A stretch of 64,000 nucleotides of DNA from Candidatus Poribacteria bacterium (lineage in GTDB: Bacteria; Poribacteria; WGA-4E; WGA-3G): NCBI GenBank assembly GCA_026702755.1, contig JAPPBX010000112.1, forward strand, positions 79,364 to 143,363. Reading direction: 5' to 3'. This document shows positions 1 through 64,000 of this stretch, piece by piece. Position 1 is the first letter of the stretch; each line of letters begins with the position of its first letter. Made by a program: the position numbers and the translations under genes. The notes under the pieces are model-generated. The model searched no databases. It was given only the letters and a program-made list of their open reading frames with translations, and was not told the DNA's origin.

Positions 1-879
1 TTGGGGGTCTTGTGTGCGTTCGTGTCGCTTAAAGCAGTCAGCAGTCAGCAACGGACTGGCAGAACGGAAGAAGGGAAGGATGAGGATCCCAACCTTCCAA
101 CCCTCCAATCTTCCAACCAAGAACCTTCGAGTTTTCCAACCTTCCAATCCATCCTCTTACTATCTTTCGTTATTCCTTATTTACTGTTTATCGGGATACA
201 CAAGGTTAAGTTTGTACGCCATCTGCTAATACTCTATCCAATACTCACCGTGCTTGCTGCTGCCGCACTCAGACACTTACCGAATGTTGTAGAGACACTT
301 TTGGGGGTAGTACGTTCACGTAGGATTGGAAACTCTGAACATCCGACTATAGTCAAAGCATTTGGGAGATGGCTTCGCGTAATCTTGGGTGGTGCCGTCG
401 TGCTTTACTCGTTTGTTTATACTATCTCTTTTGCTTCTGTCCTGCTCACGCAACCCACTCGAATCGAGGTATCGAACTGGGTATCAGTACACATTCCTCA
501 GGAAGAATCTATTGCTGTTGCTCCAGAAATTCTATTTGACTGGCTTCTTCCTGAATTGGACATGGTGATAGGTGAAGAGGTAAAATGGGTTCTTATCCTT
601 GTGCCAGATCTCGAAGTGTTTCAAAAATATCGAGCGCGTCCTCAATCTTACGAAAAAAAGGATTGGTATCCTCTCAGTGAAATTGACTTGGAGGAAGTGC
701 TCGCGTTTTACATGCACGTTTTAGGGGAAGGAAGCCCCTACAAATTGCACAAGACATTCCGACGGACACCAGCGTTTTTTGGTATTCAAATATCCGATAG
801 TGGTGCGCCGTTTCCAATGCGCTCGCTTGCACATTCTGAATTCCGCGTTTATCGCCGTGCCGATGAAAGAATGCCCTGA
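1..879 (+). CDS. C-terminal part of a membrane glycosyltransferase (PMT/ArnT-like), truncated by window edge
   Basis: The frame is open from the first base, so the true start lies outside the window and the TTG at base 1 is not evidence of a start. After a repeat-derived stretch (about residues 10-52) come membrane segments at about residues 50-65 and 70-90, with a basic loop between them, then another at about 125-150. The phrase KFVRHLLILYPIL and the following soluble part (RIEVSNWVSVHIPQEESIAV) resemble the C-terminal region of dolichyl-phosphate-mannose/ArnT-type glycosyltransferases, which use lipid-linked sugars at the membrane. The catalytic N-terminal part is not visible. Family assignment is by resemblance only; another polytopic membrane protein remains possible. 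Confidence 0.55.
   Translation: MGVLCAFVSLKAVSSQQRTGRTEEGKDEDPNLPTLQSSNQEPSSFPTFQSILLLSFVIPYLLFIGIHKVKFVRHLLILYPILTVLAAAALRHLPNVVETLLGVVRSRRIGNSEHPTIVKAFGRWLRVILGGAVVLYSFVYTISFASVLLTQPTRIEVSNWVSVHIPQEESIAVAPEILFDWLLPELDMVIGEEVKWVLILVPDLEVFQKYRARPQSYEKKDWYPLSEIDLEEVLAFYMHVLGEGSPYKLHKTFRRTPAFFGIQISDSGAPFPMRSLAHSEFRVYRRADERMP
31..150 (+). repeat. Heptamer/octamer palindromic element inside a reading frame
   Basis: CAGTCAG heptamers (about 36-52) are followed by a purine arm rich in GGAAG (68-82) and a complementary arm of CCAACCTT-type octamers (91-149). The whole segment stays in frame in the membrane protein and encodes a Ser/Gln/Pro-rich stretch between two hydrophobic parts. The element at 4967-5077 has the same order of parts. 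Confidence 0.7.
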
Positions 880-910
880 GTGGACAAGAAATGGGATTTT
901 GCGCAATTGT

Positions 911-1600
911 TTACATGAGCGGGGGCTTGAAATGATTTTTTTGAATGGGCACAATCGTTGATAAGATTTGATGAAGTACATCCGCTGCAGTCGTGTCGGC
1001 ATCAATGATTCGAATCATATCTTGCGGATAGTAATCAATCAATGGTTCGGTTTCCCGTTTGTAAACATCCCACCTGTAGCGAACTACGATTTCTTCGGAA
1101 TCGTCGATTCGATTTTCTTTCAGCGACCGTCCCCGAATGCGTTTAAACATCACTTCTCGGTCCTCACAGACCATGTAGATCACCTTAAAGAGTTTTATAT
1201 AAGGGGCTATCAAACCGGCTTGCGTGATGTTTCGTGGAATGCCATCAAGTATGAGCAGATCGTTTTCTGGCGCGTAAACCTGCTCATGGGTTTTTGCCGC
1301 CATGTAGTCCTGCCAGATTTTGATTGTGATGTGATCTGGAACTAATTTACCGATTCTTGCGTATTGTTGGAAAATTTGTCCGCATTTGGAATTGACATCA
1401 AGTTCGCGGAACATATCTCCGCTGGAGACATGGAAAATGCCTGGGATTTGTGCCAGCATTTTCCCTTGTGTTCCCTTACCAACACCGGGGGGACCAACGA
1501 GCATCACTGCTTGATAACACGGTCCATCCGCCTCATGTAGAGGGCTTATATCCGTTGTCATGTCTGTTTTTGTCCTCTGCCGCCTTTTATTTCTCTTCAT
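911..1600 (-). CDS. adk: Adenylate kinase-like nucleoside monophosphate kinase
   Basis: This is a P-loop nucleotide kinase with the P-loop GPPGVGKGTQ at residues 36-45, SSGDMFR (NMP-binding), LDGIPRN (variant of the DGFPR signature) and RIDD in a short lid. It has no zinc-finger lid. The expected reaction is phosphate transfer between ATP and AMP in the cytoplasm. The 229-residue length includes about 30 residues before the P-loop. A second start, Met14 (base 1561), has AGAGGAC ten bases upstream and may be the true one. It lies 49 bases downstream of the xylose-isomerase-family gene on the same strand. The variant signature leaves open specificity for another NMP, so the symbol is provisional. 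Confidence 0.8.
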   Translation of the reverse strand: MKRNKRRQRTKTDMTTDISPLHEADGPCYQAVMLVGPPGVGKGTQGKMLAQIPGIFHVSSGDMFRELDVNSKCGQIFQQYARIGKLVPDHITIKIWQDYMAAKTHEQVYAPENDLLILDGIPRNITQAGLIAPYIKLFKVIYMVCEDREVMFKRIRGRSLKENRIDDSEEIVVRYRWDVYKRETEPLIDYYPQDMIRIIDADTTAADVLHQILSTIVPIQKNHFKPPLM

Positions 1601-1649
1601 TGAGTTGGCGTACCTCGCGCAAAAGTTTCAAGTGCACCTATAATAAACC

Positions 1650-2702
1650 TCATACACCAAGGAGGTGTTCAAGAATGTAGAAGTCCAAGCCTTCATAGTC
1701 TCGAGCTGCAATAAATTCCTGTTCAACCTTTTTATCAAACGTCCGGACCTTTTCAAGTAGGTTGAGAAAAGTTCTGCGACTACTCAATAAATGTTTTGTT
1801 GAGATGTCGCGCGGTTGTGTTCGCATGACTTTCACATCCAAACCAACGAATTCACCGTTTCTACCGTATCCGTTCTCTTCAAGTACGCGCACCTGATTAA
1901 ATGCTCGCCGCAAATTAACGGAACCGAAAGCCTTATCTTGGTCGAATTTTAATCCATTTTGGTCGTTGAGATGTACACTCCAGAGTTTCTTATGATAGAG
2001 CGCGTACCCCATTTCATCGGACGGTTCTAATCCTGCGAGAATGGCGTGTGCACTTTCGATTAATCCGCCAACGCGCGCTGGCGCGTTGCTCGCATAAGCC
2101 AAACCGATCGCATGCCCGATGGTTGGAATATAGGCGATGTCCATCGGTTCATTCGGTTTCGGTTCAATTAGGATTCGGATTTCTGGGTCGTATTCAAGCA
2201 TCGCGTTAATTGCGTCCAAAATCTGTCCAACAGCCCCCGCCGCGTTTTTCGTTTCCCGAATGTAAGTGCCTTCGCGGGCGAGCCATAATACAAGATTTTT
2301 GCACCCGATTTCATTAGCAACATCCACACACCGTTTTGAGCGTTCCAGCGCATACTGTCGTTCTTCTGCAGAGTTGGAGGTATAAGCCCCATCAATAGTC
2401 TTTGGAGATTCCCACAACCGTGGTGCCACCACCTCTGCTGTCAGACCGTGATTGTCGAGTTGCGTTTTGACATTTTTTGTCCGCGCGATTAGCTGCGTAT
2501 ATGTTTTCTCATCAATATCGGGGACAATGTCATCGTCGTGAAATTGAATTCCAACAAAACCGAGGTCCCGATAAAACCCAACCTTTTCGTCAAAACTAAA
2601 CGATTCTCGAACAGGTGGTCCGAAGGGGTCTAACCCCTCATGTATGTTCCATGGTCCAAAAGAGAAACAGTATTCTGTTGTCCCTTTAGAAGGTTCGCTC
2701 AT
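1650..2702 (-). CDS. Xylose isomerase-family TIM-barrel protein
   Basis: The protein aligns by eye along its length with actinobacterial xylose isomerase: WxxxxGLDPFG near the N-terminus, FHDDD, TSNSAEERQYAL, LWLAREG, IEPKPNEP, KFDQDxAFG and GLDVK, ending in a conserved EHLLG. Family members interconvert aldose and ketose sugars using two divalent metals. Most metal ligands are present (Glu in IEPKPNEP, both Asp of KFDQD, Asp of GLDVK). At the position of Asp245 of the Streptomyces enzyme, however, there is His (SVHLN instead of HIDLN). The start is supported by AGGAG six bases before ATG. The substrate may differ from xylose. Confidence 0.8.
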   Translation of the reverse strand: MSEPSKGTTEYCFSFGPWNIHEGLDPFGPPVRESFSFDEKVGFYRDLGFVGIQFHDDDIVPDIDEKTYTQLIARTKNVKTQLDNHGLTAEVVAPRLWESPKTIDGAYTSNSAEERQYALERSKRCVDVANEIGCKNLVLWLAREGTYIRETKNAAGAVGQILDAINAMLEYDPEIRILIEPKPNEPMDIAYIPTIGHAIGLAYASNAPARVGGLIESAHAILAGLEPSDEMGYALYHKKLWSVHLNDQNGLKFDQDKAFGSVNLRRAFNQVRVLEENGYGRNGEFVGLDVKVMRTQPRDISTKHLLSSRRTFLNLLEKVRTFDKKVEQEFIAARDYEGLDFYILEHLLGV

Positions 2703-2814
2703 CTTTTTCTCCTATGCGCAACGTTTTTTGTTCTACTTCGTTTCAGGTTAATCGCCTTTAATTCACTTTACTTTACAAACGCTTGAATAGCTATGAAGGG
2801 CACGAAAAAACCAC

Positions 2815-2841
2815 TTGACTTTTCCAATAAATAAGTATAAA
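2815..2841 (+). promoter_or_regulatory. Possible sigma70-type promoter for the Omp85 hybrid gene
   Basis: TTGACT at 2815-2820 and TATAAA at 2836-2841 lie in an AT-rich gap before the gene starting at 2923. The 15-base spacing is shorter than the usual 17, so this is tentative. Confidence 0.35.
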
Positions 2842-2922
2842 GTATTATTTAAAATGTGTCAAGTAATTCTGTAGTTATCGTTTTCGAGTCGATATTGCAA
2901 GGTCATATCTGCTGGATTAAAA

Positions 2923-5900
2923 ATGGATTTTCTTGGAATGATACCCGCATCTCGCGCGATTCGCCGCTATCTATACCCGTTTTGTCTCTTCGTGTTCGCG
3001 CTAAATCTATCTACCCAACATGTAGACGCAGCAGATCACGAAGTCGTAGGAGATACACCACTTCCAACCGTCAACGAATTAGCCAATGAAGTGCAGACCT
3101 TGATAGTCGGGACAACATCAACAGAAACCTTCAATTCCGAAGACGTTTATCGGATAGAGTTAAATATAGATGTTCCAAGCAACATTGACTTGATTGCTAC
3201 GGAGAGTGAAAACATCACCGTCCTTCTTGAGAAACAGGCACCGGCTACAAATACGGAACAGGATACGCTAATTCGCACCTACCTTGACAGCATCACAGTG
3301 ACCGGTGAACAAAACGATGGCACGCTTCAGTTGAAGGTCCACCTGCCGGGTAACGCCCCTGAGGGGCAATCTAATGAATCCTCCAATAAAGAAAACCTAC
3401 AAGCAACGCTCTACAATCGAGTTCAACTGAAATATACGATTAAAACGCCTGCCGATGTATCTGTTAAACTCCAGGCGAAAGCGGGGAACATAAGCCTCCA
3501 GCGTATCCGTGGGAAGATAGAAGTTGCGATGGGAGTAGGGGATGTACATTTAGATGAAACCTTGGGGAACTATAACATCAGTGTAGCGAATGGTGATATT
3601 GATGGAAAAATCTTGCTAACCCAAGGACAGAACAAATTGGAGACGCAAAACGGTTCAATCGGGTTGCTGATCCTTGACCCCGTTGCAGCACCGATGGATA
3701 TAACCGCAGGAGGTGGTAGCATTCGCTTACAGCTCCCTGAAAATTACGCTGCTGATGTCGAATTTGAGAGTGAGAAACAGCAAATCGTTGTCAATTTGCC
3801 AGCACAAATTGACGATGAGTCGGGATTAACCATTGTTAACGATGGTGGACCGCTGTTGCGGTTAAAAGCCGCCGACTTAATTTCACTGCTGTCGAGTCCA
3901 CCGAATGACAAAGACACATTTGCCGATGCCGAACCGAATCCGCTCGCAGATGTTGCTCAACCTGTTCCGCAAATAGCACAACCGCCTGTTATTGATGGTA
4001 ATTTATCTGAAATCGCGTGGCAAACAGCTGGTGCGCTCGCGCCACTCCAAAATCCAAATGGCACCGGAACTCCCAAAAATCCGACTGAAACCTTTTTAAT
4101 GTGGGATGCAGAGAATCTTTATATCGGTGTAAAAGCATCCGTATTTGACTTCTATCTTCTATATATTTCACAAACTCAGCACAACTCTCCGATTTGGGAG
4201 GATGAGTGTATTGAAATCCTAATTGATCCGAATCCGAAAACTGATATCTATCATCACCTTGTCATCAACCCAATCGGTGCGTATTTTGATCAGCGGGTTG
4301 ATACACATGGAGAACCCAATTTCCGATTCGCGCCTCGTGATGTCCAAATCACTTTGGATCGGACAGCGATGCAAACATCCTTCAATGCCGATCGTGAATG
4401 GAATTCAGAAATAGAAGTTGCCACCCAAATTAACACCACTTTTTGGAGCCTTGAAATCGCTCTCCCGCGTAAAACCTTGGAGTCTTCTCCTAAAATGGAT
4501 TCGCAGTCTGATTCCTCCTTTGAAAGCCGGTGGCTTTTTAACGTCCACCGTAAGATGTACACTCGTAACACGAAAAGCCTTATACCTTCTACAACCAGAG
4601 AATATAGTTATTGGCAGCCAATTTATGATGACGAGTATCCCTGGTGGCCACATTCGCCTCAGGAGTATGTAGGTGCACTTTCGGGACGCTACGGTCCGGC
4701 AATGGGTTTTTTGGAATTCGTAACGATGCCCCTCGCCTCTGAAGACTTTGCACCCGAGGCGAAATTTAAGGTTGCTGCTATTGAAATTAAAGGTAACACC
4801 AAGATTTCAACGGAGATCATCCAAAAGTCCCTCCCCGTTCAACCTGAGGACATCATCACACTTTCACAACTCTCTTGGCTAATCGCAGAATTACGGGAAC
4901 GGGACTGGTTTCAGGAGGTGCGTTTGGAGACTCAGCAGGTCAATGTTGGTGAAGACCCCGTCAACCCTCAGCAATCAGCGGTCAGCGATCAGCAAAAAAC
5001 CGGAACGGAAGACAGGAAGGGTGAAAGAGGAGATACTCAGCCTTCCAGCCTTCCAGCCTTCCAGCCAAGCGTTAATCTACATATCCAAGTGACGGAAGCC
5101 CCTGTGTTTTTTGCTCAAGAAATTAAAATTGAAGGGAATAGAAGTTTTCCCTCGCAATTCATTAAGGATTGGTTCCAGTTAAAACCCGGCTATCTCGCTG
5201 CTGCAGTTGTTAAACTGAAACAACTCTTAATTGCTGATTTTTATTTAAATCGTGGATATGAATTCGCCACGGTTGAATATCAATTTGTTGACAATATCCT
5301 TGAATTTAACATTGACGAAGGGATATTGCACGAAGTTCGTTTTACAGGAAATACTCGAATCACGGAGGCGGAACTGTTATCAGCACTTGATCTGAAAATT
5401 GGGGTTGCTGGAGAACGGGGTTCACAAACCTCGGATGTTTATCATCGTACCCTCGGTCAATCGAAGATAAACCGCATGAGTAAAGAACTCAGTGAGAACA
5501 ATGAGCATTTCAAATCAGTTCGGAATTGGCGTGTTCAACGTGAAGGTGGAAAAAATGTCATGATTATTGACATTGAGGAACAGCCCTTCGCGCGACACGG
5601 CGGTTTTCCGATCGTTCAATTCAATCGTGTTCACGGGTTAATGCTCGGCGCGGGCGGGACACTCGCGACACAACTCACAGGCAGAGAACAGGTTTTCGGT
5701 TCAATAAGCCGTGGATTTTCGAGCAAAATATGGAACTATCAAATTGGTATCGAGCAGGGATTCTCTAAGCGACAACTCCTGAAACTCGGTGGGAGTCTTT
5801 ATAAACTTACCGATGTCAGTTCTAATGTTTATCTACATCACGGTGATGCTACCCTGAGTGCCACCTATTACGGTTCCGCACTTCAAGATTATTACCAACG

Positions 5901-6720
5901 TTTAGGAGCCCAAGGATGGATCACCTACGCGCCTACTCAATGGAGTTATCTCAGGTTGGAATTTACAGGGGAAAAGCACGATAATCTCTCTAAATCAACG
6001 GATTGGAGCTACTTAAACCGGAATCAACTTAAGCGGGGCAATGCTCGAATTGATCGTGGACAGCTGAGGAATCTCTCCCTCGTTTTAGGGTTTGACACCC
6101 GGGACCACAAATCAACAAGCACACGGCATTTCCACACGCTGTTTTCCGCAAATGAGCGAACTCGGCGTGGATGGCGCGGTCAATTCGCAATTGAGGTAGC
6201 AGGACAAAGTTTCGGCGGCGATTACGCCTTCAATTTCTATCGATTTGAGGTGGCACGCTACACACCTTTATCGGGTCCACATCATTTAAACGTTCGTGTT
6301 GCGGGTGATTTTTCTGATGCACCACTGCCCAGACAACGGCTCCTTCACCTTGGAGGTGGTAACACCCTGCGCGGTCACGATTTTAACGCATTCGCTGGGG
6401 ATAGCCGACTCCTGCTTAATCTTGAGTATCGTCTTATCAAAGAGACAATTCTCACCGAACAAGATGTTATGCTCGGGTGGTCTCTCAGCTGTTTCTTGGA
6501 TACGGGCAGTGTGTGGTGGTATGATGAAATGCTCTTTTCCGATTTTGAGGGTTTTATGACGCGACTGAAAACATCAATCGGCATCGGAGGCTCCGTTTTT
6601 GCAGATCCATTCGCTACTGCCTCGCCATGGAGTCTTGGGGTTGAAATAGCAGGACCGCTCGATTCATCTTTCTCTTTGCGAAGTCCAAAAGTCATCTTGC
6701 GCCTAGATCGCATTTTTTAG
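2923..6720 (+). CDS. Omp85/BamA-type outer-membrane protein with DUF4097-like and CBM9-like domains
   Basis: This 1265-residue protein has a signal peptide at about 1-37. A beta-rich DUF4097-like region follows at about 60-300, with GKIEVAMGVGDVHLDETLG-type turns, and then a CBM9-like sugar-binding module at about 345-570 (PPVIDGNLSEIAW, LYIGVKASVFD). Next come POTRA-like domains at about 620-860, and a beta-barrel with the Omp85 turn GGGNTLRGHDF at about 1150, ending in Phe. POTRA-barrel proteins insert or export proteins at the outer membrane. Here the extra N-terminal domains would sit in the periplasm. An in-frame repeat insertion occupies about residues 681-718, between POTRA segments. 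No strong ribosome site precedes ATG 2923. Barrel and POTRA calls are secure; the role of the N-terminal half is unknown. Confidence 0.82.
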   Translation: MDFLGMIPASRAIRRYLYPFCLFVFALNLSTQHVDAADHEVVGDTPLPTVNELANEVQTLIVGTTSTETFNSEDVYRIELNIDVPSNIDLIATESENITVLLEKQAPATNTEQDTLIRTYLDSITVTGEQNDGTLQLKVHLPGNAPEGQSNESSNKENLQATLYNRVQLKYTIKTPADVSVKLQAKAGNISLQRIRGKIEVAMGVGDVHLDETLGNYNISVANGDIDGKILLTQGQNKLETQNGSIGLLILDPVAAPMDITAGGGSIRLQLPENYAADVEFESEKQQIVVNLPAQIDDESGLTIVNDGGPLLRLKAADLISLLSSPPNDKDTFADAEPNPLADVAQPVPQIAQPPVIDGNLSEIAWQTAGALAPLQNPNGTGTPKNPTETFLMWDAENLYIGVKASVFDFYLLYISQTQHNSPIWEDECIEILIDPNPKTDIYHHLVINPIGAYFDQRVDTHGEPNFRFAPRDVQITLDRTAMQTSFNADREWNSEIEVATQINTTFWSLEIALPRKTLESSPKMDSQSDSSFESRWLFNVHRKMYTRNTKSLIPSTTREYSYWQPIYDDEYPWWPHSPQEYVGALSGRYGPAMGFLEFVTMPLASEDFAPEAKFKVAAIEIKGNTKISTEIIQKSLPVQPEDIITLSQLSWLIAELRERDWFQEVRLETQQVNVGEDPVNPQQSAVSDQQKTGTEDRKGERGDTQPSSLPAFQPSVNLHIQVTEAPVFFAQEIKIEGNRSFPSQFIKDWFQLKPGYLAAAVVKLKQLLIADFYLNRGYEFATVEYQFVDNILEFNIDEGILHEVRFTGNTRITEAELLSALDLKIGVAGERGSQTSDVYHRTLGQSKINRMSKELSENNEHFKSVRNWRVQREGGKNVMIIDIEEQPFARHGGFPIVQFNRVHGLMLGAGGTLATQLTGREQVFGSISRGFSSKIWNYQIGIEQGFSKRQLLKLGGSLYKLTDVSSNVYLHHGDATLSATYYGSALQDYYQRLGAQGWITYAPTQWSYLRLEFTGEKHDNLSKSTDWSYLNRNQLKRGNARIDRGQLRNLSLVLGFDTRDHKSTSTRHFHTLFSANERTRRGWRGQFAIEVAGQSFGGDYAFNFYRFEVARYTPLSGPHHLNVRVAGDFSDAPLPRQRLLHLGGGNTLRGHDFNAFAGDSRLLLNLEYRLIKETILTEQDVMLGWSLSCFLDTGSVWWYDEMLFSDFEGFMTRLKTSIGIGGSVFADPFATASPWSLGVEIAGPLDSSFSLRSPKVILRLDRIF
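4967..5077 (+). repeat. Palindromic heptamer element inserted in frame between POTRA segments
   Basis: Four degenerate heptamers (CAGCAAT, CAGCGGT, CAGCGAT, CAGCAAA) are followed by a GGAAG-rich arm and a complementary arm of repeated CCTTCCAG. Order and spacing match the copy at 31-150. It encodes a low-complexity Gln/Ser/Pro stretch unlike the rest of the protein. Confidence 0.75.
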
Positions 6721-6752
6721 TCAAAGAGGAGATCAACGGGGTCACCTGACCG

Positions 6753-6777
6753 AACCGCAAGGAAAATTAAAAAAATG
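6753..6777 (+). promoter_or_regulatory. Conserved leader box AACCGCAAGGAA before ATG
   Basis: AACCGCAAGGAA is followed by an A-rich spacer ending in ATG 6775. The AAGGA core is the ribosome site. Nearly the same box precedes the genes at 35917, 39939 (reverse) and 45322. Confidence 0.6.
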
Positions 6778-7887
6778 AAAACAACACCACTCTATTCCAT
6801 TCATGAACAACTCGGTGCAGCTTTTGCGGAAAAGCATTTGGATTGGAATATCCCCACGCAATTCACTGACGCTGTCTCTGAACATCTCGCTGTCAGGAAC
6901 AACGTCGGTATTGTTGACGTGTCCTATCGAGTTAGGCATCGGTTAACGGGTGAAGACCGGGCAAAATTTCTACACCGTATCATCTCCAATGATGTTGAAA
7001 ATCTCACAACTGGACAAGGCACTTACGCTATGCTTTTAACGCATCGCGGCAAAATTATCGCCGATTTGAATATCACTGTTCTTGAAGATGCAATCAGTAT
7101 TGACACCGCACCTGAGACGACAGAGAATCTTTTCAGCGAATTGGATAAATACATCATCGCTGATGACGTTGAACTTTCCGATGTAACCGCTGAAACTGGA
7201 GCGATTGCTGTCCACGGTCCAAAGTCAGCGGACCTTGTTCAGTCTGTACTCGGTTTAAATGGGCTTGCTACTTTGTCTGAACGGCACAACTGTGTTCGCG
7301 AAGCAGATGGAGACTTTAAACACACGATCGTCTGTGTGAGAACAGATAGCACTGGCGAAATAGGTTGGACGCTTTATACCGCTGCCGAGGCGTTAGGGTC
7401 GCTTTGGGAGACGTTGATGACTGAAGGGGAGCGTTTTAACGTTCAACCGATCGGTTGGGACACCCTTGAGTCACTCCGTATTGAGGCGGGGGTGCCCAGA
7501 TACGGAACGGAATTAACCGATGCCGTCATCCCACTTGAGGCTGAATTGGAACACGCTATCGATTTTGAGAAGGGATGTTATATCGGACAGGAAATTGTCG
7601 CACGGATGAAATATCGTGGACACCCGAATCGGCTTCTACGCGGTATTGAGGTAGACGGGAAACCGATAACTCAAAACGACTGCAAACTTCGTCCAAACGC
7701 AAAGGTTTTCAACGGAGACAAGGCGGTTGGTTGGGTTACGAGTGCCTCTTTTGCCCCAACACTCGCAAAAGAGATCGCTTTGGGATACGTCCGCATTGCG
7801 GTCACAGAAGCGGGCAGTCGCGTCCAAGTTGAGACCTCAGACGGACGTGTTGATGCCACAGTCGTACGACTGCCATTTTCAGCATAA
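6775..7887 (+). CDS. ygfZ: YgfZ/GcvT-family folate-binding protein
   Basis: The 370-residue protein belongs to the GcvT (aminomethyltransferase)-like folate-binding family. It carries the YgfZ signature KGCYIGQE at about residues 264-271, with the following R and the RGHPNRLLRG stretch. YgfZ proteins act with tetrahydrofolate in maintenance of Fe-S enzymes; they are not glycine-cleavage enzymes. The length suits the longer bacterial YgfZ forms. It starts at the conserved leader box, which sets the start at 6775. It stands 54 bases after the Omp85 hybrid and may be cotranscribed with it. Confidence 0.85.
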   Translation: MKTTPLYSIHEQLGAAFAEKHLDWNIPTQFTDAVSEHLAVRNNVGIVDVSYRVRHRLTGEDRAKFLHRIISNDVENLTTGQGTYAMLLTHRGKIIADLNITVLEDAISIDTAPETTENLFSELDKYIIADDVELSDVTAETGAIAVHGPKSADLVQSVLGLNGLATLSERHNCVREADGDFKHTIVCVRTDSTGEIGWTLYTAAEALGSLWETLMTEGERFNVQPIGWDTLESLRIEAGVPRYGTELTDAVIPLEAELEHAIDFEKGCYIGQEIVARMKYRGHPNRLLRGIEVDGKPITQNDCKLRPNAKVFNGDKAVGWVTSASFAPTLAKEIALGYVRIAVTEAGSRVQVETSDGRVDATVVRLPFSA

Positions 7888-8001
7888 CTTATCAGCCGAT
7901 ACTTGCTACACTACACTAAGTATCACGATAAGGTTTCTATGAGCGCGCTGTTTTTGGTACGACAGGCGCGTAGGTAAAACTGTAGAGGAGGAATTTTTAC
8001 T

Positions 8002-8841
8002 TTGGGACATTCAAATTTTTCCAAAATTCTGCTCGGTTTAGACGGTTCTTCGTATGCAGAAGCAGCAATTGAGTATGCATGTCAAATCGCTCTAAATCAC
8101 AACGCAACAATTACAGGTGTCGCTATTATCGACGAACCCGGCATTCAATCCTCAAGTGGACCGGTGCCGATCGGTGGCACGCATTATGACGTAAAACTTG
8201 AAGATCAGTTGTTGGAAGAAACGCAAGCGGAAGCAAAAGCGATACTTGATAACTTTGCGCGTATCTGCGATGAGCGTAAGATAAATGCCATTTTACACAC
8301 CGATATCGGCAGTCCTGTTTCCGAACTTATTGAGGAATCCAAATTTCACGATTTCATTGTCATCGGGAAGCAGACATCTTTTGAATATGATACTAATGAA
8401 ACTTATGGGACGCTTGAACGTGTTTTAAAGAATGGACTTATCCCAGTACTGGCTGTCTCAGATTCCGTACGGGAGATTAAGAACGTCCTTGTTGCCTATG
8501 ACAATAGCATCCCGGCTTCTAAAGTCGTACACATGTTTCTTCTACTCGGTATATGGGGTGCTTGTGACATAACGCTTCTCACTGTTAATAACGATGCTGC
8601 AGCTGCACAAGAGTTATTAGGCAATCTTGGTGGTTTCTTTGAGAGTTACGGGATTAAACCGACGCTTGCTACACGAAGTGGACATCCTGATACTGTTGTC
8701 AAATCCTATATCGCGGAAAATGACATTGATATGTTGGTGATGGGTGCTTATGGCAGAAGGAGTGTCCGTGAATTTTTCGTCGGTAGCGTCACATATCATC
8801 TGATTCACGAAACGGAAATCCCACTTTTCCTTTACCATTAA
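8002..8841 (+). CDS. Tandem universal stress protein (UspA family)
   Basis: Two Usp domains are seen (about 1-150 and 155-279). The first opens with KILLGLDGSSYAEAAIEYA; the second opens with NVLVAYDNS and ends in the typical VMGAYGRRSVREFFVGSVT nucleotide-binding segment. Tandem Usp proteins are cytoplasmic and often bind ATP; the exact role here cannot be told. The start is TTG, chosen because AGAGGAGGAA lies 7-16 bases before it and no ATG fits. Confidence 0.88.
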   Translation: MGHSNFSKILLGLDGSSYAEAAIEYACQIALNHNATITGVAIIDEPGIQSSSGPVPIGGTHYDVKLEDQLLEETQAEAKAILDNFARICDERKINAILHTDIGSPVSELIEESKFHDFIVIGKQTSFEYDTNETYGTLERVLKNGLIPVLAVSDSVREIKNVLVAYDNSIPASKVVHMFLLLGIWGACDITLLTVNNDAAAAQELLGNLGGFFESYGIKPTLATRSGHPDTVVKSYIAENDIDMLVMGAYGRRSVREFFVGSVTYHLIHETEIPLFLYH

Positions 8842-8855
8842 GGCAGATATATTTA

Positions 8856-8885
8856 TTTTCATTGTAATTACAACTCGTCTATAAT
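8856..8885 (+). promoter_or_regulatory. Promoter candidate for the TatT-DctP pair
   Basis: A perfect -10 hexamer TATAAT lies at 8880-8885. A weak -35 (TTTTCA, 8856-8861) stands 18 bases upstream. AGGAGG follows at 8905-8910 ahead of ATG 8924. Confidence 0.5.
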
Positions 8886-8923
8886 ACAGGTACACAACGC
8901 TTATAGGAGGTAATTTAATACCC

Positions 8924-9829
8924 ATGATATACAGCAAGTTTTATTTTCGTATATCTTTCTTACTACTCCTCCCAATGCTTTTAGGTGGATGCGGTCTTGC
9001 CAAGTTGGCGAGAATTCAGGGGGAGAGCGACCTCGCGGTGGTAGAAGCTACCCTTGAGGGAAACATCGGTACACTTGAACGTCTGGCTAAGGTTGGGAAT
9101 AAGAATCTCATTACTAAAACGGCTCGCGCGTATTCATCTTACAGCGGTTTTATCGAAGATAAGATGGAAGAGGCTGAAATAGCAGGCGATTTAGAGACCG
9201 CGGAGGCACTGCGCGCACGCGCAATTGATCATTATATACGTTCTGAAGCTTATGCGTTCAAAGCTCTGGCGAAGTCTAACAAAACCTTCAATGAGGCAAG
9301 AACTGTTGATATGGATGTGTTTGAAAAAGCACTTCAGAAACTGAAAAAGAAGGATGTTGAACCGCTGTTTTGGGCGGCTTATGCGATGGGGCGCGGCATT
9401 AGCCTTCAGAAGGATGACCCGATGCAGGTAATTGACTTAGCGCGGGTGGAACTGATGATGCGGCGGGTGCTTGAGTTGGATGAAACCTTCTACTACGGAA
9501 GCGCGCATCTGTTCTATACCGTCTATTACGGCGACCGGTCAGTCTCAATCGGTGGCGATCCAGAGAAGGCAAAGGAACACATCAACCATGTAGATCGAAT
9601 CAATGACGGTAAGTTCCTGATGAGCAAATTCTATCTCGCACGTTACTATGCCTATCCTAAACAGGACGTGAAGTTATACAAGCAAGCGTTGCAGGAAGTG
9701 CTTGATGCACCATCGGATATTTATCCTGGAGAGGAAGCTGCAACCTCGTTGGCAAAATCGCGCGCCAAACGCTGGCTTGATCAGACGGATGTTCTTTTTG
9801 ATCCAGAATTGGAAGAAGGAGAAGAATAA
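8924..9829 (+). CDS. TatT-type TRAP-associated TPR lipoprotein
   Basis: The N-terminus is a lipoprotein signal with lipobox LLGGC (Cys23). The rest is all-alpha with TPR-like helices (FWAAYAMGRGISL, YFGSAH-like AHLFYTVYYGDRSVSIGGDPEKA), matching the TatT family known from Treponema pallidum, where TatT trimers dock a TRAP solute-binding protein. It would be periplasmic and lipid-anchored. Its stop overlaps the start of the DctP gene (TAATG), which indicates translational coupling and supports the pairing. Confidence 0.82.
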   Translation: MIYSKFYFRISFLLLLPMLLGGCGLAKLARIQGESDLAVVEATLEGNIGTLERLAKVGNKNLITKTARAYSSYSGFIEDKMEEAEIAGDLETAEALRARAIDHYIRSEAYAFKALAKSNKTFNEARTVDMDVFEKALQKLKKKDVEPLFWAAYAMGRGISLQKDDPMQVIDLARVELMMRRVLELDETFYYGSAHLFYTVYYGDRSVSIGGDPEKAKEHINHVDRINDGKFLMSKFYLARYYAYPKQDVKLYKQALQEVLDAPSDIYPGEEAATSLAKSRAKRWLDQTDVLFDPELEEGEE

Positions 9830-10872
9830 TGAGAAAAAAGAAAACAGGATTTAAAACACACGCCGCTGGTTTAGCAGGCGTGATTCTATTGATTTTGGTG
9901 GTGCTGTGTTTACCAGTGGCCACTCTCGCTGCGGAATCTATTAAGTTCGCGACACTTGCCCCAAAGGGTTCCACGTGGATGAACAATTTCGATGCCATGG
10001 CGAGAGAACTTCGCTCTAAAACGGATGGTGACCTCCGAATCCGTTTCTATCCCAACGGTGTACAAGGCGATGAGATTGATGTCGTCCGCAAGATGCGTGC
10101 TGGACTGCTCCATGCAGGGGCTATGACAGCCACCGGACTTGGCGAAATCGAGAAAGAAGTCTTGATTTTTCAACTGCCGCGGATGTTCAAAACCTACGAA
10201 GAACTTGACTATGTTCGCGACTATCTCTACGAGGACCTCTACAAAACTTTTATGGATGCCGGATATGTCCTGCTCGGTATGGGAGATATCGGCTTCTATT
10301 ACATATTCAGTAATCAACCCATCAGAAATATTGCCGACCTGCAGTCGCCAAGTGTCAAGATGTGGGTCCGTACGACCGACAAAATTGGGCTTGAATTCTA
10401 CAAAAGGGCAGGGGTTGCGACTGTCCCAGGTGAGGTTACGCAGGTTTTGGGGTCGCTTTATTCAGGTCGACTTAACGCCGTCGCCGTATCACCGTATGTC
10501 ACTGTGGCACTGCAATGGTTTGATAAATTTAAATATATGACGGATCTACCTGTTAGCGTCGGTGTTGGTGCCACCGTCATGACGAAGGAGAAATTCGACC
10601 AGCTTTCTCCTGATCAGCAAAAGGTTTTGCGTGAAACAGCGAAATCGTATCAGAGCGAATTAATTCAGAGTATTCGCAAAGATAATGAAAGGTCACTTGA
10701 GGCACTTCAAAAGAAGGCAGGCATTGAAATTGTTGAGTTTGAAGATGATGCCCGAGAAGCGTGGGATGCCATTGCTGTGGAAACCCATAAGCAGCTCGTC
10801 GGTGAGATTTACTCACAAGAGTTTCTTGACAAGATCAATGCCCTCTTGGAAGAGTACCGAAAAGGCAAATAG
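9829..10872 (+). CDS. TRAP transporter DctP-family solute-binding protein
   Basis: The signal peptide spans about residues 1-35 (ends LAAE). The mature part follows the DctP pattern: IKFATLAPKGSTW, the central MWVRTTDK with the Arg that usually holds the carboxylate of the ligand, AVAVSPYVTV, and a C-terminal helix DKINALLEEYRKGK. Such proteins bind organic acids in the periplasm and hand them to the DctQ-DctM membrane subunits. It is coupled to the TatT gene upstream. No DctQ or DctM gene follows; a terminator-like hairpin and then the corrinoid genes come next, so the membrane partner must be encoded elsewhere. Confidence 0.87.
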   Translation: MRKKKTGFKTHAAGLAGVILLILVVLCLPVATLAAESIKFATLAPKGSTWMNNFDAMARELRSKTDGDLRIRFYPNGVQGDEIDVVRKMRAGLLHAGAMTATGLGEIEKEVLIFQLPRMFKTYEELDYVRDYLYEDLYKTFMDAGYVLLGMGDIGFYYIFSNQPIRNIADLQSPSVKMWVRTTDKIGLEFYKRAGVATVPGEVTQVLGSLYSGRLNAVAVSPYVTVALQWFDKFKYMTDLPVSVGVGATVMTKEKFDQLSPDQQKVLRETAKSYQSELIQSIRKDNERSLEALQKKAGIEIVEFEDDAREAWDAIAVETHKQLVGEIYSQEFLDKINALLEEYRKGK

Positions 10873-10909
10873 GTAAGACCGGTGTGGCTCTTCAGTAAAC
10901 CTTTCCGGA

Positions 10910-10936
10910 ATAGGCGTGCTGCCAAAGCACGCCTAT
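10910..10936 (+). terminator. Terminator-like hairpin after dctP
   Basis: A perfect 11-base stem (ATAGGCGTGCT at 10910-10920 with its complement at 10926-10936) and a 5-base loop lie 38 bases after the dctP stop. The following T content is modest, so termination may be weak. The remaining gap to 11134 shows no other structure. Confidence 0.6.
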
Positions 10937-11133
10937 CTAATTTCTATAAATCCTATTTTTCTGGATAGTTGTGTGGTCCAGCACTTACCTATCCCGAAAG
11001 TGAAATAATTTCCGAAATATTTACGTTTCCTCTATGCTCGCTCTACTGTATCTGAAGAGTGGATACTCAAAATTCATTTGCTATTTTTCCTTGTGCGTGG
11101 TATCATTATATTTTTGAGGAGGCTTCAAGACTT

Positions 11134-11892
11134 GTGGCATCTATTAATGACATCGCAAACGAATTTCTTAGAGAAGAGATTGAAGAGTTCTTAGAAGAAC
11201 CTGATGAAATAGAACGGACAATTGAGATATTCGCGCAGGCAACACTCGCCATGCAAGACATCTCTGCTGCGCTTATTGATGGCGATCACCACACTGTTGA
11301 TGAGTTGACAGAAGCGGCTCTGGAGGACGGCACAGAAGCGTTGGAAATTATGGATGACGGGCTCATCGCAGGGATGGGTATCGTTGGCATCAAGTTCCGC
11401 GAGAATTTCATTTTCGTCCCGGAGGTTTTAGCCTGTGCCCGCGCAATGAAAGCGGGAATGGCGCATATTGAACCGATTCTCTCGGACTCAGGCATCGAAC
11501 CTGTTGGGACAGTGATTATGGGAACCGTCAAGGGTGACCTGCACGACATAGGCAAAAATCTATGTATTATGATGTTGCGCGGCGCGGGTTTCGTTGTACA
11601 CGATCTAGGTGTTGATACCTCTGAAGATGACTTTATTGAGGCTGTTGAGGAATACGAAGCACCGATTTTGGGTATGTCAGCACTGCTAACGACAACGATG
11701 CCGAACATGGGAAAAACAATTGATGCCTTTATTGACGAAGACTTGCGGGAAGAGGTCAAGATTATGGTAGGCGGTGCACCGGTTACACAGACATTTGCCG
11801 ATGACATGGGTGCCGATGGATACGGTAAAGATGCACTGGCATGTGTCGCACTTGCCAAAGAGTTTCTTGAGGCAACGGACGAAGAGTGGTAG
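11134..11892 (+). CDS. Corrinoid (cobalamin-binding) methyl carrier protein
   Basis: This is a two-domain corrinoid protein. The N-terminal helical cap contains the typical ALEDGTEALEIMDDGLIAGM-type helix and PEVLACARAM. The C-terminal B12-binding Rossmann domain has D135-L-H137-D-I-G, MSALL and VGGAP. His137 is the expected cobalt ligand. Such proteins carry a methyl group between two methyltransferases in the cytoplasm. The start is GTG 11134 with GAGGAGG at 11116-11122; the open frame runs back to about 11059 but without a ribosome site. It stands ahead of a RACo-type activator and a homocysteine methyltransferase. Confidence 0.88.
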   Translation: MASINDIANEFLREEIEEFLEEPDEIERTIEIFAQATLAMQDISAALIDGDHHTVDELTEAALEDGTEALEIMDDGLIAGMGIVGIKFRENFIFVPEVLACARAMKAGMAHIEPILSDSGIEPVGTVIMGTVKGDLHDIGKNLCIMMLRGAGFVVHDLGVDTSEDDFIEAVEEYEAPILGMSALLTTTMPNMGKTIDAFIDEDLREEVKIMVGGAPVTQTFADDMGADGYGKDALACVALAKEFLEATDEEW

Positions 11893-11894
11893 GT

Positions 11895-12056
11895 AGTTAT
11901 AGGTTATCAGTTACAAGAGGGTGCCGTTAAACGAAGGCCTCTGTAAGGGCGATGTAACCTCGCTCCTACGACTGAAAGATTTTTCGGCGAAAAACCGCAC
12001 CGACAACTGACGATTTTAAAACTGAAAACCATTTTTCTCATAACCGATAACCAATA
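11895..12056 (+). repeat. Palindromic heptamer element filling the gap between corrinoid protein and activator genes
   Basis: The left arm (11895-11920) contains GTTATCAGTTACAAGAGG. The right arm (about 12000-12056) contains GACAACTGA, AACTGAAAACC and AACCGATAACC. A separate hairpin of the GTAGGGGCGAGG type (11943-11969) lies inside. The element starts 2 bases after one stop codon and ends 3 bases before the next ATG. Confidence 0.65.
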
Positions 12057-12059
12057 AAC

Positions 12060-13940
12060 ATGAAAAAAATAGATAAAGCCGAATACGAAAAACGACTCGA
12101 TAAAATTACGCAAATTTTTGAAGGTTTGGTTGTCCATGCGGATGAACAAGCCACCTACCGTTGTCCCTACAAAAATCGATTTGACCACTGCACAGCGAAG
12201 TTCGGGTGTCGAAACCAGCGGAAAATTGATGAAGGGACGGGCCTTCTCTGTGTCGGGGATGATAAGTTAGATTATCGGAGCGCGTGGGAAACCGACGCGC
12301 CTGATGGAACAACAGAATCCCAAGGCACAATCGCATGCGACGGAAAGGTCTATCAACTCACCCCCGGAAAAACTATTTTTGATTATGCGGACGATTTAAC
12401 CGTCCAAGTACCTACCTCCTGTTTCCGAACCGGACAGTGCCACGAATGCATCGTTGAGATTAAACGTGGTATGGAAGGTCTCCAACCTCCCAACGAAGCA
12501 GAAGCCTTCCTCCGAGACAACTATCGCCTCGCCTGTCAAGCGGTTGTTCTTGATGTTGATAAGGACATTGAGTTCACCCCACTTCGGCGCACCCCTAAAA
12601 TTCTGACGCACGCTGTGGCAATGGACGGAGGGGCACCGGAATTAGATCCGAGAGTCGTTCATCGCGATGGGACTGTCTATTACAACGACGAACCTATTGA
12701 CCGCTACCGAGGACATCTTTACGGGTTGGCATTGGACATTGGAACAACGACGGTGGTAGCAAATCTGGTGAATCTGGAGAACGGGGAAACCGTTTCTGTC
12801 AGTTCCTTTGAAAACCCGCAGCGTTTCGGTGGTAGCGATATTATGAATCGCATCACTTACGACGGTGAATTTCAAGGAGAACTGCGCCGTTCACTTATCG
12901 CTGCACTAAACAGCGAGATTATGGAGATGTGTACCCGCCACAACTTCGTCCGTCAGGAGATTTATGAGGTCATCGTCGCTGGTAACACAACCATGCGCGA
13001 CATTTTCTTCAAACAGGATGTTCAAAGCATTGGCCAAAAACCGTATAAATCGCTGATTGAGCATGAATATCGGGACGGTGTCCGCTCAACCACTTCGTTG
13101 ACTGAGAAGACCCGCCGCTTGGGGATCCGTGCGAATCCGAAGGCGATGGTGTCCAGTCTGCCATTGATTGCCAGTCACGTCGGGGCAGATGTTGCAGCGG
13201 ATTTAGTTTCAATTGATATTCCCTCGCAGGATGAAATCGTTATGTTAGTTGATGTTGGAACGAATACAGAGGTCGTCGTCGGTAATGCGGAGCGGATGGT
13301 GGCTGCATCGTGTCCTGCGGGTCCAGCATTTGAAGGTGGTGGTATTGAATACGGGATGCCTGCTTACCCGGGTGCGATTGAGTCTGTGAAATGGAACGGT
13401 AGTCAGTTCGACTATGATACAATTGATGAAGAAACGCCACAAGGACTGTGCGGTTCTGGACTGATTTCACTCCTCGCTGAGTTGCGTCGGAACGATCAGA
13501 TGACACCAAAGGGCGTTTTTGCAGATAGGAAGCAACGCGTTATGTCGCTTTTACCGGAACACGGCATTACTTTCTCACGTGAGGACGCGAGCAATTTGGC
13601 ACAGGCAAAGGCGGCAAACTACTGTGGGCAGTATATTGTGCTCCGACACTTCGGCTGCGTTCCTGAGAACATTACGAAACTCTTTTTAGCGGGCGGATTC
13701 GCCAATTACGTTAACCTGCAAGATGCAGTTGAAATTGGGTTCCTCGCGCCTGTACCCGAGGCAAATGTCGTCAAAATCGGTAACGCCGCGGTAGCAGGGG
13801 CGACCGCTGTCCTCCTTTCTGAAAGGAAGCGCGCACATATCGAAGCGTTCGTTAATAACATCGAGCATATTGAATTGGAAACGACACCAGATTTCTTTGA
13901 TATATTCGTGGAAGGTTGTCAATTCAAACCGATGGCTTAG
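12060..13940 (+). CDS. RACo-type reductive activator of corrinoid protein (ASKHA/DUF4445)
   Basis: The protein has 626 residues. Cys121, Cys127, Cys130 and Cys159 form a plant-type [2Fe-2S] ferredoxin pattern. From about residue 220 an ASKHA ATPase-like domain begins (LALDIGTTT) and continues with VGTNTEVVV, CGSGLISLL and LFLAGGFANYVNL, as in RACo/RamA-type activators. These return oxidised Co(II) corrinoid to Co(I) using ATP. Before the ferredoxin lies an additional cysteine cluster (Cys35, 44, 50, 64) that may hold another metal. It lies directly after the corrinoid protein and before the methyltransferase, its likely partners. Confidence 0.87.
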   Translation: MKKIDKAEYEKRLDKITQIFEGLVVHADEQATYRCPYKNRFDHCTAKFGCRNQRKIDEGTGLLCVGDDKLDYRSAWETDAPDGTTESQGTIACDGKVYQLTPGKTIFDYADDLTVQVPTSCFRTGQCHECIVEIKRGMEGLQPPNEAEAFLRDNYRLACQAVVLDVDKDIEFTPLRRTPKILTHAVAMDGGAPELDPRVVHRDGTVYYNDEPIDRYRGHLYGLALDIGTTTVVANLVNLENGETVSVSSFENPQRFGGSDIMNRITYDGEFQGELRRSLIAALNSEIMEMCTRHNFVRQEIYEVIVAGNTTMRDIFFKQDVQSIGQKPYKSLIEHEYRDGVRSTTSLTEKTRRLGIRANPKAMVSSLPLIASHVGADVAADLVSIDIPSQDEIVMLVDVGTNTEVVVGNAERMVAASCPAGPAFEGGGIEYGMPAYPGAIESVKWNGSQFDYDTIDEETPQGLCGSGLISLLAELRRNDQMTPKGVFADRKQRVMSLLPEHGITFSREDASNLAQAKAANYCGQYIVLRHFGCVPENITKLFLAGGFANYVNLQDAVEIGFLAPVPEANVVKIGNAAVAGATAVLLSERKRAHIEAFVNNIEHIELETTPDFFDIFVEGCQFKPMA

Positions 13941-13942
13941 GA

Positions 13943-14036
13943 GTTGTCGGTTATCAGCTGTCAGTTACCAGTTAGACGCGTGGCAGGTGAGAACGTTTTT
14001 TTCCGCTACAAGCGAGTTACTGACAACTATTAAGAG
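13943..14036 (+). repeat. Palindromic heptamer element after the activator gene
   Basis: The left arm GTTGTCGGTTATCAG continues to 13974; the right arm (14016-14036) reads GTTACTGACAACTATTAAGAG. It begins 2 bases after the TAG stop and ends 5 bases before the next ATG. Confidence 0.65.
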
Positions 14037-14041
14037 AAAAA

Positions 14042-15079
14042 ATGAGCAAAAACCCAATAGTTAAAACACCTTTTCAAGAACGATTAAAATTGGATGAACC
14101 GATTCTATACGATGGCGGGTTCGGTTCACAGTTATTCGCACGCGATATAGAACTCACCAACAGTGCGCTCGCCAATGAATTGCATCCCACGAGTGTTATT
14201 GATATTCACTCGGATTATATCAACGCGGGTGCTGAAGCAATTGGAACAAACACGTTTGTAGCATCTCCGCTTCATCTGGAAATGGCGGGACAAGACATAT
14301 CGGACGCACAACGGCTCACACGACTCGCTGTTCAACATGCGAAAGCCGCTGTCGAACAGAGCGAAAAAGAGGTATATATTGCAGGCTCCGTGGGACCCTC
14401 CCCTGGTGCGATTGAAGCCGATAGCGGAGATACGACCTTCGGCATTGCAAATAAAGACGCGAGAGAAGCACATAAATTGGTAATCCATACCTTGGTAGAA
14501 GAGGGTGTGGATTTTCTCTGTCTGGAGACAATGTTTTCTGCCAAAGAAGCGGCAATCGCCGTAGATATTGCGCGTGAGACCGCCCTTCCTATTGCGGTGA
14601 ACTTGACGTACAAATGGACGAAGGAGCGGCGGACTGGCAAGGTCATCTATCGGACGGATTGGGGAAACTCCCCGGCAGATCTGCTGGATATTCTCACACA
14701 AGGTGAACTTTCAGGTGGAGACTCGTTATTGGATTCCGTTAGCATCATCGGTGTAAACTGCGGGGCTGAATCCAGACGTGATGAACATACCGGAATGCCT
14801 TATGCAATCGCAGGAATCCAGCAGCTGCGCACGGCACTCACTGAAACAGGAACTGATGGTAAATGGATGATGGCATATCCAAACGCTGGCATGCCGAAGC
14901 TTGATGAAAACCATCAGACCGTCTATACGCAGACACCAACAGAGATGGCAAGTCGCGTTCCAGAACTCATTGAATCAGGTGCGTACTTAATAGGGGGTTG
15001 TTGTGGAACAACGCCGAAGCATATCAAAGCCTTCCGTGAAGCAATTGCGTCCCACCGTTCAGCACAAGACAACGGATAA
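14042..15079 (+). CDS. Homocysteine S-methyltransferase-family protein
   Basis: This 345-residue zinc TIM barrel opens with DGGFGSQL and has GTNTF and AGSVGPS. It carries the zinc cysteines Cys240 (GVNCG) and Cys320-Cys321 (GGCCGTTP). The family moves a methyl group from a corrinoid, S-methylmethionine or betaine to homocysteine. With a free-standing corrinoid protein and a RACo-type activator next door, the simplest reading is the homocysteine half of a methionine synthase split into separate proteins. Another thiol acceptor cannot be excluded. No ribosome site is obvious; ATG 14042 is preceded by the repeat. Confidence 0.85.
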   Translation: MSKNPIVKTPFQERLKLDEPILYDGGFGSQLFARDIELTNSALANELHPTSVIDIHSDYINAGAEAIGTNTFVASPLHLEMAGQDISDAQRLTRLAVQHAKAAVEQSEKEVYIAGSVGPSPGAIEADSGDTTFGIANKDAREAHKLVIHTLVEEGVDFLCLETMFSAKEAAIAVDIARETALPIAVNLTYKWTKERRTGKVIYRTDWGNSPADLLDILTQGELSGGDSLLDSVSIIGVNCGAESRRDEHTGMPYAIAGIQQLRTALTETGTDGKWMMAYPNAGMPKLDENHQTVYTQTPTEMASRVPELIESGAYLIGGCCGTTPKHIKAFREAIASHRSAQDNG

Positions 15080-15096
15080 TCTGAAGGAAAATTCTT

Positions 15097-15651
15097 TTGG
15101 AAATAGTAACACTTACCTATAAAAGGCCCCCTGATCGAGTCAATTACTTTCAACAGGAATTACTTTATCTCGACGATGCGGTTATTGTTACCTCTCAACG
15201 GGTTAAACCCTCCTCACCTATCGTTCAAAACGGTGAAACAGTTTTAGGGGATAACTTCGCCGCCATCTGGTTTGTGTTTACGGGACTGTGGTACGATGTC
15301 GGGAAAGTTTACAATCTGGATAACGAGTGGACGGGTTATTATTGTGATGTTCTGAAGCCAGTCAAGCGGAGTGTGGATGTAAATGGGAAACTTAATCGTT
15401 TTGAAATAACGGATCTGTTCTTGGACCTTTGGGTAAATCCAGATGGCACTTATGAAATTCAGGATGAAGACGAGTTTGAAGAAGCGATTCAAAATGGCGC
15501 GATCAACGCTGAATTGGAAAGAAAAGCACGAGAAGTACTGAATACATTAATTGCTAAGGTTGAAGATGGTCATTTAGAATCTCTTTTGCAAGAAGTGTTT
15601 GATAGAGCGCAACTTCCAGATTTGCGGGACTATGTAGAAAAGTTACTTTAA
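15097..15651 (+). CDS. DUF402-domain protein
   Basis: The 184-residue protein matches the DUF402 (FomD-like) pattern: a beta-barrel core with YDVGKVYNLDNEWTGYYCDV, then TDLFLDLWVNPDG and the acidic IQDEDEFEEAIQNG, followed by a helical tail. Some relatives hydrolyse nucleotide-linked phosphonates or diphosphates using divalent metals; the role here is unknown. The start is TTG 15097 with GAAGGAAA seven bases upstream. It lies 17 bases after the homocysteine methyltransferase and 22 before the aminotransferase, so an operon is likely. Confidence 0.8.
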   Translation: MEIVTLTYKRPPDRVNYFQQELLYLDDAVIVTSQRVKPSSPIVQNGETVLGDNFAAIWFVFTGLWYDVGKVYNLDNEWTGYYCDVLKPVKRSVDVNGKLNRFEITDLFLDLWVNPDGTYEIQDEDEFEEAIQNGAINAELERKAREVLNTLIAKVEDGHLESLLQEVFDRAQLPDLRDYVEKLL

Positions 15652-15673
15652 GAATTGAAGGGAGGATGAAGAG

Positions 15674-16888
15674 ATGGCAACATTGGCAATAAACGGTGGC
15701 GAACCCACCCGTACTGATTCCTATCCGACCTGGCCCACGCAGGATCCTGCCGATATCGAAGCGTTTGAAAGTATCTACAAGAGTGGACAGTGGGGAGTCG
15801 GTGGACCGAAGGTGCCAGAATTTGCGCAGCAATTCGCCAAATTCCAAGGGGCAAAATATGGCGTTTGCGTCAATAGCGGCACATCGGCACTCTATATCGC
15901 CCTGAAAGCAGCAGGCGTTTGTCCGGGTGATGAGGTTATCACGACACCGTATACCTTCCAAGCGACAGTCGTCGCGATTCTGATGACGCACGCCGTGCCT
16001 GTCTTTGTAGACACTGCTCCCGACAGTTTTCTGCTGGATGCTTCTAAAGTAGAGGCTGCAATAACAGAAAAAACGAAAGCCATTTTGCCGGTTCATATCG
16101 CTGGATATCCAGCGGATCTGGATGCACTTGTTGATATTGCGAATCGGCATAACCTTGGGATTGTTGAGGATTGCGCACAGGCTCACGGTGCGGAATGGCG
16201 CGGGCGAGGTGTCGGGAGTTGGGGTCATTTCGGGTGTTTTAGTTTTCAGTCATCGAAAAACCTGTGTGCTGGTGAAGGGGGTATCGTCCTCATAAACGAC
16301 AGAGAGCTCTATGAACGCGCTTATGCACTGCATAATTGTGGACGCACACTACCCGATGCTGAGTTCGGAGAGGCAGAACCCTTCGGTGGTAACTTCCGCA
16401 TGACAGAGTGGCAAGCGGGACTCCTTCTCTCCCGTTTAACGCGACTTGAAGCTGAAACCAACTACCGACATAAAAATATGCGGTGGTTAGATGGTTGGCT
16501 CGGCGAGATTCCCGGTATTAAGGTCACCCCACTTGATCCGCGCGCCACACGTGGCGGATGTCACGGTTATAAAGCAATCTTTGACGCTGAGGAGTTTGAG
16601 GACATCTCACGTGAGACGTTTCTGCGTGCGATGCGCGCGGAGGGAATACCGATGGGATATTGGTATTCAACGCCTATGTATCGAGCCTCTTTTCTCGCCT
16701 CTAATCTTTTCGGTCAGGATCTCAATTATGATGATGTTCATTGTCCTGAAACCGAGAAGATATGTCAAACAGGTCTCTCCTTAAGTCAAAATGTGTTGAT
16801 GGCGAGCGAAGAGGACATAGAGGATATCATTAAGGCAGCAATTAAAATCCGCCGGAATGTTGCTGAATTAAAGACGGAAACTTCTTAG
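15674..16888 (+). CDS. DegT/DnrJ/EryC1/StrS-family PLP aminotransferase
   Basis: This is a 404-residue type I-fold PLP enzyme of the sugar aminotransferase family. VNSGTSALYIALKA binds the cofactor phosphate, EDCAQAHGA contains the Asp facing the pyridine nitrogen, and FSFQSSKN carries the Schiff-base Lys195. Family members transaminate nucleotide keto-sugars or cyclitols. No nucleotide-sugar genes stand next to it, so the substrate is open. GGGAGG at 15660-15665 sets the start. Confidence 0.9.
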   Translation: MATLAINGGEPTRTDSYPTWPTQDPADIEAFESIYKSGQWGVGGPKVPEFAQQFAKFQGAKYGVCVNSGTSALYIALKAAGVCPGDEVITTPYTFQATVVAILMTHAVPVFVDTAPDSFLLDASKVEAAITEKTKAILPVHIAGYPADLDALVDIANRHNLGIVEDCAQAHGAEWRGRGVGSWGHFGCFSFQSSKNLCAGEGGIVLINDRELYERAYALHNCGRTLPDAEFGEAEPFGGNFRMTEWQAGLLLSRLTRLEAETNYRHKNMRWLDGWLGEIPGIKVTPLDPRATRGGCHGYKAIFDAEEFEDISRETFLRAMRAEGIPMGYWYSTPMYRASFLASNLFGQDLNYDDVHCPETEKICQTGLSLSQNVLMASEEDIEDIIKAAIKIRRNVAELKTETS

Positions 16889-16902
16889 CGGGTCAACCTC
16901 AT

Positions 16903-17139
16903 TAAATTTTTCACTATCCTTTTGGCTTGAAGTGGGTCTATATAGACAAGCGCAAAGAATAGTTTTCAGTACGATTTTTCTACGAAAAATCTTTCGGTTG
17001 TCAGTCGTCAGTTACAAGAGGGTTCTGTTAGACGAAAACCTCTTAACTGAAAACCGATAACTGAAAACCGATAACTATTCTTAGAGTTAAAAAAATTTTA
17101 CTATCCTTTTCAGTCTTAAGGAACTCTATATAGGTAAAT
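16903..17139. repeat. Imperfect direct repeat flanking a palindromic element
   Basis: Two copies of about 48-53 bases (16903-16950 and 17087-17139) share ACTATCCTTTT, a CTTGAAG/CTTAAG segment and TCTATATAG. They bracket the palindromic element at 16995-17078. They could be a duplication linked to the insertion or two copies of a control region ahead of the gene at 17161. Confidence 0.5.
16995..17078 (+). repeat. Palindromic heptamer element with AAGAGG/CCTCTT core
   Basis: The left arm GGTTGTCAGTCGTCAGTTA is followed by core AAGAGG, loop, CCTCTT and the right arm AACTGAAAACCGATAAC repeated. The arms pair imperfectly. The core sequence closely matches the copy at 49018-49120. Confidence 0.75.
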
Positions 17140-17160
17140 CCACATAAATAGGAGAAAATC

Positions 17161-17739
17161 ATGTCTAACGAATGGGAAGCCCAGAAGGAAATACGTCGGA
17201 TGAAGGAGATACGGCAGATTCTGCGGCTATTGGAAACAACAGCACGCCTCATCGAAACTTCAGCGATTACAGACCAATTTTCAGACGGTGAAGAGCGATG
17301 TGCTCGACAATTTAACAATGCCCTTAACCTCCTTGCTGACCTTGGTGCGGTCCCCGACGGTCTGTTTGAACCCTTAGAAACGGATGCGGCTTTTGGTGAT
17401 ATTTGCTTCGCGTGTCATCAAGTCTCTGCTTACGTTAAAGAGAGCTGCGCTGACGATTTTGACTTCTCGCAAATCAAGAAAACTATCGGCGATGAGTTGA
17501 AAGATGTCGGCGAGGTTGTACGGCAATCGATGCCCTCTTTCCTCAAAGATGTCTGGAGCGGACAACCACGAGAAGATAATGTTGATACCGCTGAGACCGT
17601 TGAGGTCACCTCAGACGAGGATGAGGACGTGACATCTGTTGAACAGCGTATTGCCAAACTTGAAGGGCAAATGGAAACTGTTGTGGAAATACTCCAAGAG
17701 ATCCGGACACAACAAGTTGAACAGAACAAAGAACTTTAG
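17161..17739 (+). CDS. Uncharacterised protein with C-terminal coiled coil
   Basis: This 192-residue soluble protein has no signal peptide. The first 130 residues are helical and contain four cysteines (Cys48, Cys82, Cys85 and Cys95), two of them as CFAC. An acidic linker (about 140-160, with SDEDEDV) leads to a heptad-patterned C-terminus (VEQRIAKLEGQMETVVEILQ) that should form a short coiled coil. AGGAG six bases before ATG supports the start. I do not recognise the family; neighbours give no clue. Confidence 0.7.
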   Translation: MSNEWEAQKEIRRMKEIRQILRLLETTARLIETSAITDQFSDGEERCARQFNNALNLLADLGAVPDGLFEPLETDAAFGDICFACHQVSAYVKESCADDFDFSQIKKTIGDELKDVGEVVRQSMPSFLKDVWSGQPREDNVDTAETVEVTSDEDEDVTSVEQRIAKLEGQMETVVEILQEIRTQQVEQNKEL

Positions 17740-17744
17740 AATAG

Positions 17745-17848
17745 GTGTCAGCCATCAGTGCTCAGCAATCAGTAAGAGAGTTGTCTCGCAGTGAGAGTTT
17801 ACCAAAAACCTCTTGTCTGAAGGTTTCTGACAACCGATGGCTGATAAC
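17745..17848 (+). repeat. Palindromic heptamer element after the coiled-coil gene
   Basis: The left arm contains GTCAGCCATCAG and TCAGCAATCAGTAAGAG. The right arm (17809-17848) contains CCTCTTGTCTGAAGG and CCGATGGCTGATAAC. It begins 5 bases after the stop codon. Confidence 0.7.
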
Positions 17849-17960
17849 TCATACAATGAAGATGTTTAGCCCCTTACCGAGAGTTTGGTGTGAAAGCCCC
17901 ATCCTTTAGGTTGGGGATGAAACACCGCCTTTGTAGAAAGGACCAAAACGCCATTTTTAG

Positions 17961-17988
17961 TTGACATTCAGCCAAATTGTGGTATGAT
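17961..17988 (+). promoter_or_regulatory. Promoter of tnpB
   Basis: TTGACA (17961-17966) and TATGAT (17983-17988) are 16 bases apart, inside the element and 98 bases before the tnpB ATG. Confidence 0.55.
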
Positions 17989-18085
17989 TAAAGTATCACA
18001 GTGGCAGACAGTTCAAGCATAATCACAAGGTTATGTGTCTGTCTACCTACTTGAACGGGGTTAAAACTGTGTTCCGTGATATACC

Positions 18086-19213
18086 ATGAAAACGTATAAG
18101 TATAAGTTTGGCGATCAATCGAATTGTATTCGTCTTGGCAACCTGCTTGATGATATGTGGCAAGTTCACGAGTATTTCCACACGTGGCAGCGTCAGCGAT
18201 ATAAAGACGGCCTGCCGTATGCCAACTACGAGGCAATGTGTCTGCACCTCACAGGGTTGAAACGCACCACACACCCGCATTGGAATGCGTTGCCGAGTCA
18301 AGCCATTCAAGAAGAACTCAGACGCATTGATGCAGCGTATGTGCGATTTTTCAAGAAACTGGGCGGTAGACCGAAAATCAAAAAACGGCATAAGTTTAAA
18401 TCCTTCACGCTTAAACAAACGGGCTGGTTTTTGACGGACAATCGCATTACCCTTACCTTTCGTAAATGGGAGAATGGCAAATGGCGATATGATAAAGTCG
18501 CTTATACTTTTCATAAACACCGTGAGTTTTACGGAAATATCAGTCGTATCACGATCAAGCGTGACACTTGCGGTGATTATTGGCTCTACATACTCACGGA
18601 TTTTGTAGAGACGAAACTTCTGCCGACAACGGGTAAGAGTGTTGGGGCAGACTATGGTATGAAAGACGCATATTTGACACTTAGCACAAGTGATAAAATA
18701 CAACACCCACAACCCCTGAAAACTAACTTGAACAAACTTCGGTCTCTCAACAAGGCATTGAGTCGTAAGCAAAAAGGTTCTAACGGGTGGTGGCGTTGTG
18801 TGCGACAACTCACACGCCTTTATCGGAAGATCAGCAATCAACGCAAAGACTTTCATTGGCAACTTGCGACCGATCTTTGTAAGTCTTTTGATACGATTGC
18901 TATTGAAACCTTGAACCTTGCTGGCATGAAATGCTTGTGGGGACGTAAGGTCTCCGATCTTGCCTTCTACCAGTTTGTTGAGATATTGAAGTATAAGTGT
19001 CAAAAATATGGTCGCACATTGCTCCAAGTCGGTCAATGGACAGCGACAACGAAACCTTGTAGCGATTGTGGTTTTCATAACGAAACCCTAACACTCTCTG
19101 ATAGGCAGTGGACATGTCCGGAATGTGGTTCACACCACGACCGAGACATCAACGCTGCGATAAACATATTGCAGGCAGGGATACCTGTGAAAGTTTCCGC
19201 ACGATATGCCTGA
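18086..19213 (+). CDS. tnpB: TnpB RNA-guided nuclease (IS605 OrfB)
   Basis: The 375-residue TnpB has all three RuvC acidic residues: Asp189 (GADYGM), Glu274 (IAIETLNLAG) and Asp354 (HDRDINAAIN). The zinc ribbon Cys325-Cys328-Cys344-Cys347 lies between the last two. TnpB proteins cut DNA guided by an omega RNA made from the element's right end, which helps the element persist after excision. The protein looks intact, though ATG 18086 has no clear ribosome site. It differs strongly from the second tnpB at 57753. Confidence 0.92.
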   Translation: MKTYKYKFGDQSNCIRLGNLLDDMWQVHEYFHTWQRQRYKDGLPYANYEAMCLHLTGLKRTTHPHWNALPSQAIQEELRRIDAAYVRFFKKLGGRPKIKKRHKFKSFTLKQTGWFLTDNRITLTFRKWENGKWRYDKVAYTFHKHREFYGNISRITIKRDTCGDYWLYILTDFVETKLLPTTGKSVGADYGMKDAYLTLSTSDKIQHPQPLKTNLNKLRSLNKALSRKQKGSNGWWRCVRQLTRLYRKISNQRKDFHWQLATDLCKSFDTIAIETLNLAGMKCLWGRKVSDLAFYQFVEILKYKCQKYGRTLLQVGQWTATTKPCSDCGFHNETLTLSDRQWTCPECGSHHDRDINAAINILQAGIPVKVSARYA

Positions 19214-19337
19214 TACTCGTTTCAGAGTTTCAGGGAATTGCCTGCTGGTGGAGCGACAGTTAGACGGTGGACTCTTTGAGAAAACCGCAGTCGCTACGAA
19301 GCCGAAGCCCCACGCTTTAGTGTGTGGGCGGTATCAC
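19200..19337 (+). ncRNA. Predicted omega RNA scaffold at the right end of tnpB element 1
   Basis: By analogy with known TnpB systems, the tail of tnpB and the downstream 120 bases should form the guide scaffold, ending at the right-end hairpin. The guide would start at about 19338. The segment has stem-forming stretches (for example the hairpin at 19308-19327). This is inferred, not shown. Confidence 0.4.
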
Positions 19338-19362
19338 ATCTCTAACGGCGGAGGAACCTGTT

Positions 19363-20343
19363 TTGGAAAAAATTGAGAAAGCGTTTAGTGTCAATGCTGG
19401 CGGAAGTTTGACTATTGTGTCGGAGTTCGGTGCAATTGATATTCAAACCGCTGAACAGAATAAAGTTGAGGTTGCTGTCACTAAAGAATCAAAATCTAAA
19501 TTGGCTAAGGCATCTCAAGAAGTGCTTGAGGATTTTGAGTTGGCATTTGAACATGAGGGTTCCGATGTTCGTATTGAAGGAGCTTTCAAACGCGGTCGAG
19601 AACACTGGCAAAAAAAGTTAAATCGCTTGAAAATCCATTTTCTGGTAACGGTGCCTCAACAGTACAGCGTTGACTTGGACACCTCAAGTGGTGGTATTTC
19701 GGTTGCCGACCTTGATGGTGATGTTCGTGTGAAGACCTCGGGCGGTAGTTTGCGTTTAGGGGATATTACAGGTACAGTGTGGGGACAGACATCCGGCGGA
19801 AGTATCGAACTCACATCATGTGGTGGTCAAGCGGAACTGAAAACGTCCGGTGGTAGTATTGAAGTGGTCAATGTCGCGGGTGATGTTCAAGCACGAACTT
19901 CAGGAGGCAACCTCCGCTTTGGTGCCGTTCAAGGTTCTATTTGGGGCAAGACTTCAGGAGGCAGTATCAAGGTTGCGAAGTGTAGTGGCGGGGCAGATGT
20001 CCAGACCTCGGGAGGCAACATCATACTGCAGAACGTTGGTGGGAGTGTGAATGCGAAAACGTCAGGAGGCAACATCCACGCCTTTATGATAACGCAACCC
20101 GATAGCGACTGTAGTCTGCACACGTCGGGTGGCGGAATAACCACCATTCTTATCCCGGACATTGCTGTTGACGTAGAAGCAGAAACCAGCGGCGGACATG
20201 TCTCAACGGATTTTGTGGTAGAATCGGTTATTCAAGGGAAGGTTCCGAAAAATAGATTGAAAGGTCGCATAAATGGCGGCGGTCCCTTGCTGAAATTGCG
20301 CACCTCTGGTGGGAGTATTCATTTACAGAAGGCTACGGATTAA
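19363..20343 (+). CDS. DUF4097-family beta-repeat protein
   Basis: The protein is built of repeats with the turn TSGGS/N at about 18-20 residue spacing (at least eight copies, from SSGGI to the final TSGGS). This is the pattern of DUF4097 putative adhesin/beta-helix proteins; the N-terminal domain of the protein at 2923 is similar. No signal peptide is present in this frame. TTG 19363 has CGGAGGAA six bases upstream and is the best start. The frame also runs back through 19324 into the right end of the tnpB element, so the original N-terminus may have been displaced by that insertion. Confidence 0.75.
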   Translation: MEKIEKAFSVNAGGSLTIVSEFGAIDIQTAEQNKVEVAVTKESKSKLAKASQEVLEDFELAFEHEGSDVRIEGAFKRGREHWQKKLNRLKIHFLVTVPQQYSVDLDTSSGGISVADLDGDVRVKTSGGSLRLGDITGTVWGQTSGGSIELTSCGGQAELKTSGGSIEVVNVAGDVQARTSGGNLRFGAVQGSIWGKTSGGSIKVAKCSGGADVQTSGGNIILQNVGGSVNAKTSGGNIHAFMITQPDSDCSLHTSGGGITTILIPDIAVDVEAETSGGHVSTDFVVESVIQGKVPKNRLKGRINGGGPLLKLRTSGGSIHLQKATD

Positions 20344-20378
20344 GCACTTTTTCGGATCGGTAGGGTCATTTATAGTAT

Positions 20379-20625
20379 TGTAGGTTGGGTTGAACGGATT
20401 CCATCAAAACCGTAAAAACCAAAGAAAAAACAAACTTTTCTCCAGACACGCTACATCCGCCAGAGACCGAGTGAAACCCAACGCTCTTGTCCTGAAGTGC
20501 CACGACTCTGAGGGTATGAAGTTGGGTTTCACTATGTTCTTGAGTGTATAGGGCAGCCTCTTGGATTTGAGGTGTGTTTGGCTCCCCGACATCTATCCTC
20601 TCAACGCCGTTCAACCCAACCTACA
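20379..20625. mobile_element. 247-bp MITE-like element with nested inverted repeats
   Basis: Perfect 19-base terminal inverted repeats TGTAGGTTGGGTTGAACGG (20379-20397) and its complement (20607-20625) enclose a second inverted pair, GTGAAACCCAAC (20471-20482) and its complement (20521-20532). No long reading frame of its own is evident. The end sequence resembles repeats I recall from cyanobacterial and other genomes. Confidence 0.8.
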
Positions 20626-20636
20626 GATTCATACTT

Positions 20637-20661
20637 AAACTGACAACCGATAACTGATAAC
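20637..20661. repeat. Half of a palindromic heptamer element
   Basis: CTGACAACCGATAACTGATAACC lies directly beyond the stop of the leftward DUF6785 gene. No opposite arm is seen, as the MITE occupies the adjacent DNA. Confidence 0.5.
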
Positions 20662-20664
20662 CAT

Positions 20665-22572
20665 TTACCAATGTTTGAACGAATACATCCGTTGTTCAAG
20701 AAATAACCCTAAAATTGCCCATATACTCCCCATCACAAATTCGCCGAGCATTGTCCCTAAAAAGAGCGGCAGTGTTCGGCGATACGCACCAATCCCACCG
20801 TGGCGAATCAATATGGATTTCAGCAACCACGCCAGAAATACGGGGAACCAAAGCCTACCGAAGTTCCAATTCCCCGCAAGCGGATAAGCCAATGGATGTA
20901 GCTGCCACCAGATAAACCGCAGGCGCATAAAGAGCGTCGTCAGGGTCAGCGTGATACCGAAACCAAAAAATCCCATACGTCCCCAGTCTGTGTCGTTCGG
21001 GAGGGTTAACCACCGTTGTAGATCGCTGAACGCCTCCTGCCCACGCCATGTTCCCAGATTGCCATGTCGATAACCAGCGTGAAGGAACGCAACAAACCCA
21101 ATAGCTAACCCGATAACTGTCGCACCCCACATCACCCAAAGAATTTGACGCGAGTTAATTCCGCCTCTATCGGCGAGTTTAAATCCTTCCAATTGGTTCG
21201 GCATCGGTTGCGAACGGTAATTACGAGTGAACCCATAAAGGAAGGCGAAGCCTGTCAACGTCGGTGGACCAATCTTTCTGGAACCAACAAGCGACGTAAG
21301 GAAGAGTCCCGGACCGGCGCGATAAAAATCCATCGTCGGGGTTCCAAGTTCGGCACGCATCCGGGTGAACGCTAAAACAAGTATAAATTGAATACTGAAA
21401 AACCCAAGTACGCCCCACCACGACATCCCTGCCTTCAGGCAAAATCCAAACACGACTGCAATACCAATCAGGAATCCGACAAACGCACCCCGATATCCCA
21501 TCGGTTCATTTGTCGTATCAAGGTTCGTTTTCAAACCTAAAATATTGCGAGCGACCTGCCAGAGGTGCTTGTGTGTTATCCAAAGCGCAAAGAAACAGAG
21601 TCCAAAGTACGCACCCGTCGATTGCATGTCAATATGCGGGTAACCCGGTGTCTGATTCAACCCTGTCATCGCGCCAAAAACGAGTTGTGCCTTCCAGAAA
21701 AGGTAGAACAACCAGCAAGAGAGCGACAAATCCAACGGCATTAAGAAACCTATACCGATAGCGTAAGGGTTCAGATGGATAGGCGTTGAACCGATAGCAC
21801 TGAGCGGTTTCTCTGTGAACAAGCGTCCGATGTCGTGCCGAATGGGGATACTTGGTACGAAGGGGTAGAGAAAGCTGATACCATTGAGTAGGTCAAGTCC
21901 ACATCCGATAGCGAAACCTATCCAAAGGAGTCGGTTTCGGTAGAACCCTGCATCTTTCGTCATTTCATAAGGGAGCAGGATGATCGGGTAACTCAACTTT
22001 TCGTGTTCAATCCACTGTTTACGGAGGATAACACTAAGCATCATCATAGAAAACGCAAGTGCGGAGAAGAAAACCAACCATGCTAACACCGGTGTGAGCC
22101 ATGCGCGGATGTGCTCCATTTCAAATAGGTTTGAGGTGCCTTCGTAATAGCCAGCTAAAGCACGTCGATTCATCACGGCAATCCAGTCTGGAATATATCG
22201 GAAGAAAAGTGATTGCCATTCATTCTCTGGCGTAGCGAACCACGTCGCGTGTCCCAGGACGCACATTGTCGCCTGCAACAGGTCGTGTCCACAAACGACG
22301 CATGCCAGTGTTACCATGAGATACACTGTTAGCATTTCTGCTTGTGTGAGCTGCCATCTTGGAAGATAGCGCGTTAGGAACAGATTGAAAAGTGCAACGA
22401 GGAAAAGTGTAAAGACGGCGTTGAAGAAAATCGCCATCGTGGTAGGGTATTGCGTTGTCCACACCGTTTCTGTCTGAACAACAAGATAGATATTGAGTGG
22501 AAGTGTTAGCAAACCTAAGAGTATGGCTCGCCAGGTAACGTTTTCGACTGAAGTATGTGAGGGTATGCCCAT
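20665..22572 (-). CDS. DUF6785-family polytopic membrane protein
   Basis: The 635-residue protein has about a dozen or more hydrophobic segments. It matches the DUF6785/DUF6784 family common in planctomycetes and related uncultured phyla, with conserved parts such as LTQAEMLTVYLM, IEHEKLSYPIILLP, GYRGAF, RMRAELGTPTMDFYRAGPG and the NWNFGRLW segment near the end. The architecture suggests a transporter of the inner membrane; the substrate is unknown. No ribosome site is clear before ATG. A palindromic element stands 19 bases upstream. Confidence 0.82.
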   Translation of the reverse strand: MGIPSHTSVENVTWRAILLGLLTLPLNIYLVVQTETVWTTQYPTTMAIFFNAVFTLFLVALFNLFLTRYLPRWQLTQAEMLTVYLMVTLACVVCGHDLLQATMCVLGHATWFATPENEWQSLFFRYIPDWIAVMNRRALAGYYEGTSNLFEMEHIRAWLTPVLAWLVFFSALAFSMMMLSVILRKQWIEHEKLSYPIILLPYEMTKDAGFYRNRLLWIGFAIGCGLDLLNGISFLYPFVPSIPIRHDIGRLFTEKPLSAIGSTPIHLNPYAIGIGFLMPLDLSLSCWLFYLFWKAQLVFGAMTGLNQTPGYPHIDMQSTGAYFGLCFFALWITHKHLWQVARNILGLKTNLDTTNEPMGYRGAFVGFLIGIAVVFGFCLKAGMSWWGVLGFFSIQFILVLAFTRMRAELGTPTMDFYRAGPGLFLTSLVGSRKIGPPTLTGFAFLYGFTRNYRSQPMPNQLEGFKLADRGGINSRQILWVMWGATVIGLAIGFVAFLHAGYRHGNLGTWRGQEAFSDLQRWLTLPNDTDWGRMGFFGFGITLTLTTLFMRLRFIWWQLHPLAYPLAGNWNFGRLWFPVFLAWLLKSILIRHGGIGAYRRTLPLFLGTMLGEFVMGSIWAILGLFLEQRMYSFKHW

Positions 22573-22590
22573 GCTTTCTGTTTTTTTAAT

Positions 22591-22676
22591 GGCTATTAGT
22601 TATCGGTTAAAAGAGAATGCTGTGTCAGGCACAAACACTTTTTTAACTGAAACCGACAACCGAAAACCGATAACTA
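22591..22676. repeat. Palindromic heptamer element between DUF6785 and Omp85-type genes
   Basis: The arms GGCTATTAGTTATCGGTTAAAAGAG (22591-22615, given here only as a motif) and TTTTTTAACTGAAACCG to 22676 face each other. The element starts 1 base beyond the stop of the leftward Omp85-type gene. Confidence 0.65.
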
Positions 22677-22677
22677 C

Positions 22678-24669
22678 TTAAAATGTACGCTCAATTCCCC
22701 AAAAGATCATCTGTTTGAACGCGGGTTCGGAAGGCGCGTCAAGCGGAAATGCAAATTCAACGCGGAATATACCGGCATTACTAACTTTGGCAAATCCACC
22801 CCGTAGCCCGAATCCAACACTTCGTTTCGGTTCTGCCAGATTGAATGTGTAATGTCCATTCCAGATGTAACCGATGTCAGTAAAGGCAGTAGAACTTACG
22901 ATAAGACCTAAGTTAACAGAGCGTTTGATAAACGGCTTCGCAATGAACGTAGCAACTGCTTCGATCCCTTCATCGAGTTTCCTGAAGAACGTCCCACCAT
23001 AAACGGTTCGGCTTTCAAGGCGTAGCACCATCATTTTTTCGCCGTTAAATTGTCGGTAGTTGTAACCTCGCAGTCCGTTGAAAGCTCCGAGAACGACCTG
23101 ACTTTCACCGCGCCATCCAAACAGCATCTCCGTTTTGAATTCCACCACAAACGTTTGATGAAAATCGAAAAAACCGTTCTTACGAAATCCTTTGTCGACT
23201 GTATAGATCTCGCCTGTGTTGAATACATCTGTGTAATACCACGAGGTTTGCGCCTGCAGTATGGAACGCTCAATTCGGGTTGTAAAGTATGTGCCCATAT
23301 CTATAAGGATTGTCCCTAATATACGGTTTCCTGCCGTCCAACCCGATCTACCGATAAAGTTTGCGTAAGTTTCTGCTTTGTCTGAACCGTAAAGGGGAGA
23401 AGCCTGTCCGAGTGAGAAAGCGTATTCGGATCCGACAAAGAAATCTTCCTCGCGCCCCATCCTTCTGATGAACCGGGTTTTATAGTAGGTGACGCGTTTT
23501 CGACCCACGGTAACACCAACCAGTTTAACATCGCGGCTTGAGGGTGCTGCCGTAGAGTCATAGAGTTTCTCAATCAACACGTACTTTGAACGGCGTGAGG
23601 TCGCCCAAACCCCAATATAGTTTTGCCGTTCCCGGTCACCGAAATATCGGCGGACTCTCCCGGCTACGCCTTGAAGATTTACCTCAAATCTATCTGTTGC
23701 TTCTAACCTATCAGAGAGCGGGATCATTTCATACCATGCGAAATCACCTATTGCTTCTGAGAGACTAAACTTTGCGCTCCATCGACTCTTCAGCGTATAT
23801 TGTGGACGCTCAAGCACAACTGCCCATGAATCTCCCTCACGTTTTTGAATATAGGCACCATCAAAATTCCAATGTGAGCTGAAAACGCGGGGCATCCTAT
23901 ATTTCCATGTGAGTAGACTCTTCGTCTTTTCGCCGATCTCGCTAATCCGCTGATAGCGGACTTCAGTGTCATGACCGGAACCAAATACATTGGATTCTCG
24001 TATCCCCAAAAGAAATGTTCCACCTTGACTGTTCAATGCCGGATCGAATGAAGGGAGAGGTGGTGACCAGAGTTCTGTGATATTGACGTGAATCCTAACC
24101 GTGTTTGCCTTGGCGTTCCAGAACGTCTCAATCCTTGCGGCTCCGATATAAGTCTTGTCTCGGAGTATTTGCTCGCTTTCTTTCTTATCCGCTTCTACAT
24201 AGGTATCCCCGACCTCAAACAGGAGTTCACGAAGGACTACGTCTTTCTTGGTTTTCTCGTTACCCGATAAAGTAATTTCCCCGATAGTGCCTTCATCAAT
24301 TTCAATGCCGAGATAAACACCGTCCGCGAATTTCTTCGCAGAAATTTGCTCTTCACCGACACGCGCGAAACGGTACCCGTTTTTCCTATAGAAGCCTATA
24401 ATCGCTTCAAGGTCTGATTTCAGAACCGCTTCATCGTAAACACGCCACACATCTGTCTGCATCAACGCGCGAATTTCCTGTTCAGAGAATGCTTGGTTTC
24501 CATCAATTACAAGGCTACGTACAACGCTTGCTTCATCTTTTAAAGCGACGCTTTTACGCTGTGCAGCGTCTACCGTTTCTGCCAAGGTTTCTACTTGTAT
24601 GCTTATGCTAAGCAGGACGATTAAACATAAAGCCTGAAACGAGCGCTTGACATACCAAAGATGTTTCAT
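22678..24669 (-). CDS. Omp85-type outer-membrane protein with POTRA domains
   Basis: The protein has 663 residues. A signal peptide covers about 1-31. Two POTRA domains at about 45-205 read VVRSLVIDGNQAFSEQEIRALM and IGEITLSGNEKTKKDVVLREL in part. A beta-barrel then runs to the end (GAFNGLRGYNYRQF, final Phe). POTRA-barrel proteins assemble or export proteins at the outer membrane. Its ATG overlaps the stop of the BatA/VWA gene (TAATG), so the two are translationally coupled and may work together across the periplasm. A CAGGTG site lies 8 bases before ATG. Confidence 0.85.
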   Translation of the reverse strand: MKHLWYVKRSFQALCLIVLLSISIQVETLAETVDAAQRKSVALKDEASVVRSLVIDGNQAFSEQEIRALMQTDVWRVYDEAVLKSDLEAIIGFYRKNGYRFARVGEEQISAKKFADGVYLGIEIDEGTIGEITLSGNEKTKKDVVLRELLFEVGDTYVEADKKESEQILRDKTYIGAARIETFWNAKANTVRIHVNITELWSPPLPSFDPALNSQGGTFLLGIRESNVFGSGHDTEVRYQRISEIGEKTKSLLTWKYRMPRVFSSHWNFDGAYIQKREGDSWAVVLERPQYTLKSRWSAKFSLSEAIGDFAWYEMIPLSDRLEATDRFEVNLQGVAGRVRRYFGDRERQNYIGVWATSRRSKYVLIEKLYDSTAAPSSRDVKLVGVTVGRKRVTYYKTRFIRRMGREEDFFVGSEYAFSLGQASPLYGSDKAETYANFIGRSGWTAGNRILGTILIDMGTYFTTRIERSILQAQTSWYYTDVFNTGEIYTVDKGFRKNGFFDFHQTFVVEFKTEMLFGWRGESQVVLGAFNGLRGYNYRQFNGEKMMVLRLESRTVYGGTFFRKLDEGIEAVATFIAKPFIKRSVNLGLIVSSTAFTDIGYIWNGHYTFNLAEPKRSVGFGLRGGFAKVSNAGIFRVEFAFPLDAPSEPAFKQMIFWGIERTF

Positions 24670-26930
24670 TAGTTTTCACCTGCCGTGCGCACGTTTTCGC
24701 CCCTTCCCTGTAACGGCTGGGGACCCCGGTTCGAGAGAAAACTTTCGAGGAGCATAAGGCAAACAACTAAGACCAGCAATTCGCCCCAAATTTCCCTGCC
24801 GTGTCGATTGATGTTGTAAGCGTCGGCTTCTATCGCTACTCCCTCAGTTTCCTGATCTGTTGCTGTTTGGGCACCGACTCGCGCTGCGGCGCGTTCTAAT
24901 GGAATCCCTGTTAAGTCGCCTTCGGTGGTGTCAACATTAGCTGCAAAGAAGTTTCGTTGGATCCTGTTTTGCGTTTGTACTTCAACCTGATAGATACCGG
25001 GACGTTCTGTACCTTGGAATCGTAATGTACCATCTTCAGCAATTGGCACCACTATGCTATCGTCTATATCGGAGGTATCATCGTTCCATTCGCCAACTGT
25101 GCTCTTTAGGCGAATAGACGCTTTCCCACCGGCACTTTGCGGATAACTTGCTGTATAGGTGTCGCCGATATGTCCTTCCCACGCTAAAAGATTGTTACTG
25201 GCTGTCGCTGCATAAAGCACGCTCTGTTGGAGCATTGGAAGGAAATACGGATTAACAAGTAGGTCATTTGTATAAACTGTGGTGGATGTAGATGTCGTCG
25301 CCTGTTGTGTAAGGAGTCCACAATTATAGAGTAGCACAATACTTGTACCTTGACTTCGTTCAACGAAAAAGGGTGTATCGTCTCCGAAACGGGCAATAAC
25401 CTTGGATTCCGACAAGGGGTATAATGTCACACCGTTGCAAAACTGCGGTGCGTATTGTGTAGAGAATCCTTCACTTGAAAACACATCGAAAACAGGATGT
25501 TCTTCCTGATACGCGTGAACCCGTTGTGGTGGTGTCCATGTCAGCGCACTACCAAGTTGGGCAGGCAACCAAATATCGCTAAGTTGATTGTAACTTTTTG
25601 CATCACTTCGGCTGCTCACGAAGGCGATGATACTTTTGCCGTGACGGATGAATTTTTGGAGTTGTGCATTCGTCTGGCGAGAGATTTTTGGCACATCTGC
25701 GAGAATGATGACATCATAGTCTTCCAGTGGGAAGTTCTCAAACTCAGCGGGTGTGCATTGCGTTGGTAAAATCATTGTATCGGCTGTTAGCAGTCGGTTT
25801 TCGGCTGTCGGTGATCGACGGGCGTTAGGAAAATCCCTTTGCTGATTGCTGACGGAAACCGATTGCTGACGGCTATTTTTATGTGGATTTAGTGCTAATG
25901 TTAGGTATTCCGTCTGTTCTCCCACGCATAGCACACGCACTTCACCGAGAACATTAAAGGCAAAATAACGCAGATTATCAATGTTGAGTCGATCTTCTGT
26001 TAATGTGAAGTAACCGATATGCGTGCCGGGTGTAGAAAAGTTGTGTATTAAAGTCGTATTCAGTGATTCGTTTGCGCCGACAGAAAAACTCATAGTTTTT
26101 TGTTTTTTTCCCCCAGTGAACAACGTTAGTATATTTTCCTCCAAGGGTGCTACTGAATGATTCACAGCTGTCACATTCAATTGGAGTGGTAAATTTACGC
26201 CTATTAGTTGATTGGAGGGACGAATTTCTTTAATACTTGTGTTATGCGCTTCACCTTTGGCAACAGGAATCAGAGAAATACGGGCACCTGAACGATTCGG
26301 GAGCCTACTCCAGTTCTTCCATCCGTTTTGGGTGAAGTCTGAAATCAAATAGATTTCTTTGTTCAGTTGCTCTGACTCAGCGAGGATTTCATGGGCGAGT
26401 TCAATGCTGGGCTGAACATTCGTGGTGCGGTAAGAGACCTCCGTATCCTTAATGGTTTCAGTGACGCTCTCAACATCCGGTGTGAGTTGCCGAAAGAGAG
26501 GTTTGGGGATGTCTGACATTAATATAAACGCGGCACTGTCACCGTGACGCAAAGTGTTGAGGATATCAGTTGCCAAAGTTTTCGCTTTCTCGAACCGAAT
26601 GCCATCAATGTCTTGATATGCCATGCTGTAGGAGTTATCTAAAACGATAACGAGGTCGGTTTTCGCGCGCACGGACGCGACGGGCAGTCCAAGCGTCAAA
26701 AAGGGACGTGCTAAGGCGAGCGCGATGAGTGCTACAATTAGCATCCGCAAAAACAGAATGAGAAGTTGTCGGAGTTGGAATCGGCGGGCGTTTTCACGAT
26801 GTGCCGCTGTAAGGAACATCAGACTGCTGAAATCTATTGTTACAACACGACGACGGTTCCAGAGATGGATAATCAATGGGATGCCAGCGGCGAGAAGTCC
26901 GAAAAGAAAGAGTGGATTGAGAAATGCCAT
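24669..26930 (-). CDS. BatA-domain/VWA membrane protein
   Basis: The N-terminal BatA-type domain (residues 1-80) has a membrane hairpin (FGLLAAGIPLIIHLWNRR and a second segment at 55-75). A von Willebrand A domain follows with MIDAS Asp98-x-Ser100-x-Ser102. After a Gln/Arg-rich insertion (about 350-383) come a class I amidotransferase-like segment and a periplasmic beta domain, ending with a membrane helix (ELLVLVVCLMLLESFL). BatA-type proteins often act with MoxR ATPases, none of which is nearby. The stretch encoded by 25783-25876 is a palindromic repeat read in frame. The start abuts another palindromic element and has no clear ribosome site. Confidence 0.8.
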   Translation of the reverse strand: MAFLNPLFLFGLLAAGIPLIIHLWNRRRVVTIDFSSLMFLTAAHRENARRFQLRQLLILFLRMLIVALIALALARPFLTLGLPVASVRAKTDLVIVLDNSYSMAYQDIDGIRFEKAKTLATDILNTLRHGDSAAFILMSDIPKPLFRQLTPDVESVTETIKDTEVSYRTTNVQPSIELAHEILAESEQLNKEIYLISDFTQNGWKNWSRLPNRSGARISLIPVAKGEAHNTSIKEIRPSNQLIGVNLPLQLNVTAVNHSVAPLEENILTLFTGGKKQKTMSFSVGANESLNTTLIHNFSTPGTHIGYFTLTEDRLNIDNLRYFAFNVLGEVRVLCVGEQTEYLTLALNPHKNSRQQSVSVSNQQRDFPNARRSPTAENRLLTADTMILPTQCTPAEFENFPLEDYDVIILADVPKISRQTNAQLQKFIRHGKSIIAFVSSRSDAKSYNQLSDIWLPAQLGSALTWTPPQRVHAYQEEHPVFDVFSSEGFSTQYAPQFCNGVTLYPLSESKVIARFGDDTPFFVERSQGTSIVLLYNCGLLTQQATTSTSTTVYTNDLLVNPYFLPMLQQSVLYAATASNNLLAWEGHIGDTYTASYPQSAGGKASIRLKSTVGEWNDDTSDIDDSIVVPIAEDGTLRFQGTERPGIYQVEVQTQNRIQRNFFAANVDTTEGDLTGIPLERAAARVGAQTATDQETEGVAIEADAYNINRHGREIWGELLVLVVCLMLLESFLSNRGPQPLQGRGENVRTAGEN
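25783..25876 (-). repeat. Palindromic heptamer element inside the BatA/VWA reading frame
   Basis: The segment has GGCTGTTAGCAGTCGG and GGCTGTCGG on one side and TGCTGATTGCTGACGG and CGATTGCTGACGGC on the other. Read on the minus strand it gives a Gln/Ser/Arg-rich stretch flanked by ordinary sequence, with no stop or frameshift. Confidence 0.7.
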
Positions 26931-26933
26931 CAG

Positions 26934-27308
26934 TAGTTATCAGTTGTTAGTTGTCAGTTATCAGTTGCCAGTTGTCAGTTGTCAGTTGTCAGTTAAGAGT
27001 AAGAAGTCGGGAATCGGAGTGTTTTTGCAAACGCTAAAATCCAATGCGAAGAAAGTGTTTCTTCCCTCCTACAGGGTTCATGAAGCAGGGCGCGTTTTTT
27101 TCAAAATGTAAACTTATTTTCGGATTTTACTATAAGATATTATCGTCTGAAATGGTAATGCGACTACCACACGCCGCTGACGAGGTTTGAAACCTCGCCA
27201 GCGAGGAAGCTGCGTAAGTCCTGAAGATATTATCGTTTTGAAATGCTAATAGTTTCAAAGAAGATATGGGTTTATCAGGAACTTCTTTAACTGATAACTG
27301 ACGGCTAT
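26934..27308. repeat. Repeat-filled gap between transglutaminase and BatA/VWA genes
   Basis: Eight to nine tandem heptamers (CAGTTAT, CAGTTGC, CAGTTGT and variants) occupy 26934-26995. The facing arm (27285-27308) ends on the stop codon of the transglutaminase gene. Inside lie an AT-rich stretch, the motif TATAGTAAAATCCGAAAA in inverted orientation (27117-27134) that recurs at 35503-35520, and the hairpin/direct-repeat unit at 27136-27250. No gene is seen in this 374-base gap. Confidence 0.65.
27136..27250. repeat. Hairpin between 25-base direct repeats
   Basis: GATATTATCGTCTGAAATG (27136 onward) recurs at 27226-27250 with few changes. Between them the hairpin CGAGGTTT-G-AAACCTCG (27181-27197) is extended by further pairing to 27175-27203. 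A related hairpin GCGAGGAT-TGC-ATCCTCGC is found at 35581-35599. Confidence 0.6.
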
Positions 27309-29107
27309 TCAACGATGGCAATTTCAAGTTGATTGAGCGTATGGAAAACATCTTCTGCAAACTCCATGAGGTTGTCTGACTCCATAACGCTACCACCGAG
27401 TTGAATATGGTTTGCATCGGCGATGACCTGGTCCAATGTTGGATCCATTTGTACCCATCTGCCAACATAGACTTCGGGCCAGAAGTGGTAGTAAAAAGCA
27501 TCTTTTGCGAATACAATACCGGAGCAGATCCGTGCTGGTATTCCAGCGGCACGCGCGAGTGCTATAAAAAGCACAGTGTGTTCTGTACAATCCCCAGAGA
27601 GTGATTCCAGAGTCGTTAGTGATGAACCAAAACCTCCGCTCATTTTTTTGTCGCTAATAGATGCATAGACCCATCGACATAGTTTTTCCGCAGCGTTCCA
27701 TGCATTGACTTCACCCTCCAAAATCTCCTCTGCCTTTGCTTGAATGTCAGGGTGATCAACTTGAATATAGGCACTTGCAGCCAGAAATTCGCCTTCCGCA
27801 TTCTGGATAGGTAGGTTCGGACAGTCATCCGCTACGATTGATCGGACTTCAATGGAAAGTTTACCGGCGTGTGCATTACTCACTTCAAGTTTCTGTTGAG
27901 GGTTAGACATAAAAACCTCAGCGATGTTTCCTGTTGAGAGTTTCACTTCTGCCTCAAGATGTTTTGCTCTCGGCGTAGGACGTTTTCCGGACGGAAGGAT
28001 ACGAGTTTTTAAGATAACATCGACTTCTTCTGTCTCACCAAGGGCAGTTTCCTTGTCGGTTTTCATGGTTACCATGGAAAGTCCCATCAACGGCACTTCT
28101 GTCCGATAGTTTACGCCGTCGGTATCAATCCACAGTTTTGCAGTAATACCGTTCATCATGTCTATTGTCTGACGCAAAACATAAACCTGCTTTTCCCCGG
28201 ACTGATAGGTTAAGGTTTCTCTTCCTAAAATTTCAATTTCCGTCTTCACCGGCTTCAGCAGATCGAAACTGAATATATGAAAAGTCCGTTTGTCTCCTAT
28301 TTTAAGTGCTTTCTGGCTTAACAGTGATGTCACACCTATGTGTTCAGAAATAGTGTCCGATGGCACTGGCGTTTCCGATTCAGTGGTTTCGCCGTTGAGT
28401 GTTGTTTTAACGTAGGCGACACCATCTATAATTGATCCCTCGACCTGTTTTAAACCGGATTCGTTGGACGTTGAGAGGAAGTGGCGCGGCATTGCGTCGG
28501 GACCCGTATACTCAACACGCGTAATTTCAACCGTCACAGCCGTCCCGAGTGCCTTAAAATTCATAACGATATCAACTTTATTCCGATCCACCGTTTCCCC
28601 TTGATACTCAGCTTTCTCAGTAGACGTGTGCATATAGCCGATCTTGGTGTTCATCAAGGTAAGGCTGTACCAATGTTCTTGTGGGTTTTGTGTCATGTTC
28701 TCAGATGTCATCAGTTTTTGGAGTTCTTGAAGTCCTTGGGTGAAGGAAGTGCCATCCGCCTTTTTGGTCATCTTGAGTGGAACATAGTGATCACCACCGT
28801 TAACAACTGTAACAGGTTTTCCAAGCCGATCGCCGTATCCTTCTTTATGAATATTGATAAGATAGCGGCCCGCGGGGATACTCGTTCGCTTGTACTCACC
28901 GGTGGCCTCGGTTGTTGCTATGAATTCTGTGCCATCTGGAGCGACAATTTTAACTTGAACGCCTTCAATCGGATTTTGTGCGCTGCTGGTATCAGTGATT
29001 TTACCTCGGACGGTTCCACCACTTGCAGCTTCTTCTTGCGCGAAGATAGGACTAATAGACATACCAATACAAGCAATGATCGCTAACATAAAACTTAAAC
29101 GGATCAC
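27305..29107 (-). CDS. Secreted transglutaminase-domain protein with carboxypeptidase-regulatory-like domain
   Basis: The 600-residue protein has a signal peptide at about 1-23. A CarboxypepD_reg-like beta domain covers about 30-115 (GTVRGKITDTSSAQNPIEGV). A long beta-rich middle and a C-terminal transglutaminase-like domain follow. The expected catalytic triad is Cys in GDCTEHTVL (about 507), His in YHFWPEVYVG (about 543) and Asp in MDPTLDQ. Such domains act as proteases, amidases or cross-linkers. The start at GTG 29107 has GAAGGAG twelve bases upstream; Met7 is an alternative. A consensus promoter lies 80-110 bases upstream. The stop codon lies in a palindromic repeat arm. Confidence 0.83.
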   Translation of the reverse strand: MIRLSFMLAIIACIGMSISPIFAQEEAASGGTVRGKITDTSSAQNPIEGVQVKIVAPDGTEFIATTEATGEYKRTSIPAGRYLINIHKEGYGDRLGKPVTVVNGGDHYVPLKMTKKADGTSFTQGLQELQKLMTSENMTQNPQEHWYSLTLMNTKIGYMHTSTEKAEYQGETVDRNKVDIVMNFKALGTAVTVEITRVEYTGPDAMPRHFLSTSNESGLKQVEGSIIDGVAYVKTTLNGETTESETPVPSDTISEHIGVTSLLSQKALKIGDKRTFHIFSFDLLKPVKTEIEILGRETLTYQSGEKQVYVLRQTIDMMNGITAKLWIDTDGVNYRTEVPLMGLSMVTMKTDKETALGETEEVDVILKTRILPSGKRPTPRAKHLEAEVKLSTGNIAEVFMSNPQQKLEVSNAHAGKLSIEVRSIVADDCPNLPIQNAEGEFLAASAYIQVDHPDIQAKAEEILEGEVNAWNAAEKLCRWVYASISDKKMSGGFGSSLTTLESLSGDCTEHTVLFIALARAAGIPARICSGIVFAKDAFYYHFWPEVYVGRWVQMDPTLDQVIADANHIQLGGSVMESDNLMEFAEDVFHTLNQLEIAIVE

Positions 29108-29185
29108 CTGTTATGTTTCTCCTTCGGGGATTTGTTTAATGGGTGAGAAAGTTTTGAGTGTTTGTTGTGTTTCTACAGTGTTACA

Positions 29186-29214
29186 ATTATACCCAACGGA
29201 TACGCCTATGTCAA
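29186..29214 (-). promoter_or_regulatory. Consensus sigma70 promoter for the transglutaminase gene
   Basis: On the minus strand TTGACA (29214-29209), a 17-base spacer and TATAAT (29191-29186) match the consensus exactly. The expected 5' leader is about 70 bases. Confidence 0.8.
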
Positions 29215-29287
29215 ATCTTTCGGGGTAGCACTTCACAGACGTAACACGCTTCGCGAACGGAGCAGTTCTCTGAGCGAGCATAAAACG

Positions 29288-29863
29288 CTACACCTGCGTT
29301 GCCATCGCGACCGTATGGGTGTGACGCTGTTTAACTTTCTGATAGTTCCCGAATGTGCTCAAGAAGTTGCGTTTGATGAACGCTCGGAGTCCTGAGATGG
29401 TAACAACATAGAGTCGTCCGTTGGGTTTGAGATGCTGCTTCGCGTCGGTGAGAAAAATCTGTAGAAGTTCCTTGCCGACGTTGGCAGGAAGGTTGGAAGC
29501 GATGAGATCGAATTGAATGTCGGGAAGGTGGCTGAATCCGTTGCTCAAGAGGACATGACAGTTCTGGAGTTGATTCTGCTGCACGTTTTTACGCGCGTAG
29601 TCAACTGCAACAAAGTCCTTGTCCACCAAATAGACGGTTGCCGTTTGTACACATTTGGCGAGTGTAATGCCGATGGCACCGTATCCGCATCCGAGGTCAA
29701 GGCAGGTATCACTCTTTTGGATGTCCAGATGTTCGATCAATAGTTGTGTTCCGGCATCAATCGCTTTCGGTGAGAAGAGCCCCCACGTTGCGGCAAAAGT
29801 CAGCGGCACACCGCGCAATTCGGTACGGAACTCCACTTCTCGTGAGGGAACATCTACTGCCAT
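29288..29863 (-). CDS. Class I SAM-dependent methyltransferase (RsmC/MTS-like)
   Basis: The 191-residue protein has motif I DLGCGYGAIGI and acidic VDKD after strand 2. NLPAN stands in the place of the NPPF/NPPY motif of N-methyltransferases. The short N-terminus (TFAATWGLFSPKAID) matches the small-methyltransferase domain of RsmC-type 16S rRNA guanine methyltransferases, but the altered motif IV makes the target uncertain. Its ATG lies inside the last codons of the MDR dehydrogenase gene (10-base overlap), so the two are coupled. Confidence 0.82.
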   Translation of the reverse strand: MAVDVPSREVEFRTELRGVPLTFAATWGLFSPKAIDAGTQLLIEHLDIQKSDTCLDLGCGYGAIGITLAKCVQTATVYLVDKDFVAVDYARKNVQQNQLQNCHVLLSNGFSHLPDIQFDLIASNLPANVGKELLQIFLTDAKQHLKPNGRLYVVTISGLRAFIKRNFLSTFGNYQKVKQRHTHTVAMATQV

Positions 29864-30816
29864 TTTATCAGGACTCCGAGCGCATCACCTGGTGTATTCC
29901 AGAGGAGGTCAAACGCGTCTTTCGCCTCGGTGTAGTGGAAACGGTGGGTGATCATCTCAGACGCACGGATCTCGCCGTTTTGTATCTTTTGCAAGGCGCG
30001 CACAGCGATCTGAGAACGGGGTTCGTCCGTTAAGATACCAGCGACGAGACGTTTACTCATTATTTTCGAGGAATGTAACGGGAGCGGTGCCTGCTGATAG
30101 AGCGCAATGAGTTGGATAATACCAAACTGACGCGTCATATCTTGTGCCTGCTCAAAAGATTTGACTCCGGCGTACCCACCGACACAATCTATGACCAAAT
30201 CTGCGCCTTTACCATCGGTAAGGCGACGGACTTCTTCAACCGGGTCTGCCTCGTCGGCGTTTATGACGACATCAGCACCGAGCTGCGTTGAGAGTTCGCA
30301 TCGGAGAGGCAATGCGTCCACGGTAATAATCCGCGAAGGGTTATAGCCACGCAACACCTGCATCATCAGGCTTCCTACCAAGCCTTGTCCCAAAACAACG
30401 ACAGTGTCTCCTGCTTTCACGCCGGACGAGTCCGACCAAGCGACAGCACTCGTGGCGAGCGGGAGAAAAGTTCCCTCTTCAAAACTGACACCGTCAAGGA
30501 GCGGGACAATACGTCCTTCAGTTGCGTTAGGTTCAGCAACGGCATATTGCGCATGCGGTGCTACGACCATAACGCGCTCTCCAACCTGATAGCCCGTTAC
30601 CTCAGCCCCAACAGTGTCCACAATGCCTGTGAGTGAGTATCCCATGATTGAAGGCGGAACTGCCTCTTCTCGGATGTATCGTCGAAACAGTTCGGAGCCG
30701 CGGCTAATCAACGTTGTATCCGTCTCCACTCGAACTTGGTGCTCATTTATTTTCGGTATCGGTACTTCTTCCAGTTGGATGTTGCCGAAACCTTCTGGTT
30801 TGGTTACCTGAAGCAT
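29854..30816 (-). CDS. MDR-superfamily alcohol dehydrogenase-like protein
   Basis: The 320-residue protein has the GroES-like N-terminal domain (TLISRGSELFRRYI, GYSLTGIVDTVG, GERVMVV) and a Rossmann domain with VVLGQGLVGSLMMQV and ITVDALPLRCELSTQLGADVVI. The usual catalytic-zinc GHE motif is missing, as in quinone-reductase-like and some sugar-oxidising relatives. A second, paralogous MDR gene with the same ISSGTEL/ISRGSEL start lies at 38588. GGAGGT nine bases before ATG sets the start. Confidence 0.85.
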   Translation of the reverse strand: MLQVTKPEGFGNIQLEEVPIPKINEHQVRVETDTTLISRGSELFRRYIREEAVPPSIMGYSLTGIVDTVGAEVTGYQVGERVMVVAPHAQYAVAEPNATEGRIVPLLDGVSFEEGTFLPLATSAVAWSDSSGVKAGDTVVVLGQGLVGSLMMQVLRGYNPSRIITVDALPLRCELSTQLGADVVINADEADPVEEVRRLTDGKGADLVIDCVGGYAGVKSFEQAQDMTRQFGIIQLIALYQQAPLPLHSSKIMSKRLVAGILTDEPRSQIAVRALQKIQNGEIRASEMITHRFHYTEAKDAFDLLWNTPGDALGVLIKWQ

Positions 30817-30835
30817 ATCGATTTTACCTCCAAGC

Positions 30836-30862
30836 GTAGGGGAGAGGTAACCTCGCCCCTAC
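30836..30862. repeat. GTAGGGG-GAGGT hairpin
   Basis: The stem GTAGGGG-a-GAGGT pairs with ACCTC-g-CCCCTAC. It overlaps the TAG stop of the TolB-like gene and lies before the MDR start. Relatives are at 11943-11969 and 60982-61012. Confidence 0.65.
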
Positions 30863-32199
30863 TGCAAACGTTTAACTAAGTCCTCACGCGTAACAGGTTC
30901 GTCCAGAGACATCAGATAGATATGGAAAGTATCGCTTCTATCGGAAACAAACGCGAGGTGCTTTCCATCCGGTGAAAAGATGGGTTGGATAGATCTACCG
31001 ATGTCATTAGTTATTCGCCGTTCATTTTTGCCATCTGCGTCAATTAGATAAATTTCCCAATCGCCATCTCTCGCGGAGACATAAGCGATTGTTTTTCCAT
31101 CAGGAGACACACTGGGGTTGTAACAATCGTAGCGGTTTGGATTGAAGTGCTGCTCATTTTGCCCATCAATGCCTATCGTGTAAAGTTGATTCACTTCATT
31201 TCGCGATGAGACAAACATAATGCGTTTTCCGTCGGGGAAGAATGTTGGGCTTCCGTCATCGGTTTCGTTAAAGGTGATGCGTTTGTGTTTGGTCTTCTCT
31301 GGGGTAAGTTGGGCGAGATCAGCACCCTCCAAATCGAGAAGGTATAATTCCAAATTTCCATCTGCATTGGATTCATAAACCACCAAATCTCCAATAGGCG
31401 ACGTGCGAGGCACGCGGGCACCAAAACTTACTGGCAAAACGCATCGCGTTATTTTGCTATGAATGTGTGTCACATAAAATCCAGCGTAGATCGGCGTGGA
31501 ACCGCTACTTTGGATGACAACTTGAACCTCACGAGATGACTTCGGTTCACTGCTGTAAAACAGATAATTTGGAACCGTAAGGAATGCTGGCGAACTATCG
31601 TTGAAATCTGTTGTGAACGTTACACGGCGTTGGATGCGTCCGTTTAGGTCCATTAAATAGATTTCGCCATTGTCAAGTCGGAACGATGCGAAGGCAATTT
31701 GTGTGCCATCTGGTGAGAAGGTAGGGGAATAATTATCTGAATCGCCGCGGGTCAGCCGTTTTGCATGATAACTGTCGCCAACAAGTTCGATAATTTTACG
31801 CAGAACCTCGGGGTCTGGCGTACTCCGCTGAACAAGCCGCAGCACACGGAAAGCAGAGTCTCTGTCCCCGAACCTTAGATAGGTGCGCGCCAATTCAAGC
31901 CGTGCTGTAATCCGTTCTTCCGGTTGTGCAGCATAGAGTTGTGAGGCTTTTCGTAACTCAACAACGGCATCATTGTAGCGTCCCAAGTCATTGTAGGCTT
32001 TCCCCAGCAACATCCGCGCTTTCGGCTCCTCAGGTGCTGTTTCTATAAAAGCCTCCAGTTCCACCACCGCATCTTGTGGGGTTCCAGCGTTCAAGAGTTC
32101 TTCACTCTTTTTCAGGACTGCTGTATCATTTTGGCACCCGATCATTAAGGCAACCAGGAGAATTCCGCATTGAATTATTATTTTCTTCCAATCTTCCAA
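30859..32199 (-). CDS. TolB-like lipoprotein with TPR and beta-propeller repeats
   Basis: The N-terminus has a lipoprotein signal ending ALMIGC (Cys22). TPR-like helices at about 25-125 (ARMLLGKAYNDLGRYNDAVV) precede a six-bladed WD40-like (PD40) propeller at about 150-440. The blades carry the repeated SPDGxxIAFxS and GEIYLMDLNG motifs known from TolB and similar periplasmic proteins. The likely role is a scaffold at the envelope. The start codon is TTG inside a run of octamer repeats; an in-frame stop lies only 45 bases upstream, so no other start codon of a usual kind exists. Confidence 0.8.
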   Translation of the reverse strand: MEDWKKIIIQCGILLVALMIGCQNDTAVLKKSEELLNAGTPQDAVVELEAFIETAPEEPKARMLLGKAYNDLGRYNDAVVELRKASQLYAAQPEERITARLELARTYLRFGDRDSAFRVLRLVQRSTPDPEVLRKIIELVGDSYHAKRLTRGDSDNYSPTFSPDGTQIAFASFRLDNGEIYLMDLNGRIQRRVTFTTDFNDSSPAFLTVPNYLFYSSEPKSSREVQVVIQSSGSTPIYAGFYVTHIHSKITRCVLPVSFGARVPRTSPIGDLVVYESNADGNLELYLLDLEGADLAQLTPEKTKHKRITFNETDDGSPTFFPDGKRIMFVSSRNEVNQLYTIGIDGQNEQHFNPNRYDCYNPSVSPDGKTIAYVSARDGDWEIYLIDADGKNERRITNDIGRSIQPIFSPDGKHLAFVSDRSDTFHIYLMSLDEPVTREDLVKRLQ

Positions 32200-32222
32200 T
32201 CTTCCAGTCTCCCAATCTTCAT
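32187..32222 (-). repeat. CTTCCAAT octamer tandem repeat at a gene start
   Basis: Four to five copies of an 8-base unit (CTTCCAAT, CTTCCAGT, CTCCCAAT) cover the first codons of the TolB-like gene. The same unit makes up part of the elements at 31-150 and 4967-5077. Confidence 0.7.
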
Positions 32223-32238
32223 TTGGACAGAAAATTAA

Positions 32239-32688
32239 TTATTGGTGTTTTCTAATCCTGCGCCTGCCTCGCCATCCGTCTCCAACTGCATAGAACCAAC
32301 ATAAAATCCCTTGAATGGACGCGCTGATTTTCAATTTCCAAGAAGGACGATACATCAATTTTTCTCCATCGTCAAACGTCCAGATGTGAATTGCATAGGA
32401 TTCCTGAATTTCAGAATCTCCCGTGCTATTCGATGTAGGATTCTCTTTTGCAGCAGGTTTAAACCGCATTAAATCGCTCCATTCCGTTACCGGTAGTGAA
32501 TTGACGTAAAAAATACCGAGTGCAGAAGCAAAAACGATAAGGATAATAATCCCTTTTGCGGATTGTCCCAAGTATAACTGACCAAGTCCCGGTAGAATTG
32601 CGGATAGTATCATCGCAACAAAGGAACGGGCAGGAGCAGGTTCACCTTGCGTATTGGGTCCAGTATGAACATTTACCGGTTCTGCCAT
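32239..32688 (-). CDS. Small membrane protein (TM2/DUF5683-like)
   Basis: The 149-residue protein has two close hydrophobic segments (about 23-40 and 45-62) around LPGLGQLYLGQSAKG. That motif is typical of short two-helix proteins of the TM2/DUF5683 type. A polar middle and a third weak segment precede a very basic end (GRRRIRKHQ). Function unknown. AAGGAG lies 11 bases before ATG, and the gene follows the EamA-type gene after 3 bases. Confidence 0.7.
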   Translation of the reverse strand: MAEPVNVHTGPNTQGEPAPARSFVAMILSAILPGLGQLYLGQSAKGIIILIVFASALGIFYVNSLPVTEWSDLMRFKPAAKENPTSNSTGDSEIQESYAIHIWTFDDGEKLMYRPSWKLKISASIQGILCWFYAVGDGWRGRRRIRKHQ

Positions 32689-32691
32689 TGA

Positions 32692-33060
32692 CTAAGACTC
32701 TCCTTGTGCGACGAGATAGACACCGATACAGATAATCAAAGCACCTATTATGCGGGTTTTGGGGATGGATTCCTTGAACAGCATCCAGGAAAACAGAATT
32801 GATAAGACATACCCGAAGCTTAACATCGGGTATGCTATACTCAGTTTAACACGGGACAGAATAACCAACCACACGAGCGTTGTGAAACCGTATATTGCAA
32901 TCCCACTGAGGACATAAGGATTGAGAAACGCCTGTGTTAGTTTCCCCAACGCGTCCCGAAGGCTATTGACACGACCTACCATATTCATGCCTTGTTTGAA
33001 TAGGATTTGTCCTATTACCGTTAATAGAACATTGAAGAATAGCAGTATAAAATCTTTCAT
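32692..33060 (-). CDS. EamA/ArnE-type small multidrug-like transporter subunit
   Basis: This 122-residue protein with four membrane segments follows the half-size EamA/ArnE pattern. It has GQILFKQGMN in helix 1, AYPMLSFGYVLSILFSWMLF in helix 3 and IPKTRIIGALIICIGVYLV in helix 4. Relatives flip undecaprenyl-linked aminoarabinose as ArnE-ArnF pairs. Only one such gene is present here, so it may work as a homodimer. The promoter at 33067-33095 predicts an mRNA beginning at or next to the ATG. Confidence 0.82.
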   Translation of the reverse strand: MKDFILLFFNVLLTVIGQILFKQGMNMVGRVNSLRDALGKLTQAFLNPYVLSGIAIYGFTTLVWLVILSRVKLSIAYPMLSFGYVLSILFSWMLFKESIPKTRIIGALIICIGVYLVAQGES

Positions 33061-33066
33061 GGCTCT

Positions 33067-33095
33067 ATTATATCACACCTTGATTCTTTTTACAA
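33067..33095 (-). promoter_or_regulatory. Promoter giving a leaderless mRNA for the EamA-type gene
   Basis: TTGTAA (33095-33090), a 17-base spacer and TATAAT (33072-33067) lie on the minus strand. Only six bases separate the -10 from ATG 33060, so transcription should begin at the start codon. Confidence 0.7.
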
Positions 33096-33163
33096 TTTTT
33101 AACTTGGTATAGGCAGAGACTTCAGTTTTACGGGAACCAACCGCGTATATCGAACTCACACCA

Positions 33164-35398
33164 TCACAGGTTATAGAGATACGTTACTTTAACAACAATG
33201 ACACGGTTTTCTAACTGTAACTCACGACGAGTGGTCGTACCAATGAGAGCATCACCCCAAGCCTCGTTATAAGCAACGAAAAGGTGACTCTTCGGGCTAT
33301 ATTCCCATCCGAAGAGGAGACTGAGTAGGTAGCTCTCATGAATTTCACCAGATAGTGGACGTGCCCTGCTCGCCTGTGCAAACATTCGGAGAAATGATTC
33401 ACGTGTGAATAGGTATGTCGCACGCAGCGAACTAACGAAAAATCTGCCGTCAATGGCACCTTCTAAATCGAGACTCTGCGCGTAGCTGCTGTCTAATTCT
33501 ATAGAAAAATTGCTCTGCGGTCGTAAGGTGGATTCAAAGGAGAGGCCCCGCTGTTTGCCTGCTTGTTGTCGTCCAAAGTTAAAATAGTCTGCGAAATCTA
33601 CAGAGATCCCGAAAGCAATTGGATATGTGGAGTTGGTATCCATCTCAAATCCATATCTGTCCGCTGTAAACACTTCGGTGAGTTCAACCTCCCGACTTCG
33701 AGTATAGTAGACATTAATGTCATCCAAGAGGATTTCCCTGAAGTCCATCCCGATGTCCGCACCTGCGCTCCATCTGAGCAGGTCTTCATCGAATTCAGGT
33801 GAGAGAGACAGGTCTGGGTTCCGCAGCCCCCATTCAGTAAAATACGCTGGTGTGTAGAGGCTTTGCGAGAGGCGGGCAGTTACGCCAGAAAAGAATTGAT
33901 GATTGCCCCAATGTGGAGAATAAGAGGAGCGCATATAAACACGCTGCCAGCCACGGTTTCGTTCTTTGCGTAGAAACCCTGTCTGATTGATTTCAAAGTG
34001 TGGCGCGACCCGCTCAAATCCGATACCACTGCTCCAAAGATAGTTGCGTTGTGCGAAGTCAACGGTATAAGCAAAGTTATCGCTATCTTCGCCCGGATGA
34101 AAACTACCCGCATATTGTCCCGTGAGATGATAAGTCTTGCCCAAGGCGAGGTTCATATCAATGCCGCCCACTCGACTGTGTTCCCAACGGTCACTGCCCG
34201 GTTGTTCCTTATTCACGAATAGAATTCCGACGTTTGAACGTTTGAGGATGTCGCGTTTAACACGGATTGCAGAGAACCATGCTTCCTCCTTTTCGGATGA
34301 AGTACTCTCAGAAAACCTGAATTCACCGGTCTGATTTCCCAAGACACCGATGGAGTAGCTCCCGACTTTCCCAGTAAGTTTACTGCCCCAGAGAATGTTG
34401 CCTCGACTCCCGATCCGACGGCTGAACATCAAATCATAAGGCGTTTCAAAAAAACTGTTTCCTTCAACAAAAAATGGGCGTTTTTCTGGAAAGCGCGTCG
34501 GAAAACGGGTCAAATTGATCTCCAATTGATCTGCTTCGACCTGTGCGAAATCAGGGTTGACAGTGACGTTCGCCTTCAAAGCACTCGTAACACTGTATTG
34601 CACATCTAAACCTGTTCCTAATTGCCGCGTTAAGTCAGTATCGGCAGCATCCATACCGCCCCCTAAAAGATAGGGCGAAATTTCAAAATTCTTTCCGGTC
34701 TCAATACCTTGGATGCCTACGATATGTCCTAAATCGGACATCCGCGTGACAACACCCGCCTGTGTCAACTGTTTCCACACCGTGACTTCGCTTTTCCGGC
34801 GGTTTACCCGTTCCACATCGAAACCCCAGATCTGTGTTGGCTTGTCAGTGAATCGGAAATTTGAGAAAGGGATTTTGAACTCGGCACTCCATCCGGATTC
34901 ATCAATATTGCTTTCAACCCACCAAATCCCTTTCCAGTTGCTGTCGCGTTGCGTATCCTCATATCGATAATTATCGCTTTGAACACCCGCTGGGTTTGTG
35001 GCGAATTTATAGCCTGTGCGATGATCATGATGTGGGTCAATGAAGAAAGAGATGACATCCGAGGCGTAGATGTCGCCGCGTCGCGTCATTCGATTGATGA
35101 TTTTGTTGGGTTCAGCATCGTAACATCGGAATGCGACGTAGATATTATGCACATCGTAAGCGATACGGAACTCCGTATCATCGGTTGCGGGACTACCGCG
35201 TGCCGGTTCGAGTTGAATAAAACCGCTGCGCGGTTCTGCTTGCTGCCACGCCTGATCGTCCAATATTCCGTCAATTTGCGGTGGCTCGCCGACAATTCGG
35301 TAGGCTTCAACGACGTGATCGCCTGTTCCTTCTGGATGTGCAAGGAGAAGTGTTGGATATGAGAGCATTAGCAGTAAGGCAATTATGAGTCTTGGCAT
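33164..35398 (-). CDS. DUF5916-family outer-membrane protein with CBM9-like domain
   Basis: A signal peptide (MPRLIIALLLMLSYPTLLLA) leads into a CBM9-like module (PPQIDGILDDQAWQQA, NIYVAFRCYDAEPNKI) and the long DUF5916 beta-rich region (NPDFAQVEADQLEINLTRFPTRFPEKRPFFVEG). It ends in Leu after alternating beta strands, as in an outer-membrane barrel. I place the start at ATG 35398. An in-frame TTG 36 bases upstream (35434) is the first base triplet of a perfect -35 promoter element and cannot be translated from that promoter. The family is widespread in Bacteroidetes and related groups; the role is probably surface glycan or metabolite handling. Confidence 0.87.
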   Translation of the reverse strand: MPRLIIALLLMLSYPTLLLAHPEGTGDHVVEAYRIVGEPPQIDGILDDQAWQQAEPRSGFIQLEPARGSPATDDTEFRIAYDVHNIYVAFRCYDAEPNKIINRMTRRGDIYASDVISFFIDPHHDHRTGYKFATNPAGVQSDNYRYEDTQRDSNWKGIWWVESNIDESGWSAEFKIPFSNFRFTDKPTQIWGFDVERVNRRKSEVTVWKQLTQAGVVTRMSDLGHIVGIQGIETGKNFEISPYLLGGGMDAADTDLTRQLGTGLDVQYSVTSALKANVTVNPDFAQVEADQLEINLTRFPTRFPEKRPFFVEGNSFFETPYDLMFSRRIGSRGNILWGSKLTGKVGSYSIGVLGNQTGEFRFSESTSSEKEEAWFSAIRVKRDILKRSNVGILFVNKEQPGSDRWEHSRVGGIDMNLALGKTYHLTGQYAGSFHPGEDSDNFAYTVDFAQRNYLWSSGIGFERVAPHFEINQTGFLRKERNRGWQRVYMRSSYSPHWGNHQFFSGVTARLSQSLYTPAYFTEWGLRNPDLSLSPEFDEDLLRWSAGADIGMDFREILLDDINVYYTRSREVELTEVFTADRYGFEMDTNSTYPIAFGISVDFADYFNFGRQQAGKQRGLSFESTLRPQSNFSIELDSSYAQSLDLEGAIDGRFFVSSLRATYLFTRESFLRMFAQASRARPLSGEIHESYLLSLLFGWEYSPKSHLFVAYNEAWGDALIGTTTRRELQLENRVIVVKVTYLYNL

Positions 35399-35405
35399 GC
35401 GTTTA

Positions 35406-35434
35406 ATTATAGTGGAAATCTGACGTGTTGTCAA
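35406..35434 (-). promoter_or_regulatory. Perfect consensus promoter giving a leaderless DUF5916 mRNA
   Basis: TTGACA (35434-35429), 17-base spacer and TATAAT (35411-35406) lie on the minus strand. The ATG at 35398 begins seven bases after the -10, where transcription itself should start. Confidence 0.8.
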
Positions 35435-35499
35435 ATGTCGTCGTTTTCAGCGAATTTTCCCATCTTCACCGGTCCGGTTCCCAATTTCACCTTCTCCAA

Positions 35500-35640
35500 T
35501 TTTATAGTAAAATCCGAAAACATGTGGACAATTGGTTAGTGAACGGGGAAACACCCAAGCAAAACACCCCGCCGCCGCTGGCGAGGATTGCATCCTCGCC
35601 TCCCCGCAATGTCCAAGTAATTGTGTGCTTTACTATAAAA
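35500..35640. mobile_element. 141-bp MITE-like element
   Basis: Terminal inverted repeats TTTTATAGTAAA (35500-35511) and TTTACTATAAAA (35629-35640) enclose a hairpin GCGAGGAT-TGC-ATCCTCGC (35581-35599). The left end continues as ATCCGAAAA, identical over 18 bases to the inverted sequence at 27117-27134. It lies in the gap between two divergently transcribed genes. Confidence 0.7.
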
Positions 35641-35794
35641 GTAATGTCAAATCCTAAAAATTTGTTACTTTTCCTTGAAAAAATCGTTAAATGTCTTTAA
35701 AATTTCTTGAAATGTGATTAGGGTAATGTGCCTGTTTTCTTTCGTATAGCGGATTCAAAAAGGCACGTGAAATCCGAAGTCCACCTAAAGTAAG

Positions 35795-35824
35795 TTGTCC
35801 AACGATTGGTCTTCATAGTATAAA
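35795..35824 (+). promoter_or_regulatory. Possible promoter of the PhyH-like gene
   Basis: TTGTCC (35795-35800) and TATAAA (35819-35824) are 18 bases apart, about 93 bases before ATG 35917. The rest of the gap from 35641 shows no gene. Confidence 0.4.
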
Positions 35825-35894
35825 GTGATTAGCTCGTAATGAAATGGAGAGCGGATTCGAGCAAAGAACTTTAAAGCACAAACTCACGTCATTT

Positions 35895-35919
35895 AACCGC
35901 AAGGAATAATAAAAAAATG
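35895..35919 (+). promoter_or_regulatory. Conserved leader box before PhyH-like gene
   Basis: AACCGCAAGGAA, an A-rich spacer and ATG 35917 match the box at 6753-6777 almost base for base. Confidence 0.6.
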
Positions 35920-36714
35920 GTTGAACTTACACAGAAGGACATCGAATTTTTCAAAACAGAGGGTTACTTAGTGAAACGGAACGTCCTTAACCCTGAATTG
36001 ATGGAACGGGCACGGACAAGGCTTTGGGACGGCGCGCCCGAAGGACGCAGACGTGATGACCCTGAAACTTGGATCGGTCCCTTCACCGCTGAAGAAGAGA
36101 ACATTGACAAAGACAATAACCGACGGGGTTTCCGTTGGAATTTCCGTGAGCCAGGCGGTGAAGCGTGGATGGTCCAACTTCTCGCGACTGACCCAAACGT
36201 CTGGGGGATGGCAGAACAACTTTTGGGCGAAGGGAATTTGGTGCAACCCGACCGTGTGCGCGGTATCTATTGCACGCTTCCTTACGGTGATGTTCCTAAA
36301 AAATCAATTGGCTGCCATGTAGACGCGCATCCATTCCATCTCGGTGCTGTCGGTTATATTGACGATGTGCCACCCGAAGGTGGTGGGTTTACGGTCTGGC
36401 CCGGGAGCCATCAAGTCTTCTATTACGATTACCACTCCCAATACAAAAACGAGCCAACACCACAGTACGATGTTGACCGCGAGCGCATCAGCAGAGGTCC
36501 AGGCGTTGAATGCTACGGTAACGCGGGGGATGTCGTCTTCTGGCATCATCGCATCGGGCATGCTGCTGGTCATAACTATTCACGGCAGATTCGGCAGGCA
36601 GTCCTGTACGATTTCCGCAAAATAGAATTAGAGCAAACGCAGGAAGAACCACCGAACGAGGACATGTGGCGCGACTGGCCCGGTATCAAAGCGTTGGAAA
36701 CTGACGAATCTTGA
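35917..36714 (+). CDS. Phytanoyl-CoA dioxygenase-family Fe(II)/2-oxoglutarate oxygenase
   Basis: The 265-residue protein has the facial triad His134-x-Asp136 (CHVDAHPFH) and a distal His in FWHHRIGHAAGHN (about 210-219). Arg in SRQIRQA may bind 2-oxoglutarate. GGGFTVWPGSH is the usual PhyH turn. Such enzymes hydroxylate small organic substrates in the cytoplasm. The substrate cannot be told from the sequence or neighbours. The conserved leader box sets the start. Confidence 0.87.
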   Translation: MVELTQKDIEFFKTEGYLVKRNVLNPELMERARTRLWDGAPEGRRRDDPETWIGPFTAEEENIDKDNNRRGFRWNFREPGGEAWMVQLLATDPNVWGMAEQLLGEGNLVQPDRVRGIYCTLPYGDVPKKSIGCHVDAHPFHLGAVGYIDDVPPEGGGFTVWPGSHQVFYYDYHSQYKNEPTPQYDVDRERISRGPGVECYGNAGDVVFWHHRIGHAAGHNYSRQIRQAVLYDFRKIELEQTQEEPPNEDMWRDWPGIKALETDES

Positions 36715-36748
36715 AACGGGCAAAATCCGTTTGCTTGTGGAATTGAAA

Positions 36749-36769
36749 GGGCAGGCACAAGACCTGCCC
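36749..36769. terminator. Hairpin between convergent genes
   Basis: GGGCAGG and CCTGCCC with a 7-base loop lie between two converging reading frames (ending 36714 and 36834), a position suited to a two-way terminator. It has no clear T run and is followed by CCTAC, like the GTAGGGG hairpin family. Confidence 0.45.
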
Positions 36770-36833
36770 CTACATGCAGAGGGACATAGGGGTAGGTTTC
36801 CTATCCTTCCATGTCTCAATACCTGTTCTGTAT

Positions 36834-37655
36834 TTATCTCAAACCCAATTCCCTCAATGTCCCCGCCATCATATCGTGAGCAATCTGTGCCTTCTCCATC
36901 CGCATGTGTGGAAATGTTTCCACCGAGATATACTTATCGTAACCGACTTTCCCCAAACTTTCCGCAAAGGTCCGAAAATCCAATTCATCTCCCTCTTCAC
37001 CCGGAATCAGAAAGGTGCTGTAAGGGTACATGCCTGTCACACCTTTTACATGGCAATGCGCGGTGAGCGGTCCCAGTTTTTCGGTAACTTCAGCGATGTC
37101 CTCACCGAGATGATAGAAATTGGTGATGTCGTTCAGAGACTTCAGCGCGTCGGATCCGACGTGCTCAATCAGAAGCGTCACTTTTGAAGAGGAATCAATT
37201 GTCGTTGCTTCATGATTGTGGATGTTCATTGTGATGCCGAGTTCCTCGGCACGTTGACAGATCGGCTTCAGCACGTCAACGAGGAGTCTCCATGCGAACG
37301 GGTCGCCGTTTTCACCGCCGTATCCAGTGAGAAAGTTAACGCCACCTGCCCCAAGGGCAACTGCTACATCTTGAAGAAGGGCGTAATGGTCAACTGCACC
37401 CTGCTGGTCTTCCACCGCCAGTTGGTATAGACCTCCTCCAGTAAACGGATTGATGACAGAGACCTTTAAGCCGCTGTCGCTTACCATCCTTTTGACCTCT
37501 TTGAGCAAACCGTCAGTGACTTCGCCGGATGGGATATGCGCTTCTGGTCCACACATCATCTCGATTGCATCGTAGCCTGCATCGGCGAGAATCGTGATAA
37601 CTTCTTGTAGGGGGATGTCTTTCATCCCACCTGCATGATAAGAAATACCGATCAC
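36834..37655 (-). CDS. Sugar phosphate isomerase/epimerase-type TIM barrel
   Basis: This is an AP-endonuclease-2/xylose-isomerase-like barrel: GISYHAGGMKD at the start, YDAIEMMCGPEAH, NIHNHEAT and HCHVKG at strand ends, and ISVETFPH near the C-terminus. These supply the Glu/His/Asp metal ligands typical of the family. The substrate is unknown. I choose GTG 37655, which has AAAGGAG eight bases upstream, rather than the first GTG at 37673. It follows the WD40 gene with 14 bases between. Confidence 0.83.
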   Translation of the reverse strand: MIGISYHAGGMKDIPLQEVITILADAGYDAIEMMCGPEAHIPSGEVTDGLLKEVKRMVSDSGLKVSVINPFTGGGLYQLAVEDQQGAVDHYALLQDVAVALGAGGVNFLTGYGGENGDPFAWRLLVDVLKPICQRAEELGITMNIHNHEATTIDSSSKVTLLIEHVGSDALKSLNDITNFYHLGEDIAEVTEKLGPLTAHCHVKGVTGMYPYSTFLIPGEEGDELDFRTFAESLGKVGYDKYISVETFPHMRMEKAQIAHDMMAGTLRELGLR

Positions 37656-37669
37656 TGTTACATCTCCTT

Positions 37670-38563
37670 TCACTGTTCCCTTACGAGAAGCGCACCGTCC
37701 TGCGTCGCGTACATAAGTTTTTCATCGTCCGCTGAAAAAGTCAATTCCCGAATGGCACCTTCCTGTACAGGAAACACGGATATAGGGTTATCGTCATCCA
37801 CATTCCACAACTGAATGTAGTTATCTCGCCCGCCGCTTACAAGCAGTTCACCGTCGCCAGAGAAAGCCAACGCATTGACTGAATCGGCATGCCCTCTTAG
37901 AATGGAGAGGAGATGTTTACTTTCCAAATTCCACATCCGAACAAGCGTGTCCGAACCGCCGCTTGCCAATACTTCGTTCTGTGGTGAAAAAGCCAAAGCC
38001 AAAACAAGTCCGTCGTGCGCTGAAAAGGTGGAGAGCATCCTACCCGTTTCAATTTCCCATAAGCGAATCTTGCCGTCCGCACTCCCACTCGCGAGTGTTG
38101 TACCATCTGGCGAAAATGCCAAACTCCTAATTCGCCCGGGTGCTTCAGTAGAGGATGCGAGCAACCGTTCTGTGCGTTGATCCCATCCCGGAAGCGGAAC
38201 GCCATCCGGTGAAGACGATGCTAATGCGTTCACCAGATTGGAATCCCCAGCCAGTGTTAGCACTTCTCGAGCGGTGGCAGTATCCCAGAGTCGGAGCGTA
38301 TTGTCTTCACTCCCGCTGGCAAGCAGAGAATTATCTGGAGCAAATGCCACTGCCCGTATATGTTCTGTATAACCTGAGAGCATCGCGAATTGCGCGCCGC
38401 TGGCAGTATCGTATATCCAGATACGGCCATCACCGCCCGCAGCGAGCCGTGTGCCGTCTGGCGAGAAGGTAATAGCCATCACCTGCTTTCTATCAAACCT
38501 TGATTTGAGTCCCGGAGGTAACTCAGATTGGATGCAATTCTGGAACATTTCTGTCTTTTTCAT
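37670..38563 (-). CDS. WD40 beta-propeller protein
   Basis: The 297-residue protein has WD40 repeats at about 40-residue spacing: VMAITFSPDGTRLAAGGDGRIWIYD, then IRAVAFAPDNSLLASGSEDNTLRLWD, and four more. No signal peptide or membrane segment is present, so it is likely cytoplasmic. It may act as a scaffold. The repeat count (about six to seven) suffices for one propeller. It stands in a leftward set with an MDR dehydrogenase and a sugar isomerase. Confidence 0.87.
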   Translation of the reverse strand: MKKTEMFQNCIQSELPPGLKSRFDRKQVMAITFSPDGTRLAAGGDGRIWIYDTASGAQFAMLSGYTEHIRAVAFAPDNSLLASGSEDNTLRLWDTATAREVLTLAGDSNLVNALASSSPDGVPLPGWDQRTERLLASSTEAPGRIRSLAFSPDGTTLASGSADGKIRLWEIETGRMLSTFSAHDGLVLALAFSPQNEVLASGGSDTLVRMWNLESKHLLSILRGHADSVNALAFSGDGELLVSGGRDNYIQLWNVDDDNPISVFPVQEGAIRELTFSADDEKLMYATQDGALLVREQ

Positions 38564-38587
38564 AATAATTTCTCTCTTACTACCAAG

Positions 38588-39616
38588 TTAAGACGAAGAA
38601 GACCAATCCAAAACAACGCCTGTGTATACATTCGGTTCATTGAGAAGACCGTCGTAAGCCTGCTTAATCTGTTCCGGTTTGAGGCGATGCGAGATTAAGG
38701 GTTCAACGTGCAATTGCCCGCGTGCCATCCAGTCAAAGATAGTTTGCTGTTTGCTCCATTGAGAGGTTCGGTTCCCGATGTCTGGATACATCGGCACACA
38801 CCATTCCAATGCGCCACGGATGGTAATCCATCGCAGATGCGTCTCGGAGAGCAGATCGGTCAGGTTTCCTTGGACTTCCACGCGCGGTGAACCAAGGATG
38901 ATGAGTTGCCCATGATTAGCGGTAGCACGGAGTGCCTGCATAACGACACCACTGTGTCCCACCGCATCAACAGTGATATTGCCAAGCCCACCACCCGTAA
39001 TTTCCTCAACGTGTGCTTGCGCTTCGTCAGCATCGCCACCGACGGTATGACGAATCCCACACCGCTGTGCAAGTTTCCGTCTCTCTGGCACCGGATCTAC
39101 ACCAATTACACGGCATCCGTGAATCTGAAACATCTGTGATGCCAGATTTCCAACAAGCCCTAATCCAAAAACAACGACCCACGGGTTCGTCTCGATCTCC
39201 CCGACAATAATCGCGGTCATTGCAACGCCTGCCATCCGTGATGCTGCAACGACAGCCGGATCTACCGCTTCTCTGACAGGCGCGACCAGCCGATCTTGTG
39301 AATATCGAATCGTTGAAGCGTGCCTTCCATAAGTGAAAACCCGATCGCCGGGTGCTGCACGGTTGACCCCTGCACCGACTTCACGGACGATGCCGACATT
39401 CGCATAACCAGAACGCCACGGGTATTCACACCATGAACCCTTCTGAAAGACTTTCGGTTCTCTCCCTGTATAATTTGCGAGTTCCGTACCACTACTGATA
39501 AAGGTATATTCTGTGTCTATCAGCAATTCGTCGGAAGCAAGCACCGGTGCGTCTATATCGGCAGTCTGCAACTCCACTTGGTTCTGACCTGTTACAACAA
39601 CCTCTCTTATTTTCAT
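38588..39616 (-). CDS. MDR-superfamily zinc-type dehydrogenase
   Basis: The 342-residue protein has the ISSGTELANYTGREP N-terminal segment, RSGYANVGIVREVG, GDRVFTYGRHA and a Rossmann fold VVVFGLGLVGNLASQMFQ, with VIGVDPVPERRKLAQRCG following. It is a paralogue of the protein at 29854. These zinc-lacking or single-zinc MDR proteins oxidise alcohols or sugars using NAD(P). The start overlaps the stop of the DUF202 gene by four bases. Confidence 0.86.
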   Translation of the reverse strand: MKIREVVVTGQNQVELQTADIDAPVLASDELLIDTEYTFISSGTELANYTGREPKVFQKGSWCEYPWRSGYANVGIVREVGAGVNRAAPGDRVFTYGRHASTIRYSQDRLVAPVREAVDPAVVAASRMAGVAMTAIIVGEIETNPWVVVFGLGLVGNLASQMFQIHGCRVIGVDPVPERRKLAQRCGIRHTVGGDADEAQAHVEEITGGGLGNITVDAVGHSGVVMQALRATANHGQLIILGSPRVEVQGNLTDLLSETHLRWITIRGALEWCVPMYPDIGNRTSQWSKQQTIFDWMARGQLHVEPLISHRLKPEQIKQAYDGLLNEPNVYTGVVLDWSSSS

Positions 39617-39939
39617 GATGCGTCTTTTTCTCCTAATTCTTCTAATTCTTCCTGCTTAATCTTGTGGATCAGTGCTTGCATCCGTTTGTATCTGAAGAGT
39701 CCAACGAAGAAGGTCGCAATGCCGAGTAAGATGAAGATGATGCCAATCGCCTCAAAAATGTGTGATTCAAAAATTTTGAGATGGACGAAAGATAAACCTG
39801 CGACGAATAGCGTCAGTGCCGTACGGATATAGGCAAGGAAGGTTCGCTCATTCGCGAGGATAGTCCGATCCGCAGCGAGATGGTCTCGCAGGATAAGTTG
39901 GTCTTCCAGTCCTGTGTAAGGCCTTGGTTTATCTGACAT
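39613..39939 (-). CDS. DUF202-family membrane protein
   Basis: The 108-residue protein matches DUF202 (YidH-like): LAADRTILANERTFLAYIRTALTLFVAGLSF, then a second membrane helix (AIGIIFILLGIATFFVGLF) and a basic tail. It is an inner-membrane protein of unknown role. A copy of the conserved leader box lies upstream, but with AGG in place of ATG; the real start at 39939 has GGAACGAG ahead of it. Confidence 0.86.
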   Translation of the reverse strand: MSDKPRPYTGLEDQLILRDHLAADRTILANERTFLAYIRTALTLFVAGLSFVHLKIFESHIFEAIGIIFILLGIATFFVGLFRYKRMQALIHKIKQEELEELGEKDAS

Positions 39940-39950
39940 TTACTCGTTCC

Positions 39951-39973
39951 TTTTTTTAATTTTCCTTGCGGTT
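39951..39973 (-). promoter_or_regulatory. Conserved leader box with lost ATG, before DUF202 gene
   Basis: On the minus strand AACCGCAAGGAAAATTAAAA is followed by AAAGG instead of the AAATG seen at the other copies. Translation starts 11 bases further on. Confidence 0.55.
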
Positions 39974-40020
39974 CGATAAGACCCATTTTTCCGAAACGAT
40001 GACTCATAAGTTAAAAAACC

Positions 40021-40350
40021 TTAAAAGAGATTTAAAATAATGACACCGGCGATCCATCCATAGAACGTCCGAATACACCGTAACCGCTTTGCTGTCCGCC
40101 GATATTCCGCTGTGTAACACGCGGGATTTTGGAAATAGAACGTTAAGCGTTTCGGCGTGGACAGATCAATTTTGGGTGCTAAGATGCTCATAACAAGGGT
40201 ACTTACACCGAGAAACACAACATTTATTATAGGCAGGACACTGAGAACCGCGCCAAATGCTATCCAACGCCACTTAGAAACACTGCGGGTTGCGTCAGTC
40301 CGTGCCACGTGGATCAGTGATGCGGATGGTGTTCTTGTTTCTGGAGCCAT
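40021..40350 (-). CDS. Small two-helix membrane protein, unknown
   Basis: The 109-residue protein has a hydrophobic hairpin at about 28-58 (WIAFGAVLSVLPIINVVFLGVSTLVMSILAP) and a C-terminal segment FYGWIAGVIILNLF. The middle is basic. No family is recognised and no clear ribosome site precedes ATG. The reading frame is intact and its composition fits a real gene. Confidence 0.55.
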   Translation of the reverse strand: MAPETRTPSASLIHVARTDATRSVSKWRWIAFGAVLSVLPIINVVFLGVSTLVMSILAPKIDLSTPKRLTFYFQNPACYTAEYRRTAKRLRCIRTFYGWIAGVIILNLF

Positions 40351-40433
40351 GCGTGGTATCCGGATTGGAACGCGAAGCTCTCTTGTTCCGGTCCTTTACA
40401 ACATTATAGAACGCCTTCTGCGCGCAACACGCA

Positions 40434-41177
40434 TTAGCCCTCGTAACGCAAATTTTTCCCGTTGTCGGGACCCCCTTGATGCCAAACCCAGACATTACGA
40501 AAGTACGCCTGTTTCTCAGGAGGCAACCCTTCAATCACATGCTTCGGTACGGACGGCTTATGAAACTGACACCCAACGAAATTATAACAATTGAAGATAG
40601 CTATCCGTGGTCGATCTGGATTCTGCCACGCAACCCCGGAATGACAAAGATTTTCCGTAAAGATGATGACCGAACCTGGAGGACAACTGTACGTTTCAAA
40701 GAGCGGTGAATCTGTTTGCCGATGTGCTTCAGGAATTTGGAAATTTGCTTTATGGCTTCCCGGCAGGAATAGCGTGCCACCTTCACCTGCCTTGACTTCG
40801 TTCAATTCAAAGACAACTCGCGTCAGTGCGGAATATATTTTCCCCTCTCGACACTGGTAATTGAAATTGGGATTCACATTTCGCACACCACCGTGTGGTG
40901 GGGGACCGCCGTTTCCGACGGTGCGATAGGTAAACCAACTGGATTCCATCCGAACTTCTCCCAGAATTTCATGGAGAACGTCAAGCACGACAGGATGATC
41001 GATTAAAAACGAAGCCGTCCCACCCGGGAACTGTCGTTCATGCAGCGGTAAAGATTCCGGGTCTGTTCGGATTGTCTCAATTTGCGTTTTCAGTGCCGCA
41101 ATTTCTGAAGGCTCTAAAACTTCAGGAATTAACAGGTAGCCTTTGAGATCGAAGATAAATTTTTGTTCTTCCGTCAT
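40434..41177 (-). CDS. Phytanoyl-CoA dioxygenase-like protein with H-G-G in place of H-x-D
   Basis: The fold pattern is that of PhyH oxygenases: FDLKGYLLIPEVLEPSEI at the start, GEGGTLFLPGSHKANF, SCPPGSVIIFTENLCHSG with the distal His179, and Arg191. The first metal site, however, reads His95-Gly96-Gly97, with no acidic residue two positions after the His. The start is ATG 41177 with GGGAGGAG just upstream; the frame runs back to TTG 41195 within that ribosome site. Substrate unknown. Confidence 0.82.
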   Translation of the reverse strand: MTEEQKFIFDLKGYLLIPEVLEPSEIAALKTQIETIRTDPESLPLHERQFPGGTASFLIDHPVVLDVLHEILGEVRMESSWFTYRTVGNGGPPPHGGVRNVNPNFNYQCREGKIYSALTRVVFELNEVKAGEGGTLFLPGSHKANFQIPEAHRQTDSPLFETYSCPPGSVIIFTENLCHSGVAWQNPDRPRIAIFNCYNFVGCQFHKPSVPKHVIEGLPPEKQAYFRNVWVWHQGGPDNGKNLRYEG

Positions 41178-41268
41178 AGCACTCCTCCCTGACAAATAAC
41201 ACTTCCAGTCATGTTAACGATTATATCAAATTTTGGGTTTAATTCAAAACGATTTTTTCGGAAGTACT

Positions 41269-41293
41269 CAGTTATCGGTTGTCAGTTGTCAGT
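41269..41293. repeat. Half of a palindromic heptamer element
   Basis: CAGTTATCGGTTGTCAG and a further heptamer lie in the gap between divergent genes; no opposite arm follows. Confidence 0.55.
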
Positions 41294-41383
41294 AGGTAAG
41301 GGTTCGTGAAGGTGCAGCCTTAATTGTCCGAACCAGGATTCACAGGATTCACTGAATGTCTCTAAAAAATAAATCACCTTTGT

Positions 41384-41413
41384 TTGACACTGAAGCATTC
41401 TATGTGCTATATT
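41384..41413 (+). promoter_or_regulatory. Strong sigma70-type promoter for the CADD/TenA-like operon
   Basis: TTGACA (41384-41389), 18-base spacer and extended -10 TGCTATATT (41405-41413). A leader of about 150 bases follows and contains a direct repeat. Confidence 0.75.
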
Positions 41414-41437
41414 AAAAGCATGCTATAAACAGCTTTT

Positions 41438-41512
41438 CGGTGTCGCTTGCAAACCGAAAACTTGCTATTCAAAAATCGGTGTCGCTTGCAAACCGGAAAT
41501 TGCTGTGTAAAG
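41438..41512 (+). repeat. Direct repeat of about 23 bases in a 5' leader
   Basis: CGGTGTCGCTTGCAAACCG occurs at 41438 and again at 41477. The first copy continues into AAAACTTGCTATTCAAAA, a sequence also present at 60123-60140 within another gene start. Confidence 0.65.
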
Positions 41513-41566
41513 CATCAACGTCCCGTTGAACTTTATCCACACAAAAGAAATGGAGTACCCAATTTA

Positions 41567-42157
41567 ATGGATTTCAAACAAACGTTAGACAGCAAAATCG
41601 CAGATTATAACTTACTCAATCATCCCTTTTACCAAGCGTGGAGTGCTGGTGAGCTGCCAGTCGAAGCCTTACGATCCTATGCGCGTGAGTATGGGGCTTT
41701 TATTTCCATGATGCCAGCGGGTTGGGAGACCCTCAATGATGCCGAAATAGCAGAAGAAGAGACCGAGCACATTGACTTGTGGGCTGATTTCGCTGCCGGA
41801 CTTGATACCACTGTTACCGAAGCACAAATTCCGCAGGTGAAAGCACTGATGGAAACAGCAGATGAACTCTTTTCAGAACCTACGACTGCCCTCGGCGCGC
41901 TCTATGCATTCGAGGTACAGCAACCAGCAACTGCCCAATCGAAACTCACAGGTTTAAAGGCATTCTACCAGCTCCCGAAATCGGTAGAACCTTACTTTGA
42001 AACGCATTCACACAATGAGCATGAAGCGGAGAAGCTGCTTGCGTACATCGGCGCGTTGCCGTCGGATTCGCACGGCACTGTCGTACAGGCGTGTGAGAAG
42101 ATGAGTGCTGCCTTGTGGGATGCTCTCACAGGAATTCATGATGCCGAATGCACATGA
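41567..42157 (+). CDS. CADD/TenA/PqqC-like heme-oxygenase-fold protein
   Basis: The 196-residue all-helical protein has NHPFYQAWSAGELPVEALRSYA, EEETEHIDLWADFA, YAFEVQQPA and FETHSHNEHEAEKL. These are in the order of the metal-binding helices of CADD-type oxygenases (Glu and His pairs). YAFEVQQPATAQSKLTGLKAFY is close to my memory of the chlamydial CADD segment; CADD makes para-aminobenzoate by oxidising its own tyrosine. The exact ligands cannot be confirmed by eye. Start ATG 41567; earlier in-frame ATG 41447 lies in the repeat-rich leader and is unlikely. Confidence 0.7.
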   Translation: MDFKQTLDSKIADYNLLNHPFYQAWSAGELPVEALRSYAREYGAFISMMPAGWETLNDAEIAEEETEHIDLWADFAAGLDTTVTEAQIPQVKALMETADELFSEPTTALGALYAFEVQQPATAQSKLTGLKAFYQLPKSVEPYFETHSHNEHEAEKLLAYIGALPSDSHGTVVQACEKMSAALWDALTGIHDAECT

Positions 42158-42533
42158 TACGGTAAAGGCGTATTTTGACGCACTTATCGCTGGAGATGCT
42201 GAAACCCTCGTTGAAATGATGCTTCCTGCTGCCTACTATGTCAAGATCGGTACCGATGCTGACGAGGTTGTTGAGGGAAGCGTGGGTATCACGACGTATT
42301 ATCAAAACCACGTCGCGAGCACAGAGGATTTCAGCATTAAGTTTATCAACCTTGACGTACAGGAACGGGACGATGTCGCGTGGTTCTACACACGTCAGGT
42401 CTGGCGACTCAAATGGCAAGGTACACCGGAAGAATTCGTGATGCGGATGACGGGGGTCTTGGAAGAAACTGACGAGTCGTGGAAATTTGCGCAGATCCAC
42501 GCCTCGATTGGTGTATCAACAACGGAGGACTAA
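42138..42533 (+). CDS. NTF2/SnoaL-like domain protein
   Basis: The roughly 131-residue protein has the SnoaL/NTF2 pattern: DTVKAYFDALIAGDAETLVEMM, then a beta sheet with VEGSVGITTYYQNHV, WFYTRQVWRLKW and SWKFAQIHASIG. Such small cone-shaped domains can be isomerases, hydrolases or simple binding proteins. It overlaps the end of the CADD-like gene (start 42138 or 42141), suggesting coupled translation. Confidence 0.78.
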   Translation: MMPNAHDTVKAYFDALIAGDAETLVEMMLPAAYYVKIGTDADEVVEGSVGITTYYQNHVASTEDFSIKFINLDVQERDDVAWFYTRQVWRLKWQGTPEEFVMRMTGVLEETDESWKFAQIHASIGVSTTED

Positions 42534-42802
42534 TGGTGATAACCCTTACTAAAGAAATTCAAAAAGCGATCAAGGATTCTCAGGAGGATCCTGTACGGTT
42601 AGTGGATCCAGAAACAAATGTGGAGTATGTTGTATTACCTGTTGAAACGTTTGAACGGATGCGAAAAGGGGTATATTACGACGACGGGCCAATAACGGAG
42701 GAGGAACAAACTGCTTTGCTTATTGAGATGGGACTCAGTATTGGTTGGGATGATCCAGAGATGGACGTTTACAATGATCTTGATCCGCGGAGGGAATCAT
42801 GA
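42533..42802 (+). CDS. Antitoxin-like protein of a PemK/MazF module
   Basis: The 89-residue acidic protein has LTKEIQKAIKDSQEDPVRLVDPETNVEYVVLP and a conserved tail GWDDPEMDVYNDLDP. I recall this as a family that stands directly before mazF/pemK toxins in cyanobacteria and related groups. AACGGAGG lies just before ATG 42533, which also overlaps the preceding stop (TAATG). Its stop overlaps the ATG of the broken toxin gene (ATGA). Confidence 0.75.
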   Translation: MVITLTKEIQKAIKDSQEDPVRLVDPETNVEYVVLPVETFERMRKGVYYDDGPITEEEQTALLIEMGLSIGWDDPEMDVYNDLDPRRES

Positions 42803-42909
42803 AGGTACAACGTGGTGACATTGTCATTGTGAATTACCCATATAGTGACCACGCTTCAGAGAGGAAATACCCTTGCAAATTTCAACGATCTCTTTTGATG
42901 GCGACATGA
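42799..42909 (+). pseudogene. Truncated MazF/PemK toxin gene
   Basis: The frame starts at ATG 42799 with VQRGDIVIVNYPYSD, the typical first strand and turn of MazF-type RNA endonucleases (normally about 110 residues). It stops after 36 codons. The remaining sheet and catalytic residues are missing; the HAD gene begins inside at 42873. The break point appears to be near SERK, where MazF proteins normally continue KxRPALVV. Confidence 0.75.
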
Positions 42910-43580
42910 CCCTGTGGGATTTTCGGAAAGTGATGCGGCATTCGCTCAAGCACACACTGGCGGAACTACAAAGACAGGTTCCAACAACGCGTGTTTTAGA
43001 ACTAACAATCAACGAAATGATTGCGATTCGAGAGCAATTTGCTGAAGAGGTGAAGGGCAAAATCTGGAACCTTGAAGAAATCAGATTGCGTGCATTTGAG
43101 AGAACACTTGAACAAGTCGGTTGCCCAGATAAAGAACTCGCAGCCTATCTAAATGCGATATATCGGAAACACCGTTTTGAAGATATAGAATTGTATCCTG
43201 ATGTCATCCCAACCTTTGACGCTTTAGCACCGCATTTCAAGTTAGGATTGCTCTCGAATGGGAACACCTACCCTGAACGCTGCGGACTTGAAGGATATTT
43301 CACCTTTGTTGTTTTTTCGCAAGATGTACAGGTTGAGAAACCAGATCCAAGAATTTTTGAGATAACTGCCCAGCGAGCAGGTTGTGAACTCGCGCATCTC
43401 CTCCATGTAGGCGACTCCCTTGAAACCGATATTGCAGGCGCGCGGAGCGCAGGCGTGTCTTCCGTCTGGCTCAACCGAGAAGGTGTATTGAATGATACAG
43501 AAACTCGACCTGATTACGAAGTGGCTTCGTTGACTGAAATCCCTGAAATCATTCGGATGAGGAGGAAAAATAAAACATGA
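42873..43580 (+). CDS. HAD-superfamily hydrolase
   Basis: The 235-residue protein has motif I FDGDMTLWD (Asp9 and Asp11), a four-helix-like cap at about 17-105, motif II LLSNGN, motif III Lys in VEKPDPRIF and motif IV HVGDSLETDIAGA. The typical reaction is hydrolysis of a small phosphate ester. TTG 42873 has AGAGAGGAAA just upstream, inside the broken toxin frame. After the stop, 17 further codons in the same frame (EEVWQKIELLLEISKER) look like the relic of another gene. Confidence 0.85.
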   Translation: MQISTISFDGDMTLWDFRKVMRHSLKHTLAELQRQVPTTRVLELTINEMIAIREQFAEEVKGKIWNLEEIRLRAFERTLEQVGCPDKELAAYLNAIYRKHRFEDIELYPDVIPTFDALAPHFKLGLLSNGNTYPERCGLEGYFTFVVFSQDVQVEKPDPRIFEITAQRAGCELAHLLHVGDSLETDIAGARSAGVSSVWLNREGVLNDTETRPDYEVASLTEIPEIIRMRRKNKT

Positions 43581-43699
43581 GAAGAGGTTTGGCAAAAAAT
43601 TGAATTGCTGTTAGAAATTTCGAAAGAACGTTGATGGACTGAGGCTTATTTGCCTTTGTTGTGTTTCCCAATCTGAAGAATCTACAGTCCCAAAATCAC

Positions 43700-43729
43700 T
43701 TGTATAAAACTGTCTCTTTATGCTATCAT
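43700..43729 (+). promoter_or_regulatory. Promoter giving a leaderless mRNA for the FGE-like gene
   Basis: TTGTAT (43700-43705), 18-base spacer and TGCTATCAT (-10 at 43724-43729). ATG 43737 begins seven bases after the -10, and no ribosome site is present. Confidence 0.65.
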
Positions 43730-43736
43730 TATAAAT

Positions 43737-44636
43737 ATGGAGCGCACGAACGGCGTTACAACAAAAAATATCCTAAATATCACGAGGTCAAAGGAATCTC
43801 GACTTGCACTCGTAGAAAGCAATACGCCGGATGCCTTCCAGAAACTTTGTCGAGATTATTGGACGTGGCACTTCGACGCATCGCTATCCGATGCCACTCG
43901 GTTGCTGCTAAGTACAGAACTTGGCTGGGAGGCGATGCCGCAACTCACAACACCACCCGTCGGTGAAGTCATCTCGCCACTCGGTTACGCGCTTTCATAC
44001 GAAGATGAGGGTGTCCGAGATGCTGCGCTACAGGTGTTAGATGCGACCGTTCGTATTCCTGCGGGGACAGCTTGTATCGGTGAAGAAGGCGCGCCTTTGG
44101 AGATGAACGGATTTGAACTCGGTGTTTATCCTGTAACGAATGCACAGTATCAACGATTCATTCAGGAGACTGGACATACACCACCGCAGGATTGGACAGA
44201 TGGTGTCTATCCAGCGAACAGAGGTGATCACCCTGTTGTCTGGCTTACGTGTGAAGATGCAGAGGCTTATGCGCGTTATATCGGTGGCAGGCTGCCGACA
44301 TTTCCAGAATGGCAATACGCCGCACGTGGTGCTGATGATAGACTTTTCCCGTGGGGCTATGAAATTGATAAGCCGCGGTGCAACACCGCAGAACTCGGTG
44401 CGGGGACGACAACTCCGGTCGTTAGTTTCAGAGATGGCATAAGTCCGTTCGGTTGCTACGACATGGTGGGTAATGTCTGGGAATGGACAGACACAACTTA
44501 TGATGATGAAGGCAATTTCCGAGTGGCGTGTGGTGGCGCATGGTATTACAATCATAACTATAGTACCTGCACCAGTTATGACTTTTTTAGCAACGGATAT
44601 GCGGAGTTTGTGATAGGATTCCGCATTGCGTGTTAG
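43737..44636 (+). CDS. Formylglycine-generating-enzyme-like (SUMF1) protein
   Basis: The N-terminal 100 residues have no recognised domain. The FGE-sulfatase fold follows (about 105-299): RIPAGTACIGEE, FELGVYPVTNAQYQRFI, HPVVWLTCEDAEAYARYIGGRLPTFPEWQYAARG, MVGNVWEWT and GGAWYYNHN. True FGE oxidises a sulfatase cysteine and uses a Cys pair near the end. Here one Cys (STCTS) is seen in that region, so the protein may belong to the large group with this fold but other functions. A leaderless start at 43737 is predicted. Confidence 0.83.
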   Translation: MERTNGVTTKNILNITRSKESRLALVESNTPDAFQKLCRDYWTWHFDASLSDATRLLLSTELGWEAMPQLTTPPVGEVISPLGYALSYEDEGVRDAALQVLDATVRIPAGTACIGEEGAPLEMNGFELGVYPVTNAQYQRFIQETGHTPPQDWTDGVYPANRGDHPVVWLTCEDAEAYARYIGGRLPTFPEWQYAARGADDRLFPWGYEIDKPRCNTAELGAGTTTPVVSFRDGISPFGCYDMVGNVWEWTDTTYDDEGNFRVACGGAWYYNHNYSTCTSYDFFSNGYAEFVIGFRIAC

Positions 44637-44659
44637 TCAGTTTTTGTAGGAAAGTACAG

Positions 44660-45217
44660 ATGAAAGACAGCAAAATCGATACGGAACGTGCCTTAACACC
44701 TGAAGATTCTGCTGTGTCTTCAAATGAGACACAAGTGAAACTCATTCAGCGGGGGCACCTTGATATCCACACGCATCAAATCGCTGCTAAACACCTGAAG
44801 CAGGGTGCGGATGCTTTGAATGTCCGAAACTACGCGAAAGCAATCGAAGAATTTCAGCAGGTAATTCAACATAACCGTGAATCAGCTGAAGCACATTTCC
44901 ATCTTGGTTTAGCTTATTTTATGCAGGGCGACTATGAGAAAGCAATAGATGCCTACAAGATGGCAGTCGCGTGCGAACCAACCGAGGCGACAGCACATAT
45001 CAATCTCGCAGCGACCTATCGCTTGCTCAAACGCTACGACGAGGCTGTTGAGGTTTATACGCGTGCCATCCATTTTATACCGGAGCACCCTGAATTATAT
45101 TCTGAACTTGGGGCAGTCTATACGTTTCAAGGCAAGCGACGCGAAGCAGTTAGCGCATACAAAACAGCGATGAAGCTTAAATTGAAACTTCAATTAAATT
45201 TTGACGGGAATGCGTAA
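44660..45217 (+). CDS. TPR-repeat protein
   Basis: The protein has three to four TPR units at 34-residue spacing (KAIEEFQQVIQHNRESAEAHFHLGLAYFMQGDYEKAIDAY is the first clear pair, cited as a span). The N-terminal 45 residues are polar. It is soluble with no signal, so probably a cytoplasmic adaptor. ATG 44660 has GTAGGAAAG seven bases upstream; an earlier ATG at 44630 overlaps the FGE-like gene and lacks a site. Confidence 0.8.
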   Translation: MKDSKIDTERALTPEDSAVSSNETQVKLIQRGHLDIHTHQIAAKHLKQGADALNVRNYAKAIEEFQQVIQHNRESAEAHFHLGLAYFMQGDYEKAIDAYKMAVACEPTEATAHINLAATYRLLKRYDEAVEVYTRAIHFIPEHPELYSELGAVYTFQGKRREAVSAYKTAMKLKLKLQLNFDGNA

Positions 45218-45300
45218 ACCAAACAGCAGTTCCACCCGTTACTATAAACGAATGGGCTGAGTCTACGGAGAGGCACATCACCGAAAATCACGCCTAACCC

Positions 45301-45324
45301 AACCGCAAGGAACATTAAAAAATG
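45301..45324 (+). promoter_or_regulatory. Conserved leader box before ECF sigma gene
   Basis: AACCGCAAGGAA, then CATTAAAAA and ATG 45322. This is the fourth copy of the box. Confidence 0.6.
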
Positions 45325-45924
45325 TTTGTTTCAGATGAAGATTTGATGGTGAAATGTGGTAAAGGGGATATGAGTGCCTTCGAGTTGCTGGTACGGAGGT
45401 ATCAGAACCCTTTAATTAACTACATTCACCGTTCTATCAACGATTATCAACGGGCGGAGGACCTCTCCCAAGAAACGTTCCTGCGGGTCTTCAAAAGTGC
45501 GAACCGTTATGAACCAACGGCATCCTTCAAAAGTTGGCTCTATACGATCGCCACTAATTTGTCTCGGAACGAGATTCGGAACCGCACACGCCGAAATACC
45601 TGTTTTTTGGAAGACTTGGTTGAAGAAGGTGAGGATGTTTACCATACCGACATTATGCGGGATACCCGCTATCTGCCGGACGTACTCTTAGAGAAAAAGG
45701 AACAGAGACAGATTATCCGAAAAGCACTCGCACAGTTACCAGAAAATCAACGTGTGGCACTAACGCTCGTCACATATCAAGACTTACGGTATGAAGAGGT
45801 TGCAGACATTCTCGGATGCTCGGTAGGTGCTGTTAAAGCATTGATCCATCGCGCGCGACAAAAAATGAGAAAGCTGCTTATCAAAGCGGGAATCACGGAG
45901 GAAAGTGTCAATGAGAAAATATAG
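45322..45924 (+). CDS. ECF RNA polymerase sigma factor
   Basis: The 200-residue protein has sigma2 at about 20-90 (LLVRRYQNPLINYIHR, DLSQETFLRVFKSA, SFKSWLYTIATNLSRNEIR) and sigma4 at about 130-185 (ALAQLPENQRVALTLVTYQDLRYEEVADILGCSVGAVKALIHRARQKMR in part). No sigma3 is present, as in ECF factors. It directs RNA polymerase to a small set of promoters. Its stop overlaps the start of a zinc-finger anti-sigma gene, its likely inhibitor. Confidence 0.9.
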   Translation: MFVSDEDLMVKCGKGDMSAFELLVRRYQNPLINYIHRSINDYQRAEDLSQETFLRVFKSANRYEPTASFKSWLYTIATNLSRNEIRNRTRRNTCFLEDLVEEGEDVYHTDIMRDTRYLPDVLLEKKEQRQIIRKALAQLPENQRVALTLVTYQDLRYEEVADILGCSVGAVKALIHRARQKMRKLLIKAGITEESVNEKI

Positions 45925-46513
45925 ACAAACCGAATTCCCAGATGTACACAGCTCAAAATGTGAGGCGCAACTTGCGAGTCCAGACGAACTCTCTGCTTAT
46001 ATTGACAGAGAGTTACCAGCATGGAAACGCCATCTCATCCGACGGCATCTTAAAAAGTGTGAAGTTTGTGCAAATCACGTCCATCGGTTACAACAGACCG
46101 ACAATTTCCTCCGTCATGCTGGAGAGGTGGAAACTTCTAATGATTTCTTAAGTAGTGTAATGGCAGGCGTATCGGATGTCGTACAGCATCAACAACAGCA
46201 GAAATCATTCTGGTCCCGCATTGGACGATTTGTTGAAGCATCTTTCGGATGGGCGCACCCGTTCTCAATATTGATTGGCAGTCTGCGCTACAATATTCGG
46301 ACACGCAGTCCAATTTACATATTTGTATTGACCTTCGCTGTTTTTACAATGGTGGGAGCAACACTCTATCAATCCTCCAGTGATCGGTTTGGACAGTCGG
46401 TGCATGCATTGAAGAAATCGCATGCACTGGATGGAGAAAAGTTAATCTCTTTTGAGGTTATTCAGCACGAACCACCTAAACGCTTACTGACAACCTACCT
46501 TCAGCGGAAGTAA
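45911..46513 (+). CDS. Membrane anti-sigma factor with zinc-binding domain
   Basis: The N-terminal anti-sigma domain has LSAYIDRELPAWKRHLI and the metal motif His-x3-Cys-x2-Cys (RHLKKCEVC). One membrane helix (about residues 135-155, IYIFVLTFAVFTMVGATLY) leads to a short periplasmic end. Such proteins hold the ECF sigma factor at the membrane until a signal releases it. ATG 45911 has GGAGGAAAG just upstream and overlaps the sigma gene by 14 bases. Confidence 0.85.
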   Translation: MRKYRQTEFPDVHSSKCEAQLASPDELSAYIDRELPAWKRHLIRRHLKKCEVCANHVHRLQQTDNFLRHAGEVETSNDFLSSVMAGVSDVVQHQQQQKSFWSRIGRFVEASFGWAHPFSILIGSLRYNIRTRSPIYIFVLTFAVFTMVGATLYQSSSDRFGQSVHALKKSHALDGEKLISFEVIQHEPPKRLLTTYLQRK

Positions 46514-46601
46514 GCTACGTTTTCAGGGAAGCGTTTCTATCTATTTGCCGTAGTTCCTGTGCCTTAGTTCTTCCGTAATACTTTGTGGTAGGACATGAAA
46601 A

Positions 46602-48410
46602 ATGAAATTAGAAACCCGTTTATATAGGACTTGGAAAACGAAGTCAGCAATCCACAAAGCGTTATTCATTTCGCTGATATTCCATCTCTTTTTTTTCATC
46701 ACGACGTTCTACTTCGTGGCACAGAATCAGCCAATAACGTCAGAGAAGGTGAATCTAACGGCAGAGCTTATTTCAGTCGAAAACACTGCTCGACCGAAGC
46801 CACCACTGAAAAAGGTTTCGCCGCGTCTTCGCGCGCTTGAGCATGAGTTTATAAAACCGGATGTCAGTACTGGAGAATTGCCACCCTCTCTTGCAACGCC
46901 CGTTACGGTAGATACCGAAACGCCGCGTCCTGCCTTAGGACGCAGTTTGCAAGCCGAGGTTGAGACGGAAAATCCATCGACATCTCTGGATCTGTCGAGA
47001 GAAAACTGGAATGAGGTCAGCACCGCTGCCCGTACACTTCAGAATGTCGAAGGGAATTTGTCGAAAACGGAAGCTGCGAGTCCAGCAGGCGATACGACCT
47101 TCGGGGCGAAACGTCCGGGTCCACCGAGAATTCAACGTGCCCCACAAGTTACGACACTTAAAATAGTAGAAGAAGAGGAAGGATTATCTCCAGCACAGTT
47201 GGCAGAGGTTCAGGAAAAACGGGAAGCACTACCGCATGTTTCCTTTCCGAGGCTTATGAGAAAACTTGCACAGGAGATTGTGGAGACAAGCGAGGGTGGT
47301 CCAATTGACGTGGTCTTTGTCATTGATGCCAGCGGTAGCATGCAGGATAATATCAAGTCCGTTGTAGAACATTTACACGAAATGGTGGATGTATACAAAG
47401 CCTCCAAGATAGATTACGCCCTCGGTGTGACAGAATTTTGGGCGCGTAAGAAAGAAAACGTCATTACAGTCGTCCAACTAACAAAGAGTTACGCGAAATA
47501 CAAACGCACTCTCCAAGCGATTTACACCCATCAGGACGAAAATGCCTTAGATGCTATTGTGCAAACGGTCAAAGAACTCCGATTCCGCGCGACCTCTAAG
47601 CGGCATTTTATTCTTGTTACCGATGAACCTCTTACAAGCCTAAAGGGGATTAAACTGAAAAATGCCATTGCGTACTGCCGGGAGTTCGGTATCTATGTGA
47701 ATGTCCTCGGTCTTCCGCTTGAGGAACATCAGGCACTTGCCTCTGAGACAGGTGGTAAGTGGCATCTCATTCCCGAAGATCCAAAACGCAAAAAGCCGCA
47801 GCAAACTCATACATCGATGCATCCAAGAAATAAAGCAGTATCGTTACGCCAAGCACAATGGGCAAATGTTACAAAAGTTGGGGATATCGCGTTGAAATTG
47901 AGCGGCAGCATCCCAGTCGATATTGTCCTCTTCGTTGACGGTAGCAAGAGTATGGACGAGAAACTTCCGCATTTTTTGAAGCAACTTGAGATTCTCGTTC
48001 GTGATTGGGATAACGCCTTTGTGGACTATCAGATAGGTGTGGTGCGCTTCCGATCGCGCGCATCTATGAACATGGTCAACGTTTTTAATCCGCCGCAAAA
48101 ACTGGAGAAGATTCGGAAGATCATTGAACTGCCGTGCCGAGAAAATGAGATGTTATTAGATGCCGTGGCGGAGGGGATGCGACGGTTGAAACTCCGATCG
48201 AATGCACAACCCTATTTTATTCTGGTTACAGATGAACCAGCAAAAGGTGAATACTCACCCCTCGCGATTATTCAAATGTTAGAACAAAAGCAGGTCCTCG
48301 TCAGCGTCGTCGGCACTTACGATGATTTCCAACAAGAGGTGGCGGAAAAAACTGGTGGGGTCTGGGTGCCTATCCCAGAAGGACATACAACAAACAATTC
48401 GTACTGGTAA
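46602..48410 (+). CDS. TonB-like anchored protein with two VWA domains
   Basis: A membrane helix at about 19-41 is followed by VNLTAELISVE and a proline-rich stretch, as in TonB-like or TolA-like proteins. Two von Willebrand A domains follow (about 236-390 and 440-595), with MIDAS motifs DASGSM (about 242-247) and DGSKSM (about 446-451). Both contain a conserved FILVTDEP turn. The domains should face the periplasm and bind metal-dependent ligands. It follows the anti-sigma gene by 88 bases and may be the envelope sensor or target of that sigma factor. Confidence 0.82.
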   Translation: MKLETRLYRTWKTKSAIHKALFISLIFHLFFFITTFYFVAQNQPITSEKVNLTAELISVENTARPKPPLKKVSPRLRALEHEFIKPDVSTGELPPSLATPVTVDTETPRPALGRSLQAEVETENPSTSLDLSRENWNEVSTAARTLQNVEGNLSKTEAASPAGDTTFGAKRPGPPRIQRAPQVTTLKIVEEEEGLSPAQLAEVQEKREALPHVSFPRLMRKLAQEIVETSEGGPIDVVFVIDASGSMQDNIKSVVEHLHEMVDVYKASKIDYALGVTEFWARKKENVITVVQLTKSYAKYKRTLQAIYTHQDENALDAIVQTVKELRFRATSKRHFILVTDEPLTSLKGIKLKNAIAYCREFGIYVNVLGLPLEEHQALASETGGKWHLIPEDPKRKKPQQTHTSMHPRNKAVSLRQAQWANVTKVGDIALKLSGSIPVDIVLFVDGSKSMDEKLPHFLKQLEILVRDWDNAFVDYQIGVVRFRSRASMNMVNVFNPPQKLEKIRKIIELPCRENEMLLDAVAEGMRRLKLRSNAQPYFILVTDEPAKGEYSPLAIIQMLEQKQVLVSVVGTYDDFQQEVAEKTGGVWVPIPEGHTTNNSYW

Positions 48411-48420
48411 AGGATCAAGA

Positions 48421-49065
48421 TTGAAAATTGCAGTCCTCGTTTCAGGGAGTGGAACTAACCTGCAAACCCTGATTGAGCAGCTACATCAAGACGAAACGAG
48501 TGGTATTGAAATCGCTGTTGTGATCAGTGATCGACGCAAGGCTTACGCGCTCACACGCGCGAAACGTGCAGGTATACCGACACATGTTATAAGAACCCAA
48601 AATTTTGAGAGTCGCCAAGACTTTGACGCAGAAATTTCAAGGCTCGTCGAACAATACGGTGTCCAATTAATTGTTCTTGCGGGCTTCATGAAGTTATTTC
48701 AGCCCCCCTTCGTGCGCAAGTACCGGAACCGAATTATCAATGTCCATCCCACGCTCTTACCAGCATTTCCGGGTGCGCATCCTGTCGCTGATACATTGGC
48801 TTACGGTGTGAAAATCGCGGGTGTCACCGTTCACTTTGTTGATGAAGATGTGGATTCCGGTCCTATCATCGCGCAGTTGGCTGTTCCCGTTCTGGATACG
48901 GACGACGAGGAGAGTTTGCATAACCGAATTCAGGTTGAAGAACATAAACTCTATCCTGAGGTTATTAAGTGGTACGCACAGGGTAGATTGAAGGTTGAAG
49001 GACGAAAAGTAATCATACAGCCGTCGGCAGTCAGCCGTCGGCAGTCAGCAAGAGGGTCTTGTTAA
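48421..49065 (+). CDS. purN: Phosphoribosylglycinamide formyltransferase
   Basis: PurN moves a formyl group from 10-formyl-tetrahydrofolate to GAR in purine synthesis. Present are LVSGSGTNLQTLIE (GAR phosphate binding), INVHPTLLPAFPGAHP with the catalytic His, and VHFVDEDVDSGPII with the catalytic Asp. TTG 48421 with AAAGGA upstream is the likely start; the frame extends back into the VWA gene. The last 14 codons, ending GSC and the stop, are encoded by a palindromic heptamer element and should be dispensable. Confidence 0.9.
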   Translation: MKIAVLVSGSGTNLQTLIEQLHQDETSGIEIAVVISDRRKAYALTRAKRAGIPTHVIRTQNFESRQDFDAEISRLVEQYGVQLIVLAGFMKLFQPPFVRKYRNRIINVHPTLLPAFPGAHPVADTLAYGVKIAGVTVHFVDEDVDSGPIIAQLAVPVLDTDDEESLHNRIQVEEHKLYPEVIKWYAQGRLKVEGRKVIIQPSAVSRRQSARGSC

Positions 49066-49120
49066 ACGAAAACCTCTTAACCGAAGGTTTCAGGCAGCCG
49101 ATAGCCGATTGCTGAAAGCC
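49018..49120 (+). repeat. Palindromic heptamer element overlapping the purN stop
   Basis: CAGCCGTCGGCAGT and repeats form the left arm (49018-49048). Core AAGAGG (49050-49055) and CCTCTT (49072-49077) follow, then a right arm to 49120 with GCAGCCGATAGCCGATTGC. The core matches the copy at 16995-17078. The purN stop lies in the loop. Confidence 0.8.
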
Positions 49121-49127
49121 AATAAAA

Positions 49128-50051
49128 ATGTTAGCAATTTCAACACTGTGGAACGCTTTGAAACAACAGGACGGTGCTGCGCTGTTCGATGAACTCAAAA
49201 ACCTTGGCTTTGAAACGCTCGAACTCAGCAGGCATCTTACATCGGATCAGGTAGAACAACTTAAGCCGTATCTCCGCGAAAACCCACCCTGCTCGATCCA
49301 CAACTTCTGTCCCATCCTGCCCGGAACGTCACAAGCAGAAGCAGAGAAAGACAAAATTTTACTTTCGAGTCTCAATGCAGACGAACGGAAGGAGGCTATC
49401 CGCCGCACTCTTCAAACGATGGAACTTGCCGTTGAATTGGAGGTGCCGATTGTGGTCCTTCACCTTGGCCAAGTTGACACCTACGATAGGTCCTATCTAA
49501 TGAGAGACCTATACAATTATGGCGAGCGCGAGTTTGAAGCCTTCGATCAAAAAGTGACTGAAGCCATTGAGTGGCGGAAGCGTAAAGAAACAAAACACCA
49601 AGACGCAGTGTTACGGAGCCTTGACGAATTAAACGAATACGCCTTGAGAATGGAACTCTGTATCGCTATTGAAAACCGTCCACATTATTACCAAATTCCG
49701 AATTTTGATGAGGCTGGACTGTTCCTTGAGAAGTTTTACGGCAGCCCAATGCGTTATTGGCACGACATGGGACATGCTGCGCTGCAGGAGAAACTCGGCG
49801 TATGCTGGGCGGACACATGGCTTGAGCAGTATGCTGAACACCTTGTCGGCGTGAACCTGCACGATCTGAAAGGGCTTGAAGGGTATCATCCACCCGGGAC
49901 CGGGGATCTTGAGTGGGACGAACTCTTTAAGCAGCTGCCATCAGATATTCTGAAGGTATTGGAAATTCGTCCCTGCGAAGCGGAACCGGTGGTAGAGGCA
50001 CGAGAATTGTGTGAGTCTTTGTCGCAATCGAGTGAGCAAGCCAATGTTTAG
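49128..50051 (+). CDS. Sugar phosphate isomerase/epimerase-type TIM barrel
   Basis: The 307-residue protein opens MLAISTLWNALKQQDGAALFDELKNLGFETLELSRH (cited as its span). IVVLHLGQVD, IAIENRPHYYQIPNF, RYWHDMGHA and GVNLHDLKG carry the Glu/Asp/His metal ligands at strand ends. The final LEIRPCEAEP is also typical. Substrate unknown. No ribosome site is visible before ATG 49128, which stands 7 bases after the palindromic element. Confidence 0.83.
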   Translation: MLAISTLWNALKQQDGAALFDELKNLGFETLELSRHLTSDQVEQLKPYLRENPPCSIHNFCPILPGTSQAEAEKDKILLSSLNADERKEAIRRTLQTMELAVELEVPIVVLHLGQVDTYDRSYLMRDLYNYGEREFEAFDQKVTEAIEWRKRKETKHQDAVLRSLDELNEYALRMELCIAIENRPHYYQIPNFDEAGLFLEKFYGSPMRYWHDMGHAALQEKLGVCWADTWLEQYAEHLVGVNLHDLKGLEGYHPPGTGDLEWDELFKQLPSDILKVLEIRPCEAEPVVEARELCESLSQSSEQANV

Positions 50052-50421
50052 GGCACCGCCGAAAGCCACCTACTTTTTCACCCAAGTTGAACACGATATT
50101 CTTAAATCCGTGTGTGCGTATATGGTGGGGGTTCCATGCGATACCGGATTGGATACGCCTATCATCGCCATCGACGCGTTCGTCCAGCAACTGCCCAAAA
50201 CGTTGCAGCGGCAACTCCGTTTTGGACTACATCTCTTCCAATGGGGACCGCTGCTTTTCAAAGGGAAGTTGTGTCGTTTTACACAACTCCCACCACGCGA
50301 CGCAATGCGATATGTAGAGGGTTGGGCAAAGAGCCGTTTTCAGATTCGACGACGACTTTTTCGAGGCTTACGTGATATTGCCTTTCTCGGTTTTTACAGC
50401 AATCAGCCATCGGCGGAATAG
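50044..50421 (+). CDS. Small protein resembling gluconate 2-dehydrogenase subunit 3
   Basis: The 125-residue protein has LDTPIIAIDAFVQQLPKTLQRQLRFGLHLFQWGPLLF and RFTQLPPRDAMRYVEGWAKSRFQIRRRLFRGLRDIAFLGFYSN (cited as segments). This is close to the small helical subunit or N-terminal part associated with FAD-dependent GMC oxidoreductases. No such flavoprotein is next to it, so the partner is unknown. The start overlaps the end of the sugar isomerase gene. Confidence 0.6.
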   Translation: MFRAPPKATYFFTQVEHDILKSVCAYMVGVPCDTGLDTPIIAIDAFVQQLPKTLQRQLRFGLHLFQWGPLLFKGKLCRFTQLPPRDAMRYVEGWAKSRFQIRRRLFRGLRDIAFLGFYSNQPSAE

Positions 50422-50432
50422 CAGACCATTCT

Positions 50433-53400
50433 TCACTTCATTATTAACATTTTTCTCGTGGCAATGAAGTCGCCGGCTGTAAATGTATAGAAATAGACAC
50501 CGCTTGCCACGGACTCGCCCACTTCATTTTTACCATCCCAATACGCCGCACGACTCCGATACTGATAGATACCCGCGGGTTGGTAACCCAACGCCAACGT
50601 CCGCACTAAGACACCATTCGTGGCATAGATATGCACCGTGACTTCGGCAGGTTCCGCGAGTTGATACGGTATCCAAGTCTCTGGATTGAACGGGTTTGGG
50701 TAGTTGTGAAGTAAAGCCGTCTCTTCTGGAATGAACAACGTCAACAGCTGCTCAAGTTTAGCAATACCCTGTTGAAAGGCGAGCGATCCATCATCTTCAA
50801 CTCGAGCACGTGCTATCCACGCCTGAATCATCGCAGGATTTAGTTCCAAACTGTCTACAGCCGCAACATTGGAAGGAGCAGCCCCTTCGGTTGACTCACC
50901 CAAATGTTGCGCAACAACAATTAGATCCAAAACGTTAATAGTTCCGTCACCGTTAACATCAGCTCGACTGTCCCCGGGCGTAGTGGAACCCAAAAGTTGT
51001 GCCACCAGAATTAGATCAAGAACGTTCACTTGATCGTCTCGGTTTACGTCCGAAGTGAGGAACGCACTGTCTTCAACAGTAATAGCAATTTCGGGGGAGC
51101 CTGAAGGAATTACCTCAGTGCTGCTGGAACCCGCATAAAAATTGCTAAAAGTTACCCGTGTTTCTCCGACAGCCTTCGCTGTAAATATGACCGATAGCAG
51201 CGTGCCGGTGCCGCTGACCCCACCCTTGAATCGTGCTGTGCTTAAGTTGGTGATTTTACCAGTGGTGTTGTCAATCGTGCCAGGGCCGAAAAAGGTACTT
51301 ACCCCCTCCGCTCTCAAAAAGTCGCCTTCGCTCACCTCAACCACTTCAAGTACAGCAGGATCGAATGCAATGTCAGACTGCCATCCTGCTAAATCCGTAA
51401 TATCTTTTGCCCTGAGGCGAAGCGTGAAGGTATCGTCGAGGTAGACGGATGTTGTATCTGTGGAAAGGGAGAACGCGGTATCGCTTACATCTAAGGTAGA
51501 CGGATCCCCCACAGTAATAGTTATATCAGGCGAAGCAGGGGGCATTGCTTTGCCAGCACTGGAACCAGATTGGAATTCACGCAATGCCACCCGTGTTTCT
51601 CCGGCAGCTTTCGCCGTGAATGTGACGGACAGCAGGGTGCCCTCACCGCTCGCTCCCCCTTCTGAGATCCGCGCTGAACCCACACCGGTAATTCTCCCAT
51701 CTGTGTTATCAATCGCGCCTTCCAAAAAGTGGGTTCGTCCCCCATCCTGCCTCAGAAAATTGCCATCCTTCACGCTGTTTGCTTTTAGTACAGCTGGGTC
51801 AAATATAATATCGGATTGCCATCCCGCTAAATCGTCGACACCTTTAGTCTTGACATAGACGGTAAATGTCGCGCCAGCTTTAACCTGCGTTGTATCTGTG
51901 AATAAAGAGAATCTGGTACCAGGGGGTAACACTGTATATTCGGTATCAGGTGCAAAGCCAAAAAACCCGTTACTATGGGTGCGAACAGTAACTAACAAGA
52001 CATTTCTACCTGCTTTCAATGTAACAGGAAAGAAATCTTGGTAATCCTCACCGGCCTGCCAAACGAGATCCTCGTGAATTAACACACCGTTAAGCCAGAC
52101 TTTTAACTCAGCATCGCTACCGACGTACATTGTTGTCTCCTGTTCCGATGGCGAATCCAAGGTGATAGAACCATAGACAACTCCATCAGGGACAGGACGC
52201 GGCAGCATAGCATCAATGTTATTCCTTCCGGTAGATGGGATTTTGCGGGATGTCCACTCGTTGTCTCCGATAGACTCCCCCTCTGTTGCACCGGAAGTAG
52301 CAATCTCCAACTCTGTTACAGACCCTTTACTTGCTTTTGCAAGCAAATCTGTCTTGCTGTCAAGACGCTCCCCAGGGAGCAGCATCCATAACCACGGACC
52401 CGTTATTTTCGGAGCACCTTTTAGGAAAACACCCGGGTTGTCTGCTGTCCCGATATCAGTCTTCTCAGATAATCCAGATAAAGGTGAGAAGTCGGATATC
52501 GCGTTGCTCCAAAGGTCAAGTCGTTCCAAGTTTATAAGTCCCGCAAGGGGCGACACATCCGATATGACGTTTTTGTAAAGATGCAATTCTTTCAAACGGG
52601 TTAATCCTGACAGTGGTGATACATCAGATATGAGATTATAGGCAAGGTCAAGATACGTCAAACTTGTCAATCCATCTAAAGGCGAGAGGTCTGATATGTA
52701 ATTATCCCGTAAATCTAACGAAGTCAGTTGTGTTAACTCTGATAGTCCAGAGATGTCTGAAATGCCACAGTCTCGAATCGCCAGATGCCTCAGTGATTTC
52801 AATCCGTTTACGGACGGAATCGTTGATACAGATCTATCGCCACCAAATTCTATCCATTGTAGTCTTGGCAACTTTGCCAATGGGGAAAAATCTGAGAGAG
52901 GCGTGTTCCGAGCAGCTATGCCTTCCAAACTAATGAGACTCGTAAGCGGCGACACATCGGCTATAGGGTTGCCTGAAATCCCTATCCCGTTCAATTTTAT
53001 TAACCCCTTCAATGGAGATAAATCTGTTATTGCATTCTCCTCAAGCCCTAACCAGTCTACGTTAGTTAAGTCCGCCAGCGGAGATACATCGGTTATCCTG
53101 TTACCCCGCAACTTGATGTTATCTAAGCGTATTAAGCCTGCCAACGGCGATAGATCGGATATCTCATTGCGACGGAATTCTATCCGTTCGAGATTTATCG
53201 CATACTCTAGTCCCGTCAGATCGCGGATGTCTCTTTCATCAGCCTCAAGCCCCGTCAATCTCGCCATATCCTCTGTGGTGATTGAAGCACCGGGGGCTTT
53301 CCCAAGTGCCTCTTCAATCGCTGTACGGAGATTCGCATCCGGGATGTAAACAGCACCCGTTGGAGTCGGTTGGGTGCGGTCTACAACTATTGGGGTGATG

Positions 53401-55049
53401 CTGCTGGACTCTTCCGGGGAATTCAGCGCAGCGATTACTTCATCAAACCGATCTGTCCATGTGTCACGCTGCACGTTCCCGCCATCAATAAGTCCTGTCA
53501 AGCCCAAGTTTTGTAAACTCGACTTCTCTCGAATCTCTTGAAGAAAAGCATCAGTTTCTAACCCGACAGCAGCCGCAGCGTATGATGCTTCAAGAGGATC
53601 ATGAAATACTTCATGAAACCGATGTACAGGTTCTATGCCACCGGGGATGCCCCCTGTCTCCTTAAGTGCCATCTCATAACGCGTTTTATCTTCGTCTAAG
53701 CGGGCATCCATCACTGCTTTTTCTACATACAATCGCAACGCCTGCTCTTTATCAAATGTCGGATTTCCCGTCCGCTGAACCGCTGCACGCACCGTATCCT
53801 CAAACGTCTTCATCCCTTCTGTGTGGCAACCGATACACGAAAGCCCATTCCGCACGGCAGGATCGTCCGCAGCAGGATTAGAAACGATAGTGGTGGGTGC
53901 TACATTTATGCGACTACCAGATGCATCCGAGATGTAGTATGCCTGTAAACCGTTGGGAAGATTGAAGATGATCTCACCACCGTCAGGTGTAAAAGAGAGG
54001 GGATGTGTGAAGATATTTTGCGCACCAACGCTTCCAGCAAAGTCGTAACTTTTCCAATACGCACCATATCGAGAAGTATGACGTTCCACGACGCGATTGT
54101 TATTTGAGACACCTGAGTCGTTGAAACCTGCGCGCCAGACGCGGACCCCCGGCGCACTCTGGATATTCCTCGCGACATTCACATCAAGGTCTCTCTCTAA
54201 CTCGCGATCTGTTTCTGGAAGATCCAGAATATCGTGATAGAGCGGCGGCAGTGATGCCGTTGCGAGAAACCAGTCGACATGAACAAACGGCACTTCACAC
54301 CTCATCTCTTCACGCAGATTTGTCAATTTTTCGTTCAGATTTGCTTGGGTTTCAGAATCGAATTCAACCTTATAGGGGTATTCCCTTTCAATCTGTGTCC
54401 ATGCTTCATTTCTGATATCCCACTCGTAGTGCCGTAAGTCGATGTGAAAGATTGTCTCTCTCGGATCAATGGGTGTCGGTTTTTTAACTTCAAAACCCCA
54501 AGATAGACTATTTACTAATTTCGAGAGAGCGACGCTATAGGCACGTAGTGCCTCAGTCGTTTCGCCAGCGTTATAGAGGTGTGTAAGTGTAAAATAACGC
54601 GCGAAGGCGCGGTCAAATGGTGCGAGAGATTCGACGTGACCTTCAATCGTTTCAAGCACTTGGTCTGGCGTGATGAAATTGATGTCCGGACGTGTAAAGG
54701 TAGTCCAGTCCGGAGCACCTGTTTGAATCCATTGGTGAATTGTATTGAGTGCTTCTTGGGAGATCGGAGGAGCGTTAAGCGGCATCCGTCTTGCCAGATC
54801 GGTCTCGATTAACCGCTGGTAGAACTTTGAACCGTTAGGATTTCCGGGGATAATTGCTCCCGAATCAATAAGTTCTCGGCTACTTCGGATGATGAGCTGC
54901 TCTGTGAAGGTGCCGTGTTCTCCGTGGCAGCTTGAGCAGTTATGGTCGAGAATCTCATACGCCTGTTGTGCAAGATCCAGTTGCGCCTCAACAGTTTGAT
55001 ACCCCAAGATAAGTATTAGTAGAAAGCTGATTTTGATGAGATTCTTCAT
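50433..55049 (-). CDS. Giant extracellular di-heme, LRR, cohesin, dockerin protein with FlgD/T9SS-like tail
   Basis: The protein has 1538 residues. Signal peptide about 1-22. Heme motif Cys38-x2-Cys41-His42 lies in a planctomycete-type cytochrome domain, and a second CIGCH at about 405. Internalin-type 22-residue leucine-rich repeats span about 573-866 (LSPLAGLIRLDNIKLRGN). A galactose-binding-like beta domain covers about 870-1035, followed by two cohesin-like beta domains (about 1041-1179 and 1186-1324, each with DLAGWQSDI and FDPAVL). A type I dockerin with two calcium loops (DVNRDDQVNVLDLI, DVNGDGTINVLDLI) lies at about 1334-1386. The end (about 1446-1538) is a NYPNPFNP-type Ig-like sorting tail. 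AGAGGG precedes ATG. The neighbour at 55108 shares the LRR, dockerin and tail. Confidence 0.88.
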   Translation of the reverse strand: MKNLIKISFLLILILGYQTVEAQLDLAQQAYEILDHNCSSCHGEHGTFTEQLIIRSSRELIDSGAIIPGNPNGSKFYQRLIETDLARRMPLNAPPISQEALNTIHQWIQTGAPDWTTFTRPDINFITPDQVLETIEGHVESLAPFDRAFARYFTLTHLYNAGETTEALRAYSVALSKLVNSLSWGFEVKKPTPIDPRETIFHIDLRHYEWDIRNEAWTQIEREYPYKVEFDSETQANLNEKLTNLREEMRCEVPFVHVDWFLATASLPPLYHDILDLPETDRELERDLDVNVARNIQSAPGVRVWRAGFNDSGVSNNNRVVERHTSRYGAYWKSYDFAGSVGAQNIFTHPLSFTPDGGEIIFNLPNGLQAYYISDASGSRINVAPTTIVSNPAADDPAVRNGLSCIGCHTEGMKTFEDTVRAAVQRTGNPTFDKEQALRLYVEKAVMDARLDEDKTRYEMALKETGGIPGGIEPVHRFHEVFHDPLEASYAAAAVGLETDAFLQEIREKSSLQNLGLTGLIDGGNVQRDTWTDRFDEVIAALNSPEESSSITPIVVDRTQPTPTGAVYIPDANLRTAIEEALGKAPGASITTEDMARLTGLEADERDIRDLTGLEYAINLERIEFRRNEISDLSPLAGLIRLDNIKLRGNRITDVSPLADLTNVDWLGLEENAITDLSPLKGLIKLNGIGISGNPIADVSPLTSLISLEGIAARNTPLSDFSPLAKLPRLQWIEFGGDRSVSTIPSVNGLKSLRHLAIRDCGISDISGLSELTQLTSLDLRDNYISDLSPLDGLTSLTYLDLAYNLISDVSPLSGLTRLKELHLYKNVISDVSPLAGLINLERLDLWSNAISDFSPLSGLSEKTDIGTADNPGVFLKGAPKITGPWLWMLLPGERLDSKTDLLAKASKGSVTELEIATSGATEGESIGDNEWTSRKIPSTGRNNIDAMLPRPVPDGVVYGSITLDSPSEQETTMYVGSDAELKVWLNGVLIHEDLVWQAGEDYQDFFPVTLKAGRNVLLVTVRTHSNGFFGFAPDTEYTVLPPGTRFSLFTDTTQVKAGATFTVYVKTKGVDDLAGWQSDIIFDPAVLKANSVKDGNFLRQDGGRTHFLEGAIDNTDGRITGVGSARISEGGASGEGTLLSVTFTAKAAGETRVALREFQSGSSAGKAMPPASPDITITVGDPSTLDVSDTAFSLSTDTTSVYLDDTFTLRLRAKDITDLAGWQSDIAFDPAVLEVVEVSEGDFLRAEGVSTFFGPGTIDNTTGKITNLSTARFKGGVSGTGTLLSVIFTAKAVGETRVTFSNFYAGSSSTEVIPSGSPEIAITVEDSAFLTSDVNRDDQVNVLDLILVAQLLGSTTPGDSRADVNGDGTINVLDLIVVAQHLGESTEGAAPSNVAAVDSLELNPAMIQAWIARARVEDDGSLAFQQGIAKLEQLLTLFIPEETALLHNYPNPFNPETWIPYQLAEPAEVTVHIYATNGVLVRTLALGYQPAGIYQYRSRAAYWDGKNEVGESVASGVYFYTFTAGDFIATRKMLIMK

Positions 55050-55107
55050 GTATTTTCCCTCTACTTGTGGAAGCGAACTGTGCTCGCGAATCCTTTTGGT
55101 TACACAT

Positions 55108-57381
55108 TCATTTCGTTATCAACATTTTGCGCGTTTCTGTCAAATCGCCTGCGGTTAGGGTATAAAAATAGACACCGCTTGCGACGGATTCACCGACCTC
55201 ATTTTTACCATCCCAATACGCTGCGCGACTCTGTTGGTGATAGATACCTGCAGACTGGTGCCCCATACCCAGCGTCCGAATCAACACACCACTCATGCCA
55301 TAGATGCGTAAGGAGACATCGGCAGATTCAGCGAGCTGATACGGTATCCAAGTTTCTGGATTGAACGGGTTCGGATAGTTTGCCAACAATGCCGTCCTTT
55401 CTGGAATGAACGACATTAAAAGACGTTGGAGATTCGCGATTCCCCGTTGGAAGGCGATCGAGCCATCATTTTCAAGGGATGCCTGTGCTATCCAGCCGCG
55501 TACCACTGCTGAATCTAATTTCATGCTGTCTACCGCAAGCGCGGTAGGTGCAGCAGAAATTCCGCTGAGTTCACCGAGGTGTTGTGCCACGAGGATAAGG
55601 TCTGAGATATTACGCTTTCCATCCTTGTTTACATCGGTTCGAGCGTTCGTCGGTCTGTTCCTTCCCATATCCTGACCTACCAGAATCAGATCCAAAATGT
55701 TCGTTAGTCCGTCTCTGTTCACGTCCCATGCGGGTGTTTTTATGAAAAATTTTCTCTCGGGTGGGTTTACTGTATATTCCGCATCCTGTGCGAAACCGAA
55801 AAAACCGCTAAAGGCTCCGTGTCCGCGATTGTCAACAGCAACTAATAAGACGTTTACGCCTTGCTTCAGTGTAACAGGAAACGCATCTTGGAAATCGCCA
55901 GCACCCCGAAGCACAGGGTTATAGTGAACCAATTCACCGTTGAGCCAAACTTTTACTTCATCATCACTCCCGACAAGCATCGTTGTGTCCTGTTTACGCG
56001 GGGAATTCAACGTGACGGAACCGTAAACGACATGGTCATATATTTCCGAACCTGACCCCCAACCGAGCGCATCTGTCATTTCATTGAGGTTATTCCCACC
56101 CGTCGGGGAGAGTTTGTGTGCTCTCCATTTGCTATCCCCAACGGATTTCCCGTCAGTTGCCCCAAAGGTAGCAACTTTTACCTCTGTTGCGGCACCCCCA
56201 CTCGCTTTTGCAAGCAGGTCTGTGTGGTCAAGGCGTGACCCTGGCACAATTACCCATAACCAGGGTCCTTCTATTTTTGGACCGGCTTCAGGGAAAGCGG
56301 AGTTAATGAAACTTGAGTGTGAGATAGATGTGTTCTCAGGGAATCTTTCTAAACTTGCTACGTCTGTTATTGCATTGTCGTTGAGTCCCATCCATGTCAA
56401 GTTGGGCAAAAGTGTGAGAGAGGATACATCCGTTATCGCATTTTCGCTAAGATCTAACCATGTCAAGTTATTTAGTTTCGCAAGCGGAGATACATCCGAT
56501 ATTACATTGTCGTGAAGTTCTAACCATGTGAGGCTGCTTAACGCTTCAAGAGACGATATATCGGATACTTCATTATGTTTAAGACTCAGACGGGTCAAAC
56601 CTGTTAACCCTTCCAAGGCTGATAGGTCCGAAATCTCATTATCAATAAGGTAAAGCTCTTTTAAACCCTTCGCGTCCGCTAAGGCAGAGATATCCGATAT
56701 CTCTCCGCCGCACACATTTATCTCCCTGAGTTTCGGCAATTTCGCCACGGCGGCAAGGTTCACCACAGGCGTGCCCCAGGAGTGATAATTATGCAAGTTA
56801 ACTAACCCATCAAGCGGTGTGAGGTCTGCCAACGGATTATGGCTCATCCCTATCCATTCCAATTTTATTAGACCCGCGAGGGCGGATAAATCGGATATTG
56901 CGTTGTGATGGATCGCTATCCCGCGCAAGTTGATTAAGCCTTGGAGCGGAGAGAGATCGGTTATCAGATTATGCGCGATATGTAGCTGCTCCAAGCCGAT
57001 TAATCCTTCAAGTGGAGAGAGATCAGATATAGCGTTATTTTCCAACTCTATGTGACGCAGTCTTATCAATCCCGCGAGTGCGGATATATCGGATATTAAA
57101 TTGTCGTTAAGCCTTAAGTCATCCAGGTTTGTCGCAACTTCAAGCCCTGTCAAATCCTTGATGCCTCTGTTATTCGCATCAAGACGAACCAACCTCGCCA
57201 TCTCATCTGTGGTAATCCGGGCATTTGGTGCTTTACCGAGTGCTTCCGCAATTGCCGTGTGTAGGTTCGCGTCGGGAATGTTAACGGTTTGTGCCGTTGT
57301 GGTTAGTGGAAATATCAAGAACAACATTGTGCAGAGCACGAGTGTATAAACGGAAATATGTTGTGTTTTGGTGAATTGCAT
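55108..57381 (-). CDS. Extracellular LRR-dockerin protein with FlgD/T9SS-like tail
   Basis: The 757-residue protein has a signal peptide at about 1-30. Leucine-rich repeats run over about 35-350 (ISDLSPLEGLIGLEQLHIAHN-type units). A galactose-binding-like domain covers about 370-530 and a dockerin about 548-605 (DVNRDGLTNILDLI, DVNKDGKRNISDLI). The NYPNPFNPETW tail runs from about 665 to the end (KMLITK). It is a shortened paralogue of the protein at 50433 without heme and cohesin parts. Dockerins bind cohesins, so this protein could dock on its neighbour. AAGGAG lies ten bases before ATG. Confidence 0.88.
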   Translation of the reverse strand: MQFTKTQHISVYTLVLCTMLFLIFPLTTTAQTVNIPDANLHTAIAEALGKAPNARITTDEMARLVRLDANNRGIKDLTGLEVATNLDDLRLNDNLISDISALAGLIRLRHIELENNAISDLSPLEGLIGLEQLHIAHNLITDLSPLQGLINLRGIAIHHNAISDLSALAGLIKLEWIGMSHNPLADLTPLDGLVNLHNYHSWGTPVVNLAAVAKLPKLREINVCGGEISDISALADAKGLKELYLIDNEISDLSALEGLTGLTRLSLKHNEVSDISSLEALSSLTWLELHDNVISDVSPLAKLNNLTWLDLSENAITDVSSLTLLPNLTWMGLNDNAITDVASLERFPENTSISHSSFINSAFPEAGPKIEGPWLWVIVPGSRLDHTDLLAKASGGAATEVKVATFGATDGKSVGDSKWRAHKLSPTGGNNLNEMTDALGWGSGSEIYDHVVYGSVTLNSPRKQDTTMLVGSDDEVKVWLNGELVHYNPVLRGAGDFQDAFPVTLKQGVNVLLVAVDNRGHGAFSGFFGFAQDAEYTVNPPERKFFIKTPAWDVNRDGLTNILDLILVGQDMGRNRPTNARTDVNKDGKRNISDLILVAQHLGELSGISAAPTALAVDSMKLDSAVVRGWIAQASLENDGSIAFQRGIANLQRLLMSFIPERTALLANYPNPFNPETWIPYQLAESADVSLRIYGMSGVLIRTLGMGHQSAGIYHQQSRAAYWDGKNEVGESVASGVYFYTLTAGDLTETRKMLITK

Positions 57382-57652
57382 GCAGGGTGATCTCCTTTTC
57401 TACTACTGGTGTCGCGCTTCGTGAGTACTCCGTTTTGGGACTAAAATAGATGGATTTTCGTGACGCTTTTAAAATAAAAGATACCTTAAAATACGGGGTA
57501 ATGTCAAGACCTTTTTAGGTTTTTTATCATCCTCTTCATTTTCAAAACTCCATGCTTTAGTTTGGAGATGTAGAAAATGCGAACGACTTTATCCTATCAA
57601 AAACTTCTCTCCTCGTCAAAAACCTAATTCTGATACCAAACCAGTTTTTGTA

Positions 57653-57682
57653 TTTCACAAAAAAGTGTTCTTGTGCTATACT
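57653..57682 (+). promoter_or_regulatory. Promoter of the second tnpB
   Basis: Extended -10 TGCTATACT (57674-57682) with a weak -35 TTTCAC (57653-57658), 18 bases apart. Confidence 0.45.
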
Positions 57683-57752
57683 AAGTAGATGTATATATGG
57701 TAGTTGATGCTTTGTGCCCTGTCAGGGCAGTCTTTGCTGAAGCGAGGTTCCG

Positions 57753-58994
57753 ATGGCAAAGTTCCACAGAACGAAGATTCTCAAAATAGATAGACAAGCT
57801 ATATTTTCCGATATTCATGCTACATCAGCATCTGTATGGAATGAGTGTTTATCGCTCATGGAATTTTATCAGTATCAGCGTGGTTATCCACATGCTCACA
57901 ATCACTTCTATTTCGGAAAAGACTGTGAGGGTTGGATGGATAAGAATTTGTCTAAGGCACAACCTCTGCATTCGCAAAGTATACAAGCCATCAGGAAGCA
58001 ATACTTTAAGTCGTGGAAGTCTTATTCTGCCTTGAAAAAGAGTGGTGGTATTGCTAAGCCTAAACCTCCCAACAAACGCAAAAACTATATGACAACGCGT
58101 TGGCTGAAGTCTGCTATCACTTTTGTAGTGGGGAGTTTGTTTGGTAAGCGTGTATTGCTTTCTATGGGGAGTGGTAGACCCAAATTGGAAATACAACTGC
58201 CCTCTAACTTTAATATGTCTGAAAACGAACACATCGCAACTATTGATTTGTGCTATAAGCATGGTCAGTGGGAGTTGCATTTCTCGTATAAATATGAGAC
58301 TGAAGATACTGCGACTGGTGAAGGCGTAATAGGTGTGGATATTGGCGAAATACATCCGATGGTGAGTCATGATGGTAAAGAAACACATATTTACAATGGT
58401 CGGTATATCCGTTCGCTATATCGCCAGAGAAATAAAGTGCTTTCTGAATTCAGTCATGCTATCAGCAGGTGTAAACGCCATTCTAAACGCTGGTGGAAAC
58501 TCACACGTCGTAAATGGAAACGCATCAACAAGATTGACAACCAAATCACAGATGCTCTCCACAAACATACCACCAAGTTCCTGAAATATTGTCAGTTGAT
58601 AGGCATTGGCACCATTGTTCTCGGCAACTTGACTGGTATCCGCGATAACATTGACTATGGCAAGCGTGCCAATCAGCGTCTACATCAATGGGCGTTTGGT
58701 AAGATTACGTCTTTGCTAACTTATAAAGCCGAGGTGTTAGGTATCAAGGTTGTTCAGATAGATGAGGCTTATACATCACAAACTTGTCCAAGTTGCGGCA
58801 ATAGGAAGAAACCTAATAATCGTGAGTACACCTGTAAGTGCGGTTTTGAGTATCATCGCGATGGCGTAGGTGCGATTAATATTTTGAGAAAGTATCAAGG
58901 TTGTTTAGGCGACCCTGTAGTGGCGGCAATGGGTTCTACCCGGATGGCACCGCCCTTGGGCTTTCGCTTGGAAGTCCCTGTTGCTCTGGCTTAA
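57753..58994 (+). CDS. tnpB: TnpB-family nuclease with altered RuvC-II site
   Basis: The 413-residue OrfB/TnpB protein has RuvC-I Asp196 (GVDIGEIHP), the zinc ribbon Cys345-Cys348-Cys361-Cys363 and RuvC-III Asp370 (YHRDGVGAINI). At the RuvC-II position, where the first tnpB has IAIETL, this one reads VLGNLTGIR with Gly291, lacking the usual Glu. Glu338 in IDEAYTSQTCP may take over. Relocation of that residue has been described in TnpB subgroups, to my recollection. Activity is possible but not certain. AGCGAGGTT lies before ATG. Confidence 0.9.
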   Translation: MAKFHRTKILKIDRQAIFSDIHATSASVWNECLSLMEFYQYQRGYPHAHNHFYFGKDCEGWMDKNLSKAQPLHSQSIQAIRKQYFKSWKSYSALKKSGGIAKPKPPNKRKNYMTTRWLKSAITFVVGSLFGKRVLLSMGSGRPKLEIQLPSNFNMSENEHIATIDLCYKHGQWELHFSYKYETEDTATGEGVIGVDIGEIHPMVSHDGKETHIYNGRYIRSLYRQRNKVLSEFSHAISRCKRHSKRWWKLTRRKWKRINKIDNQITDALHKHTTKFLKYCQLIGIGTIVLGNLTGIRDNIDYGKRANQRLHQWAFGKITSLLTYKAEVLGIKVVQIDEAYTSQTCPSCGNRKKPNNREYTCKCGFEYHRDGVGAINILRKYQGCLGDPVVAAMGSTRMAPPLGFRLEVPVALA

Positions 58995-59059
58995 ACCCAG
59001 AGAATGTTCCTAAAAGGAACAAAAGGAATCTCCAATCTTTAGATTGGAGAGGATGTCAA
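58960..59059 (+). ncRNA. Predicted omega RNA 3' part of tnpB element 2
   Basis: Hairpins GTTCC-TAAAA-GGAAC (59006-59020) and the right-end stem (59030-59049) follow tnpB closely, where the guide scaffold of TnpB systems lies. A guide would start at about 59060. This is inferred by analogy. Confidence 0.4.
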
Positions 59060-59194
59060 TTGACAAAATTTCGGAAATTTTCAATAATGATTGCAGGCGT
59101 GTTACACGTCCGAAGTGTGAGGCAGGGATGTTTCTGCCTCAAAAACCTTAATCTCCATATATAAAAAAGGAGAGAACATTTAGGAGAGAAAAAA

Positions 59195-60025
59195 GTGATT
59201 CGAGTGTTTATTTTTACATTCTGTATTATGCTGCTGGGTGTGTTATTACCCATTGTAGCAGTGGATGCACAACGAGATGAAGCGACAGTCGCTGCAAACT
59301 GGACCTTTAATGACGGCAGTGCCAAAGATACCTCAAAGAAAGGATTGAATGGCAATTTCAGTGGAAAACCGAAAGCCGTTGATGGCATCGCCGGAAAAGC
59401 GTTGCAGTTTGACGGTGAAGATGATGGCATAAAAATTCCAGATTCCGCGGACATAAATACAGTCGGTCCGTATACCAACCGGACGGTCGCTGCGCTCTTC
59501 AACTGCGATGATGTCGGGATTGATAGTCGGAAACAGGTAATTTACGAGGAGGGTGGACGGACGCGTGGCTTGGTCATCTATGTCTACGATGGCAAGGTCT
59601 ACGTCGGCGGTTGGAATCGCGCTGAATATAACTGGAACGGCGAATGGCCTTCTGCCGAGGTTAAGTCAAAGCGTTGGTATCACGTCGGCTTAGTTATTCG
59701 CGATGCAGCCGCTAAGGTAGAGAGCAAAAAGTTTGAGATGTGGTTGGATGGCAAACGCATCGCCCAAGAGAAAGGCGGTCAACTCCATGCACACGGGGAT
59801 GACATTGGTATCGGATTTACCAACCAAAACGCTGTCTATCATGATGAAGGCGGTAGTGGCACTAACATTGACTGGTTCGCCGGTTTAATTGACGAAGTCA
59901 TCGTATACGGTTCCGCCTTTGACGAAGGTGATTTTGCTGATCTTGCAAGTCCGCTCAGCGTTGAGCCGCAAGGCAAATTCACAACAACTTGGGCGCACCT
60001 GAAAACTCAACGAACGCAAAATTAA
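59195..60025 (+). CDS. Secreted LamG/concanavalin-like domain protein
   Basis: A signal peptide (about 1-25, ending AVDAQ) is followed by one LamG-like jelly-roll domain: WTFNDGSAKDTSKKGLNG, GKALQFDGEDDGIKIPDS, YHVGLVIRD, MWLDGKRI and GLIDEVIVYGSAF. Such domains bind glycans or mediate adhesion. The last 20 residues repeat a pattern, VEPQGKFTTTWAHLKTQRT, shared with the following paralogue. GTG 59195 has TAGGAGAG six bases upstream. Confidence 0.83.
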   Translation: MIRVFIFTFCIMLLGVLLPIVAVDAQRDEATVAANWTFNDGSAKDTSKKGLNGNFSGKPKAVDGIAGKALQFDGEDDGIKIPDSADINTVGPYTNRTVAALFNCDDVGIDSRKQVIYEEGGRTRGLVIYVYDGKVYVGGWNRAEYNWNGEWPSAEVKSKRWYHVGLVIRDAAAKVESKKFEMWLDGKRIAQEKGGQLHAHGDDIGIGFTNQNAVYHDEGGSGTNIDWFAGLIDEVIVYGSAFDEGDFADLASPLSVEPQGKFTTTWAHLKTQRTQN

Positions 60026-60083
60026 CCTCAACATCAAAATTGCGTTTTGTAACAATGACAAACTATAAAGGAGATATGCCACA

Positions 60084-60956
60084 ATGGTGAAATATCGTTT
60101 TTTTGGGCGCAGTTTACAAGCCAAAACTTGCTATACAAAATATGTGTTTAGCGTTTTACTCATGTTTGTAGTCGTAACCACTTACGCGGCGAAAGATGAA
60201 GCAACAGTTGAAGGTGTCTGGAATTTTGACAATGGAGATGCCGCAGACTCCTCCGGAAAAGGTTTAGATGGAACAATCGCTGGGGACCCTGAGGTCGTTG
60301 ACGGTATTGTTGGCAAGGCACTGCTTTTCGACGGTGAAGATGATGGGGTCAAACTCCCAGATTCTGCCGGTATCAATACAATCGCACAACCTAATTTCTA
60401 TACCGATCGGACCGTCGCTGCTTATTTTAACTGCACAGATGTTGATATTACCGAACAAAAACAGACAATTTTTGAAGAAGGGGGACGGACCCGCGGTCTC
60501 GTCATCAACGTCTTTGATGGGCAAGTCTATGTAGCTGGTTGGAACCGTGCCGAATACCAGTGGGCTGGCGCATGGCCCTCTGCACCTGTAGAGTCTGGGA
60601 AATGGTATCACGTCGCTTTAGTTATTCGAGATGCCGATGCCGCAGTTGAACCCGGTAAATTTGAGATGTGGCTTAACGGTGAACTCATCGCAAGTGAAGA
60701 TGGCGGCGCGCTCTATGGACACGGCGACGATATCGGCATCGGGCATGTCAATGCCAATGCTGTTTTCCATGATGAAGATGGTGCAGGAACCAATATCCAC
60801 TTCTTTGGCGGTATGATTGATGAAGTCATCGTCTACAATTCCGCCTTCGATGCAGCTGATTTCGCTGAGTATGTAGTCGCAGTCACAAGTGTTCAACCCC
60901 AAGACAAATTTACCACCACATGGGCGGCACTAAAAGCACAACGCACACTGCAATAA
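60084..60956 (+). CDS. Secreted LamG/concanavalin-like domain protein, tandem paralogue
   Basis: It has the same LamG domain as its neighbour with high identity (GKALLFDGEDDGVKLPDS, GMIDEVIVYNSAF) and the same C-terminal pattern KFTTTWAALKAQRT. The N-terminal n-region before the hydrophobic signal core is longer (MVKYRFFGRSLQAKTCYTK) and is encoded by a dispersed repeat also found at 41438. AAAGGAG eleven bases before ATG supports this start. Confidence 0.83.
   Translation: MVKYRFFGRSLQAKTCYTKYVFSVLLMFVVVTTYAAKDEATVEGVWNFDNGDAADSSGKGLDGTIAGDPEVVDGIVGKALLFDGEDDGVKLPDSAGINTIAQPNFYTDRTVAAYFNCTDVDITEQKQTIFEEGGRTRGLVINVFDGQVYVAGWNRAEYQWAGAWPSAPVESGKWYHVALVIRDADAAVEPGKFEMWLNGELIASEDGGALYGHGDDIGIGHVNANAVFHDEDGAGTNIHFFGGMIDEVIVYNSAFDAADFAEYVVAVTSVQPQDKFTTTWAALKAQRTLQ
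60107..60140 (+). repeat. Dispersed repeat within a signal-peptide coding region
   Basis: The 3' half CAAGCCAAAACTTGCTATAC continues into AAAA and matches 41449-41474 at almost every base. Confidence 0.6.
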
Positions 60957-60981
60957 TATTTATTGATAGTTGTGTGTTCTT

Positions 60982-61012
60982 GTAGGGCGAGGTCTTTGTA
61001 TCTCAGCCCTAC
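60982..61012. repeat. GTAGGGCGAG hairpin
   Basis: GTAGGGCGAG and CTCAGCCCTAC pair imperfectly across a 10-base loop, 26 bases after a stop. It belongs with the hairpins at 11943 and 30836. Confidence 0.55.
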
Positions 61013-61035
61013 CATGCTTTTTAAGGGGACAAAAT

Positions 61036-61821
61036 ATGTTAGGAGCGATTATCGGCGATATTGTTGGGTCTATCTATGAACCCAAGGATCGCCGGATCAA
61101 GACTAAAGATTTCCCTTTTTTCAGTGAAGACTGCCGTTTCACAGATGATTCGGTTTGCACAATTGCTGTCGCTGATACCCTCTTGCACGATCTCCCGCCA
61201 GCAGAAACGATGCAGAAGTGGGGAAAGCGGTATCCAAGGTGCGGTTTCAGTCAAATATTTACAAACTGGATCCATTCTGAGATGGACGCACCGAATTGTA
61301 CTTTCCGTAATGGCGCGGCAATGCGTGTCTCGCCAGCGGCATTTCTGAACCGTGAGGATCTGGATGCCGCGCTCACCGCCGCTGATAAAGTGACTGTTAT
61401 CAGCCACGATCACCCCGAAGGCATAAAAGGCGCGCGGGCGACAACACACGCCATTTGGCTCGCCTATCAAGGCGAAGATGCCTCGACTATCCGCAAGGTT
61501 ATCACTACTGAATACGGCTACGATTTGACGCAGACGGTAGACAACATCCGACCCGATTACGTTTTCGATATGACCTGCCAAGGCACGGTGCCACAGGCGG
61601 TCACGTGTGCTTTGGAATCAGAGAGTTATGAAGATGCCGTGCGGAATGCTATCTCTCTGGGCGGTGATTCCGACACGCTCGGTTCAATCGCGGGTGCTAT
61701 TGCCGAGGCACTACACGGAATTCCCGCGGAAATTAAGGAACAGGCAGAAAGCCGCTACCTCGTCAATGCGCCAGACATTAGAGACATAATGACGAAAATG
61801 TATCGCACGGTGGGCAATTGA
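61036..61821 (+). CDS. ADP-ribosylglycohydrolase-family protein
   Basis: The 261-residue all-helical protein has the two metal-binding signatures of the ARH/DraG family: FTDDSVCTIA (about 33-42) and GGDSDTLGSIAGA (about 215-227). It opens with MLGAIIGDIVGSIYE. The family removes ADP-ribose from proteins or acts on related N-glycosidic bonds using two Mg ions. AAGGGGAC lies five bases before ATG 61036; an in-frame start at 60970 is less likely. Confidence 0.87.
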   Translation: MLGAIIGDIVGSIYEPKDRRIKTKDFPFFSEDCRFTDDSVCTIAVADTLLHDLPPAETMQKWGKRYPRCGFSQIFTNWIHSEMDAPNCTFRNGAAMRVSPAAFLNREDLDAALTAADKVTVISHDHPEGIKGARATTHAIWLAYQGEDASTIRKVITTEYGYDLTQTVDNIRPDYVFDMTCQGTVPQAVTCALESESYEDAVRNAISLGGDSDTLGSIAGAIAEALHGIPAEIKEQAESRYLVNAPDIRDIMTKMYRTVGN

Positions 61822-61845
61822 GTCATCGGAAACTCTATACATATT

Positions 61846-63573
61846 ATGGATGTAATCGCATTTGAGGCGACTTCAAAGCACTGTAGTTTTTACCACTACC
61901 ATGCTTTCGCGCGTAACCTGCAGGTTCCGATCATAGCGATTTTTGTTCTGTCCTTCCTTGTCTTTACCCCTTTTCCCGCCCTACCAATAGAGTCCCCTAT
62001 CCATTTCACAGATGTTACCGATATTGCCGGTATCCACTTTACACACACCAATGGCGCATCGGGTGAGTTCCATCTACCCGAAACCCTTGGTGCAGGGGGT
62101 GCCTTCTTCGATTATGACAACGATGGCTATCTCGATCTCTATCTCGTTAATAGTGCTGCGCTAAGCATCCTCTATAAAAATAACGGCGATGGAACGTTCA
62201 CAGATGTCACTGCGAACGCTGGTGTCGGCAATCAAGGAAGCTATGGACACGGCGTTGCCTGTGGAGATTACGACAATGACGGTTATATAGACATTTACGT
62301 AACCAATTTTGGTGCGAATCGACTCTATCATAACAATGGCGATGGGACGTTCACGGATGTCACGGCTAAGTCAGGGACAGGGGATGCGCGTTGGAGTAGT
62401 AGCGCGACTTTTTTCGATTACAACAACGATGGCGACTTGGATCTCTACGTTGTTAACTATGTCAGTTATAAGTTGGATGGCTCTGCGCCTACCTGTTTTG
62501 AGAATCCCACGTTTGGTTCTACTGAAAAAGTTCGCGGTTATTGTCATCCGAAACACTTTGAAGGCGCACCGGACAGTCTCTACCGAAACAACGGTGATGG
62601 GACTTTCACAGATGTCACTGAGGTCGCTAATGTTCGGGATCCGGGTGGCATGTTTCTCGGCAAAGGGTTGGGTGTTGTAGCAGCAGACTTTAATGCCGAT
62701 GGCAATCCTGATCTTTACGTTGCCAACGACGATACGCCAAACTATCTCTTTTATAACAAGGGCGATGGCACATTCGCTGAAATCGCTATCCTTGCGGGTT
62801 GTGCTTACAGCGCGGATGGAATCGCACAAGCGGGTATGGGGGTTGATGCTGGTGATTACAATGGCGATGGTCATCTGGATATTTTCGTCACCAATTTCTC
62901 CTATGAGACAAACACCCTCTATCGGAATAACGGGGACGGGACTTTCACCGATGTCAGTTATAAAGCGCGGCTCGGCGAAGAGAGTTATCTCCTTTTAGGA
63001 TTCGGGACGGGATTTTTTGATGCAGATAACGACGGACACCTTGATATTTTCGTCGCGAATGGACATATTTTTCCAAATGTCGAGCGCACTACAGATGTGA
63101 TCTCATATAAGCAGCCGAATCAACTCTTTTGGAATCAAGGTGATGGTACGTTTGCCGAGGTGCGACTTGGGGAGCAGCGTGCTGTCAGTCGTGGCACTCT
63201 TTTCGGTGATTACGACAACGATGGCGATACAGATGTCCTTGTCACGCAGTTGAACAACAAAGTGACGCTACTTCGGAATGAGAATGGCACTCACAACAAT
63301 TGGTTTCGCCTCAAATTAGTTGGGATCCGCAGCAATCGTGATAGCATCGGCGCGCGCGTAACGTTGATACTCGGAGATGAATCCGAAACGCGCGAAGTAC
63401 ATGTAGGGTACAGTTATCTCAGTAGTAACGATCCAAGGCTGCTTTTTGGACTTGGAGATCAAACCGTTGTGGATAGACTTCATATCCGTTGGCAGAGTGG
63501 TGCTGTGCAGATATTGGAAAATCTCGCGGCAAATCAGGAATTCGTGGTGACCGAACCCCTTTCAAATAAATGA
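61846..63573 (+). CDS. Secreted FG-GAP/VCBS and ASPIC/UnbV protein
   Basis: A signal-anchor-like segment (about 27-47) leads into repeated FG-GAP/VCBS calcium loops (DYDNDGYLDLYLVN, DYDNDGYIDIYVTN, DYNGDGHLDIFVTN) interspersed with the repeated NNGDGTFTDVT phrase. These form a beta-propeller. The C-terminal ASPIC/UnbV domain spans about 490-570 (VGYSYLSSNDPRLLFGLG, LHIRWQSG). Such proteins are exported and probably bind surfaces or polysaccharides. Confidence 0.87.
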   Translation: MDVIAFEATSKHCSFYHYHAFARNLQVPIIAIFVLSFLVFTPFPALPIESPIHFTDVTDIAGIHFTHTNGASGEFHLPETLGAGGAFFDYDNDGYLDLYLVNSAALSILYKNNGDGTFTDVTANAGVGNQGSYGHGVACGDYDNDGYIDIYVTNFGANRLYHNNGDGTFTDVTAKSGTGDARWSSSATFFDYNNDGDLDLYVVNYVSYKLDGSAPTCFENPTFGSTEKVRGYCHPKHFEGAPDSLYRNNGDGTFTDVTEVANVRDPGGMFLGKGLGVVAADFNADGNPDLYVANDDTPNYLFYNKGDGTFAEIAILAGCAYSADGIAQAGMGVDAGDYNGDGHLDIFVTNFSYETNTLYRNNGDGTFTDVSYKARLGEESYLLLGFGTGFFDADNDGHLDIFVANGHIFPNVERTTDVISYKQPNQLFWNQGDGTFAEVRLGEQRAVSRGTLFGDYDNDGDTDVLVTQLNNKVTLLRNENGTHNNWFRLKLVGIRSNRDSIGARVTLILGDESETREVHVGYSYLSSNDPRLLFGLGDQTVVDRLHIRWQSGAVQILENLAANQEFVVTEPLSNK

Positions 63574-63621
63574 AAAATTGACACGACTTCACCTGTCTTT
63601 TCTGCCAGATTTGCATATTAG

Positions 63622-63636
63622 ATGCCAAAGTGGCAT
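63622..63636. promoter_or_regulatory. Operator-like palindrome upstream of clpB
   Basis: ATGCCA-AAG-TGGCAT is a perfect 6-base inverted repeat, 22 bases before a sigma54-type promoter. A binding site for a regulator is possible. Confidence 0.4.
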
Positions 63637-63657
63637 GGCTTACATGAAAGAGAGAAA

Positions 63658-63673
63658 TGGCATAGATTTTGCT
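63658..63673 (+). promoter_or_regulatory. Sigma54-type (-24/-12) promoter of clpB
   Basis: TGGCAT-N5-TTGCT has GG (63659-63660) and GC (63671-63672) exactly ten bases apart, as required for sigma54. The clpB ATG is 55 bases downstream. Confidence 0.5.
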
Positions 63674-63728
63674 ATATCTTATGCATGCAAGACTGGTTTG
63701 GATAAAATAAACACAACGGAGGTTCGTC

Positions 63729-64000
63729 ATGAGATTTGATAGATTTACAATTAAAGCACAAGAAGCACTCGAAACAGCGCAGAATTTAGCCACAGATGCC
63801 CAAAGTCCTGAACTGGGTGTTGAGCATCTGATGTTGGCTCTCATTAGGCAGACGGATGGAATTGTCACACCGATTCTTCAGAAATTGGGTGTTGATACCG
63901 ATGGAATTACGTCAGCGGTTGAGGCTGCTGTCCAAAAAGCACCAAAAGTGCAAGGTGCAGCTTCTGAAATGCGTATCGCCGCGGCACTCCAATCCGTTTT
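63729..64000 (+). CDS. clpB: ClpB disaggregase, N-terminal part (cut by window edge)
   Basis: The visible 90 residues form the Clp N-domain: MRFDRFTIKAQEALETAQ, then LGVEHLMLALIRQTDGIV, LQKLGVD and a second repeat. The sequence favours ClpB, the AAA+ chaperone that rescues aggregated protein with DnaK, over ClpA or ClpC. The ATPase domains lie beyond the window. AACGGAGG six bases before ATG sets the start. Confidence 0.8.
   Translation, partial: MRFDRFTIKAQEALETAQNLATDAQSPELGVEHLMLALIRQTDGIVTPILQKLGVDTDGITSAVEAAVQKAPKVQGAASEMRIAAALQSV

Follow-up and report, generated by a model that had tools for sequence, protein, structure and literature searches.

Omp85 proteins are universal builders of the outer membrane. 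To our knowledge, neither a partner nor a ligand has been identified for most Omp85 subfamilies other than BamA, TamA and FhaC. Ten subfamilies have been described, none of which carries CBM9 or DUF4097 in the main text of that work, where Poribacteria are also absent (PMC4104836). Toastrack domains are partners of the Psp and Lia envelope stress systems (PMC11237479, PMC9239133), and have been argued to be intracellular (PMC11237479). The sugar clamp of TmCBM9-2 is made up of Trp71 and Trp175 (PMC8280721). In addition, the DUF4390 protein PlrP is a periplasmic third component in some NtrYX systems (PMC13001219), and NtrYX regulates the cell envelope (PMC7240162). In the open-access literature we found nothing relevant that connects CBM9, DUF4097 or bactofilin to Omp85 or POTRA, and nothing useful on the Poribacteria outer membrane together with glycosaminoglycan. 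Here we describe a gene in a 64,000-nucleotide stretch of Poribacteria DNA (the window), whose product has a new Omp85 architecture, found in nearly all sequenced Poribacteria and beyond the ten subfamilies of the published main text.

Domain architecture of the window protein

The open reading frame at positions 2923–6720 (plus strand, as are all features below) begins with ATG, contains no internal stop before the stop codon at 6718–6720, and encodes a single protein of 1265 residues, composed of a signal peptide, a toastrack, a CBM9 domain, three POTRAs and an Omp85 barrel. The predicted signal peptide (residues 1–37, 2923–3033), read from the sequence, has a basic start, the hydrophobic segment YLYPFCLFVFALNLS and possible cleavage between VDA and A. 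The DUF4097/toastrack domain (residues ~68–325, 3124–3897) is identified by Pfam, the AlphaFold model and Foldseek matches to 4qrk and 3pet, and the CBM9 domain (residues ~346–605, 3958–4737) by Pfam, model, alignment and Foldseek. POTRA 1 (residues ~614–725, 4762–5097), POTRA 2 (residues ~728–798, 5104–5316) and POTRA 3 (residues ~804–886, 5332–5580) are all recognized by Pfam and the model, and the barrel (residues ~890–1265, 5590–6717) by Pfam, model and Foldseek. A loop of POTRA 1 contains an in-frame dispersed-repeat insert (residues ~680–716, 4960–5070), which is predicted to be disordered (pLDDT ~30), is shorter in most orthologues and has partial copies at other places in the genome.

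In the window protein, Pfam finds CBM9_1 at residues 357–441 (E=3e-7), Omp85 at residues 1047–1222 (E=2e-7) and three POTRAs (E=1e-18), all above the respective cut-offs, with POTRA_1 at residues 615–669. DUF4097 scores slightly below its cut-off here (E=1e-4, 22.0 versus 22.9 bits) and well above it in orthologues (38.6 and 38.2 bits); these scores, together with the Foldseek match to 4qrk (E=2e-6), identify the domain as a toastrack with its beta-helix fold. The AlphaFold model covers residues 68–1265, with an alignment of 55 orthologues, and has a mean pLDDT of 81 and a pTM of 0.50, which leaves the arrangement of the domains relative to one another uncertain; the linker between toastrack and CBM9 is disordered. 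Foldseek matches the N-terminal part with the CBM9 structures 7nwn, 7nwo and 1i82 (E ~5e-6, TM 0.69 on the target) and the POTRA-barrel part with BamA/Toc75. All four folds are thus recovered, in the order toastrack, CBM9, POTRAs and barrel. This is in line with the sequence-only reading of the window, which had proposed an Omp85 barrel with DUF4097-like and CBM9-like domains ahead of the POTRAs. The CBM9 fold does occupy the region 345–570 assigned to it there, with a C-terminal limit that was ~35 residues short.

The C-terminal domain is an Omp85 barrel, of probably ~16 strands, by Pfam, model and Foldseek, which places the protein in the Omp85 superfamily. Its signature residues are intact and kept in 51–53 of 55 orthologues. 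The loop L6 motif LRGH (residues 1149–1152, 6367–6378), counterpart of the Omp85 VRGF/Y, retains R1150 and G1151 in 51/55 each, the barrel-wall motif FLDTG (residues 1191–1195, 6493–6507), counterpart of F/GxDxG, retains D1193 in 53/55, and the C-terminal Phe is found in 51/55.

The CBM9 assignment by Pfam and Foldseek is joined by a profile match of the N-terminal part with TmCBM9-2 (1i82; HMMER, E=4e-10). W425 is aligned with Trp71 and kept in 49/55 orthologues, and E431 (48/55) is aligned with the residue that we number Glu77 from the alignment. W574/W575 lie at the likely place of Trp175, beyond the HMMER alignment. The clamp residues are conserved in 46–49 of 55 orthologues, most of which keep W425, E431, W564, W574/W575 and R543. 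Judged from sequence alignment, the conserved W425 probably represents the first clamp tryptophan and W574/W575 the second. The genome encodes 15 CBM9 proteins, several of them in frames of 700–823 residues, and the one checked consists of CBM9 and DUF5916. The best match of our CBM9 domain within the genome (L042/L183, 95 bits) is a 732-residue frame, the size of the CBM9-DUF5916 proteins of this genome.

Conservation, gene neighbourhood and other Omp85 proteins of the genome

By profile search, 83 of 85 Poribacteria genomes have a member of the family, and none of the 56 good-quality genomes lacks one. In about 70 of the 85 (counted from tables) a single open frame extends from the toastrack through to the end of the barrel, among them the single-contig genomes G005, G009, G021, G028 and G044, and also G060 and G061, which represent the outgroup families f9 and f10 and lie outside the class. 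The sequence-only reading had raised the concern that a frameshift or an assembly error joined separate genes. We found no support for this, and the identical single frame across ~70 genomes, single-contig ones among them, makes it so improbable that we regard it as ruled out.

Three proteins of family f3 (G037, G040 and G042; 649–687 residues) consist of toastrack and barrel only. They fall inside the full-length group in the barrel tree, which indicates that f3 lost CBM9 and the POTRAs, and that glycan binding is dispensable in f3. In the class family f5, CBM9 is degenerate, either missed by Pfam or scored below the cut-off. As many branches of the tree are long and several of its forks open, its deeper order is unsure. 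Since the full architecture is present across the phylum, including f9 and f10, and the short forms are losses, it is probably ancestral in Poribacteria.

The immediate neighbours of the gene in the window genus are an adenylate kinase-like gene and a sugar isomerase-like gene on the other strand, with YgfZ/GcvT-like, UspA-like, TRAP transporter and corrinoid-protein genes further out; these neighbour names, like those that follow, were read from sequence, with profiles for part of them. Family f2 has the YgfZ-like neighbour in common with the window genus, whereas the neighbours in f4 are ThiD/ThiE and an ABC transporter, and those in f3 long repeat proteins. The neighbours vary by family, and no conserved glycan, secretion or stress gene stands beside the gene in the Poribacteria families compared. 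A conserved operon of glycan or secretion genes is thereby rejected, and this result counts against an export function while lending a stress function nothing. The sequence-only reading had suggested that the protein senses or handles glycans or glycoproteins during export. The glycan part of this proposal is made plausible by a genuine CBM9 domain with conserved W425 and E431 and likely W574/W575, and by the CBM48 modules of related barrels described below, whereas nothing found here, among the neighbours or otherwise, speaks for transport or export.

The BamA of this genome (C43) is an 818-residue protein with five POTRAs, which scores 409.7 bits with TIGR03303 (cut-off 297.15) and whose gene adjoins skp-like and lpxD genes. 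Another Omp85, of 1053 residues, directly adjoins a gene for a 2170-residue TamB-like protein. The window protein scores 62.9 bits with TIGR03303, far below the cut-off, and has three POTRAs, not five, which together with the bamA-skp-lpxD context of C43 rules out that it is BamA. Identity with TamA is likewise ruled out, by a score of 15.7 bits (cut-off 625) with the TamA equivalog and by the TamB-like gene adjoining another Omp85. The window protein is therefore an additional Omp85, separate from BamA and the TamB-linked Omp85, and would represent a Poribacteria-specific subfamily. Three more paralogues with related barrels (C82), which have a different N-terminal region (with DUF4252 in one), lie near an ECF sigma-factor gene. 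The genome also encodes its own PD40/WD40-Omp85 (C36).

Related barrels and their neighbouring genes in other phyla

A peptide-pattern scan of contigs reached close relatives only, and other phyla were covered by a search of 386 genomes, ~302 of them outside Poribacteria. The sequence-only reading had called for a search for the same architecture elsewhere; among the matches listed, no protein of the ~302 outside genomes matched from CBM9 through the barrel, and the outside matches were confined to the barrel, or to a CBM9 or toastrack standing alone. The N-termini of several of the closest outside barrels are bactofilin-like. One protein of another phylum (L200) is a fusion of a toastrack, a middle segment, POTRA and barrel; a CBM9 domain in its middle segment is ruled out, as no CBM9 signature is found by eye or by Pfam.

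Of 24 such outside barrels, 6 have a separate DUF4097 gene at a distance of at most 5 kb, compared with 0.20 expected from the DUF4097 density (Poisson P=8e-8, or 2.5e-6 with one genus counted once; both values are optimistic, as the genomes are phylogenetically non-independent). The remaining 18 barrels have no DUF4097 neighbour. These statistics use Pfam DUF4097 matches only and exclude the 'liaf' and 'ds' profiles, whose seeds included some of the loci that they went on to find. Relatives lacking any POTRA retain the barrel and the toastrack partner. Moreover, DUF4390 genes flank further barrel relatives, and three of these loci also encode a histidine kinase and a sigma-54-type response regulator; these DUF4390/NtrYX-like loci sit on partly different branches than the DUF4097 cases.

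Sister barrels in G218 (three times), G290, G355 and G256 carry CBM48/AMPK1_CBM modules above the cut-off, and a barrel in G182 has a weak CBM48-type match. A carbohydrate-binding-type module ahead of the barrel therefore arose more than once, which makes glycan contact by the CBM9 domain of the window protein plausible.

When domains are fused in one lineage and encoded side by side in others, this is classically taken to mean that they share a function. The best-supported functional tie of the window protein is that of the toastrack with the barrel, fused here and adjacent in other phyla, and it indicates a role in envelope homeostasis rather than in glycan export. Because other phyla have toastrack and barrel as a gene pair, the function can also be tested in bacteria that are tractable.

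Proposed function and comparison with known systems

Located behind a signal peptide and ahead of the POTRAs, the toastrack should be extracytoplasmic, and this domain order indicates that toastracks can be so. We infer, with somewhat less than even confidence, that the protein is an outer-membrane Omp85 of envelope homeostasis, whose periplasmic arm docks partners and binds glycan. The barrel would reside in the outer membrane, with three POTRAs, CBM9 and toastrack forming a long periplasmic arm. The toastrack may dock protein partners, while CBM9 may hold a periplasmic glycan, either peptidoglycan or a nascent surface polysaccharide or glycoprotein. Acting as an accessory of envelope homeostasis or of assembly, the protein would use its POTRA-barrel unit to help construct the outer membrane or to monitor it. 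The protein may be the fused form of a toastrack and Omp85-type barrel gene pair, which in other phyla adjoins envelope-stress-type genes.

A rather unlikely alternative, close to the idea of the sequence-only reading, is an accessory BamA-like assembly factor or translocon for special substrates (such as CBM9-DUF5916 barrels or glycoproteins), with CBM9 and toastrack as receptors for substrates or partners. The POTRA-barrel unit with intact Omp85 motifs agrees with it, as do the numerous CBM9 proteins of the genome, the CBM9-DUF5916 protein among them, and the main text of PMC4104836, in which Omp85 proteins outside BamA and TamA are presumed assembly accessories; however, no substrate gene is conserved nearby, and the POTRA-less relatives retain barrel and toastrack partner. 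The same conserved clamp residues that would serve periplasmic glycan binding could also, by analogy with PlpD, serve a surface display that exposes CBM9 and toastrack outside the cell, where they would bind glycans of the environment or of sponges. PlpD is a precedent for an Omp85 with a non-POTRA N-terminal domain (PMC4104836, PMC11116518). The hosts include Poribacteria associated with sponges, but the three POTRAs between these modules and the barrel, the conservation throughout the phylum and not in one branch, and the ties of toastracks to stress modules make such display improbable. We consider it equally improbable that CBM9 and toastrack are ligand-free structural spacers of an ordinary Omp85 paralogue: f3 manages without CBM9 and POTRAs and f5 has a degenerate CBM9, but the conservation of W425, E431, W564, W574/W575 and R543 in most orthologues exceeds the needs of a spacer, and CBM48 modules arose separately on sister barrels.

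Beyond the envelope-homeostasis function favoured above, it is possible, though doubtful, that the protein represents a new, phylum-defining Omp85 subfamily and is the fused form of an undescribed cross-phylum module of barrel, periplasmic toastrack and carbohydrate-binding domain (CBM9 or CBM48), tying the outer membrane to envelope-stress signalling of the NtrYX/DUF4390 or ECF type. If true, this would put toastracks in the periplasm, contrary to the current intracellular view. With a putative glycan ligand and a putative docking surface, the conserved CBM9 and toastrack on the arm offer two concrete starting points for functional work throughout the phylum.

The toastrack shares domain family and fold with the Psp/Lia toastrack proteins (DUF4097/DUF2154/DUF2807) LiaG and YvlB, whereas in those proteins the domain is attached to inner-membrane domains and has been argued to lie inside the cell. 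The CBM9-DUF5916 outer-membrane-type proteins (for example at 33164–35434 of the window) similarly have a related N-terminal CBM9 before a presumed barrel, but end in DUF5916 instead of Omp85 and lack POTRAs and toastrack. The barrel part resembles Bacteroidota DUF5686 barrel proteins (PF18939 matches, all below the family cut-off of 39.2 bits), whose N-termini are carboxypeptidase-regulatory-like. Among Omp85 proteins, the 'BamA-like' Omp85/TpsB subfamily, as presented in the main text of PMC4104836, also has one to three POTRAs with a barrel in addition to BamA, but not the CBM9 and toastrack ahead of them. Although the sequence-only reading took Omp85 proteins to carry normally only POTRAs, the WD40-Omp85, patatin-Omp85 (PlpD) and Metallo-Omp85 given there are known exceptions, which like the window protein fuse a non-POTRA module before the Omp85 barrel and differ from it in which module is fused.

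Repeats within the window

A dispersed repeat, composed of heptamer runs and CCTTCCAGCC repeats, lies in frame within coding sequences, with copies at 4960-5070, at 33-121 and within the ORF at 24669-26930 (-). The first of these copies lengthens the POTRA1 loop encoded by the gene at 2923-6720, and the corresponding loop is far shorter in most orthologues. Partial copies are found elsewhere in the same genome, the best being 78% identical over 100 bases. Separately, 66-base units are repeated at 52486-56964, and probably encode leucine-rich repeats.

Related barrels in other domain contexts

In the short relatives from Poribacteria family f3 (L071, L072 and L073/L122), CBM9 and all POTRAs are lost, and the barrel directly follows the toastrack domain. 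In a 931-aa protein from a genome of another phylum (G218, L222:5897-8689), the Omp85 barrel is joined to a bactofilin domain and to CBM48/AMPK1_CBM modules, of which there are three; ahead of its gene lie genes for a histidine kinase and for a response regulator of sigma-54 type, and DUF4390 comes after it. The genome under study itself contains a cluster of three paralogous related-barrel proteins of about 765-821 aa (L236, C82:90000-109500), one of which carries DUF4252. Near this cluster is an ECF sigma factor of 1045 aa whose C-terminus is a fused beta-propeller-like part.

Other toastrack, CBM9 and POTRA proteins

A free-standing DUF4097-like protein of 339 aa (19324-20343, +), missed by Pfam, matches the toastrack part of the 2923-6720 protein. 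At L204:5284-6114 (-), a DUF4097 gene adjacent to an intact one has apparently been broken into two frames (121 and 154 aa) by a stop or frameshift. CBM9 has 15 matches in the genome, and within the window it also occurs together with DUF5916 in an outer-membrane-type protein (33164-35434, -). An additional 663-aa protein (22678-24669, -), in which Pfam matched POTRAs and gave no Omp85 match, possesses a barrel-like C-terminal half and is TamA-like in length.
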